A stretch of 48,755 nt of DNA from an uncultured bacterium. GTDB taxonomy: Bacteria > Planctomycetota > UBA1135. Under the pieces are notes generated by a model. That model saw only the letters and a list, made by a program, of their open reading frames with translations, was not told where the DNA came from and did not search any database. The DNA lies in contig CALFOT010000015.1 in NCBI GenBank assembly GCA_937919925.1, positions 1 through 48,755 on the forward strand. The letters are read 5' to 3'. Positions within the stretch are counted from its first letter, which is position 1. Each line of letters opens with the position of its first letter. A program made the translations under genes and the position numbers. Shown here piece by piece: positions 1-48,755 of this stretch.

Positions 1-102
1 CATGGAAGGCATTTGATGAACCTGCCACTTTTACAGAAAAGATGTTGCTTAATCAAATATTTTGTAACAAACACTGACTCTAAACGAAATCATAGTCCAA
101 AC

Positions 103-360
103 ATGCGCAACTCCCTCCTCTTTCGCTGTCGCAGTCTTTACGACCAACTCGACCGCTTTCTAGACGGTGAAATGGGCCTGTGGGAGCATCTTTTAGTCAA
201 AGGCCACCTGATGATGTGCCCACAATGCCGGGTTTATTTGCGCCAATACTCCCAAATTCGCACCCTGAGCCTGCAACAACAGCAGGAGCAATTGCCACCT
301 GATTTTGAACAAGTGATGGGCCCCATTGTGGCACGCTGGAAGAGCGAACAAAACTCCTAA
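103..360 (+). CDS. Small zinc-binding anti-sigma-factor-like protein
   Basis: An 85-residue protein with the Hx3Cx2C zinc signature of the ZAS/zf-HC2 family: H35, C39 and C42, with C9 as a possible fourth ligand. Family members bind extracytoplasmic-function sigma factors and hold them inactive. There is no membrane segment, so it would be a soluble, cytoplasmic type. The frame is open to the left edge of the window, so a longer or truncated 5' end cannot be excluded. I chose the ATG at 103 because the residues before it are not family-like and the DNA there is AT-rich. The partner sigma gene would be expected just outside the window. The family call is by motif only. Confidence 0.55.
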   Translation: MRNSLLFRCRSLYDQLDRFLDGEMGLWEHLLVKGHLMMCPQCRVYLRQYSQIRTLSLQQQQEQLPPDFEQVMGPIVARWKSEQNS

Positions 361-378
361 GCGCCATAGCAAAAAACT

Positions 379-999
379 TTATGCGCGAATCAAAACGGCG
401 CGCACCGGCGAGGCGTCGGCCGCTTCCAAACGCAGCGGGAAGGCGCACAGGGTGTACTCCCCGTCCGGCACCAGCGTGAGCACCAGACCTTCAAGAATGG
501 CCATATCTTTTGCAGCCACGGCGTGATGGCTCTCGAGATGCTGGTCTTCTTGCGGATCAATCGAGGGTGTATCGATGCCAACCAACTCCACTCCTTGGGC
601 AGAAAGGAAATGGATAAGCTCCGCGCTCAGAGCATTGAAATCCGAGTTCCACACCTCTGGATTCGGGAAACTTTCGGTATGAAATAACACACGTGGCGCC
701 GTGATCGGCTGCCGCAAATCTTGCGGTCGAATGCGCGCGCCGCGTGGCAAAGCCACCGAAATCACTTGGCACTGACCGTAGTAACGCTCTAATGCGCGCG
801 CTTCGATGCCTTGCCCATTGGCCACATAGTGATTCGGAGCATCCGCATGCGCGCCCAAATGAGTCGTGCAATGCATGCTGCTCAAAGTCAAGTGATCCCC
901 TTGATTCGTATCCAAACTAACTGAGCGAGTCCATGGCACATCCCCCGGCCACACCGCAGTGCGCGCGTTTATTAGCGGCGAGATATCAATCAGTTTCAT
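379..999 (-). CDS. kynB: Kynurenine formamidase (cyclase family)
   Basis: Hydrolyses N-formyl-L-kynurenine, the product of tryptophan 2,3-dioxygenase, to L-kynurenine and formate in the cytoplasm. The 206-residue protein has the cyclase-family metal signature HLGAHADAPNH (residues 47-57) and the late motif GIDTPSIDP, with an overall length typical of bacterial KynB. The ATG at 999 overlaps the stop of the RidA-type gene as ATGA, and the residues after it (MKLIDISPL) match the family N-terminus, so the longer reading is rejected. It is the last gene of the nine-gene tryptophan operon, whose first gene supplies its substrate. Family and step are well supported. The symbol follows the standard enzyme name. 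Confidence 0.85.
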   Translation of the reverse strand: MKLIDISPLINARTAVWPGDVPWTRSVSLDTNQGDHLTLSSMHCTTHLGAHADAPNHYVANGQGIEARALERYYGQCQVISVALPRGARIRPQDLRQPITAPRVLFHTESFPNPEVWNSDFNALSAELIHFLSAQGVELVGIDTPSIDPQEDQHLESHHAVAAKDMAILEGLVLTLVPDGEYTLCAFPLRLEAADASPVRAVLIRA

Positions 1000-1418
1000 T
1001 GCGGCACCTTGGCAATCACTTTGAATTCGACGGCAATGGGGGTCGGTAAAGCGCAAATGGCAAGGGTGGTGCGCGCCGCTTGCACGGTAGTGAAATGCTG
1101 GGCGTAGACTTCGTTGTAACCGAGGAAATCACGCTCCATGTCCACTAAAAACACCGTCACATCAAGCACATCTTCGAGGGTGGCGCCACAAGCTGCGAGC
1201 ACCGCTTTGATGTTGCCAATGACGGCTTCCGTTTGCGCACGAATGTCATAATCGCGCGGGTTTCCCTGAGCATCGCGGATTGGACCACCAGGAATCTCAT
1301 GCGTGCCCGCTTGCCGCGGACCAACTCCAGAAAGAAACAGCAAATCACCGTGGCGACGAGCATGAGGATAGGCGCCTACTGGATCGGGCGCATTGGACGT
1401 GCGTATGGAGTGACTCAT
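996..1418 (-). CDS. amnD: RidA/YjgF-family protein, probable 2-aminomuconate deaminase
   Basis: A 140-residue RidA-fold protein that most resembles the 2-aminomuconate deaminase branch (AmnD), which hydrolyses 2-aminomuconate to 4-oxalocrotonate and ammonia. Visible signatures are DIRAQTEAVIGNI (58-70), a VFLVDM segment near 90, FLGYNEVY near 98-105, and the conserved arginine R116 in ARTTLA, which binds the substrate carboxylate in this superfamily. It overlaps the upstream dioxygenase subunit (ATGA at 1418-1415) and the downstream kynB (ATGA at 999-996). Next to a semialdehyde dehydrogenase and a 2-aminophenol dioxygenase pair, the deaminase role is more likely than general imine clearance by RidA. 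The exact substrate is inferred from context. Confidence 0.75.
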   Translation of the reverse strand: MSHSIRTSNAPDPVGAYPHARRHGDLLFLSGVGPRQAGTHEIPGGPIRDAQGNPRDYDIRAQTEAVIGNIKAVLAACGATLEDVLDVTVFLVDMERDFLGYNEVYAQHFTTVQAARTTLAICALPTPIAVEFKVIAKVPQ

Positions 1419-2410
1419 GGTTCAAGGGTTGCGGGGGCAGCGGAAGCTTCCGCAGTAGCAATAACATTGCGGTCGCCATGGAAGAAACCACTGTCGTCTT
1501 CATCGTATTCGAGGCCGCCGCCAGCTCCTGGGTAAGGCAACAGACCAACAAGAGCCGCGCCAGTCCCATAGACCGGCTGGTAATCGAACACCGTGCCGCG
1601 GTAATCGTTGTTCTGCCCCATGGCTGCAGCCAACCACCAAATCGCTTTCATTTTCGAATCGCCGTTGGCTTGGCGTGAAAATTCACGGGAAAGTTGCGAG
1701 ACATCTTCGAGTCGGCCCGCTGCAAACAACTCGAGTAACTTGCGGTTCCATTCATCATCTTTCAAAGAATGGATACGATCCGTTGCAGGATCAATGTAAT
1801 CGGTGAACATACGATTCGACAACGCACTCACCCCAACTACGATGGCTTTGCGCCCACTCTTTTTGACTGCATCCAGAGCAGCCTTACCGAGCACCAAGGT
1901 TTCTTGACGGTCTGAATACACGTTGCAGGAAACGATGCACGCAGGAATGCGGTTGTTGGGGTTCAACAGCTTTAGTGCGGTGATGCTGCCCACGTCAATC
2001 GGAAAACCCTGATAAGCAACCGTACGTGCATGCAAACCGCGCGCATTGGCGCACTCGCGGTAAGTCTCCGCAAAGGCCGCATCCATACGCAGTTGGTAGC
2101 GCAGCGTGCCGAGCTCGTGAAAGTCTTCATCCACCACCCAAAAATGTGGCTCAGGATCGGCCTGGATTTGATGCCCAATGATGCTCACCCAGCGCGTGCT
2201 GAATAACAGCAGCAAATCAGCATCACTCGCTTCAATTTCTGCCCGTAGCCTGGCGTAAGAATCATGTAACGATTGCCATCCCGGTGACTGCTCGGGCGCC
2301 AACAAGGGGTGCGGTTGATTGGGCACTAAGTAGCCGCCCAGGATACGTCCGGTGGCAGCGGTGGAATCGGTGGCGCCACTGGCGTCGGTGGCAGGCTGGG
2401 TAGAGCTCAC
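1415..2410 (-). CDS. amnA: 2-aminophenol 1,6-dioxygenase-type alpha (non-catalytic) subunit, LigB fold
   Basis: A 331-residue member of the class III extradiol dioxygenase (LigB) superfamily, resembling the AmnA subunit of 2-aminophenol 1,6-dioxygenase. Where the catalytic subunit has HPPH this one reads NQPH, so an iron-ligand position is lost, as expected for the structural partner. Other AmnA-like stretches are VDEDFHELGTLRY, YQGFPIDVGSITA and VVGVSALSNRMF. It adds about 20 low-complexity residues at the N-terminus and an acidic, Gly/Ala-rich tail of about 35. Start: a GTG at 2410 overlapping the preceding stop (GTGA); the longer upstream reading is not family-like. It would form a heteromer with the next gene product. 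Confidence 0.75.
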   Translation of the reverse strand: MSSTQPATDASGATDSTAATGRILGGYLVPNQPHPLLAPEQSPGWQSLHDSYARLRAEIEASDADLLLLFSTRWVSIIGHQIQADPEPHFWVVDEDFHELGTLRYQLRMDAAFAETYRECANARGLHARTVAYQGFPIDVGSITALKLLNPNNRIPACIVSCNVYSDRQETLVLGKAALDAVKKSGRKAIVVGVSALSNRMFTDYIDPATDRIHSLKDDEWNRKLLELFAAGRLEDVSQLSREFSRQANGDSKMKAIWWLAAAMGQNNDYRGTVFDYQPVYGTGAALVGLLPYPGAGGGLEYDEDDSGFFHGDRNVIATAEASAAPATLEP

Positions 2411-3339
2411 ACCTGTACCTCTGCTTGATCCAATCGCCATTCCACGACTGCATTGCCCGTGCCGATCACGGTGCCGTAACCATGCACGATTCCACCCAGC
2501 TGCGGCACATCCATCGCCCCCATCAACCAAGTCAGGCTGCCGTCTTTACACTCTGATGCCGATTGTTCCATAAAATCGGGCATCTCGTCGAGAAGCTGCC
2601 GGTTACAGCCACGCTCGATTAAATCCAGCACATGCCGATCCCACTTCGCTTGGTTGGCGTTGTAGATATGCTCAAAGGCAGGGTCTTCCGGATCCTCAGG
2701 TTCCTCCGTGAAATGGCGATGACTCAAAGAACAGCTGGCCAACAGCAACGCCCGACGCCCAGTTTTCTCCACCGCGATTTTTGTAGCTTCCCCTAGCGCT
2801 AACATTTCTCGCTCGCCGACCTCATTGCTGTAGTCGAAGTAACTCCGCGCCGAGGAAATCGCCACAATGGGTAAATCAAAGGCTGGGCGGGTGAGGTAGC
2901 ACGAAGTGATGGTTCCATAATCCACGCGGAACTCTGGATTGCGCATCATGCTCATCACTAGGCCGCGCTGTTCTCCTTCCGCGTGAATCGCTTCAGCGAG
3001 TTCGACATCAATATGCAGATCAAAATTGAAACGAAACAAGTTCGGAAAAATCGGGTCAACCGAAAGCCCTTTGAAGTGCTCAACGCCAAGCAGATGATGA
3101 CCGCGACGGGTTTTCCAGTGCGGCGTATGCACAATCACCACATCGAACTCCGCCGCTTCTAAACTGCGGCGCATAGCCGCGTAACCAGCCAAAAGTCCTT
3201 GCCACGCCCCGGCTCCAGAAGCTTGTGGTTCGTTTTGGGGCGGGTTGGCGGCGAAGACTAAATGTGGTGGGTGCGGCGCCAGACAGCCGCGCACGATCCG
3301 CCCCTTCGTTTTCGAGTTATGGTTCACAGCTGAATACAT
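2407..3339 (-). CDS. amnB: 2-aminophenol 1,6-dioxygenase-type beta (catalytic) subunit, class III extradiol
   Basis: Fe(II)-dependent ring-cleaving dioxygenase; 310 residues and close to the AmnB catalytic subunit that opens 2-aminophenol to 2-aminomuconate 6-semialdehyde. Metal-ligand candidates are H23 in APHPPHL, H71 or H74 in VHTPHW, and E263 in SECKDGSLTW; H207 in SHRHF is the likely acid/base. Long AmnB-like runs include ANPPQNEP, SVDPIFPN, MMRNPEFRVDYGTIT and HGYGTVIGTGNAV. Two starts are possible: ATG at 3339, or GTG at 3327, which makes the GTGA overlap typical of this operon. The resemblance to 2-aminophenol enzymes rather than to cupin 3-hydroxyanthranilate dioxygenase is central to the pathway proposed here. 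Confidence 0.85.
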   Translation of the reverse strand: MYSAVNHNSKTKGRIVRGCLAPHPPHLVFAANPPQNEPQASGAGAWQGLLAGYAAMRRSLEAAEFDVVIVHTPHWKTRRGHHLLGVEHFKGLSVDPIFPNLFRFNFDLHIDVELAEAIHAEGEQRGLVMSMMRNPEFRVDYGTITSCYLTRPAFDLPIVAISSARSYFDYSNEVGEREMLALGEATKIAVEKTGRRALLLASCSLSHRHFTEEPEDPEDPAFEHIYNANQAKWDRHVLDLIERGCNRQLLDEMPDFMEQSASECKDGSLTWLMGAMDVPQLGGIVHGYGTVIGTGNAVVEWRLDQAEVQV

Positions 3340-4724
3340 ACGTTGCGGTCTTGCGAGAAAAATTCCATCGAGTAACGTCCCCCTTCGCGGCCAACGCCAC
3401 TTTGCTTCATGCCGCCAAACGGCACCCGGAAGTCGCGTTTATTCCAAGTATTGATCCACACCATGCCGGATTCAATGCGCTCGGCGAGACGATGAGCGCG
3501 GGTGAGGTTTTGTGTCCAAATCGAAGATCCCAATCCATACTCCACAAAGTTGGCCATTTCTAGTGCTTGTTGTTCGGAGTCAAAGGGGTGCACCGTTACC
3601 ACTGGACCAAAGATTTCTTCGGTGGCCACGCGGCAATCAATCGCCAACCCAGTGATGATGGTGGGTTCAAAAAAAGCTGACTTCTCGGGGCCAACTCGAT
3701 TGCCACCGCACACCACCGTGCCGCCTTCTTGGCGTGCCAAATCTACATATGCGGCTACTTTTTCGCGGTGCGCGAAAGAAATCAAAGAGCCTAAACTCTC
3801 GCCCGGAGTCCACGCTCCAGCAGCAACCTCGGCCACCAAACGTTCTACAAACTCAGCGTAAATAGAGCGCTCCACCAGTAAACGAGAACCACACAAACAG
3901 ACTTGGCCGGCATTAAAAAACGCGGCGCGGGCCACACCAGCAACCGCCAAGTCCAAATCGCAATCAGCGAACACCAAGCTGGGGTTTTTGCCGCCCAATT
4001 CCAGACTGATTTTTTTTAATAACGGCGCAGCGACGCCCGCAATGTGCTTTCCCGTCACCGTGCCGCCAGTGAAGCTCACTGCTTTGATATCTGGGTGTTG
4101 TACCAAAGCCTCTCCAGCTTCATGCCCAAGGCCATGCACCACATTCAACAAACCATTCGGCGCACCGACTTGCGTGAACACTTCGGCACACAGGGTGGCC
4201 GTTGTTGGCGTTAATTCCGACGGCTTGACCACCACCGCATTCCCCATGGCAATGGCCGGAGCCACCTTCCAGGTGAACAAATGGAATGGGAAATTCCACG
4301 GTGTAATCAATGCAACATTTCCGAGCGGCTGACGCAAAGTGTAATTGAAGCCATCCTCCATTTGGTGACAGGCCGTGGCATCATTGCGCAGCGCTGCCGC
4401 ATAGAAGCGCAAATTATCCAAGGCGCGTGGAATATCCCCATGGGTGGTCGCCTGGAGTGTTTTACCACTATCCATGGCCTCGGCGGCAGCGAACTCGGGG
4501 ATACGCTTGGCCACTGCATCGGCAACGGCAATCAGTAATTCACTGCGCTCCAATCTGGTGAGACGGCGCGCTGCTTGGGCCGCAGCAACAGCGTTGGCCA
4601 CATCGGTGCGATCACTCCGTGGAATCAAGCCGCAAACTTCCCCAGTTTTGGGGTTGACGTTATCAAGGTAAAGGCCGCTTGAAGGCGCTACTCCTTGGCC
4701 ATGAATCCAATTGTTCAATTTCAC
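3324..4724 (-). CDS. amnC: 2-aminomuconate 6-semialdehyde dehydrogenase-type aldehyde dehydrogenase
   Basis: NAD-dependent aldehyde dehydrogenase of 466 residues with complete catalytic machinery: N144 (TPWNFPF), E242 (LELGGKNP) and nucleophile C276. The sequence around the nucleophile, NAGQVCLCGSR, and the later segment RDFRVPFGGMKQSGVGREGG are characteristic of the ALDH branch that contains 2-aminomuconic and 2-hydroxymuconic semialdehyde dehydrogenases. It would oxidise the ring-cleavage product to 2-aminomuconate, the substrate of the RidA-type deaminase. The GTG start at 4724 gives a GTGA overlap with the asparaginase-like gene and begins at the usual family position (KLNNWIHGQ). A TTG at 4739 in the same frame is less likely. 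Confidence 0.85.
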   Translation of the reverse strand: MKLNNWIHGQGVAPSSGLYLDNVNPKTGEVCGLIPRSDRTDVANAVAAAQAARRLTRLERSELLIAVADAVAKRIPEFAAAEAMDSGKTLQATTHGDIPRALDNLRFYAAALRNDATACHQMEDGFNYTLRQPLGNVALITPWNFPFHLFTWKVAPAIAMGNAVVVKPSELTPTTATLCAEVFTQVGAPNGLLNVVHGLGHEAGEALVQHPDIKAVSFTGGTVTGKHIAGVAAPLLKKISLELGGKNPSLVFADCDLDLAVAGVARAAFFNAGQVCLCGSRLLVERSIYAEFVERLVAEVAAGAWTPGESLGSLISFAHREKVAAYVDLARQEGGTVVCGGNRVGPEKSAFFEPTIITGLAIDCRVATEEIFGPVVTVHPFDSEQQALEMANFVEYGLGSSIWTQNLTRAHRLAERIESGMVWINTWNKRDFRVPFGGMKQSGVGREGGRYSMEFFSQDRNVCIQL

Positions 4725-5824
4725 AAGTATTTCTCCCAATCAAAATCGTAGCGTTCCGTATCAGGATCCCATTCATCCCAAGTAGGAATACTTTCCAACT
4801 TTTTGAGATAAGCTGGCGGCACCACGCCGGGCACCAAAAAGGCTTTTTGACGATGCAAGGCGTATGGGTTGCGCAACTCAATCCCGAGCACGCCAAGTAC
4901 CGCGCGGGCGAGATACCAGGTTGCTTGAGAGTTCCATCCATGCGCAATTTTAATCACCACACCCAGACCTTGCGGGTAATCCGGATGGTCTATCGCCATG
5001 CCTAGCAAACCATCCGCGCCTTCCTTCGCCAGCACGCGACCGGCGGAAGACTTCAGAATGGTGGAATCCAAACGGTTGAACCCACCCACTAAATCCGGGT
5101 GGCGGAACATGGCCTCCCAGATCCAATCTTGCTGTTTATCGCGCACCAGCCCTGCATAGAGTTGTGCCAGTTCGCCCACGGTATTGGACATGGTGGGCAA
5201 ACCGCAACCATCGCGCGCAATGCGTAACGGCCGCCAAGCGGCGCCAAGATAAGCTTGCACTTGGTGCAAATAAGCTTTGAAAAATGGGTGCTGCGGCAGC
5301 AAATAGCCTACCTCTTCCCAACCCTTCAACTGGCAACCACGTAACAAAGCCGCGTGTTCGCCACTGCAGGTATGAAACCAACGCCGCGGTCGCCGTACTT
5401 GGCGGCCAAACTGAATCAGCGGCACATCCAGTGGGGTTTGCATCAGGCCCCAATCCTCTTCGGCAAGAATGGATTGGGCGGCGGCCACATGCGCGGCGTC
5501 ACCATTATGCGAGGCGACCGCAATCGCCCGCTGCTCCCAATTGAGTTCTGGTTCCAGCTCGTCGCAAAAAACCTTCATCATCAACGGCTTCATCATGCTG
5601 CGCCCGTAGCACAAAACATTGCCGCCGAAACTGTGGATAACCTCGTTGCCGTGCGACCAAGCCACAGCGCCATGGATGGTGGTTTCTGAAACTCCGTTAC
5701 GGCGAAAATCAATGAGGGGTTCCCATTCGACTTCGCGGCCAGTTGGGATTCCGGCAATCTGCTCTCCCAGAGGCGATTTGGGGTACATGGCATCGCGTGG
5801 GCGCGAAGTGGGCGACGTGCTCAT
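4721..5824 (-). CDS. Asparaginase II-like (Rhizobium-type, PF06089) hydrolase
   Basis: A 367-residue protein of the Asparaginase_II family, structurally related to serine-dependent amidohydrolases rather than to E. coli asparaginases. Family landmarks appear in order: RSMMKP with the Ser-x-x-Lys pair S76/K79, VASHNGDAAHV near 103-113, CSGEHA (153-158), DGCGLPT (205-211) and LAKEGADG around 270. In the Rhizobium enzymes, as I recall, zinc is held by Cys, Lys and Cys in CSGKH and DGCG. Here that Lys is Glu156, so the pocket differs. It overlaps its neighbours on both sides (ATGA and GTGA). A beta-aspartyl hydrolase in a tryptophan operon suggests an aspartyl ester or anilide derived from kynurenine as substrate (inference). 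Confidence 0.7.
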   Translation of the reverse strand: MSTSPTSRPRDAMYPKSPLGEQIAGIPTGREVEWEPLIDFRRNGVSETTIHGAVAWSHGNEVIHSFGGNVLCYGRSMMKPLMMKVFCDELEPELNWEQRAIAVASHNGDAAHVAAAQSILAEEDWGLMQTPLDVPLIQFGRQVRRPRRWFHTCSGEHAALLRGCQLKGWEEVGYLLPQHPFFKAYLHQVQAYLGAAWRPLRIARDGCGLPTMSNTVGELAQLYAGLVRDKQQDWIWEAMFRHPDLVGGFNRLDSTILKSSAGRVLAKEGADGLLGMAIDHPDYPQGLGVVIKIAHGWNSQATWYLARAVLGVLGIELRNPYALHRQKAFLVPGVVPPAYLKKLESIPTWDEWDPDTERYDFDWEKYL

Positions 5825-7059
5825 CTCGACACCACCTCAAGCGCGGGGATGACGTGATGCCGAAAGGCTTCCATGTTGCGCATCACACGCGGGCTATCGT
5901 GATTGTAAAAATCAAACCACAACATCAGACGATCTTGTGGATGGAAACGCTCCGTGATTTGCGCAGCAATTTCTTGAGGGTTGCCAACCAAAGCGTTTTC
6001 AGTAGCACCTGCAACTTTGTTCACATCAATCGTACCTTCCAAAGCATTCCAGTATTCCGAGAGCGCGGCGGCAGCTTCAGCGTGTGCGGCCGTTGATTGT
6101 TGCCCTGCAGTGAGGCCTTCTTCGGCGTTCAAGAACACCATGACCGTGCGCGGCATAAAAGCACGTTGCCAAGCACCGCCTGCGGGATGATAAGCCTTGC
6201 GCATACGTGTATGCGTATCATTGATGACGTCTTCTGCGGTAATCGACAGGTTAAAGACTTGCACCGGCTGCATTTGATTCAACTCTTCCTGCAAAGCGGG
6301 ATCATGTGAGCCAACAACAAGTTGCAATAATTCACGACGCCACCGCTGCGGAATTATTTTTAATTTCTCAAAATCCCAGCGTTTGGCAAATGGAATCCGA
6401 TTGGGAGCTTTCCCACCATGGGTGGCCTCCCACGCTTGCTGCACTTTTTGCCAATCGAGTTCACTGCGAAAGTGGCTGCGGTCTAATGCAATATCTGGGG
6501 TTTGAGTGCTGTCCAACACATCACCGCGCAGTAATTGCAAGAAGATGAAGCAGGCCTCGCGAAACATCTGCCCTTTGTAAGCAGGCCAAGCAGCTTGTTC
6601 CACGGCGTCACGATAATCCACACCATAAGCCCGGTTCATGAACTCAAAGCGCCCCGCGGCAAAACCAATATGGATGCGACGCTTTTCTTCACGATCCAAA
6701 CCATGCAAAGCACAAAAGGCGGCAACACGCTCTGCTGCCGCAATGGGCCCGCCATTACAGACGATATTCATCACTGCCGCACCCGCTTCAATATTTTGAG
6801 TGCAAGCAAAAATTTTATGCGCAAGTTGGCAGAAATCGACGTTCAATCCAACCTCTCCTTGAAAATGAGGTACCACCGGCCGCGTGTTGTGCTTTTGAAC
6901 CTCCGTGGAGAGATGCGATTCGGCAACCCAAGCGCAGCCATAACCCAAGCGGTCAGCAAGTTGAACTTGCTCAAAAAAATTACCAAACATGGTGGCTTCA
7001 TCGGGCATCTTGCCGGCCACTGGAGTTTGACAAATCGAAAAGAAGACGTCGAAATCCAT
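5821..7059 (-). CDS. LLM-class (luciferase-like) flavin-dependent monooxygenase
   Basis: A 412-residue luciferase-like TIM-barrel monooxygenase that would use reduced FMN and oxygen. Early barrel motifs are visible: MDFDVFFSI at the N-terminus, FFEQVQLADRLGYGCAWVAESHLS (split at about residues 28-51), then a flavin-side segment AAVMNIVCNGGPIAAAERVA. The family includes aromatic hydroxylases and type II Baeyer-Villiger monooxygenases, so sequence alone does not give the reaction. It sits in a tryptophan operon that lacks kynureninase and kynurenine 3-monooxygenase. I propose that it oxidises the aryl ketone of kynurenine; ring hydroxylation is the main alternative. The ATG at 7059 lies 2 bases after the SDR stop; the longer reading adds 28 unrelated residues. 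Confidence 0.75.
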   Translation of the reverse strand: MDFDVFFSICQTPVAGKMPDEATMFGNFFEQVQLADRLGYGCAWVAESHLSTEVQKHNTRPVVPHFQGEVGLNVDFCQLAHKIFACTQNIEAGAAVMNIVCNGGPIAAAERVAAFCALHGLDREEKRRIHIGFAAGRFEFMNRAYGVDYRDAVEQAAWPAYKGQMFREACFIFLQLLRGDVLDSTQTPDIALDRSHFRSELDWQKVQQAWEATHGGKAPNRIPFAKRWDFEKLKIIPQRWRRELLQLVVGSHDPALQEELNQMQPVQVFNLSITAEDVINDTHTRMRKAYHPAGGAWQRAFMPRTVMVFLNAEEGLTAGQQSTAAHAEAAAALSEYWNALEGTIDVNKVAGATENALVGNPQEIAAQITERFHPQDRLMLWFDFYNHDSPRVMRNMEAFRHHVIPALEVVSR

Positions 7060-7061
7060 AG

Positions 7062-7853
7062 CTAGATGGAGTTTAAGCGCCCGCCGTCGACTGCAATCGA
7101 TTGGCCACGGATAAATGCACCTGCCGGGCTTGCCAAAAAACAAGCCAGTGCAGCAAGCTCTTGCGGATCTCCCAAACGACCTTCGGGAACGGTGGCCATC
7201 CAGTTGGCTTGCACATCACTCTCACTGATTCCCTGGCGCCCCGCCATGGTACTTTTTAGTGATTCCAGGCGATCCGTAGCCGTAAAACCAGGAAGCAGGT
7301 TGTTGATGGTAATTCCAGGAGGTAGCTCCTTGGATAGTGTTTTGGCCCAAGACGCCATTGCGCCGCGCACGGTATTCGAAACGCCAAGCCCAGCAATGGG
7401 CTCTTTCACCGAAGTGGAAATCACATTCAAAATACGTCCGTAACCAGCAGCCTTCATGCCCCCCACCAAACGCTGCACCAAAAAATGCGCGGCAAATAAA
7501 TGGCGCGCAAGTGGCTTTAAGAAATCTTGCTCGCTGGCTTCCAACAGCGGCCCACCGGGAGGACCACCACTGTTGTTCACCAACACATGGACCGTACCCA
7601 GTTCCGCAATCAAATCATCAGCCGCCGCAGAAAGCGCCAGTCGATCTTCCAAATCAACCGCGTACACAGCAACGCCAGCAGCACCTGCTGCACGACAAAG
7701 TTCGGCAACGGCTGTGAGCTTTTCCGTGTTGCGTGCTAACAAGGACAAGCTGGCTCCAGCCGCAGCCATGCTGAGAGCGATTTCGCGACCAATGCCGCTA
7801 CTTGCGCCACAAATCAGAGCGTGCCGGCCACATAACGAAGTAGAGAGACTCAT
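7062..7853 (-). CDS. Short-chain dehydrogenase/reductase with non-canonical active site
   Basis: A 263-residue Rossmann-fold SDR. The nucleotide-binding motif is GASSGIG (16-22), the NNSG motif is at 93-96 followed by GPPGG, and a catalytic-type serine lies in VISTS. The YxxxK pair is absent: the aligned positions read S159 and R163 in GVSNTVRGAM. A subgroup of SDRs with SN-x-x-R at this place is known, so this is an atypical subfamily rather than a decayed gene, and the frame is intact. It overlaps TDO (ATGA) and precedes the LLM monooxygenase by 2 bases. Its step is unclear: a reductase supporting the monooxygenase or an enzyme acting on a later intermediate are both possible. Confidence 0.8.
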   Translation of the reverse strand: MSLSTSLCGRHALICGASSGIGREIALSMAAAGASLSLLARNTEKLTAVAELCRAAGAAGVAVYAVDLEDRLALSAAADDLIAELGTVHVLVNNSGGPPGGPLLEASEQDFLKPLARHLFAAHFLVQRLVGGMKAAGYGRILNVISTSVKEPIAGLGVSNTVRGAMASWAKTLSKELPPGITINNLLPGFTATDRLESLKSTMAGRQGISESDVQANWMATVPEGRLGDPQELAALACFLASPAGAFIRGQSIAVDGGRLNSI

Positions 7854-8701
7854 GCTTTTGCCAATTTAGTCCAGTTCGAATTCCGAACTTCCCACAACTC
7901 GGGGAAGAATCGCAGCGGTAGACGGGATTCTAGGAAAGGCACGCCGCTAGAGCCGCCAGTGCCCTTTTTGCCGCCAATCGTACGTGACACCATCAGGATG
8001 TGCGCGGCGCGAAAAATCGACCACATGGTGTCGAGGTCGAGCAAGGCTTCGCAGGCCAACACCCAGTGATACTCGGTTTTTGCATCTTGATAAAGCTCGC
8101 GAAAGACCCCAACCAACTCATCATTCATTTGGTGGGTTTCGCTCAGTTCACGCTGCAAAACTTTCTCTGGGACCGGATACCCCCCTCGCGCCATCGCGTG
8201 TAAAAAGCAGTCATAAAGACTCGGTGCCTCAAAGCGCGCTCGGAGCCGAGCCAACTCCTCGGGACGGCCTTCAAAGAACTGAAAGAACCACGGATCCCGC
8301 TGGCCACAAGCAAACTCCATTTCACGAAACTGAACCGATTGGAAGCCGCTACCTGTACCTAGGGCTTCGCGGAACCCAGCGAACTCATCGGGCGTCAAAG
8401 TGCCCAGCAGCTGAATCTGCTGAGTCAGACAGGTGATAATGGCTTGCACGCGCTTCAACACTTTAAGAGAACGGGCGACGTCGTCATGATTCAAAAAATT
8501 GACCATCAAGCCAACTTCGTGAAGTGCCTCTTTAAACCAAAGTTCAAAGCTTTGGTGGATCACGATAAAAAACATTTCATCGTGATGCATAGGATTGCTC
8601 CGCAGTTGCTGAAGCGCAGTAAGTTCCGGCACTTTAAGGTAACTGTTGTAATTCAGTTCCTCCAATTTCAAGCGGTCGTAATCAGCAAGTCGTTCCGTCA
8701 T
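7850..8701 (-). CDS. kynA: Tryptophan 2,3-dioxygenase
   Basis: Heme dioxygenase that opens the indole ring of L-tryptophan to N-formyl-L-kynurenine. The 283-residue length is typical of bacterial TDO. Landmarks: YLKVPELTALQ near 21-31, FFIVIHQSFELWFK with distal H49, SGFQSVQFREMEF (118-130) with the substrate-carboxylate arginine R126, proximal heme ligand H234 in RAAHILMVSR, and the GTGGSSG loop at 247-253. It is the first gene of a nine-gene minus-strand operon ending with kynurenine formamidase, so the operon begins by making kynurenine. A TAAACT hexamer ends 9 bases before the ATG, suggesting a leaderless transcript. Confidence 0.93.
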   Translation of the reverse strand: MTERLADYDRLKLEELNYNSYLKVPELTALQQLRSNPMHHDEMFFIVIHQSFELWFKEALHEVGLMVNFLNHDDVARSLKVLKRVQAIITCLTQQIQLLGTLTPDEFAGFREALGTGSGFQSVQFREMEFACGQRDPWFFQFFEGRPEELARLRARFEAPSLYDCFLHAMARGGYPVPEKVLQRELSETHQMNDELVGVFRELYQDAKTEYHWVLACEALLDLDTMWSIFRAAHILMVSRTIGGKKGTGGSSGVPFLESRLPLRFFPELWEVRNSNWTKLAKA

Positions 8702-8710
8702 CGTGAGAGT

Positions 8711-8716
8711 AGTTTA
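8711..8716 (-). promoter_or_regulatory. -10-like hexamer of the tryptophan operon
   Basis: TAAACT on the minus strand, nine bases before the TDO start codon at 8701. This spacing would place the transcription start at or next to the ATG. It matches the TANNNT pattern seen before several other first genes in this window. No convincing -35 element was found. The 69-base divergent region shared with the EVE gene has no other obvious operator. Confidence 0.4.
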
Positions 8717-8758
8717 GCTGCGCACGACGGCATTTCGCCGATGCGTTAGCGGTGCGGG

Positions 8759-8764
8759 TAGAAT
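8759..8764 (+). promoter_or_regulatory. -10-like hexamer of the EVE gene
   Basis: TAGAAT followed by six bases and then the ATG at 8771, with no room for a Shine-Dalgarno sequence in a transcript starting about seven bases downstream. It suggests a leaderless mRNA for the EVE and methyltransferase pair. Confidence 0.45.
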
Positions 8765-8770
8765 TGCCCC

Positions 8771-9181
8771 ATGGCCTACTGGTTGGTAAAAGAAGAACCC
8801 ACAAAATACACCTTTGAGATGTTTCTCAAGGACCGTAGAACTTCCTGGGATGGTGTGCGCAACTTCCAAGCGAGAAACAACTTACGGCTCATGCTCAAAG
8901 GCGATAAAGTAGTGTTTTATCATTCAGGTAAACTCAAGGCAGCCGTTGGCACCGCCTTGGTGATTGCCGCGAGCTACCCTGATCCAACGGCGAGTGAAGG
9001 GGATTGGAGCGCCGTGGATTTACAAGTTGTGGAAAGCTTTGAAAACCCTGTGACCTTGGCGCAAGTACGCGCCGACCCCGTGCTCGCCGCATGTGCGCTG
9101 GTCAAACAGACGCGCCTGTCGGTGATGCCATTGACCCAAAAGCAGTTTGAAAAACTGTGTAAGTTAGGAGGAGTGCAATGA
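8771..9181 (+). CDS. EVE domain protein
   Basis: A 136-residue single-domain EVE protein of the PUA-like fold, the family of human THYN1, thought to bind modified bases in nucleic acid. The N-terminal MAYWLVKEEPTKYTF and the following SWDGVRNFQARN are diagnostic, with the loop LKGDKVVFYHSG after them. It is the full family length. Its stop overlaps the start of the methyltransferase gene as ATGA (9178-9181), so the two are translationally coupled, which fits a shared link to modified nucleic acid. EVE proteins are also found near restriction systems; none is seen here. The precise ligand is unknown. Confidence 0.88.
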   Translation: MAYWLVKEEPTKYTFEMFLKDRRTSWDGVRNFQARNNLRLMLKGDKVVFYHSGKLKAAVGTALVIAASYPDPTASEGDWSAVDLQVVESFENPVTLAQVRADPVLAACALVKQTRLSVMPLTQKQFEKLCKLGGVQ

Positions 9182-10560
9182 GTTGGCCCAGCGATAACGA
9201 CAACCGTCGAGAGGATTCACCCTACGGCAAGAGCCCGCGCCGGGAGAGCCCCTATCGCGGTGGTGACCGCTCTGCTGATCCTCAGCAGCAACGCGGCCAC
9301 CTTGGTACTGGGCATTACCGCAATGACCCACGTGGCGGTGGTCACTACCGTCGGCAGCAACGGGATGAACGTGGCGAAACGGTGGTGCGTATGGAGCCTT
9401 GGGTGGCGCTGCGCGGACCGATGCGCGGTCCACGGGTGTGGAGCGGCGATGTCGATCGTTGTTCCAGTCGTTTGCCAAGTGGTGAGCTTGCTGCAGTCTA
9501 TGATCAACACAACGACTTCCGCGGTTGGGGCTTTTGGCACCCGCAATCGCGTATCGCAGTACGCATTGTGTCACGCGAAACCACCAAGCCCGATGATGCC
9601 TGGTGGCAAGCTCGCGCGCGTTCCGCTGCCGAACGACGCCTGCAAAATCCTGAGGTACCAAACGAAGTTTGCCGCATCCTTCATGCCGAGGGCGATGACT
9701 TCCCGGCTCTCACCCTAGACCGTTATGGCGATGTTTTAATCGGTGAAGTTTACAGCAAGCCAATGGCCGATATTTTCCAGATGGTGTTGCCCACTTTCCA
9801 TGAAATTTTAGGCACGAGTGAGTATCGCCTGTGCTTTGATGAAGCGTCCGCGCGCGCCGAAGGGGAGCAACCCTTTGAGAAATCTTCCGCTGGCTGCCCG
9901 CCGCGTTTGCAGTTTCAAGAAGAGGGCATCACCTACGAAGCATTTCTATCCGCTGGCCATAAATCAGGTTTTTTCTGCGACCAACGCGAAAACCGTGCTC
10001 GTTTAAAAGCGTTGGTGGAGCGCCTAGTTGCGCAAGGCAACCCACCCAGCGTGTTAGATGTGTGCTGCTACACCGGGGGCTTCGCGCTGAATGCCGCAAT
10101 GGCCGGGGCTGCAGAAGTGCGTGGTATTGACCTAGATGAAAAAGCTGTCGAGCAAGCCACACGGAATGCCAACATTAACCAGTTACGCAACATCAAGTTC
10201 ACTCACGCGGATGCATTCAGTTATCTGCGCACCTTAGCGGGCAACGAACGCCAGTACGATATTGTGATTGTTGACCCGCCGAAATTCATCCGTACGCGGC
10301 GTGATTTCGATGAAGGCCAAGCGCGTTACCACGACATCAACAAACTCGCGATGCCATTAGTGAAGCCAGGTGGATTCCTGATTAGCTGCTCATGCAGTGG
10401 TTTGTTTGGACCGCTGGAATTCCAGGAGACCATGCGCCGCGCTGCACGTTTACGCACAGTCCGCATTTTGCGCGAAACAGGTGCCGGCCCAGATCACCCG
10501 GTGCGCATCGATTTCCCCGAGGGCCGCTACTTAAAAGCTCTGTGGATGCAGCTGGACTAA
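9178..10560 (+). CDS. RlmI-like class I SAM-dependent rRNA (cytosine) methyltransferase
   Basis: A 460-residue protein in three parts. Residues 1-70 are polar and rich in Arg, Gly and Gln, with repeated RRESPYRG- and GHYR-like stretches, and probably disordered. A PUA-like region follows (about 72-135), then an RlmI-type domain with LTLDRYGD and AGHKSGFFCDQRENR. The C-terminal Rossmann methyltransferase has SAM motif VLDVCCYTGGFALNAA near 290 and the catalytic-type VDPPKF near 365. The family makes 5-methylcytosine in 23S rRNA. It is coupled to the EVE gene by a 4-base overlap. The basic N-terminal extension is not part of the E. coli enzyme. Confidence 0.82.
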   Translation: MSWPSDNDNRREDSPYGKSPRRESPYRGGDRSADPQQQRGHLGTGHYRNDPRGGGHYRRQQRDERGETVVRMEPWVALRGPMRGPRVWSGDVDRCSSRLPSGELAAVYDQHNDFRGWGFWHPQSRIAVRIVSRETTKPDDAWWQARARSAAERRLQNPEVPNEVCRILHAEGDDFPALTLDRYGDVLIGEVYSKPMADIFQMVLPTFHEILGTSEYRLCFDEASARAEGEQPFEKSSAGCPPRLQFQEEGITYEAFLSAGHKSGFFCDQRENRARLKALVERLVAQGNPPSVLDVCCYTGGFALNAAMAGAAEVRGIDLDEKAVEQATRNANINQLRNIKFTHADAFSYLRTLAGNERQYDIVIVDPPKFIRTRRDFDEGQARYHDINKLAMPLVKPGGFLISCSCSGLFGPLEFQETMRRAARLRTVRILRETGAGPDHPVRIDFPEGRYLKALWMQLD

Positions 10561-10599
10561 GGCGTTTGGGGTCTTGGCGACATCGCTGGGACCCGTGCT

Positions 10600-12174
10600 T
10601 TACAACACCACCTTATAACCGATGAAGCGCTTGGCACCTTGCTCCGGCGCAAAAAGACGCAGGGCAAGAATTTCTTCACGCCCATCACCATCAAAATCGC
10701 GTATGGTCATAGCGTGCGGTTCACTCCAATCCTTGAGATGGATCCGATAATTGGGCTCCACTCCCTCCGCCACGGAAGTCATCGCCGACGTGCGCCCCAG
10801 AGTCCATTGGGTGAGTGCGGAAATTTCAACCTCCAGCCCCCCCTCTCCAGATAAGGTTTGCTGCAAAAACTTTTCGATGGCGCCATGCAGTACGGCTTCA
10901 TCGGAAATCAAATTAAGCCACACCAACAAGGTGCCATCGGCATCCAGCGTGACCAAATCCGTGTGCACGCCATCGCCATCGGCATCACACATCCGCACGA
11001 TCTTACGCCGCAGGCTGGAAAACTGCTCCTTCTCGTCTTTATACACCGAAAGCAGACTATCCCCTTGCAACTTGGCTTCGCGCTCGCGAAAAACACGAGT
11101 CTCAAAGCGCCCATCTCCACGCCCTCGAAACACTAAGAAATCGAACTTGATTTCCCAAGAGAACAAAGCGGCCTTAATCAAAGTGCCGACGCCGAGATCC
11201 TCCACGCGCACCAGTACTAAATCCGGGATTTCATCGGCATCAATGCGCGCTGCATAGATATAAAAAACATTGCCGCGTACTTTCAAAGGCGGCCTGCTGT
11301 TCTCCAAGTTGACACCATTTTCGTCTCCCAGAAAAACACGGACTACGCCATTGGCAAGAATCATGACATCCAGATCACCATCGCCATCTAAATCGGCCCA
11401 TTTATCTTGCACCAAATACTTCACCGAGCGCGTGAGGTTGCTTAAGTCGACTTTCATATCGCTCATGTCGGCGCGAAAGCGAGTGAGGTCTAAAACGCGC
11501 GTTGGCTCCGACGGAAAACCTTCCGCTGCTAATACATATTGACGCACGCTGCTGCCATCGTTCACGACTAAATCTGGGCGGCCATCACCGCTGACGTCTT
11601 CGGGGTTGAGGCGTGGCACCACCAAATGGCGACTGACGTTGGACATCAAGCCACCGCCAGTATTCAAGCGCAAGGTTGAGAGGGCACCCAGATTCGGGCC
11701 AGGCACAAAACCGGCTGCACTTCCCATCCACAATTGAATCGCATCGCCAACCGGTAAACTGATATCCAGCAAACGGTCCCCATTGAGATCGTAAAGGAAA
11801 TCGGCAGGGTTACAGCCATGCGGAGGCATGCCACCTAAGTTGGATGCAAGCGGCTCCGAAAAAGACAGCACATTGTCCAGGAGTTGCAGTTGATACAAGG
11901 TGCTGCCATCCACTAAGACGATAAATTCCTCCGTACCATTACGGTCAAGATCAGCCAGAGTCCACAAAGTAGCCTCGCCTGGAATTTCAATTTTGGGCCC
12001 ATCCACGGCCTCCATGAGGCGAACTGTGCGGTTTTCAATCGCCAGCAAATGCCCCACTTTGGAGCCGTCTAAACTAGCAACCGCCAAGTGTTGTACTTGA
12101 ACACCCAAATCCACCGCAAGCGGTTCTGGGGTGGGCAGCTGCAAGCAGGCGGCGGCGAGGAAGCTAGTAATCAT
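10600..12174 (-). CDS. Exported FG-GAP/VCBS repeat protein (second of pair)
   Basis: A 524-residue protein with a short hydrophobic N-terminus (MITSFLAAACLQL) and many FG-GAP/VCBS-type blades, for example DLNGDRLLDI, DVSGDGRPDL, DLDGDGDLDV, DADGDGVHTDL and DFDGDGREEI. These Asp-rich loops bind calcium and build a beta-propeller, so the protein is probably periplasmic or surface-exposed. Its start overlaps the stop of the first FG-GAP gene (ATGA at 12174-12171). It ends a five-gene operon headed by an ABC exporter. Its stop faces the methyltransferase stop across 39 bases with no clear terminator. No enzymatic motif was seen. Confidence 0.8.
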   Translation of the reverse strand: MITSFLAAACLQLPTPEPLAVDLGVQVQHLAVASLDGSKVGHLLAIENRTVRLMEAVDGPKIEIPGEATLWTLADLDRNGTEEFIVLVDGSTLYQLQLLDNVLSFSEPLASNLGGMPPHGCNPADFLYDLNGDRLLDISLPVGDAIQLWMGSAAGFVPGPNLGALSTLRLNTGGGLMSNVSRHLVVPRLNPEDVSGDGRPDLVVNDGSSVRQYVLAAEGFPSEPTRVLDLTRFRADMSDMKVDLSNLTRSVKYLVQDKWADLDGDGDLDVMILANGVVRVFLGDENGVNLENSRPPLKVRGNVFYIYAARIDADEIPDLVLVRVEDLGVGTLIKAALFSWEIKFDFLVFRGRGDGRFETRVFREREAKLQGDSLLSVYKDEKEQFSSLRRKIVRMCDADGDGVHTDLVTLDADGTLLVWLNLISDEAVLHGAIEKFLQQTLSGEGGLEVEISALTQWTLGRTSAMTSVAEGVEPNYRIHLKDWSEPHAMTIRDFDGDGREEILALRLFAPEQGAKRFIGYKVVL

Positions 12175-13661
12175 CTGCGGTAGGAGAGGTGTATTTCGAG
12201 TTTGCCATCGCGGCTAACGATGAAATCGCCGATGCCATCAGAATTTAAGTTGAGGACTTCCACCTCCGCCTGCAAAGCATTGATGGGGATTTCTGCTGCG
12301 ATTTCATCGGCGATTTTCACACCATTGCTATTGGGCAAGAAACGGCGGATTTCAAGACTACCCGCAGTGGAACGCTCAAGTAAGTTTGGCTGCCCATCGC
12401 CCGTTAAGTCTGCAACAAACGTATCCATGGAAACCAAGGATTCGAACTCATCGACTTGAAACGTGCGGCTCCAAGCGAAGGCTGCGCGGGTCGACCAAGT
12501 ACCAAGATTCGAAAGAAAGCCGGTTACTTTGTGCTCCACTTGCGGCGCACCACGCCCCAGCAAGCCTAGGTCTAGAACCCAGCTTGACAAACAGATGTCG
12601 CGAACACCGTCCGCGTTGAGGTCAAAAAAGTAGATCCATAAAAAGGTGCTATCCACCTGTAAAAAAACATCGGATTCTTCGAGGGAATCACGCTTTGCGA
12701 TGTCTAAATAAACTCGCGTTTGCCACGGCCTTGTTTGGCGCAAAACATCCGCGCTACTGCGAACCAGCAACAGATCGGCCGCAGCTCCACCTCCAAGGTC
12801 TACCCATTCCACCTGCTCAAAATCCGAATCTTTCGAGTTGGGCAACTCAATAATCTGAGAAGCCTTGGCAGGAAAGTGGCCGCTGTCATCCTGCAAATGC
12901 AGGAACAACTCCACGCCACGCAAATAGGAAAGATCTAATCGGCCATCACCATCCACATCGGCCCACACCGGAGTTGGCAGGGATTCATCTGAAAAAAGTG
13001 CTGGAGGCCGTGCGATGACTCCCAATTCTTCATTCGGCAAAAATAAATCGCCCAACTCTTGGCTGCTGATGGTCGTGCGCACTAGGCCACCCAAATAATT
13101 GCCTGCGGCAACCGGTGGACGGTCACTACCAATCGATAAATCGATGCGCCCCAGTGTGGTGCCAGCGGAATCGATGATTTCGAAACCGGTGGTGGTGACC
13201 AGAGCGACCTCTGGGTGCCCATCCCTATCGATATCTGCCATCCCTTTCCACAGCGGCAAGGCGGTAGAAGAAGGCAAGTCTAGTAGCATGCTGGCCTTAC
13301 TGAGTAGCTGCGAACGCCCCTGAGAATTGCGCACGTAAGCACCACGTGCCGCCAACAACAAAATCTCGCAACCCGCTTCTTCTTCGCCTTGCAGAAAATC
13401 TCCCACATTCCAAGCTACGACACCTGCCGCCATTTCAATATGCTCATCATAGGTAGCGGAGAACACCGTACCTTGATGTTGATAATGGATATCAATGTAA
13501 CGTTTGCCATTATCAGCCAGAATGGCCATGTAGAGATCTAAATCACCATCGCCATCCGCATCGGCAAAAGTGCGGGCACCTAATTGTTTACCCGAAGGCT
13601 GCACCCAGGAAGCCAAGTGACTGGCTTGCTGGCAAAGAACAAAAACAGCAGCAACAAACAT
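12171..13661 (-). CDS. Exported FG-GAP/VCBS repeat protein (first of pair)
   Basis: A 496-residue paralogue-like partner of the next gene, starting with a weak signal peptide (MFVAAVFVLCQQASHLASW) and followed by calcium-loop repeats such as DADGDGDLDLY, DIDRDGHPEVAL, DVDGDGRLDLSY, DLNADGVRDI, DLTGDGQPNL and NLNSDGIGDFIV. A beta-propeller is expected. I place the start at the ATG at 13661, which forms TAATG with the stop of the PDZ gene; an in-frame GTG at 13673 is less likely. The role is unknown; ligand display or protein-protein contact at the cell surface is usual for this fold. Confidence 0.8.
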   Translation of the reverse strand: MFVAAVFVLCQQASHLASWVQPSGKQLGARTFADADGDGDLDLYMAILADNGKRYIDIHYQHQGTVFSATYDEHIEMAAGVVAWNVGDFLQGEEEAGCEILLLAARGAYVRNSQGRSQLLSKASMLLDLPSSTALPLWKGMADIDRDGHPEVALVTTTGFEIIDSAGTTLGRIDLSIGSDRPPVAAGNYLGGLVRTTISSQELGDLFLPNEELGVIARPPALFSDESLPTPVWADVDGDGRLDLSYLRGVELFLHLQDDSGHFPAKASQIIELPNSKDSDFEQVEWVDLGGGAAADLLLVRSSADVLRQTRPWQTRVYLDIAKRDSLEESDVFLQVDSTFLWIYFFDLNADGVRDICLSSWVLDLGLLGRGAPQVEHKVTGFLSNLGTWSTRAAFAWSRTFQVDEFESLVSMDTFVADLTGDGQPNLLERSTAGSLEIRRFLPNSNGVKIADEIAAEIPINALQAEVEVLNLNSDGIGDFIVSRDGKLEIHLSYRR

Positions 13662-14599
13662 TAGGGCTTCCACTCCACCGCTGCTGGAGCTTCTTCAAGG
13701 ATCAACTCCCCTCTTTCCCAGGTGAAGAGCGACAAGATGGAATAGTAACTTTCGTGGCCGTCGCGGCGATAGCGGAAGAAATCCGTAAGGATGAAAGTAC
13801 CGATGGCAAAGGCCCCGCGGTCGGCCCCAATTTCGCGCTGCCAACTAAACAATGGCCATAATGCAATCTCAGTCAAAACGCTACCTGGACTCCACGCCGA
13901 GGTGGTCACCAAATGTTTAGCGCCATTGCTGCTTTGGACTTCAAAAAGCAGGGGGTCGCCTGGCTTCACACTTAGCCGGACACGCCGCACAAACTCCGCC
14001 GCCGAACCGGGGTCTTCGCCTTGAAAGAGCAGGATGACGTCGCCGGCAACGATACCGGCATCAAGCAGGGGGCTTGCTGCAGCGACTTCCACCACTTGCG
14101 GTAGCCCCTCCTTGCTGTCGCGGAAAGCGGCGCGCAGTAGTCCACGATCTACGTGATAGAGGTAGCGTGCAGCACTGGTGCTAAGCATGATGAGCTCTGC
14201 GCTGGAGGCGAAGACTTCACTGCCACGTTGAAACTCCAACTCCACCACTTTCTTTTGTGCAATTGCGGCGAGTAGTTGTCGGTAGCGTTGTGGATCATCA
14301 GTAGGACGGCCATCGAAAGACAGCAAAATATCCCCCACAGAAAACCCGGCCTTGGCTGCTGGGCTTTTTTCTGCCACCGCGATAACGCGGACTCCGGGCG
14401 GCGCGTCGAGCGAAAAAACATCTTCGGGCTCGTTGAGTTCCACTTCTAAGCCAAGATAGGCTTCTTGCCGTTCGGCACTATCTACGGCCGTTTCCATCGC
14501 ATAAAACGAAGCCGGTAGCGGCAACGGTTCGGTGGTGAACGCGCAACTGCTACAGGCCGCAAGTAAGCAGGCTTGAAGGAGATGGGAAAATTGAGTCAT
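13661..14599 (-). CDS. Lipoprotein with two PDZ domains
   Basis: A 312-residue predicted lipoprotein: the N-terminus has a lipobox ending at C16 (LAAC). The first PDZ domain (about 45-155) carries YLGLEVEL and AEKSPAAKAGFSVGDILLSFDG; the second (about 160-235) carries AAASPLLDAGIVAGDVILLFQG. No protease residues follow. The C-terminal 80 residues are of unknown fold. It overlaps the permease gene (ATGA) and the first FG-GAP gene (TAATG). It may act as an envelope adaptor linking the ABC permease to the exported propeller proteins, but that is only a positional inference. Confidence 0.7.
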   Translation of the reverse strand: MTQFSHLLQACLLAACSSCAFTTEPLPLPASFYAMETAVDSAERQEAYLGLEVELNEPEDVFSLDAPPGVRVIAVAEKSPAAKAGFSVGDILLSFDGRPTDDPQRYRQLLAAIAQKKVVELEFQRGSEVFASSAELIMLSTSAARYLYHVDRGLLRAAFRDSKEGLPQVVEVAAASPLLDAGIVAGDVILLFQGEDPGSAAEFVRRVRLSVKPGDPLLFEVQSSNGAKHLVTTSAWSPGSVLTEIALWPLFSWQREIGADRGAFAIGTFILTDFFRYRRDGHESYYSILSLFTWERGELILEEAPAAVEWKP

Positions 14600-15453
14600 A
14601 CTTGTTTCGTGCGGAAAATTAGTACCGTAAAAATGAGGGACAACACAATCGCTGGTGCGGGACTGATCCAGCCAATGTTGACGATTTCTTCGAAGGAGTA
14701 AGGGTAGGCGTCGCTGAAGCCTGCGGCTCGATCGGTAGCTTCTTTAAGAAAAGAATCCGGCCCCAGCGCCGGCAGGATGTCGGCGAACAGCCAAGGAGCC
14801 TTTTCCCCCAGCGTTTCGTGTAGCAGCGTGGGGGTCAACATGACTGCCAAGCCTACACCCACGCCAGCCACACCATGACGGAAGGTGGTGGACATCCACA
14901 CACTAAACAAAGCGAGGGCAAGCAAAGGAAAAACAGCATGGGCCATCGCTTTGTAGAGCAACAAATCAATGCCTTCTTCCTCGATGCTAAAGATGACATC
15001 GCCGCCAACCATGATGTCGCCAGCATCAAACAGCAAAGCCGCGCTGGCTGCGGCTCCGCCAATGGCGCACGCAAACATAGTGAGTGGCAAAATAAGGGCA
15101 ATTGCACAACGCGCCAGGGTGAAGGCGGTACGCGAAATGCCACGCGCGAGTGGATCTCGAATCGCCCCGGAGGAGATTTCTCGCGGTAAGCCACCGGCAA
15201 AAAAAATCAAGGTGGCAATCTCCACCAGGAACAACCCAGCACGAGTGCCTTCCCCCAATTGCGGCCAGAAATTCCAAGCGCCAATTTCGCCGACACCGCC
15301 GCCGCCAGCAGCACTGACCAGCCCCAGCTTCAAGCGCGATCCCACCACATAGAGCGCCGCAAGCGCAAAAATGCCTACATGCATCCAGCGCACCGAACGG
15401 CGATGACGCAACAAATAAAACTCACCACGGAGGGCGCGCAAAAAACCGTTCAT
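14596..15453 (-). CDS. ABC-2-type transporter permease
   Basis: A 285-residue integral membrane protein with about six hydrophobic segments, beginning after a basic stretch (LRHRRSVRWMHVG). Before the second segment is the motif GGLPREISSGAIRDPLARGISR, typical of ABC-2 export permeases. It overlaps the ATPase gene (ATGA at 15453-15450) and the PDZ lipoprotein gene (ATGA at 14599-14596), so the transporter is made together with its presumed envelope partners. The substrate is not indicated by sequence. Confidence 0.8.
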   Translation of the reverse strand: MNGFLRALRGEFYLLRHRRSVRWMHVGIFALAALYVVGSRLKLGLVSAAGGGGVGEIGAWNFWPQLGEGTRAGLFLVEIATLIFFAGGLPREISSGAIRDPLARGISRTAFTLARCAIALILPLTMFACAIGGAAASAALLFDAGDIMVGGDVIFSIEEEGIDLLLYKAMAHAVFPLLALALFSVWMSTTFRHGVAGVGVGLAVMLTPTLLHETLGEKAPWLFADILPALGPDSFLKEATDRAAGFSDAYPYSFEEIVNIGWISPAPAIVLSLIFTVLIFRTKQV

Positions 15454-16391
15454 GCTGCGTCCTCAACAGAGTTCTTTTTCGTTTCTAGAACGCGATGAAA
15501 AACATCCACCAAGCTCGCGCCTTGACGCGCGAATTCTTCAATGCCAAAGCCAGCTTGCACCAATTGGGTAAGCGCGGCGCTGGCTTGAAAACTGGAATCC
15601 ACCCGTACTTTGAGAATATCTCCTTCCAGGACGGGGTCTGGCAAAACTCCTGGAAGGCGCGCCAACATTTGCGCAGCACCCTTCAAGTTGGCGGCGCGCA
15701 ACCGTAGGCCGTCGCCAGCAGCCGCGAGTAAGTCGGGCACCTGTCCTTCTAAGAGAGTCATGCCCTCTTCCATCATGCCAACTCGATTGCAGACATGCTC
15801 GACTTCCCGGAGATGATGACTCGACAAAACAATAGTGACTTTGGAGCTAGCGGTGAGCTCTGCGAACAAAGCAAGCATACGCTCCACCCCTTCTGGGTCC
15901 AGGCCAGAGAGAGGTTCATCAAGCACCAACAACTCCGGACTACCCAATAAGGCCCGCGCAACCGCGGCACGACGCCCTTGGCCATGCGATAGACGATCCC
16001 CACGGTTATTTTGACGGTGAGTGAGCCCCACAAGCTCCAAAGCCTCATCCACGCCACGCCCACCGACGATACCCCCACGAATGGCGGCGACCTCTAGATT
16101 CTGGCGCAAAGTAAGCGTGTCATCCATGCCAGGTGGATCGAGCGCCACGCCATAAGGCTGCGCGACGCGATGAATCCGCGCACTGTGCACACCCAAAACT
16201 TTGCAGCTACCACCCTGAAAAGGCAGATAGCCGAGTAAACAGCGCATTGCAGTGGTTTTGCCAGCACCATTGCGCCCCAGCAGACCATACAAATCGCCGC
16301 GACGCACCTCAAGGTTGACGCCTTTTAGAATCGGTTTGCCACTCAGGCGGACGGATAATCCACAGACTTCGATGGCTAAACTAGTGGACAT
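15450..16391 (-). CDS. ABC transporter ATP-binding protein
   Basis: A 313-residue ABC ATPase of the exporter type. The Walker A motif is GRNGAGKTT (39-47), the signature is LSHGQ, and Walker B is LLVLDEPLSGLDP, followed by the switch histidine in SSHH. A C-terminal extension of about 80 residues is common among ABC-2 exporters. It is the first gene of a five-gene operon reading toward 10600. TACAAA lies 10 bases before the ATG and may be the -10 element. It would drive the adjacent permease; the cargo is unknown. Confidence 0.88.
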   Translation of the reverse strand: MSTSLAIEVCGLSVRLSGKPILKGVNLEVRRGDLYGLLGRNGAGKTTAMRCLLGYLPFQGGSCKVLGVHSARIHRVAQPYGVALDPPGMDDTLTLRQNLEVAAIRGGIVGGRGVDEALELVGLTHRQNNRGDRLSHGQGRRAAVARALLGSPELLVLDEPLSGLDPEGVERMLALFAELTASSKVTIVLSSHHLREVEHVCNRVGMMEEGMTLLEGQVPDLLAAAGDGLRLRAANLKGAAQMLARLPGVLPDPVLEGDILKVRVDSSFQASAALTQLVQAGFGIEEFARQGASLVDVFHRVLETKKNSVEDAA

Positions 16392-16461
16392 GCTTGGGTG
16401 ATTTGTACGTGAGTGCCGGCCGGGAGGCTAGCGTGGCTTCAATCTTCGCGCACGGGAGGGT

Positions 16462-16467
16462 TAGAAT
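16462..16467 (+). promoter_or_regulatory. -10-like hexamer of the HAD gene
   Basis: TAGAAT, eight bases before the ATG at 16476. The same hexamer stands before the EVE and nadB genes at similar spacing. Leaderless transcription is the simplest reading. Confidence 0.45.
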
Positions 16468-16475
16468 CAACCGTC

Positions 16476-17168
16476 ATGACAGACTTACCTTTCAAGGCTC
16501 TTACGTTTGATTGTTTCGGAACGTTGGTCGATTGGCGGAAAGGTCAGCAGGAGGCGCTCGGTAACCTGCCCGCACTGGCCGACGTCAGCCTTGATTTTGT
16601 TGCTGTCGATGCCGCACGCTTGCGGGTGGAAGTGCGTTTATTGGCTCGTGCTTGGCGACCCTACGCCGAAATCCTTGCGGAATCCATCCTAGCTGCCGTG
16701 CGCGAGGTGCACGGGGTGGTTTTGTCACGTGGGCAGTGCCTGCAGTTTGCCCATTCTCAAGCCCGTTGGCCGGCTTTCCCCGACAGCGTGGCTGCCCTGG
16801 GTGCTCTTGCCACACGCTACCGTCTTGCTTTGTTAAGCAACTGTGATGCGGAAATGCTGGCTGCCAGTGCCACCCAAACCCTCGCTCTAGAAAACCCTCT
16901 GCTGGTGTCATCTGAACTAGTTCGGAGCTACAAACCACGCCATCGCCACTGGGAAGCTGCGTTAGGGGCCTTGCACTGCCAACCGCAAGAAGTTTTGCAT
17001 GTGAGTGCCTATGCTTACTACGACCTCATCCCCGCGCTAGAACTGGGTTTGAAGATCGCTTGGGTAAAACGCGACAACGAGCAGCAGCCCGACGGACTGC
17101 CGCTCGCTTTTGTAGCTACCGATTTAGTCGACTTGGCCAAGCAGATGTTGAGCCCAAGCGCGCGCTAG
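16476..17168 (+). CDS. HAD-superfamily hydrolase, haloacid dehalogenase type II-like
   Basis: A 230-residue HAD hydrolase. Motif I is LTFDCFGTLVDW with nucleophile D12, motif II is LLSNCDAEML, and a Lys in the SYKPRH region serves as motif III. The C-terminal motif is less canonical (HVSAYAYYDLIPALELGLKIAWVKR), with Tyr and Asp where GD-x-x-x-D is usual. The cap and length resemble the (S)-2-haloacid dehalogenase group, whose members include phosphatases, so dehalogenation is not assured. The ATG at 16476 follows a -10-like hexamer by eight bases; the in-frame reading from 16413 lacks family features. It stands alone, convergent with the SPFH gene. Confidence 0.78.
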   Translation: MTDLPFKALTFDCFGTLVDWRKGQQEALGNLPALADVSLDFVAVDAARLRVEVRLLARAWRPYAEILAESILAAVREVHGVVLSRGQCLQFAHSQARWPAFPDSVAALGALATRYRLALLSNCDAEMLAASATQTLALENPLLVSSELVRSYKPRHRHWEAALGALHCQPQEVLHVSAYAYYDLIPALELGLKIAWVKRDNEQQPDGLPLAFVATDLVDLAKQMLSPSAR

Positions 17169-17189
17169 GGAAGCCAAAAAATGGGGCTT

Positions 17190-18179
17190 TTACGCGCGTG
17201 GCAACGGTGGTGGTCCTCCAGAGCTTAAAGAACCCTTGGAATTACTAAGCAACTCCCGCAACCCGCCGATACCACCGAGCAAATCCGCCGATTCAAACGG
17301 CAGGAACACGGTTTTATCGCCAGGGCCTGCTTTGCCGATTTCTTTGAGGGTATCCAGATAGGTAAGGGCTACCTGGTATTGCGCGGCGTTGGCGTCGATA
17401 CCGGACAGTGCCTTGCGCACCAATTCAAGGCCCTCTGCTTCACCAGAAGCACGTAAAACACGACTTTGGCGGTCACCTTCCGCGATGGCGATTTGCGAAT
17501 CGCGCTCTCCTTGAGCGCGCAAAATTTGCGATTGTTTGATGCCCTCGGCTTCAAGAATGTGCGCCCGACGCTCACGCTCTGCCTTCATCTGCTTCTCCAT
17601 GGCATCCACAACGGTATGCGGCGGGCTGATGTCTTGCAGTTCCACGCGGTTGACCTTGACGCCCCACTTATCGGTAGCGTCATCCAATACGGTACGCATC
17701 TTCGCGTTAATTTCATCGCGGCTTGAGAGCGTGGTATCTAACTCCATTTCACCAATGATGTTTCGCAAAGTAGTTTGCGCGAGCTTCTCAATGGCAATCG
17801 GCAGGTTGGCCACTTCATAAACCGCGCGACGCGGATCCGTTACTTGGTAGTACAACAGACCATTGACTTCCGTAACGACGTTATCCGAAGTGATGACACT
17901 TTGCTCTGGAAAGTCAAATACCTGTTCGCGCAAATCAATCGTGGCAGATTCGATGGTCTGGGTGATTGCACCTCTTGGCCCCTGTAAACGCATTCGCCAA
18001 GATATCGGGCGCGGCTTATCGATGAACGGCCAGATAATGTTGATACCTGGTTCTAGCTGACGATGGAATCGGCCCAAGCGCTCAATGAGCATCACTTCGG
18101 CTTGGCGAATAATTTTTAACCCTTTCAGTGCGAGAAGCACCACCAGAGCCACGAGACCGAGTAAAACGTATTGAATCAT
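17190..18179 (-). CDS. SPFH/stomatin-family membrane protein (QmcA-like)
   Basis: A 329-residue stomatin/prohibitin homologue: one N-terminal membrane segment (about 5-22), an SPFH domain (RLGRFHRQLEPGINIIWPFIDK through the TLRNIIGEMELD region), and a charged coiled-coil with AERERRAHILEAEGIKQ. It ends in a proline/glycine-rich tail. These proteins oligomerise in the inner membrane and organise proteases or microdomains. The adjacent NfeD gene 28 bases upstream is the classical partner. The pair probably forms one operon on the minus strand. Confidence 0.88.
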   Translation of the reverse strand: MIQYVLLGLVALVVLLALKGLKIIRQAEVMLIERLGRFHRQLEPGINIIWPFIDKPRPISWRMRLQGPRGAITQTIESATIDLREQVFDFPEQSVITSDNVVTEVNGLLYYQVTDPRRAVYEVANLPIAIEKLAQTTLRNIIGEMELDTTLSSRDEINAKMRTVLDDATDKWGVKVNRVELQDISPPHTVVDAMEKQMKAERERRAHILEAEGIKQSQILRAQGERDSQIAIAEGDRQSRVLRASGEAEGLELVRKALSGIDANAAQYQVALTYLDTLKEIGKAGPGDKTVFLPFESADLLGGIGGLRELLSNSKGSLSSGGPPPLPRA

Positions 18180-18207
18180 GGAATTCTACCTTGAAGGGGT
18201 AAGGAGA

Positions 18208-18723
18208 CTAAAGGGTGGAAGAAACAATCAGAGTATTCCCTTGCACGGAAACCACCCGGACTTTGGCGCCGACTGCGCATTCCGTAGAGCATTCGGCACG
18301 CCACTCTTCAGATTGCACTTTGACACGGCCAACATCATTCGGCGCTATTTTTACCGTGATCACGCCTATCGAATCGACCAAAGCATTCACATTTGAGGGC
18401 ACTCCCTCATTCATGACTTTGCGCAAGAAAATCGGGCGCAAGTAAATGAGGCCGAGCAAAGTTCCCACCACAAAACCGAAAACCTGAAAACGTAAATCAA
18501 GGCCAAGGATTGCGACTAGAGCAGCAAGTACGGTGCCAGGAGTTAACGCGCCAAGCAAAAATCCGGCGGTAAGAATCTCGCCCACCAACAGCGCAATGGT
18601 TGCAATGAGCCAGAACTCCCACGAAACCAAATCGGCAATGTTGTCAGAGCTAAAGAACGCAGTGAGCTCTTGCCAAAAGGTGGGTTCGGATTCTGAAGTT
18701 TGTAGAAGAATGAAAGAAATCAT
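18208..18723 (-). CDS. NfeD-family membrane protein
   Basis: A 171-residue NfeD homologue: hydrophobic segments at about 35-110 (WEFWLIATIALLVGEILTAG and following), then a C-terminal OB-fold-like domain with NALVDSIGVITVKIAP, GRVKVQSEEWRAEC and VRVVSVQGNTLIV. NfeD proteins act with SPFH proteins, here encoded immediately downstream. I chose the ATG at 18723 because GGAGG lies eight bases before it; an ATG at 18741 in the same frame is possible. TACAAT and TAGAGT hexamers lie just upstream on the minus strand as promoter candidates. Confidence 0.82.
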   Translation of the reverse strand: MISFILLQTSESEPTFWQELTAFFSSDNIADLVSWEFWLIATIALLVGEILTAGFLLGALTPGTVLAALVAILGLDLRFQVFGFVVGTLLGLIYLRPIFLRKVMNEGVPSNVNALVDSIGVITVKIAPNDVGRVKVQSEEWRAECSTECAVGAKVRVVSVQGNTLIVSSTL

Positions 18724-18789
18724 GGGTGGCGCCTCCGCCATCCTACTCTACGCAAGCAGGATGGCAATTGTAGAGTGTTTTCTCTCTAA

Positions 18790-18950
18790 AGGAAGCTCTG
18801 ATTTATTCGTACGGCGGCCCAGCGGCCGAAATCCCCAGGCTCCGCGTTGCTTGCACTTGGCCGTAGCTAGGGCTACGGCCAGCGTCTCGCGCCTTGACCC
18901 GGAAGATTCCGATTCACCGTTCCACTCGCCCGAATAAATCAAAGCTTCCT
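18790..18950. repeat. Palindromic MITE-like element
   Basis: A 161-bp element bounded by 20-bp inverted repeats (18790-18809 and 18931-18950, one mismatch). Near its middle is a perfect 10-bp inverted repeat with a 4-base loop (18858-18867 and 18872-18881). It has no ORF of note. The right arm reaches into the stop codon of the tricorn-like gene. Possible readings are a miniature inverted-repeat transposable element, a dispersed structured repeat, or an RNA structure for 3' end stability. No uridine tract follows, so a simple intrinsic terminator is unlikely. A target-site duplication is not clear. Confidence 0.5.
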
Positions 18951-21900
18951 AAAGTTGCTGGAGCCCCACCTCGATCGCCTTCTCAAGTTGGCGATCAAGC
19001 CCGGTGACGAAATCTCCAGGTAAGTTTTCCACCGGGTAGTCCGGTGGGCAGCCATTATGCTCCATATTGGTGTGTTTGGCGTCACGCACGTACCAACCCC
19101 GGAACGGCAAACGCACGAAGGAGCCATCCAGCATGCTGGCGCCTCCGGTAGAAATCACCGCCCCGTAGGTTTGCTTACCCACAAGCTTGCCGCGGCCCAA
19201 GGTCTTGATAGCCCAGGAGAAAATCTCCGCATTGGAATAGCTATTTTCGTTGCACAGCACCACCACCGGTTTTTCCCAAGCGGCGAAAATGCGTCGCCCC
19301 TGTGGGTAGCCTTCGCCGCCATTCCGGGGGATCGTAATCGCGTGATCCCGCGTGGTGAGCATGGTCATAATCATGTCGGTAGTCCAACCACCACCATTTT
19401 CACGCACATCAATGACCAAACCCTCTTTGCCGTGACCAGCATCAAAAAGCAGACGTTCAAAATCAATCAACGGGCCGGTGCTCATCGATTCGATGTGAAT
19501 ATAACCAAGACGACCGTTGGATGCTTGCTCCACGCGCGTACGCGCCTGATCTTCGAAGCGACGATAAAGCGCTCCACTTAACGAGGAGGTTGGGCGCAGT
19601 AGAACTTCGCGTTTGTCACCGGCGCTATCGCTCACTTCAAGGACTACGTCCTGGCCAGCAAGACCAGACATCAAGCGCGCCCAGTTGTCCCCTGCCGAGT
19701 AAGAGACGCCATTGACCGACAAGATGACATCATCCACTCGTAAAGTACTGATGCTGCGTGCCGCTGGAGTGCCTGCTAGAACTTCAGCAACTTTGCGTCC
19801 AGGACCAGGGTAACTTTCATCCCACAGCACCCCGAGTAAGCCCATGCGTGGGGCATCCGTCTCCTTGGCGCTGGAAGATCCAAATCCGTAATAACCCATG
19901 TGGCTGGCGTTCATTTCGCCAAGCATCCAGTTCATCATTTCGCCGTAATCCTCATTACTGGAAGCGACCATTGCCAGGGGCAACCATTTGCGCAGCGAGG
20001 CCGCCCAATCATGCCCATGGAAATTGGGGTCATAGAACATGCGGTCGAGAGCGCGCCAAACTTGATGCGCCACAGCATCACGCACCAACAAACGATCCTC
20101 GCGGTAATCCACCGAGTAGTCATAGGTCTTTTTACCGCCGACAATTTTGCCGGCCTTCACGTAGAACGGCGTTTTGTCATAGAGCGTGAAGGAACTCACC
20201 GCAGTACTCTCAATATTCTCGTCTTTGCCCTCGAAAATATCGACGCTAAAGAAACCAGACTCTGCCGTCGTGCCGCTCGTCAACCGAGTGCCGGTGCCAG
20301 CATTAAAGTAAACCTTGTTGGAATCGCTATTCCAACCAACCATATCTTCGTTGCCTTCCCGGTGGGTCACGCGCACTAAACGCTGGCCGAGATCTTCCCA
20401 ATCAATCACGACCTCTTCCACAGCGTTCTTTTGCTCATCTGCATGTGCCTGGTCTTGCGCTGCTTGAAATTCCGCAGCTGCGGATTCTTCCAGACCGCTC
20501 ATGCTACTGGTTCGAGAAGCTGCCACTGGGAACAGTTCTTCCCCCGCGGTTACCGCGCCGCTCATTTTGTCGCCGTCCACGACCACTTCCCCGCTCACCC
20601 TTCCCGCATCAGGAAGAGAAAATGAGAATGACAGGGTTTTCGTAGCAGCATTCCAAGCGGCACTCTCCAGCGGGCCAGTGAACATCATCGACGCCAGCTC
20701 GCCGACCACTTTGTCCCCACGCAGCAAGGCATGCATCACAAACGGCATGCCCTCTGCAGGTAACGGTGGAGGGCCACTTGCAGTACCTTCCCAAGTGCCG
20801 CATAAAAGCGCATCCTCGGGCGTAGCTGGCGGCAATTCGGGTGTTTTCGCAGCAGCCTTCTTGTTGGCGGCTGCGGATTTTTCCTTCGCCTTCTTCTCCG
20901 CCTCGACGGCTTCCAAGCGTTCGCGTTTGGTGCGCTCGTTATCTGCTGCGCGTAAAAATACCACCCACGCATCCGTTTCATCGAGCATCATACGACGCGA
21001 AGTGAAACCAATTTTTCGACCATCCGGAGACCAACGCGGTGCGGTGTCGTCATCAGGATGACGCGTAAGGTTATAGGGCTCCACGCCCGGCTCATTTGCA
21101 TCAAATCCCTCTACCTCGGCACGCGCCAAGAAAATGTCATAATTGAAATCATTGTCCGGTTGCGAGTAAACCAACCACGCGCTATCAGGTGACCAATCGT
21201 ATTGCGGTACTTCAAAACCGGTGGTGATGGTGCGCGTCACGCTGCAAGTTGCGGGATCCCCAAGGACCAGGGAACCAGGAGAAACCGACCAAGCCAAGGT
21301 TGCGCCATCCGGTGACAAATCCAAACCACCCTCATCCTCAGCGCTGTTGGTGAGGCGCTCAAAATCAAAGTTACGCGCTAACCAAAAGGGCGTGATTTCG
21401 ACTTCTTCTTGCGCATCATCAGCGTCATTTGCTGGAGCGCCTCCGGCCTGCTTAGCATCACCCCCATTTTCTTCTTTGAGGTCGGGAGCAGGTGTGCCGG
21501 CAGTGCGTACACGGTAGATTTCGCCATTGCCATCGCGCTCCGAAACGAACAATAACGCGTGGCCATCTTCGATCCACACCGGCGAGTAATCCGGTGCGGG
21601 ATCGGTAGTGACGCGCACGCAGCGCTCAATATCCTCGTGCTTGCGTAAAACGTAAATGTCGCCGGCGGCAACAAAAGCAATCGATTCGCCATCCGGTGAA
21701 AGCGCAATCCCACTGGCGCCACTGTTGACGGTGCGCGTATGCATCGCGGGTGTAGAAGTATCGTAGCTACCGTAAACGGGTAGCGCCGACGCCTTGCCAC
21801 TTGCCAAATCGATGCTCACGAGGCCGGCTCCGAGTTCGGCCACAACTGTAGTGCCACTATTGCCGATTGCGGCATTACGCAAACTAGAATCACCCGCGTG

Positions 21901-22749
21901 ATAAACCAAACTAGGCTTGCCGCCGCTGCGCTTTACTTTCCAGAGACCTAAGTCGCGCCCAGCTTCATTGCCTGGGCACGCACGGTCGGAAAGGAAATAA
22001 ACCCAGTCCGCGGTAGCATCCAGCATTGGCGCCAAATCATTGCCGTCGAATACCGTCAGTTCCGCGTGCGTGTTGGAACCAAAATCGTAAGTCCACAAAG
22101 AACTACTGGCAGCGCCGCGGTAGGCACGACGGGAAGGGTCGCCGTGCCCACGCTCGTAAACGAGCTGACTGCCATCCTTAGAAAGACTGGCAGTCATGAC
22201 CGCCCAATCCGCCAAAATAGTAGGTGTACGGCCATCACGATAAGCTACCCACAGGCCATTAGCGTTACGCGAATAGCGACGGTCGCGCTGAGCACCAATC
22301 AGCAAACGATCCTGGTCAATCCAATCGATTAAGCGCTCATTATCTGAGTGCCAAGTAATCCGTTGAGGCGTGCCGCCCGCGGCTGCGACTATGAAAATAT
22401 CGTAGTTGCCGTGACGGTTACTAGAGAAAGCCAGCCATTGACCATCGGGCGACCACTTTGGACGCGCATCCAACGCATCATGCGCGGTGATGCGCTGTGC
22501 TTTTCCCGTAGCCACATCCGCAACCCAAAGATCCCCTTGATGGGCAAATGCCAATTGGGAGCCATCCGGTGACAGCGCAGGATGACGCGGCAGTTGTAAC
22601 TGCGGTGGGCTCGCCGGATCTTGCAAGGCTGCAAGTAGGACAACCGGTACACGATCTGCAGGCTGCATGGCTGCGCCAGCTGTTGGAGCATGCGGTGCGG
22701 CACACGCACCAAGCAGAATGAGGATGGCGGGGAATGCTGAAAAGGGCAT
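18949..22749 (-). CDS. Tricorn-like protease (S41), lipoprotein
   Basis: A 1266-residue predicted lipoprotein (lipobox ending at C16). The N-terminal half is a TolB/WD40-like propeller with repeated SPDG and WSPDG blades (about 40-600). An Ala/Lys/Glu-rich linker and an extra beta-rich region follow (about 600-755), then a core region, a PDZ domain (about 985-1060) and an S41 protease domain ending near 1260. The nucleophile is the second Ser of NENSYSNAE (about residue 1170), and the later motif KQTYGAVISTGG is also S41-like. Tricorn enzymes degrade peptides in large assemblies; here it would act in the periplasm or at the surface. TATTCT lies seven bases before the ATG. Confidence 0.85.
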   Translation of the reverse strand: MPFSAFPAILILLGACAAPHAPTAGAAMQPADRVPVVLLAALQDPASPPQLQLPRHPALSPDGSQLAFAHQGDLWVADVATGKAQRITAHDALDARPKWSPDGQWLAFSSNRHGNYDIFIVAAAGGTPQRITWHSDNERLIDWIDQDRLLIGAQRDRRYSRNANGLWVAYRDGRTPTILADWAVMTASLSKDGSQLVYERGHGDPSRRAYRGAASSSLWTYDFGSNTHAELTVFDGNDLAPMLDATADWVYFLSDRACPGNEAGRDLGLWKVKRSGGKPSLVYHAGDSSLRNAAIGNSGTTVVAELGAGLVSIDLASGKASALPVYGSYDTSTPAMHTRTVNSGASGIALSPDGESIAFVAAGDIYVLRKHEDIERCVRVTTDPAPDYSPVWIEDGHALLFVSERDGNGEIYRVRTAGTPAPDLKEENGGDAKQAGGAPANDADDAQEEVEITPFWLARNFDFERLTNSAEDEGGLDLSPDGATLAWSVSPGSLVLGDPATCSVTRTITTGFEVPQYDWSPDSAWLVYSQPDNDFNYDIFLARAEVEGFDANEPGVEPYNLTRHPDDDTAPRWSPDGRKIGFTSRRMMLDETDAWVVFLRAADNERTKRERLEAVEAEKKAKEKSAAANKKAAAKTPELPPATPEDALLCGTWEGTASGPPPLPAEGMPFVMHALLRGDKVVGELASMMFTGPLESAAWNAATKTLSFSFSLPDAGRVSGEVVVDGDKMSGAVTAGEELFPVAASRTSSMSGLEESAAAEFQAAQDQAHADEQKNAVEEVVIDWEDLGQRLVRVTHREGNEDMVGWNSDSNKVYFNAGTGTRLTSGTTAESGFFSVDIFEGKDENIESTAVSSFTLYDKTPFYVKAGKIVGGKKTYDYSVDYREDRLLVRDAVAHQVWRALDRMFYDPNFHGHDWAASLRKWLPLAMVASSNEDYGEMMNWMLGEMNASHMGYYGFGSSSAKETDAPRMGLLGVLWDESYPGPGRKVAEVLAGTPAARSISTLRVDDVILSVNGVSYSAGDNWARLMSGLAGQDVVLEVSDSAGDKREVLLRPTSSLSGALYRRFEDQARTRVEQASNGRLGYIHIESMSTGPLIDFERLLFDAGHGKEGLVIDVRENGGGWTTDMIMTMLTTRDHAITIPRNGGEGYPQGRRIFAAWEKPVVVLCNENSYSNAEIFSWAIKTLGRGKLVGKQTYGAVISTGGASMLDGSFVRLPFRGWYVRDAKHTNMEHNGCPPDYPVENLPGDFVTGLDRQLEKAIEVGLQQL

Positions 22750-22756
22750 GGACGGC

Positions 22757-22762
22757 AGAATA
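22757..22762 (-). promoter_or_regulatory. -10-like hexamer of the tricorn-like gene
   Basis: TATTCT on the minus strand, seven bases before the ATG at 22749. It suggests a separate, leaderless transcript for the protease, although the upstream gene on the same strand ends only 70 bases away. Confidence 0.4.
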
Positions 22763-22790
22763 GCCCTTTCTCAAGCGGCTGGCCGGCCTA

Positions 22791-22830
22791 CCCCCCATAT
22801 TTCTTGACCAAGAAAGACGCTATTGGGGGG
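22791..22830 (-). other. Intergenic hairpin between the unknown exported protein and the tricorn-like gene
   Basis: Two nested inverted repeats: outer CCCCCCA/TGGGGGG arms and an inner 7-bp stem TTTCTTG/CAAGAAA. One arm overlaps the last codons and stop of the upstream gene. No T-run follows on the minus strand. It could limit read-through or protect the 3' end of the upstream transcript. Confidence 0.4.
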
Positions 22831-24289
22831 AGCTCAGCTGCACCACCACGCGTAGACGCGTGGCATCCCCCAATAAAGAACGGGCACTCCGAACGAGCAC
22901 AATGCGGCCATTTTCATCGGCGACATAAGTGCCCTGAAAATGCAGCTCTGCAACTTCAGGAATTTCGAGCGCGAGGTCCTGTGCTGGAGCCGCAGGGACC
23001 TTGCCATCGAAGCCCATCTCGCCAACGGTGGCGGCCCCTAAACGAATCTGCCGCGGCTCCGGTAGGTTTACGGTGGAAAATTTGAGATCCAAATCCACTT
23101 CCATTTTCCCATCCGCACGGCGACGGGCAACAAATTTCCCTTGAGCCCCGGAGAATAGATTCTCAAACACCGGATCGGCAACGCGAGCCACTTGCGCAAC
23201 CTCAACATCCCAGTCGATTAATGCATCACGGACCGTGCCCTGCGCGAACCGAATGACGCGATTTTCGAGACCATGAAAACGCAACAGCGCAGGGTCTTCT
23301 TCGACTCCATCGCGCACGGTTTGCACCGAGACATCGAGCGATACGGGCCGTGCTCGTGCCGTGGCAACCTGGGCAGCAGCACTGGCTGTTTCCAAAGCAT
23401 GCTCTCCCTCAAAAACAAGATAGCCTTGCCCATTGGACCATAAGGAGGATTGTTCCTCCAACTGAGATAAATAATTCGACCATCCCAAATCGCGTGCAAA
23501 AGTAGGAACCGCCAGCAAATAGAGGTTGTCCCCGAGTTGCGTCAGCGTTTTGGGTAACGTACCTTCCAATTGCATTTCGACCGTAACTTTTCCGGGGCCC
23601 AAATTGCTGAGCTCCATATGAAGCAGTGACGCGGGTTTCATGGCAGCCACAAAACCGCACTCTGCGACGTGTTCGATGAGCCGCATTTTGCCATCCATTT
23701 GCGCATATCCTGCGTCAATCAACTGCGAGTTTTCGCTCGTAGAATGCACCAAAGCTACTTCTACTTGCCACCCCAATCCGGGCAAAGGGAAAATTTCCAA
23801 GGCTAAGGATGTACCGCTGTATTGCTGGCAAATGATCGGATCCAAAATCACCGAGCCCGATGCAATTTCAACATCGAAATCAAGGATCTCAGACTTGCGC
23901 CGACTATCTGACATGACGAACGCGGTACCCATGGGTACCGATTCGCGCCCCGCCAGTACTTCTACCCCATCCGCTAAAACGCGATAATTCACAACCACTG
24001 GCTGCGGACTGGTGGATTCTTGCCAAGCTAAGACCACGTCATCCGCTAAATCGCGCGCTGCAGCAACACGATTCAATAGCGCCAAGCGGCTATCCCCTAC
24101 CAAATCTGTGCCTAAAGCGACCCAACTGGGCTCTAAGACCACCCAGCGCCCAAAACCGGCCTGGTTCTCCTGGAGCACCGCTTCCCCAGGGCGTTCCCCG
24201 ACCGGAAGGGAAGCGTGGGGCATAGCGGGCGCCTGGGCTAAGGCTGCGCAAGGAGAAAACAAGGCAATGGTGAGTAGGGTAGAAAGCAT
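22820..24289 (-). CDS. Exported protein of unknown function
   Basis: A 489-residue protein with a clear signal peptide (MLSTLLTIALFSPCAALAQA, cleavage after AQA). I recognise no family. The body is rich in beta-type sequence with few charged clusters; segments such as VVNYRVLADGVEVLAGRESV and DVSVQTVRDGVEEDP could be Ig-like or secretin-domain-like strands, but this is not established. It is mostly free of cysteine. It lies directly upstream of the tricorn-like lipoprotein on the same strand, separated by a hairpin, and a GGAG ribosome-binding site lies seven bases before its ATG. A role in the envelope is all that can be said. Confidence 0.7.
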   Translation of the reverse strand: MLSTLLTIALFSPCAALAQAPAMPHASLPVGERPGEAVLQENQAGFGRWVVLEPSWVALGTDLVGDSRLALLNRVAAARDLADDVVLAWQESTSPQPVVVNYRVLADGVEVLAGRESVPMGTAFVMSDSRRKSEILDFDVEIASGSVILDPIICQQYSGTSLALEIFPLPGLGWQVEVALVHSTSENSQLIDAGYAQMDGKMRLIEHVAECGFVAAMKPASLLHMELSNLGPGKVTVEMQLEGTLPKTLTQLGDNLYLLAVPTFARDLGWSNYLSQLEEQSSLWSNGQGYLVFEGEHALETASAAAQVATARARPVSLDVSVQTVRDGVEEDPALLRFHGLENRVIRFAQGTVRDALIDWDVEVAQVARVADPVFENLFSGAQGKFVARRRADGKMEVDLDLKFSTVNLPEPRQIRLGAATVGEMGFDGKVPAAPAQDLALEIPEVAELHFQGTYVADENGRIVLVRSARSLLGDATRLRVVVQLSSPQ

Positions 24290-24440
24290 GAGGCACTCCA
24301 GGAAAGGTTCGGCTCCATGCTAGAGGCTTGGTCAGCAGAAGTAACTCGCTCTTCTCATTTCAGGGAAATTCGCTCGATGACCGATAGAAAATAGCTGCCT
24401 CCTTGCTCAGGCTTTCCCGGGCAGGGATTTCGGTTCCCAA

Positions 24441-26591
24441 ATGGCCAAATCTAGCCTCATCGACCGCTTTCCTCAGTACCGCGATAAATATCTCGCGGAC
24501 TTAGTGGCTGATTTGCACATCAATGAAAAGAGTGCCATGATTGGCCACGCCGTGGTTATTTGGATTGTGGTGGGAGTAAAATGGGCTGTTTTGCCTCATT
24601 GGGCGCTGTTGATGTGGGGTGGTGCCGTGAGTGCCTCCGTCATGGCTCGCTTCCTGGTTTTTCGCCGCTACCAACGCCGTACCGCCAACCAGAAACGCGA
24701 TGTTCAGTTGCACACTTTTGGAATTGGCGCATGTGCGCTTGCCTGGAGCGGCGGATTCTTGACGGTCCTGCCTTTCTGTAGTTCCAGTGACATTCCGTTT
24801 TTGATGATGGTGATTGCGGTCTTGTCGGCGTCGGCAATTGTTTCGCTGTCTGCACGCTTAAAAAGCTACGCGATTTTTTCCACCTTGCTGGTCTTGCCGT
24901 GCGTCCTGAGCTTATTCCTGAGCGATAACCCGGATTTCGCCACGGGCACTCTGGCCCTTATCTTTTTAGTTTTCTGTGGCTCCGGCGTAAAGCGCGCCAA
25001 CCAAATATCCCAAAGCGCCATGATTCGACGTTACCAAAATAGCGAGATCATGCGCGACCTCGGCCAAGCAAAACGTCAACTTCAAGAGGCGGTGCGTCAC
25101 GCAGAAGCTGCCAATGCCGCCAAAAAAGAGTTTCTCGCCAACGTCAGCCATGAAATTCGCACGCCAATGAATGGAGTGCTGGGCATGACCGATTTGGTGT
25201 TAGAAACCGAACTAAATGACGACCAGCGCAACTGCCTCGATACCGCGCGTCGCAGCGGCACCAGTTTGTTGCGTTTGATTGATGACTTGCTGGACTTCTC
25301 CAAAATTGAGGCCGGCAAAATGGAGATGGAGATTCTTGCCTACGAACTGCGCCCACTCGTCACCGATTTGGTGAATGTGCATCGGGTAAGTGGCAAAGCA
25401 AAAGCGGAAATCCTGCTGAATTATGCCGACGACGTGCCAGCAGTCATGGTGGGTGATCCCAACCGCATGCGCCAGGTGATCAATAACTTGCTCAGCAATG
25501 CGGTGAAATTCGCGCCCCGAGGATATATTCGCCTCAGCGTGCTGCGCAGCGAAATCCATGGCGAACAGCTATTAGAGCTCTCCGTGGCCGATGATGGTGT
25601 TGGCATTCCTCCAGATCGCCTCAACAGTATTTTCGAATCTTTCACCCAGGCTGACGGCTCCACCACGCGCAACTACGGAGGCACGGGCCTTGGCCTAACC
25701 ATTTCGCGCAAGCTCGTCGAGCTCATGGGTGGAACTCTCACGGTGCAAAGTGATGTTGGAGTGGGCAGTGTGTTTTCGGTAGCACTCCCCCTCGTCACCC
25801 AAAAGATTTGTGGCCTGTCCTCCGCAATGGCGATTCTTGTCGTCGGCAAGGATAGCGCCGACCAGGCGGACGCACTTTGCAGCGCCGGCGCAAATGCCCA
25901 AGCGGGCCAACTGGATGGAGAACTTTGGAACCTTGCGCGTAGTCTGTTCTACGATGGCCAAGCCCAACACTTCTTGTTTTTGCAGCGCGAAGATTATTTC
26001 GCAAATCAGAAACTCGTGGATGCATTCCTACGCCATTTCCAGTGCGTTCCGGTGTTTACCGGTGCCAAGGAAGGGACTGTGCCGATTCTCAATGCACTCC
26101 AATGGGCTGGAGAGATCGATGCCGAAACCTTAGACAATCTGCTAAGCCAATCAAAAAACTTTGTGGCGGTTGCAAGCACGCTGCCAGCATGCGAAAACAA
26201 TTCACTACGCATTTTGGTTGCCGAAGATCATAAAATTAATGCCACGATTGTGCGCCGCATGCTGGAGAGCATGGGCCATCAAGTGGAAGTGGCTGTGGAT
26301 GGCCAAGCTGCGGTCGATGCCTTCACCCAACATGGTGCAGATCTAATTCTAATGGATCTGCAAATGCCGATTATGGGTGGTCATGATGCCTGTCGTGCCA
26401 TCCGTCAAATGGACCATGGCAAGGATATTCCAATCCTTGCACTTACCGCCCATGCCACTGCTGAAGAAAGGCAGCTGAGCATGGAAGCTGGGATGGATGA
26501 TCACGTCACCAAACCTTTCACTCGGGCGCAACTCACCAGCGCCGTCCAACTCTGGGGAACTTCCCTCCGCAACCCTGAGAAGCAGCAATGA
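24441..26591 (+). CDS. Membrane hybrid histidine kinase
   Basis: A 716-residue sensor kinase. The N-terminal part (about 33-185) has several hydrophobic segments and no recognised sensor domain. The HisKA motif is ANVSHEIRTPMNG with phospho-acceptor H237. The ATPase domain has an N box (NNLLSNAVKF), DDGVGIPPDRL and GGTGLGLTIS. Residues about 455-590 look like a receiver that has lost its acidic residues. A canonical receiver follows, with phospho-acceptor D639 in LILMDLQMP and a KPF lysine. Its last bases overlap the diguanylate cyclase regulator (ATGA), so a His-Asp relay to that protein is likely, possibly with an Hpt protein elsewhere. Confidence 0.88.
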   Translation: MAKSSLIDRFPQYRDKYLADLVADLHINEKSAMIGHAVVIWIVVGVKWAVLPHWALLMWGGAVSASVMARFLVFRRYQRRTANQKRDVQLHTFGIGACALAWSGGFLTVLPFCSSSDIPFLMMVIAVLSASAIVSLSARLKSYAIFSTLLVLPCVLSLFLSDNPDFATGTLALIFLVFCGSGVKRANQISQSAMIRRYQNSEIMRDLGQAKRQLQEAVRHAEAANAAKKEFLANVSHEIRTPMNGVLGMTDLVLETELNDDQRNCLDTARRSGTSLLRLIDDLLDFSKIEAGKMEMEILAYELRPLVTDLVNVHRVSGKAKAEILLNYADDVPAVMVGDPNRMRQVINNLLSNAVKFAPRGYIRLSVLRSEIHGEQLLELSVADDGVGIPPDRLNSIFESFTQADGSTTRNYGGTGLGLTISRKLVELMGGTLTVQSDVGVGSVFSVALPLVTQKICGLSSAMAILVVGKDSADQADALCSAGANAQAGQLDGELWNLARSLFYDGQAQHFLFLQREDYFANQKLVDAFLRHFQCVPVFTGAKEGTVPILNALQWAGEIDAETLDNLLSQSKNFVAVASTLPACENNSLRILVAEDHKINATIVRRMLESMGHQVEVAVDGQAAVDAFTQHGADLILMDLQMPIMGGHDACRAIRQMDHGKDIPILALTAHATAEERQLSMEAGMDDHVTKPFTRAQLTSAVQLWGTSLRNPEKQQ

Positions 26592-27538
26592 AAATATTGA
26601 TCGCTGATGACGAAGCAGTACCACGCCGGGTACTTGAAAAACAACTGACCAACTGGGGCCATGAAGTCATGGTTGCAAAGGACGGGCGCGAAGCCCTGCA
26701 ACTCTTTCAACAGCATGATCACAAAATGATTATCACGGATTGGATGATGCCTTTTCTGGACGGTCCACAACTGTGCGCGGAAATTCGCACGTTAGAGGCC
26801 GATTCCGATAACCCCTCTTTCATTATTCTTCTAACTGGCAAGACTAGCTCCGAAGACTTAGCGAGCGGCTTGGCATCTGGTGCGAATGATTTCATCAGTA
26901 AGCCTTTTCATCAACTGGAACTAGAAGCCCGCATGCGCAATGGCGAACGCATTTTGTCACTTCAAACTCAATTATCACGCCAGAAAGAGGAAGCACTGCA
27001 ATTGGCGCGCACGGACTCGCTCACGCAGTTGATGAACCGTCGAGCGATGCTCGACATTATGCGTCTGGATGAAGACCGCATGCGCCGCGAACGGCGGCCT
27101 TTGGGTGTGGTCATGATTGACCTCGATCATTTCAAAGCGGTGAACGACAACCATGGACACGCTACCGGTGACATGGTGCTGAAAGCCGCATCCGAATGTT
27201 TCTCCCAAACCATTCGCGGAGGTGACTACGTCGGCCGTTGGGGCGGCGAGGAATTCCTCATAGCCCTCCCCGGCGCAGATATCATTCAGTGTGCGGAAGT
27301 GGCCGAGCGCTGCCGCAATCGCCTGGCAGCGCTGCGTTTCAGTTTGGATGACGGCACGATCTTGAGCGTGTCGGCAAGTTTCGGCACCGCCTCAGCCGAA
27401 GGCGCAAGTCGCGCCGAGCTATTGGATTTGGTGAACCAAGCAGACAAGGCGCTGTACTGGGCAAAAGATGCCGGCCGCAATCGTGTAAAAATTTATGTGG
27501 CAAGCGCCGACACCGAGCAACAGCGGAAACCTCACTAA
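26588..27538 (+). CDS. Response regulator with GGDEF diguanylate cyclase domain
   Basis: A 316-residue PleD-like output protein. The receiver domain (1-120) has acidic residues D7/D8, phospho-acceptor D51 in TDWMMP, and K104 in SKPF. A short helical linker leads to a GGDEF domain with the active-site motif GGEEF (218-222). An RxxD inhibitory site (R209 to D212) lies five residues before it, so product inhibition by cyclic di-GMP is expected. It should make cyclic di-GMP from GTP when phosphorylated. The start overlaps the kinase stop as ATGA. The output (motility, adhesion or matrix) is not shown by neighbours. Confidence 0.9.
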   Translation: MKILIADDEAVPRRVLEKQLTNWGHEVMVAKDGREALQLFQQHDHKMIITDWMMPFLDGPQLCAEIRTLEADSDNPSFIILLTGKTSSEDLASGLASGANDFISKPFHQLELEARMRNGERILSLQTQLSRQKEEALQLARTDSLTQLMNRRAMLDIMRLDEDRMRRERRPLGVVMIDLDHFKAVNDNHGHATGDMVLKAASECFSQTIRGGDYVGRWGGEEFLIALPGADIIQCAEVAERCRNRLAALRFSLDDGTILSVSASFGTASAEGASRAELLDLVNQADKALYWAKDAGRNRVKIYVASADTEQQRKPH

Positions 27539-27546
27539 GGGTTTCC

Positions 27547-28332
27547 CTAAAGCGTGCGGGCGGGCTGGATAAAACGCCAGCTCACAAACAGCAAGAAAGC
27601 TCCAAAGGCTAGCGTTAATGGGCGTGGGTCGAGCCAGGTGTTGCGCAGCCACACTCCAACTGCCGCAGTGGGTAGTGCGCCGAGCAGCAGGGCGGGCAAA
27701 AAATGCCCTTCCACGCGCCCATCACGCCAGGCAACGCGGAGGGCAAGTAGTGCCGTAGGAATCATAGCCATCAAGCTAATCGCGGTGGCTTGATGGAAAC
27801 CAACGCCGCCTACTAAAAAAACCAGCCCTGGCACCACCACGATGCCGCCACCGACGCCAAATAAAATCGAGCAAATTCCTGCTCCCACTCCAAGAATCGC
27901 GCCACCGCAACCCATCAGAATGCGATCGCCGTTGGAGAATCCTGCGAGTGCTTGTACTGGAATTTGACCGAACATGCCCAAGCTACGCGCGGCGGCAAGA
28001 AGCAAAAGACTTAGAAAAAGAAACTTGAGGTGAGTAGTACCAAGGCGTCGGTCAATCGCGCGGCCAATCCAAACACCCAGAGGTCCACCCGCAGCAATGG
28101 CTAAAGCCAAAACCGGATCGTGGTTTTCAGGCGCAGTCAAATATTCCGCTGCAACCGCCACCGCAGCCGCGGCAGGGACAATCGCGAGAGCCGTGCCAGT
28201 GGCTTTGCGCACATCTAAGCCGCGTAATAGCAGTGCCGGGCTCATCACTAGCCCCCCGCCCACACCAAGCATGCCAGCGACTAAGCCGGCTAAAAGTCCA
28301 ACGCCAAGAATCTGCGACTGATTGCGTTGCAT
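27547..28332 (-). CDS. TSUP (TauE/SafE) family membrane transporter
   Basis: A 261-residue membrane protein with the internal duplication of the TauE/SafE family: GMLGVGGGLVMSPALL in the first half and FGVGGGIVVVPGLVF in the second. About eight hydrophobic segments are expected. Family members move sulfite, sulfonates or other small organic anions. The ATG at 28332 is four bases after the hldE stop, so it is probably the last gene of the LPS operon. In-frame codons further upstream lie inside hldE and are not used. A link to LPS synthesis is not obvious and the substrate is unknown. Confidence 0.85.
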   Translation of the reverse strand: MQRNQSQILGVGLLAGLVAGMLGVGGGLVMSPALLLRGLDVRKATGTALAIVPAAAAVAVAAEYLTAPENHDPVLALAIAAGGPLGVWIGRAIDRRLGTTHLKFLFLSLLLLAAARSLGMFGQIPVQALAGFSNGDRILMGCGGAILGVGAGICSILFGVGGGIVVVPGLVFLVGGVGFHQATAISLMAMIPTALLALRVAWRDGRVEGHFLPALLLGALPTAAVGVWLRNTWLDPRPLTLAFGAFLLFVSWRFIQPARTL

Positions 28333-28336
28333 CAAC

Positions 28337-29800
28337 TTAGCGACTGCGGATTCGATCGGCCAAGCCAGTGGTGCTGCGGCCGGGCAGTAAATCAATGAAT
28401 AACACTTCGCCGCCAGATTGCTCCACGAACTCCGCACCGGCAACACCCTTACCGCGCCAATCTGCACCTTTGACCAACACATCCGGTTGAATATCCCGAA
28501 TCAGCAATTCTGGAGTATCGGCCTCAAAAGGAACCACCATATCGACGCATTCCAGCGCCGCTAAAACCTCAGCACGATCTTGCAACACATTAAAGGGCCG
28601 TTCTTCCCCCTTCAAACGCCGCACCGATGCGTCGCTGTTCAAGCCCAGCACCAAGACATCGCCAAGCCCGCGTGCGGCATGCAGATAGCGCACGTGTCCG
28701 GCATGCAGAATGTCAAAACAACCATTGGTGAAGACGATGCGGCGCCCTTCACGACGGAACTCGGCGAGTGCCGCTTGCACTCCGTCTGCATCGGCGAGGG
28801 CGAAGACTTTGCCCGACGGCGTGCTCGCACGAAGCTCCTGCAGCAACTCTTCGCGCCCAACTGCGGTGGTACCCACTTTCGCAACGGCAAGGCCTGCGGC
28901 GGCGTTTGCCAAACGCACCGCAACATCGTGCGCTAAGCCTTCCGCGAGTGCCACGGCGAGCGCAGCAATCACCGTATCTCCAGCACCCGTGACATCGTAA
29001 ACCTGGCGTGCGGCGGTGGGCAAATGCAGCGGCGGTTGCTCGGCATCGAGCAAAAACATTCCCTCTGCCCCAAGCGTAACCAGTAAAGCACCCACACCTG
29101 CAGCGGCGCGCAAAGCTTCACCTTGTTGCGCCAAAAGGTTGAGATCCGTAAGCGCACAACCTGCTGCGCGTTCCGCTTCGGAGCGGTTTGGCGTGACCAT
29201 CGTGGCACCGCGATAGCGCGAAAAATCACTCGTTTTCGGATCCACTAAGCACGGCACGCCGCGACGGGTGGCTTCGGCAATCACAGCTGCCACTAACTCG
29301 CTAGTGAGGCAGCCCTTCGCATAATCAGACAACACCACTGCCTGCCACTCACTAGCAACCAACGCCGCCAACAAACTGGCACTTGCGGCAGTATTGATTG
29401 GTTGCGTTTCTTCGCGATCCACGCGCAACATTTGCTGGTTGCGTGCCATCACGCGAATCTTTTGAATAGTGGGACGATCATCACAAATTTCCATCCCACT
29501 GGCATCGGCACCAAGATGTGCGAAGGCTTGCACCATTTCTACACCTGCAGCATCGTTGCCCAGCGGACCAAAGCAACAGACCTCGGCGCCCAACGCCACT
29601 AAGTTCGCAACCACGTTGCCGGCCCCACCCAAACGATCTTCTTCGCGAAAGGCGTGCACCACCGGTACGGGTGCTTCCGGACTGATGCGTGCCGCTTCAC
29701 CCCACACATAACGGTCAAACATAAAATCACCAATCACGGCAATACGTGGCCGCCCTAACTGCTGCAATACCGGAATCAAATCTTGGTGAGTATTCATCAT
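28337..29800 (-). CDS. hldE: Bifunctional heptose 7-phosphate kinase / heptose 1-phosphate adenylyltransferase
   Basis: A 487-residue fusion of two LPS-precursor enzymes. The N-terminal PfkB-type kinase (about 1-320) has DRLGGAGNVVANL and the active-site motif DVTGAGDTV; it phosphorylates D-glycero-beta-D-manno-heptose 7-phosphate. The C-terminal nucleotidyltransferase (about 345-487) has TNGCFDILHAGHV and the later GLNSDASVRRLKG, and makes ADP-heptose. Both active sites look intact. The ATG at 29800 overlaps the upstream acyltransferase stop (ATGA). ADP-heptose supply implies an inner core with heptose in the LPS of this organism. Confidence 0.93.
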   Translation of the reverse strand: MMNTHQDLIPVLQQLGRPRIAVIGDFMFDRYVWGEAARISPEAPVPVVHAFREEDRLGGAGNVVANLVALGAEVCCFGPLGNDAAGVEMVQAFAHLGADASGMEICDDRPTIQKIRVMARNQQMLRVDREETQPINTAASASLLAALVASEWQAVVLSDYAKGCLTSELVAAVIAEATRRGVPCLVDPKTSDFSRYRGATMVTPNRSEAERAAGCALTDLNLLAQQGEALRAAAGVGALLVTLGAEGMFLLDAEQPPLHLPTAARQVYDVTGAGDTVIAALAVALAEGLAHDVAVRLANAAAGLAVAKVGTTAVGREELLQELRASTPSGKVFALADADGVQAALAEFRREGRRIVFTNGCFDILHAGHVRYLHAARGLGDVLVLGLNSDASVRRLKGEERPFNVLQDRAEVLAALECVDMVVPFEADTPELLIRDIQPDVLVKGADWRGKGVAGAEFVEQSGGEVLFIDLLPGRSTTGLADRIRSR

Positions 29801-30753
29801 GAGTCTAGGTTCTCCCCTGGCGGGCGAGTGCGGTAACGATCGTGAATCCACAAGTACTGTTCAGGAGCACGACGGATGACTTCTTCGAGGCATGTATGGA
29901 TGCGAACATTGAGATCGTAAACGGCTTGATCGGTGGCTATTTGTTTTGTTCCGCCCTCTAGCAATTGCTGACAGCCGATAGTCCAACTGCCGATGGTTTT
30001 GTTGCGCAAACACCAGAATACCAGCAGCGGCGCACCCATTTTCAAAGCAATTGCAGCAGCAGCGCGTTCGGTGGCGGCAAGATGACCAAACCAGGGCACA
30101 AAAATCGGCGCTTGGTGCGCGTTTTGATCGCTTGCAAGCACCACGGAATCGCCATTACGCAAATGGCGCATCATCAGACGCACTGCTCCGCGACGCGGCA
30201 ACAGGGTGACTCCCCAACCCTCCCGCGACCGTTTCAGCCGTTCCCCGAGGTAATAGTTGTTCGGCAAGCGCATCGGGAATGCTGGGTTTAATCCGAGTAA
30301 ACCCATGCCGGCACCGCCGGTTTCAAAACTTCCCAAGTGAGCTTGCACCAAAACGGCACCCTTGCCAGCAGCACCACGCAGGAGTGGTTCCGCGCCGTCT
30401 TCAAAAAGCAGCCTGCCATCCATGGCGCCGCGCAAACGGTCCGAATAAAACAACACTTCGGCAGCAGAACGGCCAAGGGTGGCGCAAGACTGCTTCAAAA
30501 TGTGATCTCTCTGGCTTGCGGAAAGTTCTGGGAAAGCGAGTGCGATTTGAAAACGCCCGGCCCGGCGACGACGCGAGAATAACCAGGCAAGACGCCCGCC
30601 GGCAGCACCTATGGCATACAACCACGAAATAGGCAACACGTTCAGTAGCGCCAACAACAATCGGGTGGGCTGATACAGCAACCATGGAATTGGACCAGGC
30701 TTGTGCTTCCAACGGCGACGCAGACGTTTACGCAACGAGCGCAAGGAACTCAC
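29797..30753 (-). CDS. LpxL/HtrB-like lipid A acyltransferase
   Basis: A 318-residue lysophospholipid acyltransferase-family protein with a basic N-terminus, a membrane-inserting helix (LLALLNVLPISWLYAIG, about 32-50) and the HX4E catalytic motif H139-E144 in AHLGSFE. Later family landmarks are ASDQNAHQ and PWFGHLAAT. It adds a secondary acyl chain to lipid A at the inner membrane; LpxL versus LpxM specificity cannot be read from sequence. The start is a GTG overlapping the lpxK stop (GTGA at 30753-30750), and its stop overlaps hldE. Confidence 0.85.
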   Translation of the reverse strand: MSSLRSLRKRLRRRWKHKPGPIPWLLYQPTRLLLALLNVLPISWLYAIGAAGGRLAWLFSRRRRAGRFQIALAFPELSASQRDHILKQSCATLGRSAAEVLFYSDRLRGAMDGRLLFEDGAEPLLRGAAGKGAVLVQAHLGSFETGGAGMGLLGLNPAFPMRLPNNYYLGERLKRSREGWGVTLLPRRGAVRLMMRHLRNGDSVVLASDQNAHQAPIFVPWFGHLAATERAAAAIALKMGAPLLVFWCLRNKTIGSWTIGCQQLLEGGTKQIATDQAVYDLNVRIHTCLEEVIRRAPEQYLWIHDRYRTRPPGENLDS

Positions 30754-31793
30754 GAAACAAACCTCCCGTCAGGATCTTGCGCTGCCCACAGGGGCTCAAT
30801 TTGAGCCGCGCGCACCGGCAAATGAAAATCAGTAAGCAATCGTTCCCACACTTCTGCGCCACGGACAAATTTCCAATCAATCCGCAACTCCCACATTTGT
30901 TCGCTGGCAAAGGGGCGTAATTTGACGCCATCTTTTTCGGTCACGACGACGCATTGTTCGCGCGAAAAGCTCTTTGCATCTTCAGCACTCCACGCATGGT
31001 GATCATCAAAACGTAAAAAACTTTCCACCTGCATACCCGCGTCCAAACAAAGCTGGTGAAACGTTGCCGGGTTGCCAATACCGGCTGCCAGTACCACGCT
31101 ACGGCCAGCAAAATCGGCCACGGCAACAATCTCGCCAGTGCTGAGATTGCGTAAATCGCGTGCCTGTACCCCACCTTCCACACGCGCCTGGGAGGGTTTG
31201 CCAGGCCGAGCGCGATGAATACGCTGCCAAATATCCACCAAGCGATCTTCGCTGACGAGCTCCGCGCGCGATACCACAATCAAATCCGCGCGAACCAAAG
31301 CACTCAGCGGCTCGCGAAATAAGCCTGCCGGGAAACACCTACCAAACGGCCGCGTTGCATCCACCACCACGATATCCAAATCGCGCTGCAAGCGTAGATG
31401 CTGAAACCCATCATCGAGCAACAGCAGCTCTGGCCGCGTGGCACCCAGAAGTTGGCGCATTCCGGCCACCCGATCGGAACCTTCCACCAAGCGCACATGG
31501 GGAAAACGCTCCTCCAAAATGCGGCCCTCATCACCACCATAACCGCGCGACAAAACCCCTACGCTTGCGCCATGTTTTTCCAACCAGGCCAAAGTCGCCA
31601 ACAACAGCGGAGTTTTGCCGGTGCCGCCAGCGGAGATGTTGCCTATGGACAAGGTTGGCAGAGGCGGGCGTACCGACGCCCTCAGACCCCTGCGAAAAGC
31701 CACCACACGCGCTCTTGCGATGACCGCAAACAGCCACCCTAAGGGAGCAAGGGCTGTGCCCAGCGGGCCGTCAAGCCTGCTCTGCAAACTCAA
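30750..31793 (-). CDS. lpxK: Tetraacyldisaccharide 4'-kinase
   Basis: Kinase that phosphorylates the 4' position of the lipid A disaccharide at the inner membrane. Family signatures: P-loop GNISAGGTGKTP, LSRGYGG, LLLDDGFQH and VVVDATRPFG, with late VVTEKDGVKL. Length (347 residues from the TTG at 31793) is normal. I favour that TTG because GGGAGG stands just before it and it overlaps the sulfatase-like stop (TTGA). An in-frame ATG at 31808 is an alternative. It is second in the LPS operon and directly precedes the acyltransferase. Confidence 0.9.
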   Translation of the reverse strand: MSLQSRLDGPLGTALAPLGWLFAVIARARVVAFRRGLRASVRPPLPTLSIGNISAGGTGKTPLLLATLAWLEKHGASVGVLSRGYGGDEGRILEERFPHVRLVEGSDRVAGMRQLLGATRPELLLLDDGFQHLRLQRDLDIVVVDATRPFGRCFPAGLFREPLSALVRADLIVVSRAELVSEDRLVDIWQRIHRARPGKPSQARVEGGVQARDLRNLSTGEIVAVADFAGRSVVLAAGIGNPATFHQLCLDAGMQVESFLRFDDHHAWSAEDAKSFSREQCVVVTEKDGVKLRPFASEQMWELRIDWKFVRGAEVWERLLTDFHLPVRAAQIEPLWAAQDPDGRFVS

Positions 31794-33109
31794 CGTGCCT
31801 CCCACCATGGGTGCGCGGCCAGCAAGCTCCGCAAAACCGACCACTGCACGTGATCCGCCAGCAATGGCTCCCAAAAACCTGGATCATGGCGGTGGTTGTA
31901 CAACTCTTCCGCCCCACTGCGTTGATCTTGGATGAGCGTGAAATCCCCCAACCGCAGCAAACGTTTTTGCACGTATTTCTCCAATTGCTCCTTCCGCACA
32001 GGTCGAAAATCGACCTCCGCAGTGGCATAGGGAGGTGCTTCGGCGTGCCGCCCGCTAGGCAGCTCGATTCCCGCCACGCCCAGCAACGCGGCATAAATCT
32101 GCGACAGCATAAAACCCCCACCAGCAATTTCAGGGAAGTGCCAAGCGGCACTCCACGCCGCAGGAACGTGGACCAGTAACGGCACTTCCACTAACTCTGG
32201 AAATAGCGTTTGGGTATGGCCAATATGCCCGCGTTCCCCGAGCTCTTCACCATGGTCTGCGGTGAAGACCATCACGGTTTTTTGCCACTGCTGCTGCGCT
32301 TGCAGCAACTCGACGACCCTCTGCACCTGCACATCCACAGCGTGAATCTCTTCATCATAGAAGGCTGCCAAGGCAGCCTGGTCGGCACTGCTGCAGTCCG
32401 CTTCGTGCTCACGTAAAACATCATTTGAAACTCCAGCATGGACCCACCCAAGATAATTAGGATCCAACCAATCCACATCCGCATGATCCTCAAAAGAAGC
32501 GTGTGGATCGAAGTAATGTAGAACTAAAAACCACGGCTTAGTGGGGTTTCGCTGCTGGAGCCAATGGATTCCCGCCTCACTGACTTTGGCTGCCGTGGAG
32601 CCACGATGAGGGTTTTTCAAATCCACCATGCTGTCGTCATAAAAATCAAAGCCAGTATCAAAGCCAGACTTACTGCCCTTGGTCAGCAAAAAGTTACTCA
32701 TCACACAACCGGTGTCGTAACCCGCGGCGGAAAATTCCGCGGCCAAAGTATGGGGATCCTGCAGCGTGCTTCCCGCCCCCACCAAGCGCATGACGCCGTG
32801 CTCCGCCGGGGGGAGCCCGGTGAACAACGTTGCCATGCTTGGTTTCGTCCAACTACTCGGCGCCAACACCTGCTGCACAACCAACATTTGCTCTTGCCCC
32901 ACGAGGCTCTGTAAAAATGGTGTTGTTGGGTTTTCCGTATAGCCGTAAGGGGACAAATGGTCCGCGCGCAAGGTATCGACCACCACCAACAAAATATTGG
33001 GCTGCAAAGCCTGGGTAGGGTCTTGCTGCTGCTTGCCCGAACACGACCAAGCCACAAGGCCAATGCCCAACAAGCTGAGGCAAGATAATTTCGCTACGGA
33101 GGATGTCAT
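31790..33109 (-). CDS. Sulfatase-like alkaline-phosphatase-superfamily hydrolase
   Basis: A 439-residue exported protein with a hydrophobic N-terminus and a possible, imperfect lipobox at C23. The metal-binding start NILLVVVDTLRADHLSPYG (D45) and the later FTADHGEELGERGHIGH are typical of sulfatases. The nucleophile region reads SSWTKPSMATLFTG: T88 stands where sulfatases carry the Cys or Ser that becomes formylglycine. It is therefore probably not a formylglycine sulfatase but a threonine-nucleophile relative, as in phosphoethanolamine transferases. It heads the lipid A operon, overlapping lpxK, so an LPS or lipid head-group substrate is possible (inference). Confidence 0.78.
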   Translation of the reverse strand: MTSSVAKLSCLSLLGIGLVAWSCSGKQQQDPTQALQPNILLVVVDTLRADHLSPYGYTENPTTPFLQSLVGQEQMLVVQQVLAPSSWTKPSMATLFTGLPPAEHGVMRLVGAGSTLQDPHTLAAEFSAAGYDTGCVMSNFLLTKGSKSGFDTGFDFYDDSMVDLKNPHRGSTAAKVSEAGIHWLQQRNPTKPWFLVLHYFDPHASFEDHADVDWLDPNYLGWVHAGVSNDVLREHEADCSSADQAALAAFYDEEIHAVDVQVQRVVELLQAQQQWQKTVMVFTADHGEELGERGHIGHTQTLFPELVEVPLLVHVPAAWSAAWHFPEIAGGGFMLSQIYAALLGVAGIELPSGRHAEAPPYATAEVDFRPVRKEQLEKYVQKRLLRLGDFTLIQDQRSGAEELYNHRHDPGFWEPLLADHVQWSVLRSLLAAHPWWEAR

Positions 33110-33161
33110 GATTTCGGCAGTAGACCGAAGGCCCAGGGTGCCAATATGTTACCCTCCTTGC

Positions 33162-34415
33162 ATGAGCAGCAATGACGCACGTTTACGCGGCCGTTTGGAT
33201 TCCGCGCTGCTATTTATGAGCCGTAAGCCGGCTCAGCTCGCGCACCTGTTGGAATGGTTCCTGCCCCCTGCGGTGCTGCAAGAGCTTGCGTGCACAAGTG
33301 GGCGGCGCAAAGCAGGGCGTTTGCAGCCCGCGTTGGCGATCGCCGATGTGATTGAGAACCACGCCAAGTTGCGGCGCAACGTAGTGACGGCCTTGCTCAG
33401 TGAGCGCCCTGATGCCGAACCTCTCGCTGAGACGGAAACAGACGAGTTGAGTGGAGTGGCCCCGGAACGTTTATTAGCCAGCTTGTTCGAGGCCATGAGC
33501 GCCGAACATCTCCTCGACTGGCAGCGAATTCCACCGCTCGCCGACCGTTTTGGCGAAATCCTTGTGGCCAAGGAGGATACCCCGAATCATCCGCCGGCTC
33601 GCGCGCTGACACCCTCCAACTCGCGGCATTCAGCCGCTGCAGGGCCAAGCAATCCGCTGGAGAAGTTGAAAAAGCAGGTCCGCTCCCTGCGCGCAGAAAA
33701 GGCCGTCTTGCAAGCTGCACTTGGCAAGGAGCATCAACGCAAACAAGAACTCCTGGAGCAAGTGGAGACGGCGCGTAGCGAGCGCCGCGATGCGCAAACT
33801 CGTGCTGCAGAGCTAAAAAGACAACTCGTGGCGACCAGTAGTGCGGAGGAACGGGAACGCTTGCTGATTGAAGAATCGGCCGATGCGCGCCGCCTGCAAC
33901 ACCTTGCCGAGCAGAAAATCGAGCTTTTGGTTTACGAGCGCGACGATTTACGCGCCTGTCTCGAAGACCTTGATCATTTCGATTCCCTAACCGAAGAGGA
34001 AATACCTTCTTTTCGCAATCGTCCACTGCTGGAGAAGGAGGTGCGCTTGGCACAACAACTCGAGCGCAGTGGTGCGCCGTTTCGCGTGTTGGTGGTGGGT
34101 GGCGGCGAACCGCAATTTCGCCACCAAGGCAAATTGGATGAATACGCCGAAATCATGGGCTTCCACAGTCACTGGCGGATGGCCGAATACGTTTCCTGGC
34201 ATAAGGAAATGGATCGTCTAGGAACCGATATGAACACGCGCTTTGATGCGCTGGTGATTCTGCACTGGAATCGCACTACCTTCACGCGTAAAGCACGCGA
34301 AATCTGCAATCAAGCGGGCCATAAACCGTGCATCACTTGCTACTACGAAGGCTTCACCAGCTTGCGTGAAACTTTACAGGAGTGCTTGCGTCAGCTGCTT
34401 GCAACGCGTACCTAA
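33162..34415 (+). CDS. Coiled-coil protein with DUF2325-like C-terminal domain
   Basis: A 417-residue protein. The N-terminal third is helical with no recognised family. A long coiled coil follows (about 165-285; heptad-rich in Lys, Glu, Gln and Leu). The last 110 residues begin VLVVGGGEPQFRHQGKL and include DALVILHWNRTTFTRKAREICNQ (split here, about 375-397), which fits the Rossmann-like DUF2325 domain (GG near the start, then a Val/Ile strand with a Thr-rich helix). Family function is poorly defined. It starts at the ATG at 33162, divergent from the sulfatase-like gene; the earlier in-frame start is not supported. TATGTT lies 11 bases upstream. Confidence 0.65.
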   Translation: MSSNDARLRGRLDSALLFMSRKPAQLAHLLEWFLPPAVLQELACTSGRRKAGRLQPALAIADVIENHAKLRRNVVTALLSERPDAEPLAETETDELSGVAPERLLASLFEAMSAEHLLDWQRIPPLADRFGEILVAKEDTPNHPPARALTPSNSRHSAAAGPSNPLEKLKKQVRSLRAEKAVLQAALGKEHQRKQELLEQVETARSERRDAQTRAAELKRQLVATSSAEERERLLIEESADARRLQHLAEQKIELLVYERDDLRACLEDLDHFDSLTEEEIPSFRNRPLLEKEVRLAQQLERSGAPFRVLVVGGGEPQFRHQGKLDEYAEIMGFHSHWRMAEYVSWHKEMDRLGTDMNTRFDALVILHWNRTTFTRKAREICNQAGHKPCITCYYEGFTSLRETLQECLRQLLATRT

Positions 34416-34452
34416 ACACGCCACCAAACCGGCTACCACCGCAAAATCGACC

Positions 34453-34677
34453 TCAAAAAGTAGGCTTTTCCTCGATTTGGTCTTCGACCAGCTCGACCAA
34501 CCCACGCTCGATTTCCACGAGAGCAATCTCAATAGGATTTTCAATACGCTCAAGCTCGGCGTCGAAAAGAGGAGCATCGCCGCGTACTAGCTGGCGAATT
34601 CTCTTCTGAAGGAGAACGGTGCGTTCGAAGGAACCGTTGACGTAGCGCTGTAAACGCTGTGGAAGAGTCCTGTCCAT
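34453..34677 (-). CDS. rpoZ: RNA polymerase omega subunit (RpoZ)-like
   Basis: A 74-residue protein resembling the omega subunit, which helps assemble the beta-prime subunit of RNA polymerase. The core FERTVLLQKRIRQLVRG lines up with the conserved FxLVxxxAKRARQL block, and NPIEIALVEIERGLV with KPTxIAxxEIxxGLI. The usual N-terminal start (DRITVE-type) is replaced by a shorter, diverged segment, and the C-terminus is acidic. It lies 33 bases after the HAD-like gene on the same strand, probably co-transcribed. The call is by pattern; an independent essential-gene check would be the presence of no other rpoZ. Confidence 0.65.
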   Translation of the reverse strand: MDRTLPQRLQRYVNGSFERTVLLQKRIRQLVRGDAPLFDAELERIENPIEIALVEIERGLVELVEDQIEEKPTF

Positions 34678-34710
34678 GATGTGTAGAAGCCCCGAGTGGG
34701 ACCGAATAGT

Positions 34711-35145
34711 CTAACCATCCGGACCAGAGGCAGCAAGGAGCAGCTGTGGAACTTCGCTCCACTGCTCAAAACTATCCGCGCAGCCACCGAAAAGTGCTTG
34801 CCCAGCCAAACGCGCCTGGATGAACGGCATACCCACTTCCAAAGCTGCGCGGAAATCGGCAGGGTGGTCGCCGAGCAGCCATCCAAAGCCATGCAGAGCG
34901 CGCAAATCCGACAAAATGGAGGCCTTTTCCGAACAGCCAAAAACTCCATCGAATTCTAAGCCAGTGCGCGCAACATCATCGGCAATCTGCTTTTGTGTGG
35001 CGTGACTCACCACAAATAACGGAATCCCCAGAGCTTGAAAACGTTGCAGCACCGCCACCGCTCCAGCATACGGAGGAGAGCCAAAGACCGGAACCACCGT
35101 TCCGTTCCAGTCGAGCGCCACAAAATCAGGAGTTCCTACACCCAT
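34711..35145 (-). CDS. Small HAD-like hydrolase
   Basis: A 144-residue HAD-fold protein without a large cap. Motif I reads ALDWNGTVVP: nucleophile D12 is present, but the second acidic residue (usually Asp) is N14. Motif II is FVVSHA and the late acidic motif is LLGDHPADFRAA. The Asp-to-Asn change at the +2 position resembles members with altered phosphotransfer rates, so activity is uncertain. Its start is divergent from the M28 peptidase with only 23 bases between the two ATGs. A -10-like hexamer (TAATCT) ends nine bases before its ATG. The substrate is unknown. Confidence 0.65.
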   Translation of the reverse strand: MGVGTPDFVALDWNGTVVPVFGSPPYAGAVAVLQRFQALGIPLFVVSHATQKQIADDVARTGLEFDGVFGCSEKASILSDLRALHGFGWLLGDHPADFRAALEVGMPFIQARLAGQALFGGCADSFEQWSEVPQLLLAASGPDG

Positions 35146-35153
35146 CGCGCCCC

Positions 35154-35160
35154 TAGATTA
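35154..35160. promoter_or_regulatory. Overlapping divergent -10-like elements
   Basis: The near-palindromic TAGATTA reads TAGATT toward the M28 peptidase (ATG at 35169, nine bases away) and TAATCT toward the HAD-like gene (ATG at 35145, also nine bases away). Both directions would give leaderless transcripts. This is the clearest bidirectional -10 in the window. Divergent palindromic -10 sequences are known to fire both ways. Confidence 0.5.
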
Positions 35161-35168
35161 ACCGAATC

Positions 35169-37064
35169 ATGTCCGCGCTGACGCCCTCCCTACTCGCCTC
35201 TTTGTTTTTCCTTTGTGCTAGCCACCAAGCTGGCGCACAAGCCCCCGCCGCCGTGCCCGCAAGCAATGCCGCCGTCGCCCCAAATCCCAACAGCGTATCC
35301 GCAGAACGTTTGGGAATAACTCTTGAGGAGCTGTGCCGCTTACCGCGTCTTGCAGGCAGCGTCGAATCTGTGGCAGCAATCGAATATGCTGCCTCCGTTT
35401 TTGCCGATGCTGGTTTCGAGGTGCAGCGTCAGCCTTACTTGTGTTATCTCCCCCGCCAAATTTCTCAGAGCTTGCAAGTTTTGGTGCCAAACGGCGCGTG
35501 GCAAGCATTGGATTTACGCGAAGTCGGCTACCCCGAAGATCCGCGCAGCCTCGCCAATCATGTGCCACCCATGCATGGCCTCACCGCCAGTGGCCGCGCC
35601 GAAGGCAAGCTCTGGTACGCCGGCTATGGCACGGAAAATGAGTTCGCCGAGTTGGAGAAAAAGTTCGGTGCAGAAACCATGCGCGGTGGTATTGCGCTGA
35701 TGCGCTACGGCGGGCTCTATCGCGGGCTCAAGGTGGCCAACGCCGAAACCCACGGTTTTGCCGCTGCATTGCTCTACACCGATGCCGACGATGATGGCGC
35801 CTCCAAGGGCGCAGTGTTGCCGGATGGGCCGTGGCGCCCTTCCAGTGGCATTCAGCGCGGCTCGGTCTACAACTCCGACGGCGACCCCCTCACGCCGGGA
35901 TGGCCGGCTTTGGAACACGCCAATCGCATCCGTCCCGAGCAAGCAAAAGGCATGGTGAAAATCCCCAGCTTGCCGATTTCGGCGGCGAATGCGGCACGTT
36001 TGCTGCACGGTCAAGAACGACGCCTTGGTCCACTCGAAACCAGCGCGCGCCTTGCGGTGGAACAAGATCCCAATCTGGTTGAAATTCAGGATGTGCTCGG
36101 TGTGTTGCCTGGTTCCACCCATCCCGATGAATGGATAATTTTGGGTGCGCACCGGGATGCATGGGGATTCGGAGCCACCGATAACGGCACCGGCACCACC
36201 GTGCTATTGGAAACCGCGCGGGTCGTCGGCGAGGCTGTCCAAGCGGGTTGGCGCCCCCAACGCACGCTGATTTTTGCCACTTGGGATGCAGAGGAATGGG
36301 GGTTGGTAGGCAGCACCGAATGGGTGGAACATCACCGTCCCGAGCTGCTTGAAAAGGCTGTGGCTTACATCAACTTGGATGTCGCCGCTACCGGCCCGAA
36401 TTTCAGTGCCTCGTGCACCCCAGGATTGATCGCGGCGACGGCCTTTGCCTGCGCTGGCCAAGGTATCGAAGCTCCCGTCCACTTGGGAGTGCCCGGTGGC
36501 GGCTCGGACCACGTCCCCTTTTTAGAACTAGCCGGGATCGAAGTTCTGAATTTCGGCTTTCACGGCGGCAGTGGCGTGTATCACTCCGCTCTCGATACCC
36601 CTTACTTGGTGGAAAAATTTCTCGACCCAGGTTTTTTGTTTCACAAACAAGCAAGTGAATTCGCCGTGACTTTGGTGAACCATCTGTGCCAAGCCACTGT
36701 CGCGGTGGATGGGCGCCGCGCTTGGATCCAACATATCCTGCAAGCGCTGAGCCATTTCCCCACCGAAACACCTGCCCGGGAACTTGCCAAGCTGCGCTTA
36801 GAGGGCGCCACTTTACGCTTTGCTTTGCAATTGGAAACCGAGGAGAGCCCCGGCGTAGAAAGTTCCCGCTCCGGCGTGGACAGCTTCCGCTTCCACCGCG
36901 CTTTTTTGCCGGCATCAGGCCGTTCTTTGTTGTGGCGCTCGGCCGGTTATGGCTCTTCTTGGTTTCCGGAAGTGACCGCGGCCTTGGAAAACGACGACAT
37001 CCTGCTCGAGGAAGCCGTCCAAACCGTGCTCCTGGGGTTTCAATCTTTGATGACGGAGCAGTAA
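35169..37064 (+). CDS. Exported M28 family metallopeptidase (glutamate carboxypeptidase II-like)
   Basis: A 631-residue zinc aminopeptidase/carboxypeptidase with a signal peptide (cleavage after about residue 24). Zinc ligands and catalytic residues are visible: H328 (GAHRDAW), bridging D338 (ATDNGTG), E375/E376 (WDAEEWG), D404 (NLDVA) and H472 (VYHSALDT). A protease-associated domain (about 110-245) lies before the core, and a C-terminal helical dimerisation region follows, matching the glutamate carboxypeptidase II and transferrin-receptor branch. It likely trims peptides in the periplasm. The ATG at 35169 follows a -10-like hexamer by nine bases. Confidence 0.9.
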   Translation: MSALTPSLLASLFFLCASHQAGAQAPAAVPASNAAVAPNPNSVSAERLGITLEELCRLPRLAGSVESVAAIEYAASVFADAGFEVQRQPYLCYLPRQISQSLQVLVPNGAWQALDLREVGYPEDPRSLANHVPPMHGLTASGRAEGKLWYAGYGTENEFAELEKKFGAETMRGGIALMRYGGLYRGLKVANAETHGFAAALLYTDADDDGASKGAVLPDGPWRPSSGIQRGSVYNSDGDPLTPGWPALEHANRIRPEQAKGMVKIPSLPISAANAARLLHGQERRLGPLETSARLAVEQDPNLVEIQDVLGVLPGSTHPDEWIILGAHRDAWGFGATDNGTGTTVLLETARVVGEAVQAGWRPQRTLIFATWDAEEWGLVGSTEWVEHHRPELLEKAVAYINLDVAATGPNFSASCTPGLIAATAFACAGQGIEAPVHLGVPGGGSDHVPFLELAGIEVLNFGFHGGSGVYHSALDTPYLVEKFLDPGFLFHKQASEFAVTLVNHLCQATVAVDGRRAWIQHILQALSHFPTETPARELAKLRLEGATLRFALQLETEESPGVESSRSGVDSFRFHRAFLPASGRSLLWRSAGYGSSWFPEVTAALENDDILLEEAVQTVLLGFQSLMTEQ

Positions 37065-37098
37065 TCGCAGCGCGGTGTTTTCTTGCCATCCTCACTAC

Positions 37099-37137
37099 AA
37101 AAAAGAACGGAGTGCGGATGGCCATCCGCACTCCGTT
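37099..37137 (-). terminator. Intrinsic terminator after the first outer-membrane barrel gene
   Basis: A perfect 16-bp inverted repeat (37106-37121 and 37122-37137) followed on the minus strand by a run of six T (plus-strand A-run 37099-37104). It lies 22 bases after the porin stop. With essentially no loop, the real hairpin will open a few central pairs. The plus-strand M28 gene could also end here, but no T-run follows on that side. Confidence 0.85.
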
Positions 37138-37158
37138 GCAACACCAAGACTGAGTGTT

Positions 37159-38382
37159 TTAGAACCAGAACTCTAGGTTCACAAAGGCCCACACTTGATC
37201 GTCGTTCAGAGCGATTGCGTCGCCTGCTTGGAACAGAGAGACGCCAGCCCAGAGGTTGGTGTTCTTGGCCATATTGCCTTTAATCGCCAGGTCAAACTCC
37301 ATGCCGAGGTCATCTTGACCAGCAACCCTAGTGAGCGCAGCGTTGGGCAAAGCGCCATCGCCATCCGCAAGGGTCAAAAGGTGGACGTCGCCCATGAGCT
37401 TCCAGTTGCTGTCCAACATGTAGCTGCTGCGGAACACGATGTCTTGCAGGTTGGTCCAAGTAAGGAACACATCTTGGGTGCCGTGGTAAGCATGCGCGAA
37501 GTCAAACAAAGGCATGAAAGCATCGTCATCGCCGTCGGTAGGATTGCCATCGCCAGAAGCTTGTTCGAAGCCGAGGCCAAGGCTAATCCCTTGCGCGGCT
37601 TCCCAATCGACGCGCAAGGCCAGCGCATTACCGGCTGCATCTAAAGCACCGTGTTCACCCTGTTGTATGGCAGCTTCGATGCTGTAAGTGACGCCACCAT
37701 CAATGGCGCCTTCGATGATGCCGCCAAAGGTGAGATCGCGAACGCCGGCAGTGCCGATGCCTTGTTCCCGGCGGATCAAACCATAGACATCAATGTCAAA
37801 CATGCCGGCGGCAAACTCCATGTAAGTACCGCCAAAAGCAACGCCCGTAGCACCGGCCGTAATGCCTGGGAAAGAAAAACCTTCTGCACCCAACACCGGT
37901 TCTGTCCAGAAGATGTCGGCGTTGTAGTTTTCCGTTTTATGCGAGATGACAGCACCATCCCAAGCGCGCCCAGTATTGCTCCAACCAAGGTCCGAAACCA
38001 TGCGCTGGTTGCCATACTTCATTTGGAAACGACCCACTTTGACATTGGTATCATCCAAAAGGCCACTCCAGTTCAACCACGCAGCACGCAGCGAATCGAC
38101 GCTACCGGTGCCTTGGCTGTTGATGACTTTTTGGAACTCGATAAAAGCACCGAGATTCTTGGAAGCATCCACTGCAACGTGCAAGCGGGCGTGACCCGAA
38201 TAATTCGACACAGCAGAGGCACTAGCCAGCGGCAGAGAAGGATTACGGTCCTCCGCCCGAAAGCGAAGATTGCCGCCAAGCTCGACCTTATCCAGGCCAG
38301 ACTTGGTAGTGACGACAGTCTGTTGCGCAGTCAAGGGTGCGACACACAGCAGAGCAGCTAAGAGCGTGAGATTGCGATTCAT
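37159..38382 (-). CDS. Outer-membrane beta-barrel, alginate-export/porin-like (first)
   Basis: A 407-residue exported protein: signal peptide MNRNLTLLAALLCVAPLTAQ, then alternating beta-strand sequence and a terminal aromatic (FWF) typical of outer-membrane barrels. The segment VKVGRFQMKYGNQRMVSDLGW plus TGRAWDGAVIS resembles the alginate-export (AlgE-like) porin family. Gln/Gly-rich loops are present. It would form a channel for anionic sugars or similar solutes. It lies 11 bases after a second barrel gene on the same strand and ends at an intrinsic terminator. The ligand is inferred from family only. Confidence 0.8.
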   Translation of the reverse strand: MNRNLTLLAALLCVAPLTAQQTVVTTKSGLDKVELGGNLRFRAEDRNPSLPLASASAVSNYSGHARLHVAVDASKNLGAFIEFQKVINSQGTGSVDSLRAAWLNWSGLLDDTNVKVGRFQMKYGNQRMVSDLGWSNTGRAWDGAVISHKTENYNADIFWTEPVLGAEGFSFPGITAGATGVAFGGTYMEFAAGMFDIDVYGLIRREQGIGTAGVRDLTFGGIIEGAIDGGVTYSIEAAIQQGEHGALDAAGNALALRVDWEAAQGISLGLGFEQASGDGNPTDGDDDAFMPLFDFAHAYHGTQDVFLTWTNLQDIVFRSSYMLDSNWKLMGDVHLLTLADGDGALPNAALTRVAGQDDLGMEFDLAIKGNMAKNTNLWAGVSLFQAGDAIALNDDQVWAFVNLEFWF

Positions 38383-38393
38383 GGTTTGGGGAT

Positions 38394-39590
38394 TTAGAAG
38401 TTAAAGGCGATTTGCAAGAACAGCGAAAGCTGCTCATCGTTAGTCGGTAAGGAAGACTGAGGCGAGAATACCGCAGCCCCAAAATCCAACGAGAAGTGGT
38501 CCGAGATGATGCCTTCACAATAGGCATCCAGCTCATAACCAATCGCATTGGAGGCACTCGCTGGAGCCACTGCAACGACATCGTGGCCAAGGTAAACATT
38601 GTCGTGATTGCTCTGGCGAGAAAAACTGTGGCCATCCACGTGGAAGCTCCAACGCTCGTTCCAGTCCAGCCAGTACATAACTGCGAGGTCAATCAAGTTG
38701 GAGAATGCCACGATGTCAGCGCGACCGTTGTAACGGTGCTGATCAATGTACACCGGGCTGTAACGCTTGCGGTCTCCGGTTTTATCATCGTTGCCTTTTG
38801 CCAAGGATATTTCTGCACCGAGGCCATGCCCATAATCAAGTTTTTTACGCAGCGTGACGGCGAAGGCGTGGCTTAAAACTTCCAGTGCACCATCGGTGCC
38901 ATCTTGCAGCGCGCCAAACGCAGACCATTCCAGGCCGTTGCTCGTTTGCCCACTCCAACGGAAAGCGAAAGTCAGTTCTTCGAGATGAGTGGCTCCTTGG
39001 GTACGGCGCAACAAGTAGGCTTCCACGGCGGAGTCTTTCCCTAACTCCGTGTCGGCGAAGAAGCCGGCAAAGCTGTCATCGTCGATGTTCGTTGGGCCAC
39101 CTGCGGCACGGCTGTACCAAGCAGTCCAAATACCGGTTTGGTAGCTATCGGAGACCGCCAAACCGTCAAACGAGTTGCGCTCATAAAGCCATGGGGAACG
39201 CGATACCAAACGGCCATCTCCAAGATCAAAGTGCATACGCCCGAGTCGCATCGAGTAGTCGCCAAGGAATTTATGGAAATCAACGTAGAGTTCCGCCACA
39301 CCGCTTTCTGTGGTGGTATAGACATCACCATTACCCGCGAAAAGATCAACGTATGCGTTGAAATACTCATCGAAACCAAGATCAAGATGCAGGCCCGTTC
39401 TAAGGGAAGTGTCGCGACTAGTGACTACGTTGGGCGCGCCGAGTGCGGAATCGCTACGGGACTCAACGCGGAAAATAAGGTCGCCACCAAACTCATAAGT
39501 GGCGCCACCTAAATCCCCCGACAACTGGACTTGAGCGGAAAGAGGGCTAGCTAGGAGTACGAGCGAAAGGATGCTGAGATTGCGGAGCAT
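38394..39590 (-). CDS. Outer-membrane beta-barrel, porin-like (second)
   Basis: A 398-residue barrel protein with a signal peptide (MLRNLSILSLVLLASPLSAQ) and terminal Phe (AFNF). The segment YSMRLGRMHFDLGDGRLVSRSPW parallels the first barrel's GRFQMKYGNQRMVS segment, so the two are distant paralogues. I place the start at the ATG at 39590, since the longer in-frame reading (39650) crosses into the riboflavin synthase stop and lacks signal character. It lies 56 bases after ribE and 11 before the next barrel gene. A shared role in uptake or export of a related substrate is likely; the ligand is unknown. Confidence 0.75.
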   Translation of the reverse strand: MLRNLSILSLVLLASPLSAQVQLSGDLGGATYEFGGDLIFRVESRSDSALGAPNVVTSRDTSLRTGLHLDLGFDEYFNAYVDLFAGNGDVYTTTESGVAELYVDFHKFLGDYSMRLGRMHFDLGDGRLVSRSPWLYERNSFDGLAVSDSYQTGIWTAWYSRAAGGPTNIDDDSFAGFFADTELGKDSAVEAYLLRRTQGATHLEELTFAFRWSGQTSNGLEWSAFGALQDGTDGALEVLSHAFAVTLRKKLDYGHGLGAEISLAKGNDDKTGDRKRYSPVYIDQHRYNGRADIVAFSNLIDLAVMYWLDWNERWSFHVDGHSFSRQSNHDNVYLGHDVVAVAPASASNAIGYELDAYCEGIISDHFSLDFGAAVFSPQSSLPTNDEQLSLFLQIAFNF

Positions 39591-39646
39591 GTGGTCGTTA
39601 ATTGTGGAGAGTATCCCAAAGCCCAAAAGCAAAGGGAAGGATGGAT

Positions 39647-40300
39647 TCAATTTTGTTCAAAAAACTCGGATGACGTGAGCGCAAGTCGCAAGGCATCCGG
39701 ATCGGTACCTGCCTGCTGCAGGAAGCGCAAAACGTATTTCCCCAGCATGTCTCCCTCAAGATTCACCGGCATTCCCAACTCCAGGGTGCCCAAAGTGGTT
39801 CGTTCGAGGGTTTCCGGGATGAGAGCGACCGTAAATCGCTGCCCATTTTCCAAAGAAGCGACCGTGAGGCTGACGCCCTCCACGCCTACCGAGCCTTTCG
39901 AAACCAACAAAGGCCAAACATTTGGTGGGCAGGCAAAGGTGAAAACAGCGAAATCACCCTGTTTTTCGACGGAAACAAGGCTACCCAGGCCATCGACGTG
40001 CCCAGTTAGAAAGTGGCCTCCGAGCCGGTCCCCTACGCGTAAACTGCGCTCAATATTGACTTTAGAGCCGCAGATCAAGCTGCCTAGGGAGGTTTTCTGG
40101 AGTGTTTCGGGCGAAACATCGTAGCTCACAAGAGAGCCATCCTTGCTGGTGACCGATAGGCAAGTCCCTCCCGTGCAGATGCTGTCGCCGCGAGCAATGC
40201 CCTCCGCGAAGGGCCCCAAGTCCACCACAATCCGCAGCCCTGCTTGAGCGGGTTCTAGCGCCACGACCGTTCCCATACCTTCAACCAAACCGGTGAACAT
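39647..40300 (-). CDS. ribE: Riboflavin synthase alpha chain
   Basis: Dismutates 6,7-dimethyl-8-ribityllumazine to riboflavin. The 217-residue protein has the duplicated lumazine-binding repeats: MFTGLVEGMG at the start, GDSICTGGTCLSV in the first half and HFLTGHVDGLG plus SVGVEGVSLTVAS in the second. The ATG at 40300 gives the canonical N-terminus MFTGLVEG; the longer reading is rejected. TATCCT lies seven bases before it, fitting the leaderless pattern. It is divergent from trmD. Riboflavin supply could serve the several flavoenzymes in this window, but no operon link is shown. Confidence 0.95.
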   Translation of the reverse strand: MFTGLVEGMGTVVALEPAQAGLRIVVDLGPFAEGIARGDSICTGGTCLSVTSKDGSLVSYDVSPETLQKTSLGSLICGSKVNIERSLRVGDRLGGHFLTGHVDGLGSLVSVEKQGDFAVFTFACPPNVWPLLVSKGSVGVEGVSLTVASLENGQRFTVALIPETLERTTLGTLELGMPVNLEGDMLGKYVLRFLQQAGTDPDALRLALTSSEFFEQN

Positions 40301-40307
40301 GGGGTAT

Positions 40308-40313
40308 AGGATA
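40308..40313 (-). promoter_or_regulatory. -10-like hexamer of ribE
   Basis: TATCCT on the minus strand with seven bases to the ATG at 40300. No FMN riboswitch-like region fits between it and the start, so ribE here is not under a classical leader riboswitch. Confidence 0.4.
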
Positions 40314-40363
40314 AGATGTCCGCAGGCCAACGTCCAAGTCAACCTCGTTTATGGTATCGAGAG

Positions 40364-40392
40364 TTGCTTAGAGTGGGGTTTCCAAGTATCTT
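40364..40392 (+). promoter_or_regulatory. Promoter of the trmD-rplS-secDF operon
   Basis: TTGCTT (40364-40369) and TATCTT (40387-40392) are separated by 17 bases, a standard sigma-70-type layout. The transcript would start about 20 bases before the trmD ATG and contain its ribosome-binding site (GGAGG at 40410-40414). This is one of the few clearly leadered promoters in the window. Confidence 0.55.
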
Positions 40393-40421
40393 ATGCGGCC
40401 AATTTTCCCGGAGGTACCGGG

Positions 40422-41126
40422 ATGCTCGAAGTCCATCTTCTTACGCTTTTCCCCGAGGCAGTCGAGTCCTACTTGACCGCATCGATTCTAGGGCGGGCCC
40501 AGAAGTTGGGTCTGCTCCAGGTTCACTTGCATGATTTTCGCCGCTTTGCTGCGGATAAACATCATCATGTGGATGACCGCCCTTACGGGGGAGGTCCGGG
40601 GATGGTTTTGAAGCCCGAGCCGATCTTTCATGCAGTGGAGTGGGTCGAAGAGACTTTCGGTGAATGCCGCAAGATTCTCCTAACACCCAGTGGTACTCCC
40701 TTTCGTCAAACTACCGCCCTGGCGTACGCCAAGGAGGAACGCTTGCTCCTACTCTGTGGGCGCTACGAAGGTTTTGATGAACGCATTCGCACCGGCATCG
40801 AATGGTCCGAGGTTTCACTCGGCGATTTTGTGTTGTGCGGCGGCGAGATTGGAGCCCTTGCCATCATTGAAGCCAGCGCCCGGCTTATCCCCGGTGTCCT
40901 TGGTCACGATGAATCAGCAGTGTTGGAATCGTTTACCAATCCCCTGCTCCTCGACCATCCGCACTACACTCGCCCCGAAGTGTTTCGCGGCATGGAAGTA
41001 CCCAAAATTTTACTCAGCGGTCACCACGCACAAGTGGAGCGCTGGCGGCAAGACCAGGCAATCGAACGCACTCATGTGCGTCGCCCTGATTTGCTCCCGA
41101 ACCAAAACACCCATAAGACCCCATAG
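40422..41126 (+). CDS. trmD: tRNA (guanine-N1)-methyltransferase
   Basis: SPOUT-class enzyme that methylates G37 of tRNAs reading CNN codons. The 234-residue protein has the TrmD knot motifs LCGRYEGFDERI, SLGDFVLCGGE and the early DDRPYGGGPGMVLKP. The ATG at 40422 is preceded by GGAGG with seven bases of spacing and gives the canonical start MLEVHLLTLFP; the longer reading is rejected. It lies 12 bases before rplS, the standard neighbour. The usual upstream genes rpsP and rimM are absent here; ribE is divergent instead. Confidence 0.96.
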   Translation: MLEVHLLTLFPEAVESYLTASILGRAQKLGLLQVHLHDFRRFAADKHHHVDDRPYGGGPGMVLKPEPIFHAVEWVEETFGECRKILLTPSGTPFRQTTALAYAKEERLLLLCGRYEGFDERIRTGIEWSEVSLGDFVLCGGEIGALAIIEASARLIPGVLGHDESAVLESFTNPLLLDHPHYTRPEVFRGMEVPKILLSGHHAQVERWRQDQAIERTHVRRPDLLPNQNTHKTP

Positions 41127-41138
41127 CCAGCCATCATC

Positions 41139-41477
41139 ATGGATCAAATCATCCTAGAACTCTCGAAGCAGAACATGAAGAAAGAGGTTCCCTCTTTCAA
41201 AATAGGTGACATCGTTCGCGTCGAGTACCTGATCCGCGAAGGCAAGAACGAACGCGTTCAACCTTTCATCGGCCAAGTCATTCAGTTCAATGGCGGCGGC
41301 ATCAGTAAGACTTTTGCTGTACGTCGCATCGTGCAAGGCGAAGGTGTGGAGCGAACTTTCCCGCTGCATAGCCCCCGCGTGGTCAATGTAACTGTAGAGC
41401 GTGCGCCAAACCGCAAACCGCGCCGCTCCAAGCTATTCTACCTGCGTGATCGCTCCGGCCGTTCGGCCCAACTGTAG
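41139..41477 (+). CDS. rplS: 50S ribosomal protein L19
   Basis: A 112-residue L19. The signature FKIGDIVRVEYLIREG with the following RVQPFIGQVIQ and the conserved RRI-GEGVERTFPLHSP region are clear. It carries the usual basic tail (RKPRRSKLFYLRD). It sits between trmD and secDF, 12 and 32 bases away, as in many bacteria. Part of the ribosome at the 30S-50S interface. Confidence 0.97.
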   Translation: MDQIILELSKQNMKKEVPSFKIGDIVRVEYLIREGKNERVQPFIGQVIQFNGGGISKTFAVRRIVQGEGVERTFPLHSPRVVNVTVERAPNRKPRRSKLFYLRDRSGRSAQL

Positions 41478-41509
41478 GCTCACTTTTTTTCGCCCCGGCA
41501 CTCCGGCTC

Positions 41510-44131
41510 ATGGTCAAGAATCTTTCACGCAAGCTCCTCGGCATTGCACTGTTTTCAGTGCTGTCGGTGTGGTCCTTACTCTCGTTCAACCTTCACTTGG
41601 GTCTAGACCTGAGTGGCGGCGCGCGCATTGTTTACAGCTTTGATTTTGTGAAGGCCCTGCGGGTCGACAAAGTTATCGACGAAAACGACTACGCAAACCG
41701 TGCCCAACTGCTGCAACAGATTGCGGATATCTTCCGTTTGCGTCTCGACGCCACCGGCTTAGCCGATATTCCAATTTATCCTCAGGGCGACAACGCACTG
41801 GTGATTGAATTGCCTGACCGCACTGAGGCGGAAGTGGAAGACATTAAGAGAACCATCAGCAACCAAGGTTTGCTGGATTTCCGCATCATTGCCGATACTG
41901 CGGATAGCGTGTCGCTCGGCACGGAAACCCAGAAATGGCAAACTTGGGTTGCCGCCAACCCAGATGGCACCCCCACAGACTTCAACCGTTTAGCGGAAAA
42001 CGAAGGAGGCCCACGCCCGGAAATCCGCTGGTACGCTGCGGATAACTCCAAAGGCAGTGATGCCCAACAGACCTTAGCACGCTACATCGTGGATGGGGCC
42101 ATCCCACTGCTGATGCTGGACGCGGTGCGGCCGGAGTTTGCCGGCGTGGATTCTTGGGAGTTCTCCGGAGCCGACTTGAAGTATGCCGGTGGCCGTCTCG
42201 GCGAAATGGGCTTCCCTGTCGTTGCTTTTGAACTGTATGGACACCGCAAGTCAGAGTTCACGGAATTCACTGGTTTCTACAAAAACCGCCCGATGGCGAT
42301 TGTGTTGAACAACAAGGTGTTTTCTGCGCCAAACATCAACGAGGCCTTGCCTGGTGGTGGTCAGATTGGTGGCGGTACCGGCGGGTTTTCGCAACAGCAG
42401 GTCAACGAACTGGTCACCGTACTGCGCACCGGCTCCCTGCCGATTTTGCCACAGCTCGAGAGTGAGTCTTTCGTTGGTTCTACGCTCGGCGAAGACGCAA
42501 TCGCTACCGGTAAGAAATCGGCCTTGCTAGGTGGTGTTTTAGTGCTCCTGTTCATGCTGTTTTACTACCGCATGAACGGGGTAGTTGCGTGTGCCGCGTT
42601 GTTGTTCAACGCCTTCATTTTGATGGGCGCTTTGTACTTCACCCAGGCTACTTTGACTTTGCCCGGTCTGGCTGGTTTGGTGCTCACGATTGGTATGGCG
42701 GTAGATGCCAACATCCTCATCTTTGAACGTGTGCGCGAAGAATGGAAGCGCGGGCGTGAGATTCCGCAGGCCTACAAGAACGGCTATGAACGCGCCTTCT
42801 GGACCATCATTGACGCCAACGTCACCACCTTGATTGCCGGGGTGATTTTGTGGAAGTTTGGCACTGGGCCGGTGCAGGGGTTTGCGGCAACTTTGTGTCT
42901 CGGCATCCTCACTACCTTGTTCTCTGCTTTGATTTTCTCGAAGGTTCTGATGAGCGCGATCGTGTTCGGCAAGAACCCACCACAGAAAGTCTCTATGGGC
43001 CAGATACTCGCTGGAGCCAAGCAGATCGATTTCCTCGGTAAACGTAAGCTTGCTGGCATTGTTTCGGTAGTGCTCATTATCGTTGGATTAGTCGTTTTCG
43101 GCCGCGTTGCTGACGACATGCTCGGCATTGACTTCGCCGGTGGTTCCACCGCCCGCGTCGAACTGGCTCAAACCGTCAGCATCGGTGACGTGCGCAAAGC
43201 CCTCCCTGAATTTCAGGTGACCATTATCAAGTCCAGCATGGAAGCTGCCGCTGGCGATAGTTCCAATAGCTTTCAGGTAAAGCGTAAACTCAGCGCGGAG
43301 CAACGGGAAGCTTCCAAAGAGGAAGAACGAATTTCGCTCCTGTCGGTAGCGGAGCTGGACAAACTAAGTTCGGACCTAACTCCTGAAGAACAAGCTGCCG
43401 CCTCTGCGGAAAGACTTACGCAAAAAGATCTTGCGACTGTCATGATTGAAGAGCTGGCGGTCAAACTGGAACCATGGTTGTGGAAGCTCGAAGATGGCAG
43501 CGTCGATCTCGACAAATCCTTCCCTGAAAAATCAACCGTCGGCGCGCGCGTCTCTGGCGAGATTCAAAGCGCTGCAGTGCGAGCCATTTTGCTGTCGCTG
43601 ATGCTCATTGTGGTTTATATGACCTTCCGCTTCCGCGAGTACCGTTACGGTTTCGCAGCTGTGGCAGCCTTGTTCCACGATGTTTTGATTACTTTAGGCG
43701 CCTTGGCTGTGGCCTACAGCCTTGGGGTACACGTCGAAATCAACCTCGAAATCATCGCCGCCTTCTTGACCATCATTGGCTACTCGCTAAACGATACGAT
43801 TGTGGTGTTCGACCGAATCCGCGAAAATCTTCCGCGGCGTAAGGAAGGTTTCAGCGAAGTGATTAACATCTCGATTAACCAGTCGTTGAGTCGTACCATC
43901 CTAACTTCCGTAACCACTTTCTTTGTGGTTGCAGTGTTGTTCATCTTTAACCGTCCATTCCACAACTCCTTGGAAGGATTCAGCTTTGCCATGCTGGTCG
44001 GCATCATTGTTGGTACTTACTCGTCGATGTTTATCGCCAGCCCACTGTTGGTCTTCTTTGACCGCTGGGCACGCAAGCATCGCGTTGAGGAAGTGAAAGA
44101 GAGCGGCAAGGCAAAGGCTGTGCAGGGCTAG
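41510..44131 (+). CDS. secDF: Fused SecDF protein-export subunit
   Basis: An 873-residue fusion of SecD and SecF, which use proton flow to aid late steps of protein export through SecYEG. The SecD part has N-terminal membrane segment 8-26, GLDLSGGARIVYS near 31-43, the P1 domain, and LAGLVLTIGMAVDANILIFERVREE. The SecF part starts near 520 with GIDFAGGSTARVEL and ends with FLTIIGYSLNDTIVVFDRIREN. About 12 membrane segments are expected. A Glu/Ala-rich, variable stretch lies in the SecF periplasmic loop (about 590-640). An intrinsic terminator follows. Fused SecDF occurs in several phyla, including Planctomycetota. Confidence 0.95.
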   Translation: MVKNLSRKLLGIALFSVLSVWSLLSFNLHLGLDLSGGARIVYSFDFVKALRVDKVIDENDYANRAQLLQQIADIFRLRLDATGLADIPIYPQGDNALVIELPDRTEAEVEDIKRTISNQGLLDFRIIADTADSVSLGTETQKWQTWVAANPDGTPTDFNRLAENEGGPRPEIRWYAADNSKGSDAQQTLARYIVDGAIPLLMLDAVRPEFAGVDSWEFSGADLKYAGGRLGEMGFPVVAFELYGHRKSEFTEFTGFYKNRPMAIVLNNKVFSAPNINEALPGGGQIGGGTGGFSQQQVNELVTVLRTGSLPILPQLESESFVGSTLGEDAIATGKKSALLGGVLVLLFMLFYYRMNGVVACAALLFNAFILMGALYFTQATLTLPGLAGLVLTIGMAVDANILIFERVREEWKRGREIPQAYKNGYERAFWTIIDANVTTLIAGVILWKFGTGPVQGFAATLCLGILTTLFSALIFSKVLMSAIVFGKNPPQKVSMGQILAGAKQIDFLGKRKLAGIVSVVLIIVGLVVFGRVADDMLGIDFAGGSTARVELAQTVSIGDVRKALPEFQVTIIKSSMEAAAGDSSNSFQVKRKLSAEQREASKEEERISLLSVAELDKLSSDLTPEEQAAASAERLTQKDLATVMIEELAVKLEPWLWKLEDGSVDLDKSFPEKSTVGARVSGEIQSAAVRAILLSLMLIVVYMTFRFREYRYGFAAVAALFHDVLITLGALAVAYSLGVHVEINLEIIAAFLTIIGYSLNDTIVVFDRIRENLPRRKEGFSEVINISINQSLSRTILTSVTTFFVVAVLFIFNRPFHNSLEGFSFAMLVGIIVGTYSSMFIASPLLVFFDRWARKHRVEEVKESGKAKAVQG

Positions 44132-44174
44132 TTCCTCCACCACCCACCATTGCCGGTTTCTCTGGCACTGCCCT

Positions 44175-44207
44175 AAAGCCCCACAGAATCTTCTGTGGGG
44201 CTTTTTT
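44175..44207 (+). terminator. Intrinsic terminator after secDF
   Basis: Stem AAAGCCCCACAG / CTGTGGGGCTTT with a 6-base loop (AATCTT), followed directly by a T-run. It closes the trmD-rplS-secDF operon 44 bases after the secDF stop. Confidence 0.92.
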
Positions 44208-44240
44208 CAAGTCTTGCTTGGAAGTCGGTGGTGTTAGGGT

Positions 44241-44246
44241 TAAAGT
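44241..44246 (+). promoter_or_regulatory. -10-like hexamer of the LysM gene
   Basis: TAAAGT, six bases before the ATG at 44253. It follows the secDF terminator, so the LysM gene appears to have its own leaderless transcript. Confidence 0.35.
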
Positions 44247-44252
44247 GACGCC

Positions 44253-44756
44253 ATGAGGACTTTGCTTGCACTTACCGCTCTCATGTTGGTACTCGCTGGC
44301 GCAGTGTGGTGGAAAACCCGGCCGGTGGAAAACATGAACCACATGCCCCCTACCACTTCCAGTGATTCTGGCTTAGGCATTGCAACCGTTGGCATGAAGA
44401 ATGCGAGCCCAGCCGAAGCCAGTTTCCCAGTGAAAGCCAAGAGCGATGGCGACGCCGATCACGAGCTACCCATGAGCCCTGCCGAGGATCCGAATGCCGC
44501 CATCGCACCGCAGCCCGATCCTGCACCGCCGGTCAAGCCAACCCCCAAACCTCCTGTCAACCAGCCACTACGCCATACGGTAGTTCAGGGGGACACCTTG
44601 TATAGTTTGGTGAGCCGAGCTTATGGAATGGCCCCGGAAACGCTACTCCAAGCTGTTGCTGAGGCGAACGGTCTGCGTGATCCAAGCGCCTTGGATCTTG
44701 GGCAAGTCCTGATTCTGCCCGTACTTGAGGGATTTAAGGCTCCACAGAAACCTTAA
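44253..44756 (+). CDS. Membrane-anchored LysM domain protein
   Basis: A 167-residue protein with one N-terminal membrane helix (about 3-20), a proline/alanine-rich linker (about 85-108) and a C-terminal LysM domain (about 110-155; RHTVVQGDTLYSLVSRAYG and ALDLGQVLILP). LysM domains bind peptidoglycan, so it would tether or reside at the cell wall from the inner membrane. No enzyme domain is attached. Its 3' end overlaps the convergent hflX by 23 bases. Confidence 0.8.
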   Translation: MRTLLALTALMLVLAGAVWWKTRPVENMNHMPPTTSSDSGLGIATVGMKNASPAEASFPVKAKSDGDADHELPMSPAEDPNAAIAPQPDPAPPVKPTPKPPVNQPLRHTVVQGDTLYSLVSRAYGMAPETLLQAVAEANGLRDPSALDLGQVLILPVLEGFKAPQKP

Positions 44757-46041
44757 ATTTGCCACCTGCGGCCTCCAATTGGCCGCGCAAACTGCTCCAG
44801 TGATGTGGCGCGAGGCTAAGACTCGCAAACCAGCGGTCTTCCTGATAACTTTCTGAAATGACCCGTGCGATGCTCCGCAGATCGGCCAACACCCGGCCAC
44901 TCGCAGCTGGGATTTCGATGTCAAGATGCAAAGACCAGCGATCCAAATAGCCCGCTACCTGTTTCTCCAGTAGGGCAAGTCCGAAACCGTCCAAGACAGA
45001 AGTGCAGATGGCATTGGGGAAACGAGCCTGCAAAATAACTTTCTCGCTGGCGGCAACCTGATCCCACTTATTGAGAATTAAAACCGTTTCGATTTCCTGC
45101 GCCTCCACTTCAAGGAGGACGGCCTCCACTGCATCAATGTGCAGTGATAAATCCGGCGCCGAGGCATCGCAGATATGTAGCAGTAAATCGGCGTTGAGCG
45201 TTTCCTCCAAAGTGGCGTGGAAGGAGGCCACGAGAGAGTGAGGCAAATCCCGCACAAAACCCACCGTATCGGTCAAAATTACACTCCGCTTATCCGCCAA
45301 CTTCCAGGTACGAATACGCGTGTCTAAGGTGGCAAAAAGTTGGTCGGCGATATAAACCTCTGCGCCGGTGAGACGCCGCATCATCGAGGACTTGCCCGCA
45401 TTGGTGTAACCAACTAAAGATACCGTGTAGGGGTAATCCCGGGCAATGGCAGCGCGGTGGCTGCGGCCTTCGATTTCCTTTAGCCGACGTTTGAGGTCGG
45501 AGATCTTTTTATCAATTAAACGGCGGTCGGTCTCCAACTGAGTTTCCCCTGGACCGCGCGAACCGACTGCGCCTTCGGTGCGTTCCAAGTGAGTCCACAT
45601 GCGCATCAAACGGGTACGCGAATATTCAAGTTGCGCCAGCTCCACCTGCAACTTGGCTTGGCGGGTTTGCGCGCGCGTGGCGAAAATATCCAGAATCAAT
45701 TCCGTGCGGTCAACGACCCGAATACCGATATCTTTCTCTAAATTACGCCCTTGACTGGGCGACAGGTCGAAATCAATCACGACCAAATCTGCGTCGCAAG
45801 AAAGCGCCATCTGTTTGATTTCTTCAATCTTGCCTTTGCCGAATGCGGCGCGCGGATTCACCTTAGCGATCCGTTGTACTAGACCGCCGACCACCACAGC
45901 ACCAGCGGCCTCTGCCAAACCAGTGATCTCCTCCATTGGATCATTGGCGGCCTCCGCAGCACTATTGGGCAAAATCAAAGTAGCCACCACTGCCCGTTCC
46001 GGCTGTCTAAGGGCTGGGATTGGTTGATTATTTTTTGTCAT
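44734..46041 (-). CDS. hflX: Ribosome-associated GTPase HflX
   Basis: A 435-residue HflX GTPase that splits stalled ribosomes under stress. The N-terminal domain has NPRAAFGKGKIEEI and FDLSPSQGRNLEK; the helical linker has RTEGAVGSRGPGETQLETDRR (split). G motifs: GYTNAGKSS (P-loop), DTVGFVRDLP and NKWD. The ATG at 46041 opens the normal family N-terminus; the reading from 46176 runs through the end of nadB and is rejected. It lies 19 bases after nadB on the same strand and is probably co-transcribed. Its 3' end overlaps the LysM gene. Confidence 0.93.
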   Translation of the reverse strand: MTKNNQPIPALRQPERAVVATLILPNSAAEAANDPMEEITGLAEAAGAVVVGGLVQRIAKVNPRAAFGKGKIEEIKQMALSCDADLVVIDFDLSPSQGRNLEKDIGIRVVDRTELILDIFATRAQTRQAKLQVELAQLEYSRTRLMRMWTHLERTEGAVGSRGPGETQLETDRRLIDKKISDLKRRLKEIEGRSHRAAIARDYPYTVSLVGYTNAGKSSMMRRLTGAEVYIADQLFATLDTRIRTWKLADKRSVILTDTVGFVRDLPHSLVASFHATLEETLNADLLLHICDASAPDLSLHIDAVEAVLLEVEAQEIETVLILNKWDQVAASEKVILQARFPNAICTSVLDGFGLALLEKQVAGYLDRWSLHLDIEIPAASGRVLADLRSIARVISESYQEDRWFASLSLAPHHWSSLRGQLEAAGGKFKVSVEP

Positions 46042-46060
46042 GCAACGACCAAAAAGCACA

Positions 46061-47758
46061 TTAACAATGCTGCCATGGAGAGTCAGGCACCAATTCTGGG
46101 GAAATACGCAAGCCACCAGGAGTGGTTTCGAGTCGGCTATGCACGCGCCATTGCTCGTTCCTCTCCGGGAAATCACTGCGGAAATGGGCGCCCCTGGATT
46201 CTTTGCGGAACGTGGCGGAACGCGTAATCACTTGCGCCACCTGAACCATATTCATAACTTCCACACCCTCTGGGGTGAAGGGACCGAGTCGTTCCAAATA
46301 ATTGGCCCAGGTATCAAGGCGCTGCTGCGCATCTAGTAGGCCAGCAGCATCGCGTTCAATACCAACCTGACGCCACGTCAACGACTTCAAGGAGTAGGTC
46401 ATATCGGTTAGGTTTAGCTCGGCCGCGGGAGCACCATAATCCTCTGATAAATGCGGCGACAAAAATCGACGTCCGCTATGTTTTTGCTCCAAAATCCTGG
46501 CTCCGACTAAACGCCCATGGACCAAGCCCTCGAGTAAGGAGTTCGATCCCATACGATTGGCGCCATGGAATCCTGTGGAAGCACATTCTCCAACCGCGTA
46601 AAGCCCCTCCAAACTTGTGCGTCCCTCGAGGTTGGCCGCGATGCCGCCGACAAAATAGTGCACCGCAGGGCGTACCGGAATGGGATCCACTCCAATGCTG
46701 ATACCAAACTCCGAAGCAATCCTTGCAAGCGCCGGAAAACGTTTGGCCGGTTCCGCAACTCGCGCTAAATCAAGAAAAACATTGGTATCACCAGCATCCA
46801 CAATACGCCGGAAGATGGCTCGGCTGACCACATCACGCGGGGCTAAATCGGCATCCGCATGAAACTCAGGCATGAAGGCGTAGCCCTGGCGATCACGCAA
46901 CACAGCACCTTCGCCGCGCACCACTTCCGAAATCAGAAAACGCGCCGCACCAGCGAGGTACAAAATGGTGGGATGGAACTGGACAAACTCCAAATCGCGC
47001 AGAGTGGCGCCGGCACGTAACGCCATGGCGAGGCCGTCGGCAGTGGCCAACTGCGGATTGGTTGTTTCCCGAAAAATTTGCCCGCCACCGCCCGTGGCCA
47101 TCACCACGGAATCTGCCTCAAATAAAACTGGGGTGTAAATCCCATCAGAGCCTTGCCGGGCAAGAGCCACCAAGCCGCAAACCGCGCCATCGGCATCTTT
47201 CAACAACTCCACTGCAGTGGTGTAAGAATAAATGTCAATGTGCGGATGCTGGTTGGCCCGCGCCGCAAGTACCCGCTGTAGCTCTTTGCCGGTGGTGGTG
47301 CCGCCACTGTGCAAAATGCGCGGCATGCTATGTCCACCTTCCTTACCGAGGCTAAATCGTCCGGTTGATTCACGATCAAAAGCCATGCCCGAATCAGCCA
47401 ACCATTCCATCGCTGCCGGTGCCGCAGAAGTAATCGCGGCGACAATGAGTGGATCCGAAAGCCCGTACCCTAGATTCAAAGTATCGCTTGCATGCAGGAC
47501 CACGTCATCGTCGGGCCCGACGGCTGCCGCGATCCCTCCCTGGGCATAATGAGTATTGGTATCGGTAATCCTTCCTTTAGAAAGCACCATCACGTGCCCA
47601 CCAGTTTCTGCAGCAGCCAAAGCCGTGGCTAACCCGGCTACGCCCGATCCTACCACCAAAACATCCGCGCGGAAAACCGGCAGGCGGCGCAAAGGATATG
47701 GCATGCGTCCCAAGGGCGAACCAGGAAGGCTTTCGAAAACGGTTGACTCAGAGGTCAT
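46061..47758 (-). CDS. nadB: L-aspartate oxidase
   Basis: FAD enzyme that oxidises L-aspartate to iminoaspartate, the first step of de novo NAD synthesis. The 565-residue protein has an N-terminal FAD motif VVGSGVAGLATALAAAE, then THYAQGGIAAAVG, HSGGTTTGKEL, and the C-terminal active-site block GLYAVGECASTGFHGANRMGSNSLLEG (split). Arg and His substrate residues are in the conserved HYFVGGI region. TAGAAT lies nine bases before the ATG. The presence of nadB shows that NAD is made from aspartate, so the tryptophan operon need not serve NAD synthesis. Confidence 0.95.
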   Translation of the reverse strand: MTSESTVFESLPGSPLGRMPYPLRRLPVFRADVLVVGSGVAGLATALAAAETGGHVMVLSKGRITDTNTHYAQGGIAAAVGPDDDVVLHASDTLNLGYGLSDPLIVAAITSAAPAAMEWLADSGMAFDRESTGRFSLGKEGGHSMPRILHSGGTTTGKELQRVLAARANQHPHIDIYSYTTAVELLKDADGAVCGLVALARQGSDGIYTPVLFEADSVVMATGGGGQIFRETTNPQLATADGLAMALRAGATLRDLEFVQFHPTILYLAGAARFLISEVVRGEGAVLRDRQGYAFMPEFHADADLAPRDVVSRAIFRRIVDAGDTNVFLDLARVAEPAKRFPALARIASEFGISIGVDPIPVRPAVHYFVGGIAANLEGRTSLEGLYAVGECASTGFHGANRMGSNSLLEGLVHGRLVGARILEQKHSGRRFLSPHLSEDYGAPAAELNLTDMTYSLKSLTWRQVGIERDAAGLLDAQQRLDTWANYLERLGPFTPEGVEVMNMVQVAQVITRSATFRKESRGAHFRSDFPERNEQWRVHSRLETTPGGLRISPELVPDSPWQHC

Positions 47759-47767
47759 GGAGGAGGA

Positions 47768-47773
47768 ATTCTA
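47768..47773 (-). promoter_or_regulatory. -10-like hexamer of nadB
   Basis: TAGAAT on the minus strand with nine bases to the ATG at 47758. The same hexamer and spacing class is seen before the EVE gene and the HAD gene at 16476. Confidence 0.45.
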
Positions 47774-47927
47774 CAGAAACCTGGGCCGCTTGAAAGGCGC
47801 GTGTGCAAGGCTTGCAAGGATGCCGCATAGATTTATTGGAAATTGAGGTTTGTTAGGGTCTTGTTTGCCGATACCCTGTGTAGGCTCCTGTTAGCCTTCC
47901 TCGCTTTTCAGGAACCGGACCCAAGCT

Positions 47928-47932
47928 GGAGG
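47928..47932 (+). promoter_or_regulatory. Ribosome-binding site of the 29-aa peptide
   Basis: GGAGG, six bases before the ATG at 47939. It decides the start in favour of the short peptide over the longer in-frame reading from 47843. Confidence 0.6.
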
Positions 47933-47938
47933 CAACTC

Positions 47939-48028
47939 ATGAAACAACAATTACGCAATCTCAAACGCAGCGACCTGGAAGCCGCGGCCATGATTACCCT
48001 GCTCATGCTGGTGTTTGTTTGCATCTAA
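47939..48028 (+). CDS. 29-residue membrane peptide upstream of lexA
   Basis: A small ORF of 29 residues with a basic N-terminal half (four Lys/Arg in the first 10) and a hydrophobic C-terminal stretch (MITLLMLVFVCI). It has a strong GGAGG site and its stop lies two bases before the lexA ATG, so it is probably co-transcribed and coupled. Size and topology recall SOS-controlled membrane toxins such as TisB, but no sequence relationship is claimed. The frame stays open to 47843, so an N-terminally longer form is possible but has no clear ribosome-binding site. Confidence 0.5.
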   Translation: MKQQLRNLKRSDLEAAAMITLLMLVFVCI

Positions 48029-48030
48029 AA

Positions 48031-48714
48031 ATGCGTCCTCTCACCACAAAGCAACTCCAGGTGCTGGAATCCATCCACAAGCACCAGGCGGAAACAGGAT
48101 TATCACCAACCCTACAGGAGCTTGGGGCTACCTTGGAAGTGAATCGCGTGACGGTCTATGGCCATGTGCAGGCGCTACTGGAGAAAGGCTTTCTGGAAAA
48201 TTTGGAGCCCGGAGCTTCGCGCGGTTTAGATTTCACCGACGAAGGTTTGGCCGCCCTGCGGAAAACCGAGAGACCCACCCGGCACGCCGCTGAATTTGGC
48301 ACCAAGCAGCCACTTGCCGTACCGAAGAAATGGCCAGCTGGGCCCATCATTCCGCTAGTAGGCCGCATTGCCGCTGGGGCTGCTATTGAAGCTATTGAAA
48401 ACAGGAATGATGTAGCACTTGGTGAGTTTCTGCGCACTGGAGAAAGTACCTACATGCTCGAAGTATTGGGTGATTCGATGATTCAGGCGCACATCCAAAG
48501 CGGCGATTATGTCATCGTCCAAAAGGATCAAAGTCCACAAAAAGGAGATATCGTGGTCGCGATTCTTGAAGATGAAACGGCTACCTTAAAGCGTTTCTTC
48601 CCCCAAGCAGATGGCACCTACATCCTTCAACCTGCCAATGATGCTCTGCAACCGATCTACTGCGACACCTTGGAAGTGCGCGGCGTGGTCAGTGGGGTCA
48701 TTCGGCGCTACTAA
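48031..48714 (+). CDS. lexA: LexA repressor
   Basis: SOS regulator of 227 residues. The N-terminal winged-helix domain includes SPTLQELGATLEVNRVTVYG (25-44). The S24 peptidase domain has the autocleavage site A115-G116 (IAAGAA), catalytic S149 in GDSMI and K187 in ATLKRFF. It would repress DNA-damage genes until RecA stimulates self-cleavage. I chose the ATG at 48031, two bases after the small membrane peptide; an earlier in-frame TTG adds four residues. The operator sequence is not recognisable, as LexA boxes differ among phyla. Confidence 0.93.
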   Translation: MRPLTTKQLQVLESIHKHQAETGLSPTLQELGATLEVNRVTVYGHVQALLEKGFLENLEPGASRGLDFTDEGLAALRKTERPTRHAAEFGTKQPLAVPKKWPAGPIIPLVGRIAAGAAIEAIENRNDVALGEFLRTGESTYMLEVLGDSMIQAHIQSGDYVIVQKDQSPQKGDIVVAILEDETATLKRFFPQADGTYILQPANDALQPIYCDTLEVRGVVSGVIRRY

Positions 48715-48755
48715 ACTCCTCCATATCGGCAACTCTGGTCTTGCCGTGGCCCAAC

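Follow-up and report, generated by a model that had tools for sequence, protein, structure and literature searches.

The window we analysed, a 48,755-nucleotide stretch of DNA from an uncultured member of the Planctomycetota, carries nine minus-strand genes between positions 379 and 8701 (Table 1). All nine are read in the same direction and overlap or almost abut. By their ORF coordinates, four-base overlaps join the genes for tryptophan 2,3-dioxygenase (TDO) and the SDR, the LLM flavin monooxygenase and the hydrolase, AmnB and AmnA, AmnA and the Rid deaminase, and the Rid deaminase and kynurenine formamidase, while a gap of 2 bases lies between the SDR and LLM genes. This bears out the initial annotation, which had described a tight nine-gene operon with TDO and kynurenine formamidase at its ends. 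Its family assignments likewise match the profile calls for all nine ORFs (Trp_dioxygenase, SDR, Bac_luciferase, Asparaginase_II, Aldedh, LigB twice, Ribonuc_L-PSP and Cyclase). Both TDO and the formamidase are divergent, since their NCBIfam equivalog scores fall under the curated cut-offs. Elsewhere in the window, nadB suggests that this genome makes NAD from aspartate.

Table 1. The nine operon genes, from first to last, and nadB, which is given for context only.
Feature	Position	Strand	Basis
Tryptophan 2,3-dioxygenase (TDO), first gene; Trp to N-formylkynurenine	7850..8701	-	PF03301 E 5.6e-51; TIGR03036 275.9 bits, cut-off 390.7
SDR without catalytic Tyr/Lys, Rossmann motif intact	7062..7853	-	PF13561/PF00106
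LLM (bacterial-luciferase-like) flavin monooxygenase; predicted kynurenine Baeyer-Villiger monooxygenase	5821..7059	-	Bac_luciferase
Asparaginase_II-like Ser-Lys hydrolase; predicted aryl-aspartate (ester or anilide) hydrolase	4721..5824	-	PF06089 E 1.4e-47; ReAV/ReAIV by sequence and fold
2-Aminomuconate 6-semialdehyde dehydrogenase (AMSDH-like), start codon uncertain	3324..4739	-	4i1w E 4.1e-130
2-Aminophenol 1,6-dioxygenase beta (catalytic) subunit, AmnB-like	2407..3339	-	8ihg_A E 1.1e-97, 3vsg_B E 2.1e-96
2-Aminophenol 1,6-dioxygenase alpha subunit, AmnA-like; GTG start overlaps AmnB stop	1415..2410	-	7txy_A E 4.7e-54
2-Aminomuconate deaminase (Rid family, AmnD-like)	996..1418	-	6izh E 1.6e-24
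Kynurenine formamidase (arylformamidase, cyclase family), last gene, ATG at 999	379..999	-	PF04199 E 1.5e-16; TIGR03035 202.9 bits, cut-off 223.05
nadB, L-aspartate oxidase	46061..47758	-	TIGR00551 526.5 bits, cut-off 452.75

Four of these genes resemble those of 2-aminophenol degradation. The AmnB/AmnA-like pair, the AMSDH-type dehydrogenase and the AmnD-like deaminase proposed by the initial annotation each find those very enzymes as their nearest solved structures. AmnB and AmnA are adjacent LigB-fold subunits, each nearest to its own type (beta 8ihg_A, alpha 7txy_A), and the next solved family for AmnB after the alpha subunits is HpaD at E 2.8e-7. AmnB retains the His, His and Glu iron ligands at what we take to be the ligand positions of the beta subunit in 3vsg (His23 and His74 in 36/36 rows each, Glu263 in 35/36 with one gap). 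For the dehydrogenase, the match to AMSDH stands ahead of other aldehyde dehydrogenases, which begin with betaine aldehyde dehydrogenase at E 2.8e-110, and its best NCBIfam model is 2-hydroxymuconic semialdehyde dehydrogenase with a score under the cut-off. The preference of the Rid protein for 2-aminomuconate deaminase has a modest margin (next chain E 1.6e-21). Judged by these likenesses, the four proteins are predicted to carry 2-aminophenol to 4-oxalocrotonate.

The hydrolase is related to ReAV and ReAIV, the class 3 L-asparaginases of Rhizobium etli, by sequence and by fold, with 19-25% identity in fold alignments. We compared it with the catalytic residues of ReAV as given in PMC12292245. 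The Ser48-Lys51 and Ser80-Lys263 tandems and Arg47 have equivalents in the alignment, and hydrolase residues R75, S76 and K79 are found in 57/57 readable rows and S105 and K267 in 56/56. Equivalents of Cys135, His139, Tyr156, Asp187 and Cys189 are also present, and the fold is common to both (PMC8602277, PMC11024299, PMC12292245). Unlike ReAV and ReAIV, the hydrolase has Glu in place of the zinc ligand Lys138 and sits in an operon with 2-aminophenol genes. Where ReAV has the zinc site Cys135/Lys138/Cys189, the hydrolase reads Cys, Glu and Cys (54 of the 56 readable rows for each position). The other two rows, from loci L057 and L069, read Ser, Gln and Asp. Because the zinc site is altered, we treat the protein as an asparaginase homologue and do not class it as an asparaginase, although source annotations, where they name it, call it L-asparaginase. 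Its predicted activity is the splitting of an aryl aspartate, either ester or anilide, into 2-aminophenol and L-aspartate.

The LLM protein has a luciferase-like fold and is named in source annotations, where named at all, as luciferase or alkanesulfonate monooxygenase-like. In fold comparisons, luciferases rank above diketocamphane monooxygenase, a type II Baeyer-Villiger monooxygenase, and F420 enzymes are also among the matches. Searching the PDB with the single sequence gave no match, and a profile search hit luciferase 8cbb alone (E 0.0044). Among the closest known systems are the type II Baeyer-Villiger monooxygenases (diketocamphane monooxygenases, 4uwm/5aec; PMC8706424). A fold of this kind does not by itself imply Baeyer-Villiger chemistry, since other reactions of LLM enzymes include hydroxylation, epoxidation and the cleavage of C-S and amide bonds.

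The arrangement recurs well beyond the window. From 137 confirmed loci we kept 80 that were found by the LLM protein alone, many of which end at contig ends. Among these, the SDR is present in 63, the hydrolase in 59, the dehydrogenase in 57, AmnB in 35 and AmnA in 33, and the fetched stretches include TDO in 27 and the formamidase in 25. The LLM, SDR, hydrolase, dehydrogenase, AmnB and AmnA genes are all present together in 29 of the 80 loci, which by record title include Planctomycetota, Myxococcota, Deltaproteobacteria, Acidobacteria, Latescibacterota, Krumholzibacteriota and a Thermoplasmata archaeon. All nine genes occur in 12 loci, 11 of which share the window's order on one strand (TDO-SDR-LLM-hydrolase-ALDH-AmnB-AmnA-RidA-KFase). 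Given these partner counts and the kept order, the arrangement is not a product of chance. The operon core recurs in bacteria and archaea, mostly without a recognisable kynureninase.

To place these loci in their genomes, we used a sample of 294 Planctomycetota genomes, in which the hydrolase, AmnB and kynureninase were scored at E<=1e-30, and a second sample of 48 bacterial and archaeal genomes drawn from the 80 loci, each with the LLM locus on a contig of at least 20 kb. In the first sample, the hydrolase and AmnB occupy an identical set of 12 genomes. All 12 carry TDO (136/294 overall) and the LLM gene (15/294 overall), and TDO is found in 15/15 genomes with the LLM gene. Kynureninase is matched in none of the 12 hydrolase genomes versus 102 of the 124 other TDO genomes, and the remaining 22 of those 124 lack both hydrolase and kynureninase matches. 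Under the strict kynureninase cut-off the figures become 0/12 versus 27/124 (p 0.12, with the 12 genomes coming from 6 families and kinship ignored), so the significance of the contrast rests on full-length matches that score below that cut-off. The same division is seen within one family (f23), where the hydrolase occurs without kynureninase in three genomes (G182, G197 and G226), and kynureninase over the cut-off occurs without the hydrolase in four (G066, G166, G212 and G239, of which only G239 has a TDO match). In the second sample, TDO is present in 48/48 genomes and the hydrolase, at no less than 64% identity, in 44/48, whereas kynureninase exceeds its cut-off in 0/48 and has one full-length match just under it.

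These surveys bear out the expectation of the initial annotation that the hydrolase, AmnB and LLM genes would accompany TDO where recognisable kynU and the cupin 3-hydroxyanthranilate dioxygenase are missing, with the following exceptions. Genome G011 has an LLM locus, no hydrolase and the full-length kynureninase match (235.5 bits against a cut-off of 246.4); its locus (L017) stops at a contig end beside the LLM gene. G033, G037 and G044 have TDO and the LLM gene without a close hydrolase, and two of them recur in the Planctomycetota sample as G231 and G188, where AmnB is also missing. G149 has TDO, kynureninase over the cut-off and an LLM protein that is 43% identical. The initial annotation had also noted the lack of kynureninase and the cupin dioxygenase in the operon, and we obtained no matches to TIGR01814 or PF06052 in the window's genome (2.89 Mb), in which absences are not proof at 87.4% completeness. 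PF06052 exceeded its cut-off of 25 in 0/60 genome entries, with 4/60 at 20-24 bits, and its sensitivity is not established given that 0/14 controls matched. These 60 entries count seven of the 12 Planctomycetota genomes twice, as they recur among the 48 with identical hydrolase coordinates. Kynurenine 3-monooxygenase is not encoded among the nine operon genes. FAD_binding_3, presumably the Pfam domain to be expected in that enzyme, gave six matches of 23-73 residues in the window's genome, none full length and two over the 22-bit cut-off. Such short matches reflect the reach of the dinucleotide-binding motif, and the domain model is not specific for kynurenine 3-monooxygenase.

From the gene content, order, conservation and co-occurrence observed, together with the conserved residues, we infer substrates, products, the direction of migration and a role for the SDR. 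We consider it likely that the operon encodes a tryptophan route that proceeds by oxygen insertion into kynurenine, hydrolysis of an aryl aspartate and formation of 2-aminophenol, and leads to 4-oxalocrotonate. This supports the overall interpretation of the initial annotation. TDO and the formamidase would convert tryptophan to kynurenine, and the LLM enzyme, as a predicted kynurenine Baeyer-Villiger monooxygenase, would place oxygen between the ring and the ketone to give the 2-aminophenyl beta-ester of aspartate. Aryl migration is expected because the ketone of kynurenine is attached to an aromatic ring made electron-rich by its ortho-amino group. The O-to-N acyl shift suggested in the initial annotation might or might not then turn the ester into N4-(2-hydroxyphenyl)asparagine, and either compound would suit a Ser-Lys asparaginase-type enzyme, as both are aspartyl beta-acyl compounds. 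The hydrolase would then release L-aspartate and 2-aminophenol, the latter passing through AmnBA, AMSDH and the Rid deaminase to 4-oxalocrotonate. The mass balance is closed (kynurenine + O + H2O = aspartate + 2-aminophenol). A search of the open-licence literature for this route found no report.

Other readings of the same genes must be weighed. The LLM enzyme might instead hydroxylate the kynurenine ring in place of kynurenine 3-monooxygenase, with the hydrolase taking over side-chain cleavage from kynureninase, AmnBA opening 3-hydroxyanthranilate and a decarboxylase encoded elsewhere completing the canonical route. LLM enzymes are capable of hydroxylation, and TDO, the formamidase, AMSDH and the Rid deaminase would fit the canonical route equally well. 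However, the gulf for AmnB between 2-aminophenol 1,6-dioxygenase beta (E 1e-97) and HpaD, alpha subunits aside, the absence of an ACMS decarboxylase from the nine genes and, in our judgement of the established chemistry, the poor suitability of a Ser-Lys amidase-type hydrolase for cleaving an aryl-ketone C-C bond make this improbable. Using the same two enzyme classes, oxygen might be inserted on the opposite side of the ketone, with alkyl migration to O-anthraniloyl-serine and hydrolysis to anthranilate and serine. We regard this as extremely unlikely. An electron-rich aryl group is a better migrating group than a primary alkyl, the operon has no anthranilate-processing gene, no AmnBA-type enzyme is known to accept anthranilate, and the asparaginase kinship of the hydrolase points to an aspartyl substrate. 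It is also quite improbable that the operon breaks down external 2-aminophenols or aryl-asparagines while TDO and the formamidase merely travel with it. The minority of fetched loci that include these two genes would accord with such a function, but it is countered by the nine-gene order kept in eleven loci and by TDO in 48/48 LLM genomes, in all 12 genomes with hydrolase and AmnB, and in all 15 Planctomycetota genomes with the LLM gene against 136/294 overall.

For the kynurenine-opening route that we favour, the SDR, to which the initial annotation gave no role, may be the NAD(P)H:FMN reductase partner that supplies the LLM enzyme with reduced FMN. Its dinucleotide-binding Rossmann motif is intact (G16, G20, G22 and R41 in 63/64 rows with one gap). 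The Ser-Tyr-x3-Lys motif of classical SDR dehydrogenases is replaced, with Ser159 (63/64) and Arg163 (64/64) at the Tyr and Lys places by spacing from Ser146, and the nearest solved chain (5va8, named merely SDR) has the same Tyr-less LGLSN stretch. A competing assignment, to which we give a somewhat less than even chance, is that of a lower-pathway reductase acting, for example, on 2-aminomuconate or 4-oxalocrotonate towards 2-oxoadipate. According to PMC13151070, animals can take 2-aminomuconate to glutaryl-CoA. The usual aldolase of the 4-oxalocrotonate branch, 4-hydroxy-2-oxovalerate aldolase, does not exceed its cut-off in the window's genome (44.2 bits, cut-off 286), nor does it in any of the 14 control genomes. 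Moreover, in one locus (L067) the SDR gene stands apart from the LLM gene, at the opposite cluster end. Against this assignment, the SDR adjoins the LLM gene in most loci, and many of the 63 loci with the SDR lack AmnB.

The canonical bacterial kynurenine route to 2-aminomuconate, known from Burkholderia and Pseudomonas, uses TDO, formamidase, kynurenine 3-monooxygenase, kynureninase, 3-hydroxyanthranilate dioxygenase, ACMSD, AMSDH and a deaminase. The operon shares its TDO and formamidase start and its AMSDH and Rid deaminase homologues, and the two routes are predicted to converge at 2-aminomuconate semialdehyde. In contrast, the operon has the LLM enzyme, hydrolase and AmnBA in place of kynurenine 3-monooxygenase, kynureninase, cupin dioxygenase and decarboxylase. 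With those four bypassed, the intermediate that gives rise to quinolinate would not be formed either, and the predicted side product would be aspartate in place of alanine and CO2. The amn pathway is known from nitrobenzene and aminophenol degraders such as Pseudomonas AP-3 and Comamonas, and 2-aminophenol itself is known as a xenobiotic breakdown product. Like that pathway (structures 8ihg, 3vsg and 7txy), the operon has adjacent AmnB, AmnA, semialdehyde dehydrogenase and 2-aminomuconate deaminase genes. Unlike it, the operon would derive 2-aminophenol from tryptophan, and the usual decarboxylase, hydratase and aldolase genes are absent from its nine genes. A further partial parallel is the 3-hydroxyanthranilate cluster of Aspergillus terreus, which, according to PMC7842363, has Baeyer-Villiger monooxygenase and SDR genes beside AMSDH, as in the operon. 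As described there, a putative 2-aminomuconate deaminase occurs in related clusters and is absent in A. terreus itself, the monooxygenase is an FAD-binding protein with a Baeyer-Villiger sequence motif and not an LLM enzyme, and the cluster differs in retaining 3HAO and ACMSD in a salicylate context.

If the route is as proposed, Planctomycetota, Myxococcota, Acidobacteria and Thermoplasmata archaea (by record title) would have a further way to dismantle kynurenine, one that relies on two unassigned activities. Genome-based claims that an organism uses asparagine, or that it lacks tryptophan degradation, could then be mistaken, given the names under which the LLM protein and hydrolase are currently annotated. 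On balance, we lean towards the broader view that bacteria and archaea widely share a tryptophan pathway whose kynurenine-opening step is a Baeyer-Villiger oxidation by a new kind of LLM enzyme and does not use kynureninase. An asparaginase relative with an altered zinc site would then split the resulting aryl aspartate, and 2-aminophenol would be an ordinary intermediate of amino-acid catabolism. The amn genes of xenobiotic degraders may descend from such a pathway, which would give their 2-aminophenol dioxygenases a natural origin.

The nine open reading frames proposed in the initial annotation were all found on the minus strand, with concordant Pfam families for each, in the order TDO, SDR, LLM flavin monooxygenase, Asparaginase_II-like hydrolase, aldehyde dehydrogenase, LigB-type beta (AmnB), LigB-type alpha (AmnA), Rid protein (RidA) and formamidase. 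Five adjacent pairs (TDO/SDR, LLM/hydrolase, AmnB/AmnA, AmnA/RidA and RidA/formamidase) overlap by 4 bases. The NCBIfam equivalog matches of TDO and formamidase are below cut-off, the curated score threshold of each model, and these proteins are therefore divergent members; together they are predicted to yield kynurenine.

Sequence searches against solved structures place 2-aminophenol 1,6-dioxygenase closest to both LigB-type proteins: its beta subunit (8ihg_A) to AmnB, with E 1.1e-97 versus only 2.8e-7 for the HpaD family, and its alpha subunit (7txy_A) to AmnA, with E 4.7e-54. The AmnB positions that we take to be iron ligands, from the 3vsg family, are occupied by His23 and His74 in 36 of 36 rows and by Glu263 in 35 (one gap). 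The closest solved relatives of the other two enzymes are 2-aminomuconate semialdehyde dehydrogenase (4i1w, E 4.1e-130) for the dehydrogenase and 2-aminomuconate deaminase (6izh, E 1.6e-24; runner-up E 1.6e-21) for the Rid protein. On the strength of these relatives, the four proteins are predicted to convert 2-aminophenol to 4-oxalocrotonate. The dehydrogenase and deaminase fit this route and the canonical kynurenine route alike, and it is the AmnB/AmnA pair that distinguishes the two.

The step from kynurenine to 2-aminophenol would then require one oxygenation and one hydrolysis, and, SDR aside, exactly one oxygenase (LLM) and one hydrolase are left in the operon that could supply them. A pathway from kynurenine to 2-aminophenol plus aspartate is the most economical reading, and we judge it probable; its intermediate may be an ester or an anilide. 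The bolder case, in which this is a widespread tryptophan route, we rate as likely for the core pathway alone with the SDR left out. This route, as put forward in the initial annotation, holds up well. Gene set, gene order, spread and near-exclusion of kynureninase are observed directly. We found no report of this conversion in the open-licence PubMed Central literature, including passages of PMC13151070, PMC8706424 and PMC7842363; work published in subscription journals may have escaped this search.

The hydrolase falls in the Asparaginase_II family (PF06089, E 1.4e-47); the solved members found for this family are two asparaginases of Rhizobium etli, ReAIV and ReAV. In a profile alignment it is identical to ReAV at Arg47-Ser48-Lys51, Ser80, Cys135, His139, Tyr156, Asp187, Cys189 and Lys263. 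In the ReAV studies, the Ser-Lys tandems and Arg47 are described as essential (PMC12292245), as are Cys135, Asp187 and Cys189, while K138A keeps partial activity and H139A retains wild-type speed (PMC11024299). Whereas the catalytic residues are shared with ReAV, its zinc ligand Lys138 is replaced by Glu in 23 of 23 rows of the hydrolase alignment and in 54 of the 56 readable rows of a wider set. The other two rows (loci L057 and L069) have Gln, and their zinc-site Cys/Glu/Cys is jointly changed to Ser/Gln/Asp with both Ser-Lys tandems kept. This combination suggests retained machinery for acting on an aspartyl amide or ester, with a changed site. The hydrolase is strongly conserved: across 54 loci its identity to the window protein has a median of 72% (range 62-91%), the highest median among the nine operon genes.

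Scanning the LLM alignment against one genome per species confirmed 137 relatives, the best 80 of which were taken as loci. Their record titles include Planctomycetota, Myxococcota, Deltaproteobacteria, Acidobacteria, Latescibacterota, Krumholzibacteriota, Thermoplasmata, Poseidoniales and others. Within these best 80 of 137, tblastn found the hydrolase in 59, dehydrogenase in 57, AmnB in 35, AmnA in 33, RidA in 30, TDO in 27 and formamidase in 25. Among the 43 loci in which 8 kb or more lies downstream of LLM, SDR and dehydrogenase were found in 36 each, hydrolase in 32, AmnB and AmnA in 25 each, RidA in 23, formamidase in 18 and TDO in 15. All nine genes occur in 12 of the 80 loci, and 11 of these (L001, L003-L005, L007-L009, L018, L021, L029 and L044) keep the window's order on one strand; in the twelfth (L067, a Thermoplasmata archaeon) the SDR is at the opposite end of the cluster. 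Two loci (L058 and L066) bear the ill-fitting title Klebsiella pneumoniae and have LLM and dehydrogenase genes of the operon kind; they are probably mislabelled environmental bins, and we draw no taxonomic claim from them.

Coordinates of features in the window and in related loci
Sequence	Position	Strand	Feature
Window	379-8701	minus	Nine-gene operon
Window	2410	minus	GTG start of AmnA, on the AmnB stop
Window	10600-16391		Two long FG-GAP-type proteins (DxDGDG stretches), PDZ-type protein, ABC transporter pair
Window	46061-47758		nadB (L-aspartate oxidase)
L051	9971-11233		Solitary LLM homologue
L059	9971-11233		Solitary LLM homologue
L071	239-1645		Solitary LLM homologue
L063	8415-9167		Formyltransferase-like gene (PF00551) of the archaeal family upstream of SDR

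Among 294 Planctomycetota genomes, TDO was found in 136, LLM in 15 and the hydrolase and AmnB in the same 12, while kynureninase at E<=1e-30 was found in 109 (32 of these over cut-off). The proposed survey of co-occurrence came out as anticipated: all 12 hydrolase and AmnB genomes carry TDO and LLM, and none has kynureninase at E<=1e-30. The other 124 TDO genomes have kynureninase at this threshold in 102 and none in 22 (Fisher p 1.1e-8), or in 27 over the strict cut-off versus 0 of 12 (p 0.12), in tests that ignore phylogeny, the 12 genomes representing 6 families. One family (f23) includes both states, in different genera.

Whole-genome searches covered the 48 loci whose contigs are 20 kb or longer. 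Every one of these 48 genomes has TDO over cut-off, including those lacking it in the fetched locus. Across this and the Planctomycetota sample, at least two TDO kinds accompany the pathway, a divergent one scoring about 115-145 bits to PF03301 (best stretch), to which the window's belongs, and a longer one reaching about 180-240 bits; a few score lower and a few higher. Some match to the hydrolase query occurs in 47 of the 48 genomes, at 64-91% identity in 44, one of which (G040) has an internal stop codon; of the remaining four, G011 has no match and G033, G037 and G044 have only paralogues 27-30% identical. Kynureninase is over cut-off in none of the 48; some match occurs in eight, only that of G011 being full length (235.5 versus 246.4 bits) and the others scoring 20-43 bits. 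PF06052 is over cut-off in none of 60 genome handles (four score 20-24 bits), which is weaker evidence because 14 control genomes also lack a match.

The window's own genome has no kynureninase, no PF06052 match, no 4-hydroxy-2-oxovalerate aldolase over cut-off and only short FAD_binding_3 matches. The nadB gene in the window is over its NCBIfam cut-off; NAD is likely made from aspartate, which suggests that its synthesis does not need the 2-aminophenol route.

The SDR, which the initial annotation could not place, recurs in 63 of the 80 loci. Its Rossmann motif is whole (Gly16, Gly20, Gly22, Arg41 and Asp67 in 63 of 64 rows, one gap), and the catalytic Tyr and Lys places, which we assigned by spacing from Ser146, hold Ser159 (63 of 64) and Arg163 (64 of 64). 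Carbonyl reduction by SDR enzymes uses the catalytic Tyr, which should be dispensable for passing hydride from NAD(P)H to FMN. Since Pfam revealed no flavin reductase among 14 gene families recurring near the clusters, the SDR is a candidate FMNH2 source, a role to which we give slightly less than an even chance. We give equal weight to its acting instead in the 4-oxalocrotonate branch.

Three Planctomycetota genomes have LLM without the hydrolase, G188 and G231 (LLM 57-58% identical) and G149 (43%). TDO is present in each of the three, and kynureninase is over cut-off in G149. From their identical TDO coordinates, G188 and G231 are apparently G044 and G037 of the 48-genome sample. Three loci have solitary LLM homologues, the fetched stretch holding none of the remaining cluster genes; genomes with such homologues, including G188 and G231, have TDO and lack a close hydrolase and a strong kynureninase match. 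These homologues possibly form a second lineage that oxidises kynurenine and feeds a different downstream route. Six archaeal loci (L063, L050, L060, L061, L064 and L079) share one gene family upstream of SDR; its L063 member is formyltransferase-like, and it perhaps handles the formyl group of N-formylkynurenine. Several Planctomycetota loci have relatives of the FG-GAP-type block next to the operon, from families c1, c3, c7, c6 and c2.
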